Source: a virus
Direction: 5' to 3' (one strand)
Length of the DNA stretch: 22,982 nt
Virus record (IMG/VR): IMGVR_UViG_3300033182_001210
Coordinates: 1-22,982 of that record
Positions 1-22,982 of the stretch are shown here, piece by piece. Below the pieces are notes generated by a model. It saw only the letters and a list, made by a program, of their open reading frames with translations. It was not told the origin of the DNA and ran no database searches. The position numbers were made by a program, and so were the translations under genes. Each line of letters starts with the position of its first letter. Position 1 is the stretch's first letter.

Positions 1-432
1 CTCGGCCACGTTCTCGAACACATGGACTGGAATGAGGTTCCCAGATTTCTCAACGACATGAGCCGCATCGGAAAACCCGGCGCCCCCATCCTCATCACCG
101 GACCCGACGTCCTCAAAACCATCAAACTGTGGCGGGAAGACAAAGAACCGTTCTGGATGGTCGAATCCGTCATGGAACACCAAGGGACGAACTGGCAGCC
201 CGAACGTGAAAACGAAGTTTGGGACGGAGCCGAACACAAATGGAACTGCCACCATCAGCGGGTCTGGAACCTCCTCCACCACGAGGGATTCGGCAACCTC
301 GTCGACTTATACGACGCCATCCCGAACGACCCCGGCCAAATGTCGTGGCACGACAAAGACACCGACATCGAGTGGCCCGTGGTGGGAAAACACCACTGGC
401 AGTTCGTGATTCGGACTGTCGCTAAGGGTTAG
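1..432 (+). CDS. SAM-dependent methyltransferase, C-terminal part (5' truncated)
   Basis: The reading frame is open from the first base and ends in TAG at 430-432, so the gene starts outside the window. The visible 143 residues begin LGHVLEHMDW, followed by a helix and then IGKPGAPILITGPD. This is the usual post-motif of class I (Rossmann-fold) methyltransferases: an HVLEH segment after the acidic strand, then a KPGG-like turn into a strand. Here the glycine pair is GKPGAP. The SAM-binding GxGxG loop would lie upstream and cannot be seen, so the substrate is unknown. The C-terminal part is rich in Trp and His (for example WNCHHQRVW and KHHWQF). The stop overlaps the stop of the convergent nrdJ gene in the four bases ttag. 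Possible roles include nucleic-acid or small-molecule methylation; the family call is moderately secure, the role is not. Confidence 0.6.
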   Translation, partial: LGHVLEHMDWNEVPRFLNDMSRIGKPGAPILITGPDVLKTIKLWREDKEPFWMVESVMEHQGTNWQPERENEVWDGAEHKWNCHHQRVWNLLHHEGFGNLVDLYDAIPNDPGQMSWHDKDTDIEWPVVGKHHWQFVIRTVAKG

Positions 433-2357
433 CGGATCGGGCAAGCCCCAGTCACGCACTCCGACGGATCCAACTCGGTGCCCGAAGCATCCAACACCAG
501 CGGAACCGAGAAGTCGACCTTCGCAAGCATCTTCTCGTACTCTTCCTTCGAGATTTCCTCGTAGGGGGCGAGCGGGAAGTTGTGATCCGAGTGGAGTAGG
601 AATGACACCGACTTCACGCCGTTCGTGTAGTTCTCCGACAGCCACTGCTTGATCTCCGGCAACTCTTCCTTGCGGTAGTAGACGGTCACCGACACGGCGT
701 TGTCCGCCCACTCGGTCTGCATCTTCTTAACCCACTCAAGTTGCTGTACGGCAGTCATGTCGGCGGCCAGCACGGCACCCTCAGGGGATTCGGCGGGGAA
801 CTCGACGACATAACGGGTGTGATCTTCCTGCCCGTCCAAACCGACATCCCACTTCACCGTGTACCCGCGGCGACGGCATGCCTCCACCAACGGATCAGCC
901 GCACCGAAGCGGACACGACGGATGTAGTGGCGGGCGTAAGCCGGATGGACCCCGGGGGTGTTGCCCGGCAGAAGCGCGAGCGTGCCTGACGGCTGCACGG
1001 TGGTGAGACGAACCGACTTCGGAAGGTTGTGCTTCTCCGAATACTCGTTGTCCACTTCCCGGAGGTACTCGTAGACCGGCGACAGCCACGAAATCTGGTC
1101 CTCTGACGACTGAAGAATGCCGGTCACACTCTGGCCCAGACGCGCATTCTTCTGGACGATCTTGGTGGTCTTCTCGTACGGGTACGAGAGGCGGGTGATC
1201 TGCTTCTGCGTCATGTACAGCAGACGGGAGATTTCCTTGAACTGCTTCAACGATTCGATGTTTGGCAGGAAGATCGTGGCGAGATTGCAGGACTCGCCGT
1301 CACCCAACGCGATCTCAGCACACGGGTTGTAGCCCTCGATCGTCGGGTCGGGGCGCTTCTCGCCGAGGCGGCCGTACTGGCGGGCCAGTTTGCGGTTGAC
1401 GAGACCGTACGGCTCGCCGGAACCGTCGTACCCCTTCCAGATCTCCGGCATGATCTCGTCCCACGAGTCGGCGTAGATCGAGTTGTTCGAGTTTGCGCGC
1501 CATGCCGGAACTTGACCGGTTGACCAGTTCTTCGCTCGCATGAACAGAACGTCGTCGGGATCACCGATCGCGATCTGAGCGGAACGACGGCTGGAGCCGG
1601 AAACGACGACGCGGCCGATGATGTTACAGATGTCCAGCACGTCAATCGAGCGCAACTTCTTGCCGGCACGGGCCTCCATCACCTTGCAAATGTCCTCAAT
1701 CCCGTCAATGAGAGCGCCCGGCCCGGACGCGGTGCCACCGAACGTCTTCAGGGGTGCGCCGAACTCGCGGATCAAAATCGTGGAGTAGGAGAAGGACTTA
1801 CCGGTGTAGAAGTATGACTTTAGGACGGAGTGGAGCAGGCGGCTCCAGCCGGTGCGGCTGTCAGGGACGATGATGTCGGCATCGTTGCTGCGCTCGTGGG
1901 TGATCGTGACACCGGACTTCACCTTTGGCAGTTCGTGGATCTTGGCGCGCTCCACCGAGAAGCCAACACCGCCGCCGAGCATCAGATGGTCGAACAGGAA
2001 CTCGAAGTCCTCGACCTTCTCGATGTTGACGAAGTAGCAGTTGTTGAGGGAGGCAGCGTTGAGTTTCTGGACGAGCGGAGTGCCCAACTGCCAGAGGGCG
2101 CGACCGGAGTAGGAGCAGCGCAGGTTGAACATGTGGTCGAACAGGGTTTCGGCTTCCTTCTGGGTGTACGGAACACCGATCTCGATGGCGCCGTTGATGA
2201 CTCGCTGAATGGTTTCGGGCCACATCTCGTTACGACCCATGAACTCAATCGGCCGACTGTACGTTCTCAGATACACGATCTCGCCGAGGCCGCCGAAGCC
2301 CCACGGAGCCTGTTTTGAAGCGTACTGTCCTACGAAGTCGTCGCTGATGTAAGCCAT
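429..2357 (-). CDS. nrdJ: Adenosylcobalamin-dependent (class II) ribonucleotide reductase
   Basis: This enzyme reduces ribonucleotides to deoxyribonucleotides with a B12-generated thiyl radical, feeding phage DNA synthesis in the cytoplasm. The 642-aa product matches the monomeric RTPR type. The active-site motif NPCAEI (N344, C346, E348) is present. The redox pair is Cys107 in LNNC and Cys357 in ESCNLA, and the C-terminal swinging-arm pair is Cys634/Cys639 in CVTGACPIR. A GGGVGFS loop lies near 128-134 and QPSGT near 455-459. At 642 aa it is shorter than the roughly 740-aa Lactobacillus-type enzyme. The ATG at 2357 was chosen because AGGGAAAG lies about 11 nt upstream and the family-like N-terminus starts there. 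An in-frame extension to 2636 overlaps another gene and is Arg-rich, so it is rejected. It follows the Zn-knuckle gene by 41 nt, probably in one transcript. Confidence 0.93.
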   Translation of the reverse strand: MAYISDDFVGQYASKQAPWGFGGLGEIVYLRTYSRPIEFMGRNEMWPETIQRVINGAIEIGVPYTQKEAETLFDHMFNLRCSYSGRALWQLGTPLVQKLNAASLNNCYFVNIEKVEDFEFLFDHLMLGGGVGFSVERAKIHELPKVKSGVTITHERSNDADIIVPDSRTGWSRLLHSVLKSYFYTGKSFSYSTILIREFGAPLKTFGGTASGPGALIDGIEDICKVMEARAGKKLRSIDVLDICNIIGRVVVSGSSRRSAQIAIGDPDDVLFMRAKNWSTGQVPAWRANSNNSIYADSWDEIMPEIWKGYDGSGEPYGLVNRKLARQYGRLGEKRPDPTIEGYNPCAEIALGDGESCNLATIFLPNIESLKQFKEISRLLYMTQKQITRLSYPYEKTTKIVQKNARLGQSVTGILQSSEDQISWLSPVYEYLREVDNEYSEKHNLPKSVRLTTVQPSGTLALLPGNTPGVHPAYARHYIRRVRFGAADPLVEACRRRGYTVKWDVGLDGQEDHTRYVVEFPAESPEGAVLAADMTAVQQLEWVKKMQTEWADNAVSVTVYYRKEELPEIKQWLSENYTNGVKSVSFLLHSDHNFPLAPYEEISKEEYEKMLAKVDFSVPLVLDASGTELDPSECVTGACPIR

Positions 2358-2398
2358 TTTCTGCTGCTTTCCCTGAGGTAATTGGCGTGTGAGGGGGA

Positions 2399-2719
2399 TC
2401 AGGCCGGGAAAATCCCGAGTTCTCGTGCTTTGACGAGTGGGATTTTTGACCCGGCTCGAGCTACAAGGACCTTCCGGTAAATTCCGGCGGTCACTTCTTG
2501 CTCTTCCCAAATGTCTTCGGGAACCAGAACGGTTTGCCCCTCCACCATGGAAGGCACGTCGCCGAGGCCCCAGATTCGTTTGGGTGCGTCGTTCACCCCA
2601 GTGCAGTCGCCGGTGGGATGACCGCAAACCGGGCATGGTCCGCGGTCGGCTCTTACGACCTGATAGCCCCCAACATACGATGAGTCACCGGAGTAGAACG
2701 GCATTTTCCGATGGTACAT
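2399..2719 (-). CDS. Small protein with a CPxCGHxxGxC zinc-knuckle motif
   Basis: This 106-aa protein has one clear motif, CPVCGHPTGDC, about 30 residues in, which looks like a metal-binding knuckle with three Cys and a His. The rest contains a predicted beta-rich segment (GQTVLVPEDIWEEQEVTAGIYRKVLVARAGSKIP). I do not recognise the family. It lies just upstream of nrdJ on the same strand and probably shares its transcript. The start is uncertain. A GTG at 2722 directly precedes the ATG at 2719, and a further ATG lies at 2704 with GGAAA next to it; no start has a convincing Shine-Dalgarno at good spacing. The frame competes with an N-terminal extension of nrdJ over 2399-2636, but the Cys motif and normal amino-acid composition favour this frame. 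A structural or regulatory link to NrdJ is possible but not shown. Confidence 0.7.
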   Translation of the reverse strand: MYHRKMPFYSGDSSYVGGYQVVRADRGPCPVCGHPTGDCTGVNDAPKRIWGLGDVPSMVEGQTVLVPEDIWEEQEVTAGIYRKVLVARAGSKIPLVKARELGIFPA

Positions 2720-2749
2720 CACGGCGATCGGCCCGAGTGCAGAAACGCG

Positions 2750-2777
2750 AAAAAGGCACCCTTTCGGGTGCCTTTTG
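2750..2777 (-). terminator. Rho-independent terminator with GAAA tetraloop
   Basis: A perfect 11-bp stem, AAAAGGCACCC with GGGTGCCTTTT, closes a 4-nt loop that reads GAAA on the minus strand, followed by five T. It sits 26 nt past the stop of the small basic gene (2803) and just before the Zn-knuckle/nrdJ pair. It would therefore end the upstream transcript or act as a partial terminator in front of nrdJ. On the plus strand it also ends in TTTT, so it may work both ways. Confidence 0.85.
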
Positions 2778-2802
2778 TCGCTGACTTTTTGTTGAAGCCG
2801 GA

Positions 2803-3045
2803 TTAGGAGGTGTAGCGCGGCTCCTTGCCGAGGTTCACCAGTTCCTGATTGACGAGGTGGTTGTACTCCTCCTCGTACTTGTGCTGGAGCACGAGGTGCG
2901 CGCGGCGGCGGGCCTCGTTGCGGAGACGGGTCTTCCGCTTCTGCTCCTCGCGGCGCTCTGCCTTCTGCTCGGGGGTGAGGACGCTCGGGCGACCACGCTT
3001 GATCGCACCGGGCGAGTTCATCAGCTTCTCGTATTCTGTTGCCAT
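2803..3045 (-). CDS. Small basic Arg/Lys-rich protein
   Basis: This 80-aa protein is dominated by charged residues. A RGRPS element (residues 18-22), which resembles an AT-hook core, precedes a long basic helix (about residues 25-50, rich in EQKAERREEQKRKTRLR) and a more acidic C-terminal helix. This suggests nucleic-acid binding, but no family is recognised. The start ATG at 3045 has a strong Shine-Dalgarno (AAGGAG) seven bases upstream. A promoter-like pair lies at 3099-3127, and a hairpin terminator follows the stop at 2750-2777, so the gene may be a single-gene transcript. It diverges from the rightward early-type operon across a 252-bp control region. Confidence 0.75.
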   Translation of the reverse strand: MATEYEKLMNSPGAIKRGRPSVLTPEQKAERREEQKRKTRLRNEARRRAHLVLQHKYEEEYNHLVNQELVNLGKEPRYTS

Positions 3046-3098
3046 TTCTGTTTCTCCTTGTTCTGGATTAGTTAGTTCCCGGAAGCGGGATGAGTGGA

Positions 3099-3127
3099 AA
3101 GTTATCGGGGCGATTCGGGAACAACAA
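3099..3127 (-). promoter_or_regulatory. Leftward sigma70-type promoter with upstream A-tract
   Basis: On the minus strand TTGTTG (3122-3127) is separated by 17 bp from TAACTT (3099-3104). A nine-A tract (3140-3148, T on plus) lies 12 bp upstream of the -35 box and could act as an UP element. The transcript would run into the small basic gene with a leader of about 45 nt. The -10 box and following bases (TAACTTTCC) match those of the whiB promoter at 5165. Confidence 0.5.
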
Positions 3128-3226
3128 CCTCGTTCCGGATTTTTTTTTGATTGACCGAAATCGCCTGTGTCCGCAGGGCGGGGGGGTCGGCCGAGAACGG
3201 GCCTTGGAAATTCTTCGACATCATCG

Positions 3227-3256
3227 TTGACGCCGGCCCGCGAGTGCGCTTACAAT
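3227..3256 (+). promoter_or_regulatory. Rightward sigma70-type promoter
   Basis: TTGACG (3227-3232) and TACAAT (3251-3256) are 18 bp apart, a near-consensus housekeeping promoter. The leader to the ATG at 3298 is about 35 nt. It would start the rightward early-type operon. Confidence 0.7.
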
Positions 3257-3265
3257 GCGTAAGCG
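3247..3265. promoter_or_regulatory. Operator-like inverted repeat over the -10 box
   Basis: CGCTTAC (3247-3253) and GTAAGCG (3259-3265) form a perfect 7-bp inverted repeat around AATGC. The repeat covers the -10 TACAAT of the rightward promoter, so a bound dimeric repressor would block RNA polymerase. The protein that binds is unknown; HTH proteins encoded nearby (4374-4643, 21986-22666) are candidates. Confidence 0.5.
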
Positions 3266-3297
3266 ATTCCCCGCACCCGGAAGAAAACAGGAGAACC

Positions 3298-3675
3298 ATG
3301 GATGACGACATCAACGAGAAGATGATGATGGAGGTCATGAGGCCACTCGATGAAGACTCCCTCGATCACCTGATGAAGATCGCGGCCGAGGTCGAGCACA
3401 TCGCGAAGACCGCGCACATCACCGCAGTAGAACGAGGGACGCTCGAGGTGGCCAGCCAGCAAATTTTGATTTTGTGCTCCAAGGCCCTCGCCGGATACAA
3501 CCTGTACTCCGAATACCGTTTCCGCGGAAAAGAACTCCTCGACGAGACGAAGTTCAACAAGCTGATCGCCGAAAGTAGAGACAAAACCATTTTCGAGGGC
3601 CTGTCGGATGACGCCATAAAAGATTTCGAAGCGCTTCTCGTCGATCCTGACATCATTTTTGGAGACGCCAAATGA
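3298..3675 (+). CDS. Acidic helical protein of unknown function
   Basis: This 125-aa protein starts at ATG 3298, which has AGGAGA four bases upstream; the open frame extends back to 3151 but that part holds the promoter. The sequence is acidic and almost entirely helix-compatible (MDDDINEKMMMEVM at the start, then a long helix around residues 20-60), with a single Cys (in LILCSKAL) and no catalytic motif I can name. It is the first gene after the strong promoter at 3227-3256, so it is likely made early. Its stop overlaps the next start as ATGA, implying translational coupling. Small acidic phage early proteins often act as inhibitors of host machinery, but nothing in the sequence proves that here. 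Confidence 0.75.
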   Translation: MDDDINEKMMMEVMRPLDEDSLDHLMKIAAEVEHIAKTAHITAVERGTLEVASQQILILCSKALAGYNLYSEYRFRGKELLDETKFNKLIAESRDKTIFEGLSDDAIKDFEALLVDPDIIFGDAK

Positions 3676-4301
3676 GCGGCATGGAGGAAAAAACGTTCGC
3701 GGTGAGTAATCCTTATCAGTGGGTTTTTTCTAGCGGCAAACTGTTGAGATACTCCGGCAATTCGGTGGACAACAAATACTCCACCGTTCTCCATCGAGCC
3801 TCCTGCATTGCCCTTCGGGACGTACCATGCCTCGGCGAAGCGTCACCTCCCGAGATCGCGGCTGGGTACTGGTGGGATCGACTGAGCGGCATGGACAGGG
3901 ATCGCAGCTGGGACGACGAACACGCTAAAGGAAAAATTCGCACACCTGACAGCAGCTCCGACGAAAACGCACAAGACGGCACCGCCTTCGAACTACTTTC
4001 GCATTATCACATAAACGATTCGTGGGTTTGCCGCTGGCTCGATTGGGAATTTTGCAAACTTTGTGTCCCCGAGGAACACAATCGCCAATCAGCTACACAG
4101 TTCGTATCGATGCTGAATAACGAAGAATTGGCCGAAGTGGTGGATGACCTCGCAGGCCGAATCATCGAAACCGAGATCGAAACATTAGTGCCGGCTGCTA
4201 TTTACGACCTACTGACAGAAGTCTCAAAACGGCTCGAGTCAGAAGACGACGAGCTCGTCGATCTCATCGAAACTGAAGAAAACAAGAAGAAGGAAGACTG
4301 A
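3672..4301 (+). CDS. Protein of unknown function, acidic C-terminus
   Basis: This 209-aa product is not recognised. The start ATG overlaps the preceding stop by four bases, so it is probably coupled to that gene; a second Met four codons in is an alternative start. The N-terminal part contains YQWVFSSGKLLRYSG and a Trp-rich segment (GYWWDRL, about residues 65-71), and a further aromatic/Cys stretch (SWVCRWLDWEFCKLCVP) lies near residues 116-132. The last 60 residues are strongly acidic and helical and end in a Lys/Glu tail. No membrane segment or catalytic motif is evident. It belongs to the early-type operon and is followed by a 23-codon ORF starting within its own stop (TGATG). Confidence 0.7.
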   Translation: MSGMEEKTFAVSNPYQWVFSSGKLLRYSGNSVDNKYSTVLHRASCIALRDVPCLGEASPPEIAAGYWWDRLSGMDRDRSWDDEHAKGKIRTPDSSSDENAQDGTAFELLSHYHINDSWVCRWLDWEFCKLCVPEEHNRQSATQFVSMLNNEELAEVVDDLAGRIIETEIETLVPAAIYDLLTEVSKRLESEDDELVDLIETEENKKKED

Positions 4302-4372
4302 TGAAAGCCAAAAGCATGACCGCTGGCGCGGTCGTGTATCTTTGCCCCGAGCACAGCTGGATGTACGAATGA
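4301..4372 (+). CDS. Possible 23-aa ORF bridging two coupled genes
   Basis: A 23-codon frame, MKAKSMTAGAVVYLCPEHSW followed by MYE, starts in the TGATG of the upstream gene and stops two bases before the next ATG. It fills the gap exactly, which favours real translation or at least ribosome transit between the genes. A 9-bp stem (CATGACCGC at 4315-4323 with GCGGTCGTG at 4328-4336, one T-G pair, loop TGGC) lies inside it, so it might also be a leader peptide or a regulatory hairpin. Too short for a family call. Confidence 0.4.
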   Translation: MKAKSMTAGAVVYLCPEHSWMYE

Positions 4373-4373
4373 A

Positions 4374-4643
4374 ATGACGGATCAAAACGTACAGTTATAC
4401 AAGGAGGTCGCGCTCTCGGCGCTCCGCGAGGGAGACCTCAACGATGCGCCGGAGCGCATTCTTTCCTCCGTACTGAAGGTATTTGTCCGCGACCCCGATT
4501 TATACAAATACAGCGAAATTGGCAGCATCGTCCGGGCGCTCGATGAGATCGGATTTTTCCGATTTCGGAACGCGGTTTACGATCTCGCCGACACTCTTGG
4601 TGTATCGCGCGTCACAATATACAAATATCTGAATCGCCGGTAG
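4374..4643 (+). CDS. HTH transcriptional regulator (HTH_22/YheO-like C-terminus)
   Basis: This 89-aa protein ends in a helix-turn-helix, FRFRNAVYDLADTLGVSRVT (residues 62-81) followed by IYKYLNRR. The layout (a GIF-like segment, AV..A..LGVS..T.Y.YL) is that of the C-terminal DNA-binding domain of the YheO/DauR group. The first 55 residues are helical and lack the sensing domain of that family, so it looks like a stand-alone DNA-binding module. It follows the 23-codon ORF by one base. No strong Shine-Dalgarno is visible, so coupling is likely. A dyad (TACCG-N7-CGGTA, 4653-4669) lies immediately downstream in the next promoter and could be its own target; this is inference. The HTH call is firm, the regulated genes are unknown. 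Confidence 0.75.
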   Translation: MTDQNVQLYKEVALSALREGDLNDAPERILSSVLKVFVRDPDLYKYSEIGSIVRALDEIGFFRFRNAVYDLADTLGVSRVTIYKYLNRR

Positions 4644-4644
4644 G

Positions 4645-4673
4645 TTGGAATTTACCGCTCCAGACGGTAGCAT
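4645..4673 (+). promoter_or_regulatory. Promoter-like pair with internal dyad
   Basis: TTGGAA (4645-4650) and TAGCAT (4668-4673) are 17 bp apart. Between and over them lies TACCG (4653-4657) with CGGTA (4665-4669), an inverted repeat that touches the -10 box. It would drive the gene starting at 4713. The dyad might instead form a small hairpin after the HTH gene, but no T-tract follows, so an operator is the better guess. Confidence 0.4.
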
Positions 4674-4712
4674 CCCTGTCACAGCGCAACAAACCAACGA
4701 CCGAAAGGACAC

Positions 4713-5144
4713 ATGATGCTGACCCCTGACGAAATCAACAACGAATACAAGAAAAAGTTCCACGAGGACCCCGACAACCAGCACTTCTGGGCTGAAGTCA
4801 TGAGAGCACGCTTCTGCCTTCTCGCCAGTGCCGGCGACGACCCGATGTCGACCCTAAAGAACTACAACGTCACCGCCGAGGTTATCAAACACCTCACCGG
4901 CGAACTTCCGGCTCCGCCCGAGCCGAAGCAGAAAATGGTCGACAAGTACCAGACCGTTATCGAATGGTGCATGGAAAACCATCTGCTGCAGACCGACGCG
5001 AACGTCGTTGCTGAGATCGGAAACATCTCATACGCGTCCGCGCTCAAGTTCATCAAGGACCGGCCCGACCTCTTCTACAAGATCAAGAAGGGCCTGTACG
5101 AAGTCCGGAACCCGAAAATCTTCCGCCAACAAGAATCCTCTTGA
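4713..5144 (+). CDS. Protein of unknown function with winged-helix-like C-terminus
   Basis: The product has 143 aa (142 if the second Met at 4716 is used). AAAGGA at 4704-4709 is three bases from the first ATG and six from the second, so the second may be the real start. The N-terminal half is helical. After a Pro-rich hinge (PAPPEPKQK, about residues 66-74) the C-terminal 60 residues read as a helix, a turn with NISYASALKFIKDRP as a possible recognition helix, and a two-strand wing (LFYKIKKGLYEVRNP). That pattern suggests a winged-helix DNA-binding domain, by eye only. The stop codon lies inside the -35 box of the whiB promoter. Confidence 0.7.
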   Translation: MMLTPDEINNEYKKKFHEDPDNQHFWAEVMRARFCLLASAGDDPMSTLKNYNVTAEVIKHLTGELPAPPEPKQKMVDKYQTVIEWCMENHLLQTDANVVAEIGNISYASALKFIKDRPDLFYKIKKGLYEVRNPKIFRQQESS

Positions 5145-5170
5145 CAGGCCCGTTCGACCTGCTGTAACTT
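5141..5170 (+). promoter_or_regulatory. Consensus sigma70-type promoter of the whiB-thyX-primase operon
   Basis: A perfect TTGACA (5141-5146) is separated by 18 bp from TAACTT (5165-5170). The -35 box overlaps the stop of the preceding gene. Transcription would start near 5177 and read through whiB, thyX, the 44-aa ORF and the primase-helicase gene, which are separated by at most 9 bp or overlap. Confidence 0.75.
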
Positions 5171-5209
5171 TCCGCGCGCACCCAGACGCGGAAGGAGACA
5201 GCCGGTCCG

Positions 5210-5509
5210 ATGGCCAGACCCAAATACCCTCGTGTAGTCGAGCTTGTCCGTGATTTCAGTTGGACAGAGCGCGCTAACTGTAAATCAACAGACACGGCAA
5301 ACTTCTATCCGGAAAAAGCCGACCCGTTACTGATGAAAAAACTATCCGCGGCACGAGAGGCGTGCGCGGAGTGTCCAGTTCGGCAAGAATGCCTCGACTA
5401 CGCGATAGAGTATGAGCCTCTCGGTTTTTGGGGCGGGATGACGGAAAAAGACCGCAAACTTCTTCGCCGCAAAAACGGTCGACCCGTCCGCGCGCGTGTC
5501 TTCAACTAA
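5210..5509 (+). CDS. whiB: WhiB-family iron-sulfur regulator
   Basis: This 99-aa protein has the four-cysteine signature that holds a 4Fe-4S cluster: Cys24, then Cys52-x2-Cys55-x5-Cys61. The family turn GFWGGMT follows at 72-78, then a basic tail (KLLRRKNGRPVRAR) that contacts DNA. WhiB-like proteins are confined to actinobacteria and their phages; they bind the primary sigma factor and change promoter choice, and phage copies can interfere with host WhiB functions such as septation. The AAGGAG sequence is 12 bases before the ATG, a longer spacing than usual. The gene heads the operon driven from 5141-5170, nine bases before thyX, so it is likely made at the onset of nucleotide and DNA synthesis. 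Whether it controls phage or host promoters cannot be told. Confidence 0.93.
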   Translation: MARPKYPRVVELVRDFSWTERANCKSTDTANFYPEKADPLLMKKLSAAREACAECPVRQECLDYAIEYEPLGFWGGMTEKDRKLLRRKNGRPVRARVFN

Positions 5510-5518
5510 GGTTCGACC

Positions 5519-6202
5519 ATGACGCTGAAATCTGTCCTTGATGACGGCTTTGTCCGTCTCGACAACCACATGGCCGACGACCTATCCGTCGTGAACGCCG
5601 CGAGAGTTTCTTTCGGCAAACAGCACACCACGATGGAAGAAGGGGACGAAAAACTTGTTCGATTTCTCATGCGGGAGCGCCATGGGACGCCGTTCGAGCA
5701 CAATTCGCTTCGGTTCCACGTCCGCGCCCCCATCTTCGTGGCCCGCGAATGGTTCCGACATCGATCCGGATGGTCATACAACGAGTTTTCCGCCCGGTAC
5801 ACGGAAGTTGAACCCACCTACTATGTGCCGAATCCCGAAGACGTCAGATCGCAGGTCGGGAAGCCCGGCGCCTACACCTTCGAACCACTCGAGTCATTTG
5901 CGGCAGAGCGTGTAGTCGACACCATCTGGGAACAGAATGGGCACGCGTACCGGACCTACAAGTATCTGCTGGAGACCGGATGCGCCAAAGAGCTGGCCCG
6001 GACTGTTCTGCCTGTCGGGATGTACACCGAGTTCTACGCGACGTGTAACGCCCGGTCGCTCATGCACTTCATTTCTCTGCGCGCCCACGAAACCGCCCAG
6101 TACGAGATTCGCGAATACGCATTCGCGTTGGATGAAATTCTTCAAGAACTGATGCCGGTGACCCACGAGGCTTTCCGCATGAACGAAAGGACAGCCCCCT
6201 GA
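5519..6202 (+). CDS. thyX: Flavin-dependent thymidylate synthase
   Basis: ThyX makes dTMP from dUMP using FAD, NADPH and methylene-tetrahydrofolate. The 227-aa product carries the diagnostic motif RHRSGWSYNEFSARYTE (residues 80-96), which binds FAD and dUMP, and a C-terminal SLRAHETAQYEIR segment that supplies further substrate contacts. Length is normal for the family (about 220-250 aa). The start ATG follows AAGG at an eight-base distance, and MTLKSVLDDGFVRL fits the usual N-terminus. It lies between whiB and the primase-helicase, and its TGA overlaps the ATG of the following 44-aa ORF (TGATG). Together with nrdJ it would supply dTTP for phage replication. Confidence 0.97.
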   Translation: MTLKSVLDDGFVRLDNHMADDLSVVNAARVSFGKQHTTMEEGDEKLVRFLMRERHGTPFEHNSLRFHVRAPIFVAREWFRHRSGWSYNEFSARYTEVEPTYYVPNPEDVRSQVGKPGAYTFEPLESFAAERVVDTIWEQNGHAYRTYKYLLETGCAKELARTVLPVGMYTEFYATCNARSLMHFISLRAHETAQYEIREYAFALDEILQELMPVTHEAFRMNERTAP

Positions 6203-6336
6203 TGGGAATTCGCAACAAGGATTACGAAACCACAGCTTTGACGCGAGTCGAGTGGATGCGCGCTCGCGGCTACAGCGAGCAGCAGATCGACGAATACCTG
6301 AAGCGTAAAGAAAAAAAGCAGAAGGCTAACGGGTGA
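6202..6336 (+). CDS. 44-aa basic ORF between thyX and primase
   Basis: A 44-codon frame (MGIRNKDYETTALTRVEWMR, then ARGYSEQQIDEYLKRKEKKQ and KANG) begins in the thyX stop (TGATG) and ends overlapping the GTG start of the primase gene. This exact tiling supports real translation. The protein is short, helical and has a Lys-rich tail. The segment RARGYSEQQIDEYLKR resembles a small helix-hairpin, but no family is recognised. It might be a small partner of either neighbour, or serve mainly to couple their translation. Confidence 0.65.
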   Translation: MGIRNKDYETTALTRVEWMRARGYSEQQIDEYLKRKEKKQKANG

Positions 6337-8096
6337 GCCGGTTTGCCTCTCCCGAAGTAGATCGCTTCCTGTCGCTGCTCGACGGCGTACGCCAAAACGG
6401 GCAGAACTGGTCTGCCAGATGTCCATGCAGGAACGACGACTCAAACCCGTCCCTGTCGATCGGGCAAGGACGAGACGGCCGCGTCCTCGTCACCTGCCAC
6501 CGCGGAACACCATGCTCAGTAGAGCAAATTTGTGACTCGATGGGCCTAGAGCTCGGCGATCTGTATCCGGTCGACGACGACTGGGAACCCGTCGAACGCA
6601 ACGACCCGAAAGTGACCCCACAAGGCGCATCATCAGTTTCCGTAAAGGCCAAAAAACAGAAGCTCGACCTCAAAGACACCTACGACTACACCGACACAGA
6701 CGGCAACCTGCTGTTCCAAAAACTGCGATTTGTGGACGAGAACGGCAAAAAAACATTCCGTCAACGTCGGCCGGTCGGCAACCGCTGGGAATACAACCTC
6801 GACGGCGTCACGCAAGTCTTATACCACCTGCCAGAAGTCGTCGAAGCCGTACGTGAAGGCAAAACCGTTGTCGTCGTGGAAGGCGAAAAAGATGTTGAGA
6901 CGCTGCGCGCCATGGGGCGGGTCGCAACAACCATGCCCGGCGGAGCCGGAAAGTGGCGTCCGGAACACACCGAGGCGCTACGCGGGGGCAACATCGTTGT
7001 TGTCGCAGACAACGATGAGCCCGGCAAAGCGCACGCCATCCAAGTCCGCGACGCCCTGACCGAGGCCGGCTGCTCCGTCCGAATGATGATCCCAGACGGG
7101 GTAAAAGACATCACCGATCTGATCGAAGCCGGTCGAGGACTCAAAGACCTACGCGACTTCGATGGCGAACTTCAGGAACCCGAACTGACAGACCCGATCC
7201 AGCCGGCGCTCAACAAGATCGAAAACCTGCTCGCACGCGACGACATACCTCTGTCGTCGAAGATCACCCGCGCGACGATGATCCTCGACGAACTTCGGCC
7301 ACAGACCACAGCCCGACCAGCCGGCCGTCTTGTCAAATGGTCCGACTTCGTCGACGAAGCTGTCGACGATTCATACGACTGGGTGATACCCGGCCTTCTA
7401 GAACGCGGCGAGCGCGTCATAATCGTGGCCAGTGAGGGCATAGGGAAAACAATGCTTGGCCGTCAGGTAGCGCTCTGCACCGCTTCCGGCATACACCCGT
7501 TCACCTTCGAACGCATGGAGCCCATCCGCACCCTGATGGTCGACTTGGAGAACCCGCAGCGGATCATCCGCAGAACGTCGATCGACATTCAGAAGAAGGC
7601 TCAGATGTTCGGTTTTTGCGACGATCCGCAGGCCCATTTGTTCATCAAACCTGACGGCCTCGACCTTCTGCAGTCCGGGGATCGCGTGCTGTTGGAGAAC
7701 GCGATCGAGCAGACAAAACCCGACCTCCTGCTGCTGGGTCCGGTGTACAAGTCGTTCGTTGATCCGGGCGGACGTACCAGTGAAGCAATTGCTATTGAGG
7801 TCGCTAAATATTTTGACTCATTACGAGAGTGGTTTAATTGCGCCATGTGGTTTGAGCACCACGCACCCTTAGGGTCTACAATGTCTTCAAGGGATTTGCG
7901 ACCTTTCGGCTCCGCTGTGTGGTCAAGGTGGCCCGAGTTCGGGCTCAGCCTCCAACCAGACCCGACGGCAACCACAGGATATGTTTACGACGTAAACCAC
8001 TTCCGCGGCGCTCGAGACAGGCGACGATTCCCTACAAAAATGATGCGCGGGCGAAGATTCCCATTCGAAGTCCTCGAATTCATGGCGGTCGACTAA
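6333..8096 (+). CDS. Bifunctional DNA primase/helicase (Zn finger, TOPRIM, RecA/RepA-like ATPase)
   Basis: This 587-aa protein joins a primase half to an ATPase half. Cys30, Cys32, Cys55 and Cys61 form a primase-type zinc site. The TOPRIM domain has VVVEGEKD (E183, acidic site 1), MPGG at 201-204 and VVADNDEPG (D226 and D228 region) for metal binding. The C-terminal half has a Walker A, ASEGIGKT (366-373), a Walker B-like strand RTLMVDLEN (399-407) and a further strand DLLLLGP. This is the RepA/AAA_25 type of hexameric helicase. It would make primers and unwind the fork. The start is GTG, overlapping the preceding stop (GTGA). The last base of its TAA begins the next ATG (TAATG). The enzyme family is clear; the exact split of activities is inferred. 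Confidence 0.9.
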   Translation: MSRFASPEVDRFLSLLDGVRQNGQNWSARCPCRNDDSNPSLSIGQGRDGRVLVTCHRGTPCSVEQICDSMGLELGDLYPVDDDWEPVERNDPKVTPQGASSVSVKAKKQKLDLKDTYDYTDTDGNLLFQKLRFVDENGKKTFRQRRPVGNRWEYNLDGVTQVLYHLPEVVEAVREGKTVVVVEGEKDVETLRAMGRVATTMPGGAGKWRPEHTEALRGGNIVVVADNDEPGKAHAIQVRDALTEAGCSVRMMIPDGVKDITDLIEAGRGLKDLRDFDGELQEPELTDPIQPALNKIENLLARDDIPLSSKITRATMILDELRPQTTARPAGRLVKWSDFVDEAVDDSYDWVIPGLLERGERVIIVASEGIGKTMLGRQVALCTASGIHPFTFERMEPIRTLMVDLENPQRIIRRTSIDIQKKAQMFGFCDDPQAHLFIKPDGLDLLQSGDRVLLENAIEQTKPDLLLLGPVYKSFVDPGGRTSEAIAIEVAKYFDSLREWFNCAMWFEHHAPLGSTMSSRDLRPFGSAVWSRWPEFGLSLQPDPTATTGYVYDVNHFRGARDRRRFPTKMMRGRRFPFEVLEFMAVD

Positions 8097-8770
8097 TGGC
8101 AAAGCAAAATGGGTTAACACGAGAATTTCTTGCCGAACGAGACGTTCGCGTATTCAAAATGCGGCAAGCAGGCGTCGCCCCCTCCGAAATTGCTCGCAGA
8201 TTCGGCATGAGCACCAACGCTGTAAACAGCGCCATCAAACGCCAACTCGAAAAACTCAATCGAGAAGCCCTGATGGCGTATCCCGAAGTTCTGCGCATGG
8301 AACTCGAACGCCTCGACGCACTTCAACAGGCGATCTGGCCTCTAACACAGCACCGCAAAATCACTACGGATGACGGTCAAGAAGTCGCAGTAGAGCCTGA
8401 TATGAAAGCCATCCAACAGGTTCTTGGGATTATGGATCGGCGATCACGGCTGCTCGGCATGGAGCAAACGAACGTCAACCTCCAAGTCGAACAAGTCGAA
8501 CCCCAGCGCGCCGCGCTCGCCGGAGCCGCAGACAACGCTGCCGCCGCGATCGACGCGTTCGACCCTGAAAAAGAAGCAAAACAGCTGCTCGAGCTCATGG
8601 GCAACGCCGGCGTACTCCCCGCAGAAACAGTGAACTCTTTGCTGTATGATTCACCCAAGGCTGAACTAGAAGAAGCCAAAATAGATCAGGAGCCAGAGCA
8701 GCGTGAGCCAGAGAAGGAAATCCTCTACGGAGAAATTATCCACCCCGGTGGACATAACCCCACCAGCTGA
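8096..8770 (+). CDS. HTH DNA-binding protein, terminase-small-subunit-like
   Basis: The ATG at 8096 overlaps the primase stop; an open frame upstream to 7919 lies inside the primase gene and is rejected. The 224-aa product begins with a helix-turn-helix (FKMRQAGVAPSEIARRFGMS, residues 19-38, then a recognition helix TNAVNSAIKRQL). This is followed by a helical region LERLDALQQAIWPLTQ and then AIQQVLGIMDRRSRLLGMEQ. The Ala-rich and Glu-rich C-terminus looks disordered. The LERLDAL...W...MDRRSRLLG layout is like that of small terminase subunits and related DNA-recognition proteins of actinophages. However, no large terminase gene follows, so a replication or regulatory DNA-binding role is equally possible. 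Confidence 0.7.
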   Translation: MAKQNGLTREFLAERDVRVFKMRQAGVAPSEIARRFGMSTNAVNSAIKRQLEKLNREALMAYPEVLRMELERLDALQQAIWPLTQHRKITTDDGQEVAVEPDMKAIQQVLGIMDRRSRLLGMEQTNVNLQVEQVEPQRAALAGAADNAAAAIDAFDPEKEAKQLLELMGNAGVLPAETVNSLLYDSPKAELEEAKIDQEPEQREPEKEILYGEIIHPGGHNPTS

Positions 8771-9071
8771 GGACAACATTGTCGCAGCGATAGACAAAGT
8801 CGCTGAAACGCTCGAGCCCACAATTCCCGCAAACACAGGTGCGGAAGACGGCGGGACCGCCTCCAAGCAGGTTCTCATTCGGGCAACCGAGCAGGACCAC
8901 GAACGCTGGAAACTTGCCGCCGAGGCCAAAGGCATCAGCATGTCCGAATTCATTCGCAACCTGTGCAACGCTGCTGCGACCGACATTCTGGACTGCTCTC
9001 ACCCTCCGGAAATGCGGAAAGCGTACCCTTGGTCAGAAAAATGCATGGCCTGCGGTCACCGCTTTCGGTGA
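8703..9071 (+). CDS. Ribbon-helix-helix protein with C-terminal zinc ribbon
   Basis: This 122-aa product starts at GTG 8703, within the upstream gene (68-bp overlap), with AGGAG ten bases before it. A later GTG at 8748 is a weaker alternative. The first 50 residues are low-complexity. A ribbon-helix-helix domain follows: the strand KQVLIRATEQDHERW and helices LAAEAKGISMSEFIRNLCNA (residues about 55-90), as in Arc/CopG repressors. The C-terminus has Cys97-His and CMACGH (Cys114, Cys117), a plausible zinc-binding end. The protein should bind DNA as a dimer. It precedes the giant ART gene by 17 bp and could regulate it; this is inference from position. Confidence 0.7.
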   Translation: MSQRRKSSTEKLSTPVDITPPAEDNIVAAIDKVAETLEPTIPANTGAEDGGTASKQVLIRATEQDHERWKLAAEAKGISMSEFIRNLCNAAATDILDCSHPPEMRKAYPWSEKCMACGHRFR

Positions 9072-9088
9072 TGTGAGAAAATATTTGA

Positions 9089-12000
9089 ATGGCCAGACCG
9101 CGCAAAAGGCTTCGAATCGAGCCGTACAAACCCGACGCAGTTGACGCTGACTGGGACGGAATCGTTCAAGAAGGCACCGCGTGGGAACGGCCACGTGGCA
9201 CCCGCATTTTTGACGAAGCGGGAGAAGAAATCAAACGTGGTGCTATTCGTGGCTTTGATGCGGCCGACGCCACCCCGATCCGGTTCATTGACGCTGACGG
9301 CAATGAGGTCGAGTACCGGCAGACGTGGAAAGAGGCGCGGAAGCAGACCCAACGCCGGCCTCTCGGGCGAACGCTTGCGGAACGTGGAGCACCGTCCCTT
9401 GCGAGCCGACAGGAATCGCTCGGTCAACGATTCGGAAATCTTGGGGACAGCGGTGTTCCTGATCTTATTTATGCGCTCGATGTTGAGTTTGACGAGCTGC
9501 CAGATTTCATCGATGTTGATATGGACCGTGGCGACATTATTGACGCACGACGCGAATGGTGGGCTCAGACTCGCCTTGCCCAGCTGGTCACCGACCTGAA
9601 AAGTTCGACGCAGGCCCGACGTGACGCTGCCCGTATCCATAACCCGCACGCCCACTACATGTTGGACTGGGGAAATCGAAAAACTGTTTCAGAGTGGGAA
9701 CAATACCGAAATGCTCTCCGGCAGGCAATTGCTGAGGCTGCTGACGACAAAGAACGTCGAGCACTTCAGGGTGAGCTGAACGCTTCCGAAGATATCGAAA
9801 AACTTGAGAACTGGCTGTCCGGTCAGGACATCACAACGGAAGATATGGAAGCCGTCGCTGACGCCGCAGCACAAACGCAAGCGCGGCGGGCGCAGCCGGA
9901 ACAGGGAACACCGGAAGCGATCCGGCAGCGGAACGCTGAAGTCATTTCTCAAATTGAGGCTGCCGGGGGTTTCTTCAACTTTTCTGCTCTCACACACGAA
10001 GAGCGCAACGCATTTATCGAACAGGAAAAACCGAAGACTGTCTCTTCGCTGATTAGGGCCAACCCGGAAAGTGCGCGCAACAGTATTCGCAAAAGATGGA
10101 CGTCTTTAATTGACGAGAAAAAAGAGACAGTCGCGTATTACGAGGGGCTGGTTGATAAGGCGACAAACCCAGAAGATAAGGAACGGTTTCGTCAGAGAGC
10201 AGCCCTCGCAAGGCGGGTGGTCGAATATTTAGAAACTCACGATTCCGACGAGGTTATTGACGAAATCGCTAAGTTAACCAGAAGCTTGGTTGAAGACGAA
10301 GATACTCGTGTGGCAGTTCAAATGCCAGTCGGGAAATTGTCCGACTTTCTATCTCAAGGCTACAAAACCACACACGAAGCACATAGCGACCATAGTGCGT
10401 CAGATATTCGAACCGCGTATGAAGTAACTCAAGGAATCCCGGTCGACGCCCCAGCGTCAATTCGGCCAGCGTCCGGATATCTGCAAAACGGTGCGCGCCG
10501 CCGAGCCGCACGTCAGGTCGCAATCGAAGAAGGTACCGTCAACCCAGATGCCGCCACCGGCGTCGCACAGCACAACGCCGGAAATGCTGGACTGTACGGC
10601 GGAATCCAGATGATCATGAAGCCGGAAGTCGGTGGGCGAACACGATTCGGCATGGGTGACTCATTCAACGCCAGCATCCGATCCGCCCCACTGAATGGAG
10701 CGACAGATGACCAGCTTATCGACGCAGTGCTCGCCACGGACGGGGGCAAAGGCGCAACGATGGATGCGGAAAAAAAACGATTTATGGATCTGGTGGAAGT
10801 TCTCGCCACCGGCGGAAACTCGGAACTTTTTGGCGCCAACCCGGTTAACGACCGCGTGGTCGAAAAATTTGGACTGCCCTCACAGCAGGGGTCAACTGAC
10901 TACTGGGAAACTCTGATCTTCGGCTCTTTCAACATAACTGATATAGAAGAAATCTTCATCCCGGAAGCCGACATACCGAGAACCGTCAAGCCGAAGGCAA
11001 ACTTCGGAAAAGATGCACGAGACTGGCTCGCCCAGTCCCTAAGAGATAATCCTGAACTGTTTCAGTACCTCTCGGCAGGTCAGATTCAAGAACTTAGACG
11101 ACTTGTTGAGCTGCACCCAGAAGAAGCCGCGCGTTTGTCGGAGAAACTCTCTAACGTTCTTAACTTCATTGACGAGCTGCGAGACCAGCAAAACTTTGTG
11201 CAGCGTATCGCTGACGTCTCCCCAGACACCAAGGTTACGATCACTACACCAAAAGGTGAGTCGCATCTCCGACCCGCCATGTTCAATCTGCCGGAAGATG
11301 GGGACGTGATGGGGTTCCTTGAGGGGAGAATTGAGTTCCATGTAAACTCAATCTTCGAACAGCTGCGCGAGCTGCCGACCGGCCCAGCAACAGATATCGA
11401 TCGGCAAGGGTTTGACCTCGGTGTCGCCGATGACATTGACGCCATGTCAGCCGACTGGACTGAAATCGAAACCAAAGCGTCGCGTGCTCGGCTACGCCTC
11501 CAGCCGTACGACCCGGACGCCAAAGACGCCGATGGTGACGGCATTGTTCAGGAAGGCACTGCATGGGAACGTCCTGCGGGATGGAAAATTCTTGACGAGT
11601 TCGGCGAAGAAATCGCAGCCGGACGAATTCTTGGCCGTGTCCCCGACAACGTTACATACGTAAATGAAAAAGGTGAGAAAGACACCTACACGCCGAAGCC
11701 GCCGGAGCAGGACACGCCCGACGGGAGAACATCAAGCCCGGCAATCTCCGGCCTCCCCACCCTCGGTGAGATGGCCCGCGGTCAGCATCCGGACAACGAA
11801 GAACGACAAAAGCCGAAGCCTCCCCCCGCACCAAAAAGCAAAGTTCCGAAAAAGCCCGAGGACGAAGCCGAAGAGCGTACTCCCGGCGAAATCCTGTTCG
11901 GCACCCCTGAAGAACCGATCGAATGGGAAGAACTTGCAGACATTTTTGAGGAAGAAGGTTTCCAGCCGATCCGAAATCAATGGCAACAAGACATGTCGTT

Positions 12001-14413
12001 CGAAGAATTTTTGGAGGAGCTGTTCAGCCCAGACGGCGCTTTCCACACCTACTGGATCAACTGGAACGAGTGTCGTGAAATTCGACAGTGGGGCTACAGG
12101 CTGTCTGGAACAACCCCGGGAAGTTCGGACCCGAACCTGACGCGCACCGACGGATATTTCGGGGTTGGTCTCGGATACATCGTCACCCCAGAAGAAATGC
12201 GAAATCTCGCTATCGGCGTTATGGCGCTCATCGCCAAACGGCGACGTGAACGTGCCGAAGGTGATCGACGAGAAGTGCCGAAACTGTACCGGGCGGTCGA
12301 TGTTGACGACCTCGACGAGTTTCTGGAAGCGTTCCAAGAAGGCGAATTTGTTGACATCCCGTTGCTTGCTACCGCGCAAAGCAGCGAGGGTGAAGGCCAT
12401 GTCGCAAACTTGACGCGCTACGGAACCGAAGTGCTCATGGAGATCCAAGACGCGGACGGGCACTCCAACGGCGAAATGTTCATTGTGTACAGCTGGGAAG
12501 ACGAACTTGACTCCCTCGACAAAGCGTACGACATCATCAATCAAAATCTGGAAGATATTCGCGAAATTCTTTCGGACGGTGATCTTGATCCGGACGACAT
12601 TCGTTCATACGAAAACCAGCAACGCGACTTGACGGAGTTTCTTGGTCGGCTCCGAGTGACCCGAGCCAGACTTCGTGGCGGCATCGACGGTTTAGATGAC
12701 GATGACCGCGATTTTCTGGTTCGTGTACGCGAAGAGATTGCCAGCGGGCACTACCTCGATTTTCGGGAAATGACCGGCCATCCGTATCGCGTCACGGGAG
12801 AGGCGATGTTGGCCGACTCAAAGCTCAAGCCGGACCACCCTGACTTTTTCCCGGACGGCGACTACTACGAGACGTTGATGGACTCGCTACCCGAGGACGA
12901 CCCGCGAAGGCAAATTGAGGTCGTTACCGGTGGCCGCTTCGAAGTTGTGTCGGTTGACGAAGAAACCGATCCGCTGACCCCATATAGCCATCGGATCGTG
13001 CTCAAACAAGTCGGAGTGTTTGACCCCGTGAACCCGGGTCGAATTGTTGGCGAGATTGAAGACGTTGAAGAGTTTGATGATCGCCCACCGACAACGCTGG
13101 CAGAGCAGGCCGGCGACTATTCGAGTCTTCCTTTAGACCCGGACACGCCTGTCCCCGCCGCATTGTTCGACGACTGGACAGAGAGCGGCGTGAACGCGCT
13201 GGCCCAGACAAGCGATCAAACGCGGATGCGTCACCTCGTAACCGCATTTTGGGAAGGCGACTTCTCGTGGGTGCTCGAATGGCTCCACTCCGGATACGCC
13301 AGCGTCGCAGCTGAAGAAGGTTTTGCCGACTTGGGGGACGAGGGTCTTGACGATGTCACCTTGGCCGACATTCGCGCGTATGTTCAAGGTGAAATAGAGC
13401 AAGCCCGTGAATCAATTCAAACTCACGATGGCACCCGTGACGGCAAATACATTTTTGTGTGGCGTGGCGGTCGAGTCGGCGACAAAATGCTGGTATCCGT
13501 CGCAGCAGACGACGGCCGCGACCGAGGTGCCGAAAAGATCGCAGCAAAATACGGCGACGCATACCGTTACAGAATTCCCGTCGACGCCGTCTACTACGAA
13601 GAACGAGACGGCGAATCCGGAGAATTCCTTGTCGACGCGTCACGTCTCGAACTGATCGACAAAGATGGAACACCTGTCGGCCCGCTCGGCGACCGTGAAG
13701 ACACCCCGTTCAGTAACTTTATGCGCAACCTTTTCGAAGAAAACATTCCGGGCTGGATCAGAACCGACGAAGACAAAGTTCAAGAAGCGTACCGAGCGTT
13801 CGAAAACCAAGATCCAGATGACGAAGACGGAATGTCAGAAGAAGATCTGTATGAGCAGCTTCGACAGTTCGAGTTGGAAGCACGACAAGAGTTGTATGCC
13901 CGTCTTGCCGAGGTCGCCGGCTGGCCCGCTGCGGACGCCCTCGAAAAATGGATCACAGGGTACATGGGCACCACCGAGTCCATACGTGAAGACGTTGTTC
14001 GCGGCGAACCACGCGCCCGTCCGCTCCTCGAGTTGATCGACGCCTCAGACGAAGTTGATTTCCCGCTATACCGCGGCATGCGGCTATCTAAAGAACAGCT
14101 GGAAGAAATGTTGGAGCGCGGCCGCATCAACTTCCCAATCGGCGCGACCAGCACGTCATCATCCTCAGCCGCGGAATATGGCCCGGTCATGTTCCGAATC
14201 GAAGGTGCGCAGGCATTCCCCGCCCACTACTTCTCACCAATCGACGAAAACGAATGGCTCATATCCGGCGAGTTCGAAATCGTGGAAGTTGGATCTTTTG
14301 TTGACAGAATGGGCAACGACACCGGCAAAACACTGATCGTGGTCCGCCCAACCGGCAGAAACTACCTCGACAACCAAGAGCAGCTCGCAGCCGAAGGACT
14401 AGAAGCAGAATGA
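9089..14413 (+). CDS. Giant multidomain ADP-ribosyltransferase protein (1774 aa)
   Basis: The C-terminal domain is an R-S-E ADP-ribosyltransferase: YRGM with Arg1662, GATSTSSS with Ser1688-Thr-Ser1690, and Glu1720-Asn-Glu1722 as the ExE catalytic motif. Such enzymes transfer ADP-ribose from NAD to protein targets. Two further regions look like diverged ART folds: one at about 1063-1290 (LYRAV Arg1068, ATAQSS, Gln1275-Ile-Glu1277) and one at about 1455-1515 (VWRGG Arg1459, GESGEFLV). A fourth region, about 430-620 (RPASGY Arg459, then YGGIQMIMKPEVGGRTRFG and WETLIFG), resembles a domain of actinophage virion proteins. A DxDxDG-EGTAWERP module occurs twice, near residues 8-55 and 802-850. A Pro/Lys/Glu-rich linker follows at about 865-920. 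The Shine-Dalgarno is weak. The likely role is a virion-carried or early effector acting on host proteins; the targets are unknown. Confidence 0.8.
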   Translation: MARPRKRLRIEPYKPDAVDADWDGIVQEGTAWERPRGTRIFDEAGEEIKRGAIRGFDAADATPIRFIDADGNEVEYRQTWKEARKQTQRRPLGRTLAERGAPSLASRQESLGQRFGNLGDSGVPDLIYALDVEFDELPDFIDVDMDRGDIIDARREWWAQTRLAQLVTDLKSSTQARRDAARIHNPHAHYMLDWGNRKTVSEWEQYRNALRQAIAEAADDKERRALQGELNASEDIEKLENWLSGQDITTEDMEAVADAAAQTQARRAQPEQGTPEAIRQRNAEVISQIEAAGGFFNFSALTHEERNAFIEQEKPKTVSSLIRANPESARNSIRKRWTSLIDEKKETVAYYEGLVDKATNPEDKERFRQRAALARRVVEYLETHDSDEVIDEIAKLTRSLVEDEDTRVAVQMPVGKLSDFLSQGYKTTHEAHSDHSASDIRTAYEVTQGIPVDAPASIRPASGYLQNGARRRAARQVAIEEGTVNPDAATGVAQHNAGNAGLYGGIQMIMKPEVGGRTRFGMGDSFNASIRSAPLNGATDDQLIDAVLATDGGKGATMDAEKKRFMDLVEVLATGGNSELFGANPVNDRVVEKFGLPSQQGSTDYWETLIFGSFNITDIEEIFIPEADIPRTVKPKANFGKDARDWLAQSLRDNPELFQYLSAGQIQELRRLVELHPEEAARLSEKLSNVLNFIDELRDQQNFVQRIADVSPDTKVTITTPKGESHLRPAMFNLPEDGDVMGFLEGRIEFHVNSIFEQLRELPTGPATDIDRQGFDLGVADDIDAMSADWTEIETKASRARLRLQPYDPDAKDADGDGIVQEGTAWERPAGWKILDEFGEEIAAGRILGRVPDNVTYVNEKGEKDTYTPKPPEQDTPDGRTSSPAISGLPTLGEMARGQHPDNEERQKPKPPPAPKSKVPKKPEDEAEERTPGEILFGTPEEPIEWEELADIFEEEGFQPIRNQWQQDMSFEEFLEELFSPDGAFHTYWINWNECREIRQWGYRLSGTTPGSSDPNLTRTDGYFGVGLGYIVTPEEMRNLAIGVMALIAKRRRERAEGDRREVPKLYRAVDVDDLDEFLEAFQEGEFVDIPLLATAQSSEGEGHVANLTRYGTEVLMEIQDADGHSNGEMFIVYSWEDELDSLDKAYDIINQNLEDIREILSDGDLDPDDIRSYENQQRDLTEFLGRLRVTRARLRGGIDGLDDDDRDFLVRVREEIASGHYLDFREMTGHPYRVTGEAMLADSKLKPDHPDFFPDGDYYETLMDSLPEDDPRRQIEVVTGGRFEVVSVDEETDPLTPYSHRIVLKQVGVFDPVNPGRIVGEIEDVEEFDDRPPTTLAEQAGDYSSLPLDPDTPVPAALFDDWTESGVNALAQTSDQTRMRHLVTAFWEGDFSWVLEWLHSGYASVAAEEGFADLGDEGLDDVTLADIRAYVQGEIEQARESIQTHDGTRDGKYIFVWRGGRVGDKMLVSVAADDGRDRGAEKIAAKYGDAYRYRIPVDAVYYEERDGESGEFLVDASRLELIDKDGTPVGPLGDREDTPFSNFMRNLFEENIPGWIRTDEDKVQEAYRAFENQDPDDEDGMSEEDLYEQLRQFELEARQELYARLAEVAGWPAADALEKWITGYMGTTESIREDVVRGEPRARPLLELIDASDEVDFPLYRGMRLSKEQLEEMLERGRINFPIGATSTSSSSAAEYGPVMFRIEGAQAFPAHYFSPIDENEWLISGEFEIVEVGSFVDRMGNDTGKTLIVVRPTGRNYLDNQEQLAAEGLEAE

Positions 14414-14715
14414 AACCAAAACTCCTATCCACCGCAGCAAACGGCGACCAGTTGTGGGTCAACCGCAAACACCCGAACGGCAAAATGTCCGGCTTCATTC
14501 TACAAATCAACAAAATCAAACGACCCGTTGACGACGTCGGCATGGCCCTTCAGTCAGACCGCTGGCCGTCAGGCGAAAACATCGACAAATACCTGCAGCG
14601 CCGCGAACCAAAAAAACCGAAGCTCATCAACTACCCTGACTTCGACCGACCGATGAACAGAATGCGGAAACCAGACAATGACGACACTCCACGTCCAAGA
14701 CAACGCCCTACCTGA
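14410..14715 (+). CDS. Small basic protein coupled to the giant ART gene
   Basis: This 101-aa product starts in the ATGA overlap with the giant ART gene. It opens with MKPKLLSTAANGDQLWVNRK, contains a segment that could form a small beta domain (GKMSGFILQINKIKRPVDDVG), and ends in a Pro/Arg-rich tail (PDFDRPMNRMRKPDNDD). No family is recognised and there is no signal peptide. Strict coupling to a toxin-like ART suggests a partner such as a chaperone or an immunity factor, but position alone does not show this. It overlaps the following oxygenase gene by 38 bases. Confidence 0.65.
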   Translation: MKPKLLSTAANGDQLWVNRKHPNGKMSGFILQINKIKRPVDDVGMALQSDRWPSGENIDKYLQRREPKKPKLINYPDFDRPMNRMRKPDNDDTPRPRQRPT

Positions 14716-15361
14716 ACCACTGCTACGCAGAGTCGCCAAAGACCCAAACTTTTTCCCAGCCGACATGTCGCTTCACGACAACATCGGCGAATACCTCAAC
14801 AGCTACCACGATCAAGAATGCGACTGCTTCGCCCCCTACATGTTTTGGGACGGATGGCTCAACTCGCCCGCTGACACGCTCCGCAAACAGGTCATCCAAG
14901 TCTTATGGTCGCAGCCCGGACTGCTGCCGTTCCCTATCGAAGAAGTTGCCGGGTTCGAATACTGGACCCGCACCTTCGGAGTCGGCCAATACCTCGGCGT
15001 TCACTGCGACGAAGACACGTTTCAGTACGCCAAGGACAGGTACTACCGTGGGCCCGCGATCGGCTGCGTCTGGTACGGCACCAGCGAATCGACCGGCGGG
15101 TTCCTCGAACTGCACGCCACCACCATCCTCGAAGGGAAAGATTCCCTTGAACGAGAGCAACTCGATGCGCTAATGTCGGCACCCGAGGAACGTGAACGGA
15201 TCATGTACCGGCCTAATCGGCTGGTCGTGTTCGATGCCGGTCACCGGCTTCACGAGACAACGAAAACTCTTACCGGCAAGCGTCAGGTGATGGTGGTCAA
15301 CGTGTGGCACCGCGACAATCCGCCGAGCGCAATCGAAACAGGCGAATTTTTTTACGAATGA
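14678..15361 (+). CDS. 2-oxoglutarate/Fe(II)-dependent oxygenase
   Basis: The 227-aa product has the prolyl-4-hydroxylase-like iron site. His109-x-Asp111 lies in LGVHCDEDT after a YWTRTFGVGQYL strand, and the distal His (His192, or His189) lies in FDAGHRLHETTKTL. Arg202 in KRQVMVVNVW is positioned to bind 2-oxoglutarate. The core strand GPAIGCVWYG and turn STGGFLELHAT match the usual GGxL segment. Such enzymes hydroxylate protein side chains, nucleobases or small molecules with O2 and 2-oxoglutarate; the substrate cannot be read from sequence. A start at ATG 14678, with CGGAAA eight bases upstream, overlaps the preceding gene. Its own stop overlaps the next start (ATGA). Confidence 0.85.
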   Translation: MTTLHVQDNALPEPLLRRVAKDPNFFPADMSLHDNIGEYLNSYHDQECDCFAPYMFWDGWLNSPADTLRKQVIQVLWSQPGLLPFPIEEVAGFEYWTRTFGVGQYLGVHCDEDTFQYAKDRYYRGPAIGCVWYGTSESTGGFLELHATTILEGKDSLEREQLDALMSAPEERERIMYRPNRLVVFDAGHRLHETTKTLTGKRQVMVVNVWHRDNPPSAIETGEFFYE

Positions 15362-15909
15362 CTTTTGTCTCCGGACCAATAACTGAACTTCACAGAGATC
15401 GAGCGCAGAGACGAGCCGCTGAGTATCCGGTCCTAAAAGGCTCCCACCGTGGCAAAACCGCCAATGAGATCGGTGCGCTCGGTGAAGTTATCGCGGAAAG
15501 CTGGCTGGCGAGGAACGGGGTCAGGTTCACCTCTGTTCGCACCACAAGAACCGACCTGATCCTGTCAAACGGAAAAACGCTCGAGATCAAAACGAAAGAC
15601 CGCACCGTCGCACCAAAACCAGAGTACGAAGCGAGTATTCCGCTGTACAACCACGATCACCAGCAGCCTGACTACTACCTGTTCGTTTCCCTAGAACGCA
15701 AACGTGGCCCATCTTCAACGCTTGAAGATTTTCACACCGCGCACATTGTCGGGGCATCCTCCGTCCGCAAAATGCATCAACACGGGAAAGTGTGGAAAGC
15801 CGACGAAACCGACCCGGACAACGGCACCACCTTCTGGACCGACTGCCTGAACATAAAAATAGAAAATTTGGTGGAGCCCGCTACCGCGTTGGTACACTGG
15901 GCGCCATGA
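15358..15909 (+). CDS. PD-(D/E)XK-type nuclease-like protein
   Basis: The ATG at 15358 lies in an ATGA overlap with the oxygenase gene; a longer frame from 15304 sits inside that gene and is rejected. The 183-aa product shows a restriction-endonuclease-like core. The first helix is ALGEVIAESWLARNG (Glu43), then comes TRTDLILSNGKTLEIKTKDR, in which Asp66 and Glu76-Ile-Lys78 form the D...ExK site. Later strands are DYYLFVSL and THAHIVG-like segments. The core organisation is that of small nucleases such as phage recombination or Holliday-junction-type enzymes and restriction-like enzymes. It is likely to cut DNA, possibly in recombination or host DNA breakdown. No DNA-specificity domain is visible. 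It is in the same overlapping operon as the oxygenase and the sigma-like gene. Confidence 0.7.
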   Translation: MTFVSGPITELHRDRAQRRAAEYPVLKGSHRGKTANEIGALGEVIAESWLARNGVRFTSVRTTRTDLILSNGKTLEIKTKDRTVAPKPEYEASIPLYNHDHQQPDYYLFVSLERKRGPSSTLEDFHTAHIVGASSVRKMHQHGKVWKADETDPDNGTTFWTDCLNIKIENLVEPATALVHWAP

Positions 15910-16358
15910 ATGCTGAACTAATACTACAAATTCAAAATAAGCTCGAAGGTTACGTGTACAACCATGGCGGTGACCGTTACGACGACGCTGCACAAACCAT
16001 CAGCATTTGCCTACAGCGCGGGTACCACGAACTGCCGGAACTCGAGTTCAAAAGGGTCGCATTTCGCATACTGAAAAACCTCCGAGTCAACCGTTATCGT
16101 CAACTCGACTTACAGGATCGATACTTCCCGGTGATCGCCAGACCAGAACAGACAGAAGACCTCCACCGAGAAATGTTTTTCGAGGACATGATTTCACAAC
16201 TCGACCCGACCGAGCAGAAAATTTTGACGATGAACATGGTTGACGGCTGGAACATGAACGACGTAGCCAAACAGATGGGGATCACCCCCAGCTTGGCACG
16301 CAAACGCAAAATGGTCGCTATCAAAAAGTTGCGCACCACACTTGCCCCGACTTCATAA
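15906..16358 (+). CDS. Sigma-70-like (ECF-type) factor
   Basis: The ATG at 15906 overlaps the nuclease stop (ATGA); an upstream extension to 15792 lies inside that gene. The 150-aa product resembles a small sigma factor. A region-2-like helix pair is DDAAQTISICLQRG and RVAFRILKNLRVNRYRQ (residues 24-74). A linker with EDLHREMFFEDM follows. The C-terminus is a region-4 HTH, SQLDPTEQKILTMNMVDGWN then MNDVAKQMGITPSLARKRKM. The region-2 part is short for an ECF factor (usually about 180 aa in total), so it may not recognise a -10 box on its own. It could direct late phage transcription or bind core RNA polymerase as a modifier. A weak promoter-like pair (TTGGTG 15868, TACACT 15893, 19-bp spacing) lies just upstream. 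Confidence 0.75.
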   Translation: MNAELILQIQNKLEGYVYNHGGDRYDDAAQTISICLQRGYHELPELEFKRVAFRILKNLRVNRYRQLDLQDRYFPVIARPEQTEDLHREMFFEDMISQLDPTEQKILTMNMVDGWNMNDVAKQMGITPSLARKRKMVAIKKLRTTLAPTS

Positions 16359-16380
16359 ACACTTGCGATAGTTTGACCAC

Positions 16381-17394
16381 GTGCGTCGAGAAAAACCAGA
16401 GTACGACTTCACACGTCACCGGCCAACAATCGGCAACACGTTTCTTCCGTGGCCAGAACGAACAGGGGCAGGGCGAGAGTTCAACCGTGGCCTCATGAGA
16501 GACGAAAACTCCGGCTTTTTTTATAGTTACGGTCCAGAATGGCACCACAACATTGTCGGTGACAGCAACGACGGTTTTTTGGAAAACTGCTATTACCGGG
16601 TCAACTCGGACGGCATGCATTGGGATGAATATGTATCCGAACCAGATCTTCTGGCTTTGGGATGCTCCATTACTGCTGGTGTCGGCATCCCCTACGAGTA
16701 CACGTGGCCGAACATTTACCGTCACGTCACCGGGGAGTCTGTAAATGCTGTGGCGCGGCCGGGGGCCTCACTTCGCACAATGGTGAAGTCCGCTTTACAT
16801 CACATCAAACATTACGGGCTTCCCAAAAAAATCTTTATTTTGATTATGGACGCTATGCGCTACACGTTTTTAGAACCCGCGAGCTTGAAGCACACGCACT
16901 ACCCAAGGACTCGAGTTCTTTTATATGACCGCGAATCAGAAGGATACTCCGAGGGAGGAGGTGCCAACGCGTTTGTTTATGACGATGGACGCGGTCTTCC
17001 GATCGTTCCTTCCGCTCATTTTCTGGCAGAAGAAAATTTGACAGCGCTCGAGCACCTTGGATATGTATGCGACATTATGAATATCGATTTGCGCCTCAGT
17101 TTTGACGGTAGAGAATTCACGGCACAGTTCCAATCAATGGGATGGGACGTCGTACCGAGACACACCCCCGAAAACGAGTTTCTTCCCCAAGGCAAAGATC
17201 ATGAACTGTTTTGGGATTACGGGTGGGACACAACCCCAAACGCTGCCTATGCCGCTCACCCCGGACTCCAAGCACACCTCGAGCTAACATCTAGTTTTCT
17301 CGGACGGCAACTCGGGCCAGACGAATGGAAAGACGTCACACCGTGGGCGCGACATAAATTTCGTCACGACATTCCACACCCGCAAAAACAATGA
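16381..17394 (+). CDS. SGNH-hydrolase-like protein, copy 1 of 3
   Basis: This 337-aa product starts at GTG 16381; the start is supported by alignment with the third copy (YDxT...R near the N-terminus). The nucleophile block is PDLLALGCSITAGVGIPYEY, where GCS replaces the classical GDS, followed by TWPNIYRHVTGESVNAVARP and PKKIFILIMD. SGNH hydrolases are esterases or deacetylases that act on glycans, lipids or cell-wall polymers. The C-terminal block reads NAAYAAHPGLQAH: His-Pro-Gly is kept but the Asp usually two or three residues before the His is missing (Ala and Tyr there). It may therefore have low activity or a different acid. There is no signal peptide. It is the first of three tandem paralogues and overlaps the next start (ATGA). 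Confidence 0.75.
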   Translation: MRREKPEYDFTRHRPTIGNTFLPWPERTGAGREFNRGLMRDENSGFFYSYGPEWHHNIVGDSNDGFLENCYYRVNSDGMHWDEYVSEPDLLALGCSITAGVGIPYEYTWPNIYRHVTGESVNAVARPGASLRTMVKSALHHIKHYGLPKKIFILIMDAMRYTFLEPASLKHTHYPRTRVLLYDRESEGYSEGGGANAFVYDDGRGLPIVPSAHFLAEENLTALEHLGYVCDIMNIDLRLSFDGREFTAQFQSMGWDVVPRHTPENEFLPQGKDHELFWDYGWDTTPNAAYAAHPGLQAHLELTSSFLGRQLGPDEWKDVTPWARHKFRHDIPHPQKQ

Positions 17395-18398
17395 ACGTCG
17401 ATCCCCTCACAGAGCTCTGGAGAATCCGAGAAAAAGACCCGTCCCGACTCTGCCAGACAGGATGGCCAGTTTCCGAAGCGCTCAAGCACAACCCTGCCGA
17501 ATACGACGAAGAACTCGGAATTCGCTGGTCTGACGGGACCGGCTATTTTTACACAAAACCAATGGAAAGGGTGGCTCACCAGTTCAACTCTCTAGGCTTC
17601 CACGGGCCAGAGTTTGTCGATCAGCCCGACATAGTGACCCTCGGATGCTCTATGACAAACGGCATCGGGCTTCCTCACAACTTCACGTGGCCACACATCA
17701 TCAGCCACATCACCGGCCAGACGGTGAATAACATTTCTGAGCACGGACAGGGGTGCGTCAACCAGTTTCTGTCCCTCCTTGGACACAACGCAGCACACGG
17801 CAAACCGAAAAAAATCTTCTGGCTTGTCACACCATTGGACCGTTTTTATTTCGCGTTGCCCGCGGCGGGCACCACCACTTTCCAGTACAGCGCCGACGCA
17901 CACGCATACATCGATCACGCAAAGCCAATCACATTTAAATCTATCGACGGAACTCCAGCGTTCATACCAATCAACGTTGGCATCCATCAAAACCTCATAG
18001 CAATCGACCAAACCATCTTTTACTGCGAAGGCGAAAAAATAGATCTCCGTTTAAACTCGTGGTCGCGACCGACTCTCAACGCTCTCGTTAAGGACTACCA
18101 CCACATAGGAATCGTCGGCCACAAATTTGGATGGGTTCAAGATGGTTCAAGAGAAGCAAAAGCTGAACAGCAATATTGCGGATGCGGACTGAAGCCACAA
18201 AACTCGTATCAGTCCGATTTCTGGAACGCCGCGAAAGACACAGACGACGGACGCGACTCCACCACCGAACATCCCGGACTACACTCACAACTACACTTCG
18301 CAGAACTGTTCCTCGAACGCGAAATCACCACCAGCGAGATAGCAGACATCACCCCGTTTTGGGCAGGAACCGAAATTGAAAACAAAATCAATGCGTGA
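17391..18398 (+). CDS. SGNH-hydrolase-like protein, copy 2 of 3 (most diverged)
   Basis: The 335-aa product starts in the ATGA of copy 1. The nucleophile block is DIVTLGCSMTNGIGLPHNFT, followed by WPHIISHITGQTVNNISEHG and PKKIFWLVTPLDRFYF. The C-terminal block is DSTTEHPGLHSQ, again HPG without Asp at the usual place (Thr at -2 and -3, an Asp only at -5). It shares the N-terminal WS.GTGY and NSLG-type strand with its neighbours but is less like them than copies 1 and 3 are to each other. The GCGCGL-like segment (QQYCGCGLKPQ) near residue 265 is particular to this copy. It is likely a subunit or a substrate-specific relative, acting on the host surface or as part of a virion structure. Neither role is shown by the sequence. 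Confidence 0.72.
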   Translation: MNVDPLTELWRIREKDPSRLCQTGWPVSEALKHNPAEYDEELGIRWSDGTGYFYTKPMERVAHQFNSLGFHGPEFVDQPDIVTLGCSMTNGIGLPHNFTWPHIISHITGQTVNNISEHGQGCVNQFLSLLGHNAAHGKPKKIFWLVTPLDRFYFALPAAGTTTFQYSADAHAYIDHAKPITFKSIDGTPAFIPINVGIHQNLIAIDQTIFYCEGEKIDLRLNSWSRPTLNALVKDYHHIGIVGHKFGWVQDGSREAKAEQQYCGCGLKPQNSYQSDFWNAAKDTDDGRDSTTEHPGLHSQLHFAELFLEREITTSEIADITPFWAGTEIENKINA

Positions 18399-19425
18399 CG
18401 AAAATTATTTTAATCCCGGCTACGACCTAACCGTACTCAGGCTGAACCCCGCAGAACAGTTTTACAGCTGGCCAGAATCACCCAAACACTGGAAACAGTT
18501 AGATTGCCTTCTTGAAACTGACGAAACAACGGGCATCACCTACAGCCGTGGAGTGGAATGGCACCAGAACATCAGCCCACACAAAAACGGTGCTCTGCCA
18601 AACTGCTACTACCGGGTGAACTCTGATAATGCCCACTGGTACGAATACGAACACAACCCTGACGTTGTAGCACTCGGATGCTCGCTCACAGCAGGCATGG
18701 GCATACCAATCGAATACACGTGGCCGTCCATCTACCGTCAGATCACCGGCGAAACAGTAAACAACATTGGCCGTCCCGGCAACCCGCTCGCCCGCTCGGC
18801 CTACTCGCTGTTTCGCCACGTAAAGAACTACGGCCCACCGAAAAAAATTTTTGTTTTACTAGGTGACCCTTACCGTTACTGGCATCAGGGTCCGCTGCCG
18901 CGTCCGCTGCCGCACGAGGGTCCGGGCTTACTGCTGAACGATCGTATCGTTCAGTTCAACCATGATACGCTGACATATGTCGGGCATGGTGGGAAACCTT
19001 GGAACTTTCGGGATTCTTTGGGTCGTGAAACGATGTTGTCACCCGATATTTGTGTTGGTGAAAATTTGCGTGCGTTCGAACACGTACTGTATTTCGCTGA
19101 AGCGTTCGATATTGACGTGAAATTGCAGGTCATCCAGCCGATAGTCGAGTCGCATTTTGAACAAATCGGATATCCAGTTGTGCGCTCCACCGCAAACCAA
19201 GAACCAGTTCCTGAAACGAAAGATCAGGAGCTGTTCTGGCGGTACGGTTTCGACTTTGTGGACGGCGTCCACCACGACGCCCATCCCGGGTTAGTGGAAC
19301 ACCTGAAATGGGTATCAGGATTCCTCGGGCGTCCAGTCACCCAAAACGAACTGAAAACGATCACCTGTTGGGCAAGCCACCTTTTCGACCATGACGCGCC
19401 GAAATGGTCAGGGAAAGAACGCTAA
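18391..19425 (+). CDS. SGNH-hydrolase-like protein, copy 3 of 3 (canonical triad)
   Basis: The ATG at 18391 overlaps copy 2 by eight bases and gives 344 aa; a TTG at 18376 is an alternative. The nucleophile block is DVVALGCSLTAGMGIPIEYT and the glycine block is TVNNIGRPGN. The oxyanion-region strand is PKKIFVLLGDPYRYW. The C-terminal block is VHHDAHPGLVEH, which keeps the Asp two residues before the His, so this copy has the complete SGNH catalytic set. It is closest to copy 1 (shared CYYRVNSD, GENLxAFEH/EENLxALEH, and a KDxELFWxYG run). Codons in about 18880-19180 use more G/T in third position than the flanks, and a 12-bp tandem repeat lies at 18890-18913, suggesting a replaced segment. A hydrolase of acyl or acetyl esters is likely, substrate unknown. 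Confidence 0.78.
   Translation: MRDENYFNPGYDLTVLRLNPAEQFYSWPESPKHWKQLDCLLETDETTGITYSRGVEWHQNISPHKNGALPNCYYRVNSDNAHWYEYEHNPDVVALGCSLTAGMGIPIEYTWPSIYRQITGETVNNIGRPGNPLARSAYSLFRHVKNYGPPKKIFVLLGDPYRYWHQGPLPRPLPHEGPGLLLNDRIVQFNHDTLTYVGHGGKPWNFRDSLGRETMLSPDICVGENLRAFEHVLYFAEAFDIDVKLQVIQPIVESHFEQIGYPVVRSTANQEPVPETKDQELFWRYGFDFVDGVHHDAHPGLVEHLKWVSGFLGRPVTQNELKTITCWASHLFDHDAPKWSGKER
18890..18913. repeat. 12-bp tandem direct repeat in the third SGNH gene
   Basis: gtccgctgccgc occurs twice back to back (18890-18901 and 18902-18913) and encodes a Pro/Leu-rich GPLPRPLPHEG loop absent from the other two copies. It lies at the start of the locally GT-biased stretch. Confidence 0.7.
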
Positions 19426-19434
19426 GATCCGGCC

Positions 19435-19668
19435 ATGACCTTCGACGAATGGCTCCAAATCGGTATCGACAACAAATGGTGCGGCCCCGCGGTCTGCTCC
19501 ACCCACGACGGCATCCCCATGTCCCCCGACGAAGACGACGAATGGGCTGACGGCCTCGACCCCTGCCACCATGTCATCCGTCTCTACGAAAACGAAAACA
19601 TCGCCGACACGATCAACCACTCCTTCACCCCCTACAAGTGGCGGACGTCATGGAAACTGCCGACATGA
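19435..19668 (+). CDS. Small acidic protein with CGPAVCSTHDG motif
   Basis: This 77-aa product begins MTFDEWLQIGIDNKWCGPAV, then CSTHDGIPMSPDEDDEW and DPCHHVIRLY. Three Cys and several His could bind metal, but the order does not match a named zinc finger. Short proteins with the opening MTFDEWL..GI..GWCG...C.THDG are, to my recollection, widespread in actinophages with no assigned function. The start ATG is nine bases after the SGNH copy 3 stop, with no strong Shine-Dalgarno. The stop overlaps the following gene start (ATGA at 19665). Confidence 0.75.
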   Translation: MTFDEWLQIGIDNKWCGPAVCSTHDGIPMSPDEDDEWADGLDPCHHVIRLYENENIADTINHSFTPYKWRTSWKLPT

Positions 19669-20165
19669 TGCGCGTCAACATCGGCCCCGACATTTGGGCC
19701 ATCCAAACCCTCACCGAAGCCCGATGCGACCAGATTGGACGCGGCATCACCCACGACCCCAACTGGAAACGCAAAAATCGGCATCCGCTCGACCACGGTG
19801 CGGGCGTCAACGTCCGCGACCTCACCGACACGTCGCTCGGCAACATCATCAACGACCACGCCCGACAACTCTCCGAACTCGTCGAAGAGCTCTACAACAC
19901 CAACATTCGAGTCAGATCCACCTACATACAAAAATGGGACCACAAAGGTGACGAAACCGTCGACATCCCCGGCGGAGGCAAAGGATGGATCACCGTCACC
20001 TGCCTCGAAAACACCATCGCACCATCCGGCGGCCTCCGATTCCCCGACCTCGGCATCACCTACGAAGGAATCAAAGGACGCACCCTGTTCTACCCCAACA
20101 CCTACCCGCGCAGCGTCACACCCGTATACCGCAGCCTCACCACAATCCGCACCAGACACCACTAA
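19665..20165 (+). CDS. Degenerate 2OG-oxygenase-fold protein lacking iron ligands
   Basis: The ATG at 19665 (GGAAA eight bases upstream, overlapping the previous stop) gives 166 aa; GTG 19638 and ATG 19650 are alternatives. The C-terminal part, PSGGLRFPDLGITYEGIKGR then TLFYPNTYPRSVTPVYRSL, lines up with the GGELVFPELG...HGVEPV...SR core of the convergent oxygenase at 20204-20794. At the iron positions the HSD of the neighbour is KWD here, the distal His is Arg, and the 2OG-binding Arg is Leu. By known chemistry this copy should not bind Fe(II) or 2OG in the usual way. It may be a structural partner or decoy, or have a different activity. It converges on the intact oxygenase, and the 18-bp repeat at 20164 overlaps its stop. 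Confidence 0.7.
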   Translation: MMRVNIGPDIWAIQTLTEARCDQIGRGITHDPNWKRKNRHPLDHGAGVNVRDLTDTSLGNIINDHARQLSELVEELYNTNIRVRSTYIQKWDHKGDETVDIPGGGKGWITVTCLENTIAPSGGLRFPDLGITYEGIKGRTLFYPNTYPRSVTPVYRSLTTIRTRHH

Positions 20166-20181
20166 CAGATAAATCTAAACA
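20164..20181. repeat. 18-bp direct repeat, left copy
   Basis: aacagataaatctaaaca occurs here and again, identically, at 20819-20836. This copy covers the stop codon of the degenerate oxygenase gene and lies 23 bp beyond the stop of the leftward oxygenase. Its centre AGAT-AA-ATCT is an inverted repeat. Confidence 0.8.
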
Positions 20182-20203
20182 AACCGAGAAACCCGACACA
20201 AAA

Positions 20204-20794
20204 CTACAACAACCCCCAAACCGGCGACGCATCACAACAATCCACGTCCCACCCCGACGGCAACAACGAAACCGCACGAGCCAACACCCGCGCCCTCGAC
20301 ACAAAAAACACCGCCGACAAACGCGACCCCACCACAGGCTCAACCCCATGCAACACCGCCGAAGGAAACACCACACCCCACCCAGCCCGCGGCACCACCG
20401 GCCCAACACCCAACTCAGGAAACACCAACTCCCCACCACCACCCGACTCCAAAAACAACACCACCGTAAAATCCGCCCAACAATGCCACGGCGCACCCGA
20501 CACCGTCAACACACCACCCTCATCAAACACATCCGAATGCGGCACCGCCCACTCACCAACCCGCCACTCACGCACCGAACCCCGCCACACCACCACAGGC
20601 TCCCCACACACCCCCACACACACATCACGAACCAACCCCCACACACCACCCAAAAAATCCCCCACACCCACACCAACACGCTCCACAACCCACTCAGGAT
20701 CACCAACCCCCAACGGATCCAACAACACCGACCCCGACCGCACACCAGCAGCCACACCAACCGGATCCACCGACCACAAAAACTCCGAAACCAC
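20204..20794 (-). CDS. 2-oxoglutarate/Fe(II)-dependent oxygenase (prolyl-hydroxylase-like)
   Basis: This 196-aa product, read leftward, starts at GTG 20794; an in-frame TAG lies four codons upstream, so no longer start exists. Its core has all ligands. HSD supplies His and Asp (residues about 86-88), then come FTVVLFLESGGGGELVFPEL and VVFPSAVLHGVEPV with the distal His. SRLSAVFFV follows with the 2OG-binding Arg. This is a typical P4H-like dioxygenase. The gene is the only leftward one in the right half of the window and is very rich in G and T in the coding strand. It sits between two copies of an 18-bp direct repeat, suggesting independent acquisition. Its degenerate relative ends 38 bp away on the opposite strand. 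The substrate is unknown. Confidence 0.78.
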   Translation of the reverse strand: MVSEFLWSVDPVGVAAGVRSGSVLLDPLGVGDPEWVVERVGVGVGDFLGGVWGLVRDVCVGVCGEPVVVWRGSVREWRVGEWAVPHSDVFDEGGVLTVSGAPWHCWADFTVVLFLESGGGGELVFPELGVGPVVPRAGWGVVFPSAVLHGVEPVVGSRLSAVFFVSRARVLARAVSLLPSGWDVDCCDASPVWGLL

Positions 20795-20818
20795 ACCACC
20801 AAACTACACCACACCCCC

Positions 20819-20836
20819 AACAGATAAATCTAAACA
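20819..20836. repeat. 18-bp direct repeat, right copy
   Basis: This is identical to the copy at 20164-20181 and in the same orientation. It lies 25-42 bp upstream of the GTG of the leftward oxygenase, a position where it could also be part of its promoter or an operator. Confidence 0.8.
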
Positions 20837-20921
20837 CCACACCGCGACCCAAAAAAACCAAAACACCACCCCCCAGCGGGGCGGCGTCGCGATTGTCAGC
20901 TTCGGGGCTTCTGATGCCGTT

Positions 20922-20941
20922 TGCGCGAGCATGCGCGAGCA
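20922..20941. repeat. 10-bp tandem repeat in divergent intergenic region
   Basis: TGCGCGAGCA is repeated head to tail (20922-20931, 20932-20941). It lies in the 224-bp region between the leftward oxygenase and the rightward metallophosphoesterase, just before a promoter-like pair and close to the place where strand composition reverses. It could be a regulator or initiator binding site. Confidence 0.55.
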
Positions 20942-20957
20942 GCGTTTCGGGGTGGGG

Positions 20958-20986
20958 TTGTGGTTTTGTTCGGGTGGCCGTATGCT
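20958..20986 (+). promoter_or_regulatory. Promoter-like pair for the metallophosphoesterase gene
   Basis: TTGTGG (20958-20963) and TATGCT (20981-20986) are 17 bp apart, 33 bp before the chosen ATG at 21019. This spacing supports the short start rather than the ORF opening at 20893. Confidence 0.5.
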
Positions 20987-21018
20987 GGCCGGATGTTTGT
21001 ACCTATGTTGGATCGGGG

Positions 21019-21879
21019 ATGTCGATGAGGGTTGTTGTCGCAGGTGATGTGCATGGGAATGATGCTCATCTTCGCATGTTGCTTGACGTTTGTGTCGTTG
21101 AGGGTGCTCCTTTCCTTGTTGTGTGTGGTGACTTTGGGTTTTGGCCTCATGTTGATTGGGGTCGTGACTTCATTGAGGTCGCACAGTTGGAGGCTCATTC
21201 TCGTGATGTGTGTGTGATCTGGATCGATGGGAATCATGACAATCATGATGTGTTGGAGTCGATGCTTCAGCCGTACAGAGAGATGGAGTGTGGTCCGGGG
21301 TTCAACGGATTGGTTCCGGTTGGGGACGTTGGCTCGTTGATGTGGTGTCCTCGTGGATGGACGTTCGAGTTGGATGAGTTGACGTGCATGGGATTTGGAG
21401 GGGGCATCAGTGTTGATAGGGAGCATCGTCGTGAGGGTGAGTCGTGGTGGTCGGGTGAGGCGATCACGCGCGAGCAGGTTGACGGTGTGCGGGCGGTCAT
21501 CGCGCCTGCGGGCGTGCCGTATACGCGGGCGGGCTTCATTGATGTGGTGTTCTCGCATGAGGCGCCGTTGGCGAACGGAATGTTTGCGCCTGTGAAGGGC
21601 GGGGTCGATGATTTGTCGTACAAGGATGTGATCGCTGAGTCGTTGGATCAGCGTCGTTTGATCTCGGAGTTGGTTGATGTGGTGAAGCCTGAGCGTGTGT
21701 TCTGTGGGCATCATCATGTGCGACGTACGTTCACTCGGAGGTATGAGGGGGGCGCGGAGTTGGTGTTTCCTGAGTGCCGAGTTGATGTGTTGGGTCATGA
21801 CCATTCGGGTGCGGACTCGTACACGATCCTTGAGTGCGGCGGAGAGGGGAGCGCTGTCCCTGCTCTCGTAGGGGTTTGA
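21019..21879 (+). CDS. Calcineurin-like metallophosphoesterase
   Basis: This 286-aa product has the complete two-metal signature: GDVHG (Asp10, His12), GDFGFW (Asp38), DGNHDNH (Asn72, His73), SHEAP (His180) and GHHH (230-233). Such enzymes hydrolyse phosphodiesters or phosphomonoesters with Mn or Fe. Phage members may act on RNA or DNA ends, on nucleotides, or on phosphoproteins. The frame is open from 20893, but ATG 21019 (MSMRVVVAGDVHG) has the family N-terminus and a GGATCGGGG ribosome-site-like run, and the promoter boxes lie just before it. The coding strand is notably G/T-rich, unlike the A/C-rich rightward genes at 14.4-20.1 kb, which suggests a different history or replication strand. 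Confidence 0.88.
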   Translation: MSMRVVVAGDVHGNDAHLRMLLDVCVVEGAPFLVVCGDFGFWPHVDWGRDFIEVAQLEAHSRDVCVIWIDGNHDNHDVLESMLQPYREMECGPGFNGLVPVGDVGSLMWCPRGWTFELDELTCMGFGGGISVDREHRREGESWWSGEAITREQVDGVRAVIAPAGVPYTRAGFIDVVFSHEAPLANGMFAPVKGGVDDLSYKDVIAESLDQRRLISELVDVVKPERVFCGHHHVRRTFTRRYEGGAELVFPECRVDVLGHDHSGADSYTILECGGEGSAVPALVGV

Positions 21880-21889
21880 GAGAAATTTT
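21863..21889 (+). terminator. Weak terminator candidate after the metallophosphoesterase gene
   Basis: CTCTC (21863-21867) and GAGAG (21878-21882) can pair across a 10-nt loop, followed by AAATTTT. The stem is short and overlaps the stop codon, so function is doubtful. Confidence 0.25.
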
Positions 21890-21899
21890 GGTTGACAGG

Positions 21900-21928
21900 T
21901 TGTTGTTGATGATGGGGGCCTGTATCGT
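21900..21928 (+). promoter_or_regulatory. Promoter-like pair for the winged-helix gene
   Basis: TTGTTG (21900-21905) and TATCGT (21923-21928) are 17 bp apart, with TG directly before the -10 box. A TTGACA at 21892 is too far (25 bp) from this -10 box. The leader to ATG 21986 would be about 50 nt. Confidence 0.35.
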
Positions 21929-21985
21929 GTCGATCAGTGGCCAATAGGTCACACGCCAACCAGATACCTAGCAGAAAGAAGAATC

Positions 21986-22666
21986 ATGGCGAAACGAGAA
22001 ATCAGCACAGGTGAGGCGGCCAAGATCCTTGGCATCAGCTTCGCGCGTATCCATCAGCTTGCCGCGTCCGGCAAGATTGAGGGCACGTACCACAAGAAGA
22101 ACAACGGCAAGCGTGGCAGGTGGACGCTTTCACGCAAGAGCGTGATGGAGCGTCTCGAAGCGCAGCAGGCCGCGGAAGCCAGCATCAAGGCTGGCGAGCA
22201 CAAGCCCATTGCCCCTTCGGGTTACATGACGACCCGTCAGGTCGCTGAGCACTTCGGTGTTGCGACCGAGACCGTCAGGTCATGGGTGCGTCGCGGACAG
22301 CTCCAGACGGCAGGCACGATGCCTCAGCGATTCGGTCGTGACGCGACAGTGTTCGCTAACGAGGTCGTCGACGCGTTCGTGCCGCCTTCGGTTTCGAACC
22401 CGAACTGGCGTGCCGCGTTCATCCCTAACAAGGGCATCGTCAAGGACGGTAAGACGTACAGCCTTGACGACGTCGAGCAGGGCAACGTCGAGCAGGGCAA
22501 CGGCGAGCAGGCCGACATTGTGGCCGAGCAGCAGTCCGAGATCGAGCGTCTCGAGGCTCAGATCACCGAACTGCGCGAGCAGATGACGGCCACGAACCAG
22601 TCCAACATGGACCTGCTGTCATCGAAGATCGATCAGATCGTCGAAGTCATCACTCAGCCCTCCTGA
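21986..22666 (+). CDS. Double winged-helix (MerR/excisionase-like) protein with coiled-coil tail
   Basis: This 226-aa protein has two helix-turn-helix units. The first, STGEAAKILGISFARIHQLA (residues 7-26) with wing GTYHKKNNGKRGRW, is MerR/excisionase-like. The second, MTTRQVAEHFGVATETVRSW (residues 81-100), has a GRDATVFANEVVDAF end. A hinge with two copies of VEQGN follows, then a coiled coil at about 180-222 (EQQSEIERLEAQITELREQM) for oligomerisation. It should bind DNA with two sites per chain, as a regulator or DNA-organising protein. The ATG at 21986 follows GAAAGAAGA at moderate spacing. Its codon choice (AAG, GGC, CGT) is unlike the GT-rich gene upstream. It precedes the structured RNA and tRNA. 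Confidence 0.8.
   Translation: MAKREISTGEAAKILGISFARIHQLAASGKIEGTYHKKNNGKRGRWTLSRKSVMERLEAQQAAEASIKAGEHKPIAPSGYMTTRQVAEHFGVATETVRSWVRRGQLQTAGTMPQRFGRDATVFANEVVDAFVPPSVSNPNWRAAFIPNKGIVKDGKTYSLDDVEQGNVEQGNGEQADIVAEQQSEIERLEAQITELREQMTATNQSNMDLLSSKIDQIVEVITQPS
22472..22512 (+). repeat. 15-bp tandem repeat encoding VEQGN
   Basis: gtcgagcagggcaac occurs twice in tandem (22472-22486, 22487-22501) and a partial third copy (ggcgagcagg) follows. It encodes the hinge between the winged-helix domains and the coiled coil, and its length may vary between relatives. Confidence 0.7.
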
Positions 22667-22670
22667 TCGC

Positions 22671-22696
22671 CTAGCGTGAGGCCCACGCGGGTGCCG
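22671..22696 (+). repeat. 26-nt imperfect repeat, first copy
   Basis: Similar to 22748-22773: 20 of 26 positions agree and all six differences are transitions, which keeps many pairings possible as G-U. The core reads GCGTRAGGCYCAC. It opens the structured RNA region. Confidence 0.55.
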
Positions 22697-22747
22697 GAGG
22701 AAATCCGGCATAGCATTGTCATAACTGTGTAGGATTTTCTCCGGAAG

Positions 22748-22773
22748 CTGGCGTAAGGCTCACATGGGCGCCG
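22748..22773 (+). repeat. 26-nt imperfect repeat, second copy
   Basis: Second copy of the repeat at 22671-22696. Here the internal 5-bp hairpin is lost, and GGCTCAC pairs instead with GTGAGCC at 22801-22807. Confidence 0.55.
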
Positions 22774-22920
22774 ACCCTGCCCCAAATGCGAGGGCAGGGG
22801 GTGAGCCTCCCTGACACATTATCGTGGAGAGATGTGTCGGAGAGACAGGCGGATCACCTCCCGGGAATGCCCCCTTCGGCTGGATGTCCTTCTGTTCCGG
22901 AGGGGGTGTTCTCGTGTCTG

Positions 22921-22982
22921 GCCCCTCTAACTCAACTGGCAGAGTAACGGACTTTTAATCCGCAGGTTGAGGGTTCGAGTCC
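22921..22982 (+). tRNA. tRNA-Lys(UUU), 3' end cut by the window
   Basis: The acceptor 5' strand is GCCCCTC, followed by TA. The D arm is ACTC-AACTGGCA-GAGT. The anticodon arm has loop CTTTTAA with anticodon TTT at 22954-22956 and stem ACGGA/TCCGC (first pair A-C unpaired). The variable loop is AGGTT, then the T arm GAGGG-TTCGAGT-CC. The T-stem 3' side, acceptor 3' strand and any CCA lie beyond the window. Anticodon UUU reads AAA and AAG, and AAA is commonly used in the phage genes of the A-rich part. It is probably the first of a tRNA cluster. Confidence 0.92.

Follow-up and report, generated by a model that had tools for sequence, protein, structure and literature searches.

Do two oxygenase-like genes that face each other in a phage genome, one with intact and one with degenerate catalytic positions, encode the two halves of a functional pair, or are they neighbours by accident? 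The question is raised by a linear viral record of 22,982 bases from an uncultured phage, all of which was analysed here (the window). Its rightward protein R (19665..20165, + strand) is a 166-aa degenerate 2OG-oxygenase homologue, and its leftward protein Lf (20204..20794, − strand) is a 196-aa putatively active 2OG-Fe(II) oxygenase with a GTG start. A first-pass annotation had reported both reading frames face to face, and we found them as it described, on opposite strands, convergent and ~39 bp apart. It had interpreted them as a catalytic enzyme and a pseudoenzyme of one fold that either form a heterodimer or represent a new copy taking the place of an old one.

A search of 2.9 million viral contigs with both proteins as queries recovered relatives in three, L003, L004, and L005. 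L003 encodes both proteins (R 78% and Lf 82% identical to those of the window), L004 encodes an R that is 56% identical, and L005 encodes an Lf that is 61% identical over the alignment. The sample therefore comprises three R and three Lf sequences, and all contigs are incomplete fragments. No relatives of either protein were found in scans of bacterial genome contigs, and R found none below E=1 in tblastn against phages and no match in PDB searches. No tRNA genes were found.

R is a distant homologue of 2OG oxygenases by profile comparison

Direct comparison of R with Lf by BLASTP gave a weak match (E=0.047 for one comparison), Pfam gave no match for R, and no library family matched it significantly. 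When the R alignment was compared with the Lf alignment in hhalign, the score was 38 (P=2e-5; 36.0 in a local rerun), whereas the best of 600 column shuffles reached 24.5 and reversed profiles ~12. The GGxxFPxLG...FP...V.PV stretch that the annotation had seen in both proteins is thus common to them beyond chance. We also built an HMM from five intact oxygenases: the three Lf proteins, cyanophage S-SCSM1_251, and L003:6576-7292. The R proteins of L004, L003, and the window scored 24.3, 18.2, and 10.0 bits, respectively, against 8.5, 9.9, and 7.1 for the best of 1000 shuffles of each, the window R scoring lowest of the three. When the Lf sequences were omitted from the HMM, R of L004 and L003 still stood out but the window R did not, with 24/1000 shuffles scoring as well. 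Since these scores exceed those of the shuffles, the homology is real for the R family, with the window copy the most eroded. R is closer to the Lf family than to the other local oxygenases tested; no alignment was obtained with two other local oxygenase families. The AlphaFold model of R, made from a three-sequence alignment, had very low confidence (pLDDT 37), and Foldseek with this model gave no meaningful match. The putative fold of R is therefore deduced from about 50-70 aligned columns. Altogether, the sequence comparisons indicate that R and the 2-oxoglutarate/Fe(II) oxygenases are distantly homologous.

R has lost its catalytic positions

In these oxygenases the HxD motif and a distal His are the Fe ligands, and an Arg binds 2-oxoglutarate. 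The first pass had noted KWD, R, and L at the first His, distal His, and Arg positions of R; we found Lys at the first, Arg149 at the second, and no conservation of the 2OG Arg. Codons K90-W91-D92 (19932..19940, +) occupy the HxD position in the R alignment and the HMM alignment, a placement that is ambiguous in one profile alignment. At the first His position, the window and L003 have Lys (K90-W-D92) and only L004 has His (H90-W91-D92), while Asp92 is invariant across the three R proteins. The five-oxygenase HMM aligns H90-W91-D92 of L004 (K90-W91-D92 in the window) with HxD and R149 with the distal His. The pairwise profile alignment to S-SCSM1_251 instead drops HxD into a gap of R; under either alignment, R is without the distal His and the 2OG Arg. 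Arg149 (20109..20111, +), which replaces the distal His, is invariant in all three R proteins, and the segment around this position reads FPNWYERSVLPV in R of L004 as opposed to FPGWVEHAVLDV in S-SCSM1_251. The segment of the 2OG-binding Arg/Lys is shortened, and the window R has an Arg156 near this position that is Met or Ser in its relatives. Hence, none of the three hallmarks of an Fe(II)/2OG oxygenase (HxD, distal His, and 2OG Arg/Lys) was found in the window R, and R is predicted to be unable to run the Fe(II)/2OG reaction. This prediction has to be read with caution, as AspH variants are active with a single protein Fe ligand (PMC8252765), so that missing ligands in R are no proof of inactivity.

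Lf retains the residues of an active oxygenase

The annotation's assignment of a complete catalytic centre to Lf, from HSD, LHGVEPV, and SR, held up. The HxD motif His86-Ser-Asp88 (20531..20539, −), the distal His149 (20348..20350, −), and the 2OG-binding Arg158 (20321..20323, −) are all present, and H86, D88, H149, and R158 are invariant in three contigs (the window, L003, and L005) at 61-82% identity. The best family match of Lf is PHROG 61 (2OG-Fe(II) oxygenase, E=5e-8); its Pfam match to PF13759 (E=0.2) is below the cut-off. Lf also aligns with the PKHD-type hydroxylase PiuC (PDB 9ghl, 9qn1; E=0.004) across the core, distal His and Arg included, but this match is partial and weak and does not imply a substrate. 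The AlphaFold model of Lf, from a three-sequence alignment, was again of very low confidence (pLDDT 30). From its conserved residues, Lf is presumably an active oxygenase.

Compared to known phage oxygenases (PHROG 61/PHROG 2297, PF13640/PF13759), Lf has the same HxD...H...R core, to which R also aligns. Lf differs from them in falling below the Pfam cut-offs and in its extreme Val/Gly-rich, 14-letter composition, and R in lacking the distal His and Arg. The cyanophage S-SCSM1 carries 24 2OG-Fe(II) oxygenases (PMC9602691). The third oxygenase that the first pass had placed at 14678 (14678..15361, +) is indeed a separate, intact 2OG oxygenase, with H109/D111/H192/R202 invariant in three contigs and a PF13640 match (E=1.7e-4) below the cut-off. 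Elsewhere in the window, a small protein with a sigma-70 region 4 (15906-16358; PF08281 E=1.3e-7) is a candidate phage sigma factor, and three tandem paralogues of 335-349 aa (16381-19425), with homologues in L003, L004, and L005, carry a GCSxTxG motif and look SGNH/GDSL-like by eye. A 1774-aa protein (9089-14413) contains a PDAxDADxDGIVQEGTAWERP-like motif twice, and its C-terminal stretch is ADP-ribosyltransferase-like by eye.

R and Lf are not kept together in related phages

Conservation of the pair in related phages, which the annotation's reading called for, was not observed. In L003, R and Lf are 4.06 kb apart with several genes in between: downstream of R come a membrane-peptide ORF, an intact PF13640 oxygenase, a DUF932 gene, and further genes, and last a TauD-like gene and Lf, on the opposite strand. 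With a PF13759-like oxygenase upstream of R, L003:5085-11153 holds five 2OG-oxygenase-type genes in 6 kb (PF13759-like, R, PF13640, TauD-like, and Lf). In L005, Lf has the TauD-like gene directly downstream; at the place matching R of L004 there is a membrane-peptide ORF only and no R, and an R profile search of the L005 contig gave nothing but a cross-match to Lf. Since this contig is a fragment, another part of the L005 phage genome could carry R. The L004 contig stops 0.8 kb past R and is therefore uninformative on the pairing. The membrane-peptide ORF encodes 22-24 aa and is conserved (L003:6502-6570, L004:6501-6570, L005 about 4738-4811, minus strand); it lies downstream of R in L003 and L004, is kept in L005 without R, and was not seen after R in the window.

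The gene order of L003 and L005 thus identifies the TauD-like gene, which is absent from the window, as the steady neighbour of Lf, and rightward genes as the steady neighbours of R. Among the latter, the gene directly upstream of R (19435..19668, +) encodes a 77-aa protein, its frame overlaps the R start, and it is conserved upstream of R in L003, with a homologue in Mycobacterium phage Aminay (E=5e-10). R and Lf lie close together in the window, where the ~4 kb that separate them in L003 are missing. Thus, gene order suggests that R and Lf are only incidental neighbours. The view of a catalytic enzyme and a pseudoenzyme of one fold therefore stands in part: conserved residues and profile homology point to an intact and a degenerate superfamily member, but not to a conserved pair. 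Replacement of an old copy by a new one fared no better, as the two proteins have distinct architectures, are only ~33% identical across 49 columns, and coexist in at least two lineages.

R evolves rapidly in the window lineage

Between contigs, R has a dN/dS of 0.16-0.29; that of Lf is unusable, its third positions being almost exclusively G or T. In a relative-rate test with L004 as outgroup, 25 amino-acid changes fell on the window branch of R and 4 on the L003 branch (p=1e-4), meaning that R evolves about six times faster in the window lineage. The nucleotide changes on the window branch comprised 29 GT-to-AC versus 13 AC-to-GT, and between the window and L003, third positions of R change more than second positions. 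Together, the dN/dS and relative-rate results show R as constrained in its relatives and as relaxed or pushed by mutation bias in the window, where it may be decaying.

Lf adjoins a strand-composition switch

Between Lf and a metallophosphatase gene the strand composition switches (20840..20960). Plus-strand skews are −0.51 (GC) and +0.63 (AT) at 20001-20500 and +0.42 and −0.34, respectively, at 21001-21500, and in L003 and L005 the skew flips at the same gene junction. The plus-strand A/C share of third positions is 0.56-0.77 in the upstream rightward genes (3151-19668), 0.87 in R, and 0.995 in Lf, and then 0.22 in the metallophosphatase gene. Folding of the switch region was no better than that of shuffles. 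A candidate bidirectional origin of replication near 20,880 would fit the skew pattern, as would strong divergent transcription from there.

Lf, which adjoins this switch, is one-sided in composition: 195/196 of its codons end in G or T, and after the start it uses 21 codons for 14 amino acids, without I, K, M, N, Q, and Y. Its relatives in L003 and L005 use 16 and 17 amino acids, respectively. This composition probably explains the poor Pfam match of Lf and may have hindered its structure prediction.

An exact 17-base direct repeat, ACAGATAAATCTAAACA, has one copy on each side of Lf. Copy 1 (20164..20181) lies at the convergent R/Lf junction and has related copies in L003 and L004; copy 2 (20819..20836) lies upstream of Lf, with an L003 counterpart at about 11180. 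Variants of the element adjoin rightward genes in L003 and L004. We considered the repeats as marks of a mobile cassette around Lf and set this aside, because L003 and L004 have similar elements next to other genes. Possibly, the element is a candidate phage promoter element, although the copy at the R/Lf junction does not fit this easily.

Discussion

We favour, at a probability of about 60%, the reading that R, within the phage's rightward accessory gene run, is catalytically dead and an old member of the 2OG-oxygenase (double-stranded beta-helix) superfamily, that Lf is an independent oxygenase, and that their close arrangement is incidental. Lf would be a leftward and presumably active enzyme whose usual neighbour is the TauD-like oxygenase, and its face-to-face position with R would be a by-product of gene content. 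Where R is constrained, in L003 and L004, it could serve as a binding or scaffold protein, by analogy with the C-terminal DSBH domain of OGFOD1/Tpa1, which is non-catalytic. Its fast evolution toward A/C-rich codons in the window lineage may be costing R this role. OGFOD1/Tpa1 combines one catalytic and one non-catalytic DSBH domain, and the latter has been proposed to bind partners (PMC4396695). The likeness lies in a catalytic and a non-catalytic unit of one superfamily, known here from sequence. The difference is that the units of OGFOD1/Tpa1 are fused in one polypeptide, while R and Lf come from two genes whose association is not kept, R being absent beside Lf in L005 and 4 kb away in L003.

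A heterodimer, in which a dead R holds or guides the catalytic Lf, would account for the presence of both proteins in the window and L003 and for the resemblance of R to the Lf family above the other local oxygenases tested. We nevertheless judge it improbable, as R is missing from the syntenic place in L005, which has Lf, the two genes lie on opposite strands either about 39 bp or 4 kb apart, and the conserved neighbour of Lf is the TauD-like gene. That R is simply decaying in the window lineage, with no function left there, is an unlikely reading with more to recommend it: the 25 versus 4 amino-acid changes are biased toward A/C, and R adjoins the composition switch with 87% of its third positions A or C. 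Yet R has kept its 166-codon frame, the overlap of its start with the upstream gene, and the core motifs GIKGRT and IRTRH, and it still shows more change at third than at second positions. We regard as very improbable that R keeps an unusual metal- or 2OG-dependent activity through its retained Asp and other ligands. The invariant Asp92, the HWD of L004, and the ability of some 2OG oxygenase variants to function with fewer ligands (PMC8252765) would be in line with it; however, no R member has kept the distal His or the 2OG Arg, and the first His varies. The incidental arrangement of a dead R and an independent Lf thus remains our preferred reading.

For the measured composition of Lf, we tentatively propose that strand-specific mutation from the adjacent pole of replication or divergent transcription confines a working enzyme to an alphabet of 14 amino acids and 21 codons, and that genes arriving near this pole, such as R, are dragged along and erode; this model is possible, but we would not put it at even odds.

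Dead 2OG-oxygenase relatives that stand alone have, to our knowledge, been little described in phages. The three R proteins display steps of loss, with the distal His and Arg gone in all and the first His left in one. Lf, in turn, conserves its catalytic residues under a composition pressure that excludes six amino acids, and would allow one to test how far mutation bias can shrink the alphabet of an enzyme, while the adjacent switch would allow one to test where this phage group starts replication.

Follow-up and report, generated by a model that had tools for sequence, protein, structure and literature searches.

A short oriented repeat lies beside an origin-like composition switch in a probable actinophage lineage

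The window analysed here (W) is a whole stretch of 22,982 bp of virus DNA, and it is compared with relative contigs and loci, which carry L-numbers. The locus of interest contains two convergent genes, A and B, followed by a metallophosphoesterase gene. A short motif is present in two copies, the right-hand one close to a point at which the strand composition flips. The features are as follows.

19650–20165 (alternative start 19638), + strand: gene A, convergent with gene B
20164–20181, + strand: motif copy 1, AACAGATAAATCTAAACA, overlapping the stop codon of gene A (20163–20165)
20204–20794, − strand: gene B, a 2OG-Fe(II) oxygenase (phrog_61, E 5e-8)
20795–21024: intergenic region between gene B and the phosphoesterase gene, holding copy 2 and the flip
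20819–20836, + strand: motif copy 2, AACAGATAAATCTAAACA, anchored at the flip, between gene B and the phosphoesterase gene
20844–20857, + strand: GCGACCC and an A7 tract, between copy 2 and the flip; conserved in W and L004 and partly in L008 (alignment)
20869–20881: C6-A-GCGGGG inverted repeat at the composition switch, with the GT minimum at 20875
20922–20941, + strand: tandem 10-mer, TGCGCGAGCA twice, right of the flip; L008 and L024 have CGTGTGTTCG twice there
21025–21879, + strand: metallophosphoesterase gene, adjoining the flip in all four contigs that reach the locus

Between the two motif copies, gene B is the one leftward gene of any size, in agreement with the initial annotation. The same annotation held that its strand is unlike that of all its neighbours. 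This is correct for the immediate neighbours, but 429–2636 and 2803–3045 are also leftward. The L008 homologue of gene B matches 2OG-FeII_Oxy_3 with E 2e-5, slightly under the Pfam cut-off. Gene A matched nothing in Pfam or PHROG; because it shows a weak profile relation to gene B (E about 0.001), it may also encode a 2OG oxygenase-like protein. The phosphoesterase matches PF00149 (E 7e-11, on 20893–21879) and phrog_1649 (E 3.6e-25). General protein-family scans of the W genes turned up no named integrase or recombinase.

Two other parts of the window are described here for completeness. Three tandem paralogues of about 340 aa (16381–17394, 17391–18398 and 18376–19425) have no Pfam match and are SGNH-like by eye only. 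At the edges, 22920–22982 resembles L008 1–60 and W 1–430 resembles L013 1–430, and the ends of the W and L008 contigs coincide to the base. The right end shared by these two contigs falls inside a tRNA-Lys-like sequence. The shared ends are probably an assembly break in conserved sequence, and possibly an attachment site or genome end.

The 18-bp perfect direct repeat described in the initial annotation is confirmed: AACAGATAAATCTAAACA occurs twice, both times on the + strand, 655 bp apart from start to start. That annotation proposed a search for further copies, and within three mismatches on either strand the 22,982-bp record, which is W itself, contains only these two sites. The number of matches expected is 0.01, and two or more were obtained in none of 100 dinucleotide-preserving shuffles. 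If the flanks are included, the match between the copies becomes 26 nt at 92% or about 54 nt at 79.6%. Copy 1 lies about 22 bp past the 3' end of gene B. The palindromic core (AGAT/ATCT) to which the initial annotation drew attention is not kept in the relatives, which have AGATAAATCC, ATATAAATCC and CACAAATC.

In W, both the GC and the AT skew switch direction abruptly at 20,875, and a strand-composition switch is present in all four contigs. In L024 the + strand is A/C-rich again straight after the phosphoesterase gene, and the whole 104.8-kb record has no global skew minimum at the flip; the skew is thus local. The 14-bp core of copy 2 ends 41 bp from the flip. The nearest motif end is 40 bp from the flip in both L004 and L024; in L008, where the copy has diverged, it is about 70 bp away. 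The other copies have the same orientation as the flip-side copy and lie within 5 kb to its left. From its sequence features, the region 20795–21024 looks like an origin-like control region.

The four contigs that reach the locus are W, L004/L003, L008 and L024, and gene B is beside the phosphoesterase gene in three of them. L004/L003 (12,546 bp) is collinear with W 14,687–21,564, with gene B 82% identical; here gene B is followed by a leftward gene C and then by about 3 kb of other genes missing from W at this position. The order in L008 (a 23,708-bp contig) is phosphoesterase, B, C, with gene B 61% identical by alignment. Gene C, found in L004 and L008 and missing in W, is leftward and TauD-like by a weak match. 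The L024 record (104,839 bp) matches 12 of the 25 W proteins tested, and order and strand are conserved from p1 and RNR via the primase to the phosphoesterase, with no homologues of B, A or C detected in locus L024. A further contig, L018, includes gene A and stops short of gene B.

A tblastn comparison of genes B and A with 50,697 phage records gave no match, and a profile search of genome contigs with gene B gave 52 pattern matches and no relatives. Eighty phosphoesterase loci were kept. Skew and repeats were measured in W and 25 of them (L022–L041, L043, L044, L046–L048), and genes A, B and C and the motif were looked for in L024–L101. The W primase is 31–33% identical over its length to those of Arthrobacter phages and a WhiB gene is present, and for these reasons the lineage is probably an actinophage one.

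Two sets of small genes recur among these contigs. A hydrophobic peptide of 23–24 aa ending in Arg-Arg (or Arg-Arg-Pro) is predicted at L004 7155–7229, L018 15086–15157 and L008 4740–4810, after gene A or near a PAPS-reductase-like gene; it is missing in W. Two small genes, gene z and a DUF932 gene lie left of the phosphoesterase gene in L004 (8436–10306), and the same block is found inverted, right of the phosphoesterase gene, in the L024 record (L109 747–2557). The similarity of the small genes and z between L004 and L109 was judged by eye.

The 16-bp core of the W repeat is kept in L004, where CAGATAAATC[CT]AAA has perfect copies at 7216, 10340 and 11834 and a one-mismatch copy at 8072. All four copies are on the + strand and left of the flip, and the first 7.2 kb of L004 contain no copy. 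In the 104,839 bp of the L024 record, AGATAAATCYA has just three exact occurrences (93337, 94408 and 95220), all on the + strand and all at most 2 kb left of the flip. In L018, CAGATAAATTAAAC is found about 60 bp past gene A. The exact motif is absent from L008, which has a pair of its own: an exact 15-mer inside a 54-nt repeat at 74%, with a spacing of 700, one copy before B and one before C. In a four-way alignment, the flip-side copy of L008 lines up with those of W, L004 and L024.

Over the 5 kb to the left of the flip, W, L004 and L024 together have eight occurrences of GATAAATC on the + strand and none on the − strand, against 0.19 and 0.10 expected, and a count of eight was reached in none of 2000 local shuffles. 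The + orientation is partly favoured by composition, as the two expected values differ, but composition does not explain the copy number. The orientation is constant whatever the gene direction, and follows the genome. Thirteen copies were aligned, copy 1 among them, five of which were picked by eye; no second conserved box common to all 13 was found. The motif is immediately upstream of a translation start at L004 7216 and 8072 and at L024 locus 3826 and 4896, and two L024 copies are 5 and 8 bp before rightward ATGs. Copies 1 and 2 of W are not immediately before a translation start.

The scan of L024–L101, allowing at most one mismatch, also found the motif in L036, L037, L041, L043, L045, L047, L092 and L101, besides W, L004 and L024. 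Exact matches to the 20-letter motif pattern in L005 and L006 are in AT-rich DNA with no detectable similarity to W and were taken as chance. In L109 (2560–2650), a promoter-like sequence, TTGACA-17-TACAAT, precedes a 401-aa ORF and its spacer contains CAGATAAATCCCC. This is a one-mismatch match to the 11-letter core, about three of which are expected by chance in the record by a hand estimate.

The flip is accompanied by a very strong bias at third codon positions. The fraction of G or T at these positions (GT3) in gene B is 0.99 in W, 0.99 in L004 and 0.98 in L008, and in gene C it is 0.99 and 0.87. The rightward genes of L024 closest to the flip have values of 0.02 and 0.06. Gene A has a GT3 of 0.14 in W, where it is near the flip, versus 0.31 in L004, at a distance of 4.7 kb from the flip. 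Third-position changes in gene A were counted over 166 aligned codons with L018 as outgroup, excluding sites at which each of the three sequences has a different base and substitutions that stay inside the GT or the AC class. The ratio of GT-to-AC to AC-to-GT changes is 10:4 in W and 0:9 in L004 (Fisher p 0.0016). The DUF932 gene has a value of 0.11 on the + strand in L004 versus 0.52 in L024, where it is located elsewhere. Right of the flip, the phosphoesterase gene has values of 0.72–0.78 in all four contigs.

The bias therefore tracks distance from the flip and not the coding strand, and mostly fades with distance. Some genes are off the smooth gradient, namely two small L004 genes (0.55 and 0.43 on the + strand), L004 gene y (0.44) and the L008 PAPS-reductase-like gene (0.45). 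The GT3 values of the rightward genes of W and L024 lead us to reject coding-strand transcription as the cause of the bias in these genes. Strand-biased damage of exposed DNA is given as a cause of such gradients in mitochondria (PMC3269015). A putative leftward RNA transcript could also be the source of the bias in the left arm. Extreme local asymmetry spans 19400–21880 in W, 10300–12546 in L004, 1137–3853 in L008 and 3800–6750 in L024.

DnaA-dependent origins typically have a composition flip, clustered DnaA boxes, doubled short repeats and an AT-rich element. The present region is similar in having a flip and an AT-rich element, with clustered DnaA-box matches and doubled repeats in two relatives. 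The sequence TT[AG]TCCACA, which we take to be a form of the DnaA box, occurs in exact form within 400 bp of the flip for two of its three occurrences in the L008 record and two of its four in the 104.8-kb L024 record. The L008 and L024 records each contain two copies of CGTGTGTTCG and no more, both of them directly right of the flip. The region, a putative origin, differs from DnaA-dependent origins in that no TT[AG]TCCACA is found near the flip in W (nor in L004) and in that the bias is local. The tandem TGCGCGAGCA of W is weak as a sole sign, because a repeat of at least 9 bp occurs in 5–11% of background windows.

The reading that we prefer, and hold with moderate confidence, is that the repeats are short, oriented control sites, putatively bound by a protein, which are anchored beside an origin-like flip and repeated in nearby gaps. 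It starts from direct observations, namely the positions, orientation and conservation of the motif, the flip, and the gradient of bias. The site would be short, AT-rich and oriented, with the core A[GT]ATAAATC[CT]AA, and would have been kept in intergenic gaps by an actinophage-like lineage. Its right-hand copy would belong to a conserved intergenic region that resembles a replication origin and may act as one. A phage or host protein, either an initiator or a regulator, would recognise the site, and at the flip it may help duplex opening or the start of replication or transcription. Copy 1 and the other outlying copies of the left arm would be extra sites for the same protein. Gene B would then simply lie between two sites; it need not have arrived by means of them, although they might affect it.

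Two genes in W were considered as possible readers of the motif. The sigma-like gene at 15906–16358 (Sigma70_r4_2, E 1.3e-7) has no tblastn match in L008 or L024, and the HTH gene at 21986–22666 has none in the L024 record. Neither is supported, because L024 lacks a match to either and still has the motif.

A possible, though doubtful, alternative is that the motif is a transcription element, either an operator or part of a promoter, serving the leftward genes B and C or associated with rightward starts, and that the bias comes from strong divergent transcription. The local skew and the return to A/C-rich sequence are roughly as compatible with a transcription unit as with an origin. The L008 copies precede B and C respectively, L004 has copies ahead of gene B, of a small leftward gene and of two rightward ones, and the two L024 copies next to rightward ATGs noted above agree with this idea. 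TAnnnT strings, picked out by eye, follow the motif in five leftward contexts. Against it, copy 1 has no downstream gene start on either strand, and the rightward genes of L024 are C/A-rich, which is opposite to the effect of their own transcription. No sigma-70-like −35/−10 pair with a spacing of 16–18 bp was found at the motif in the W, L003 and L008 regions, a search that does not cover weaker or non-sigma-70 promoters. A simple promoter is disfavoured because there is no such pair and no second box shared by the 13 aligned copies, and because the orientation follows the genome and not the gene. As a sole explanation, a simple leftward promoter for B is rejected, given that the L024 motif is among rightward genes and that copy 1 has no start downstream.

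A further suggestion, which we make tentatively and regard as unlikely, is that the motif array marks a replication origin or R-loop-primed origin whose neighbourhood is single-stranded for a long time on one strand, so that third positions within about 1.5 kb reach up to 98–99% G/T on that strand, whichever strand is the coding one. If so, the oriented copies would serve the start and the path of a leftward-moving machinery.

The initial annotation favoured a mobile cassette bounded by the repeats. In the form considered here, the repeats on either side of gene B would be sites of recombination, and modules lying between copies would come and go by exchange between them. We now consider this improbable. 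Repeats flank gene B in both W (655 bp) and L008 (700 bp), and copy 1 joins gene A, which is left of L004 7216, to gene B, which is right of L004 10340, as a direct-repeat deletion would. There is also a precedent: PMC4351075 describes Cluster O mycobacteriophages in which recombination between repeats has removed a segment in some genomes. Those 17-bp repeats are, like the present ones, repeated, often intergenic and from an actinobacteriophage, but they are dyad-symmetric and exceed 30 copies per genome, as compared with the 2–4 asymmetric copies here. Copy 1 coincides with a rearrangement junction at which W lacks gene C and some 3 kb present in L004, and it may mark the join left by a deletion. 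Such a deletion would not have been clean, however, because W lacks the small peptide gene beside A as well as gene C.

Moreover, the repeats do not always bound the same gene. The L004 copies bracket B together with C, with additional copies next to unrelated rightward genes both there and in L024; the motif is present in L024 where no B was detected; and L008 retains B though its repeat has diverged. Gene B also keeps its place beside the phosphoesterase gene in three of the four contigs. It had been proposed to look in relatives for an empty site with a single repeat. None was seen among the four contigs: three keep B, and L024, with no detected B, has several copies. The repeat reported initially is real, and the alternative offered with it, of two recognition sites, fits better than a cassette bounded by repeats.

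Stoperator-like silencing, in which putative asymmetric repressor sites block leftward transcription, is very unlikely. The motif is asymmetric, intergenic, at the ends of leftward units and in a single orientation independent of gene direction, and the stoperators of Cluster A mycobacteriophages are likewise asymmetric and orientation-constrained, as they are described in PMC4351075. Stoperators are oriented with transcription according to the same text, unlike the present motif, which is oriented with the flip. In addition, there are just 2–4 copies per record, and the HTH gene is unmatched in L024, which has the motif. Finally, short two-copy repeats often arise by chance, but a chance repeat is scarcely credible here given the 0.01 matches expected in W, the eight copies against 0.19 in three left arms, and the 16-bp core kept in L004.

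Intergenic repeat families are already known in actinobacteriophages, and the present one differs from them in its sequence, its few copies and its anchoring at a composition switch. A limited literature search found no published account of the motif, and no result named this phage group. The SAS of Cluster K mycobacteriophages, GGGATAGGAGCCC, is placed immediately before gene starts (PMC3203893). Like the present motif it is described there as short, asymmetric, intergenic and nearly always in one orientation, and several copies here are similarly 0–15 bp ahead of a start codon. Unlike the SAS, copies 1 and 2 of W are not at gene starts, and the anchor of copy 2 is the composition flip. The repeats of halovirus HF2 (PMC8707807) resemble ours in being AT-rich, intergenic and conserved in position among relatives, but are 29 and 58 bp long and had their promoter activity tested.

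The mobile-cassette account is thus replaced by a testable one, of a lineage-specific oriented site at an origin-like switch. The associated bias, with 99% G/T at third positions and the reverse for genes on the other strand, is unusually strong. It would allow the asymmetry of an origin or of transcription to be studied from sequence alone, and may merit a study of its own. If the suggestion of an origin with a long-lived single strand is true, strand-specific damage near an origin would be naturally recorded in this phage.
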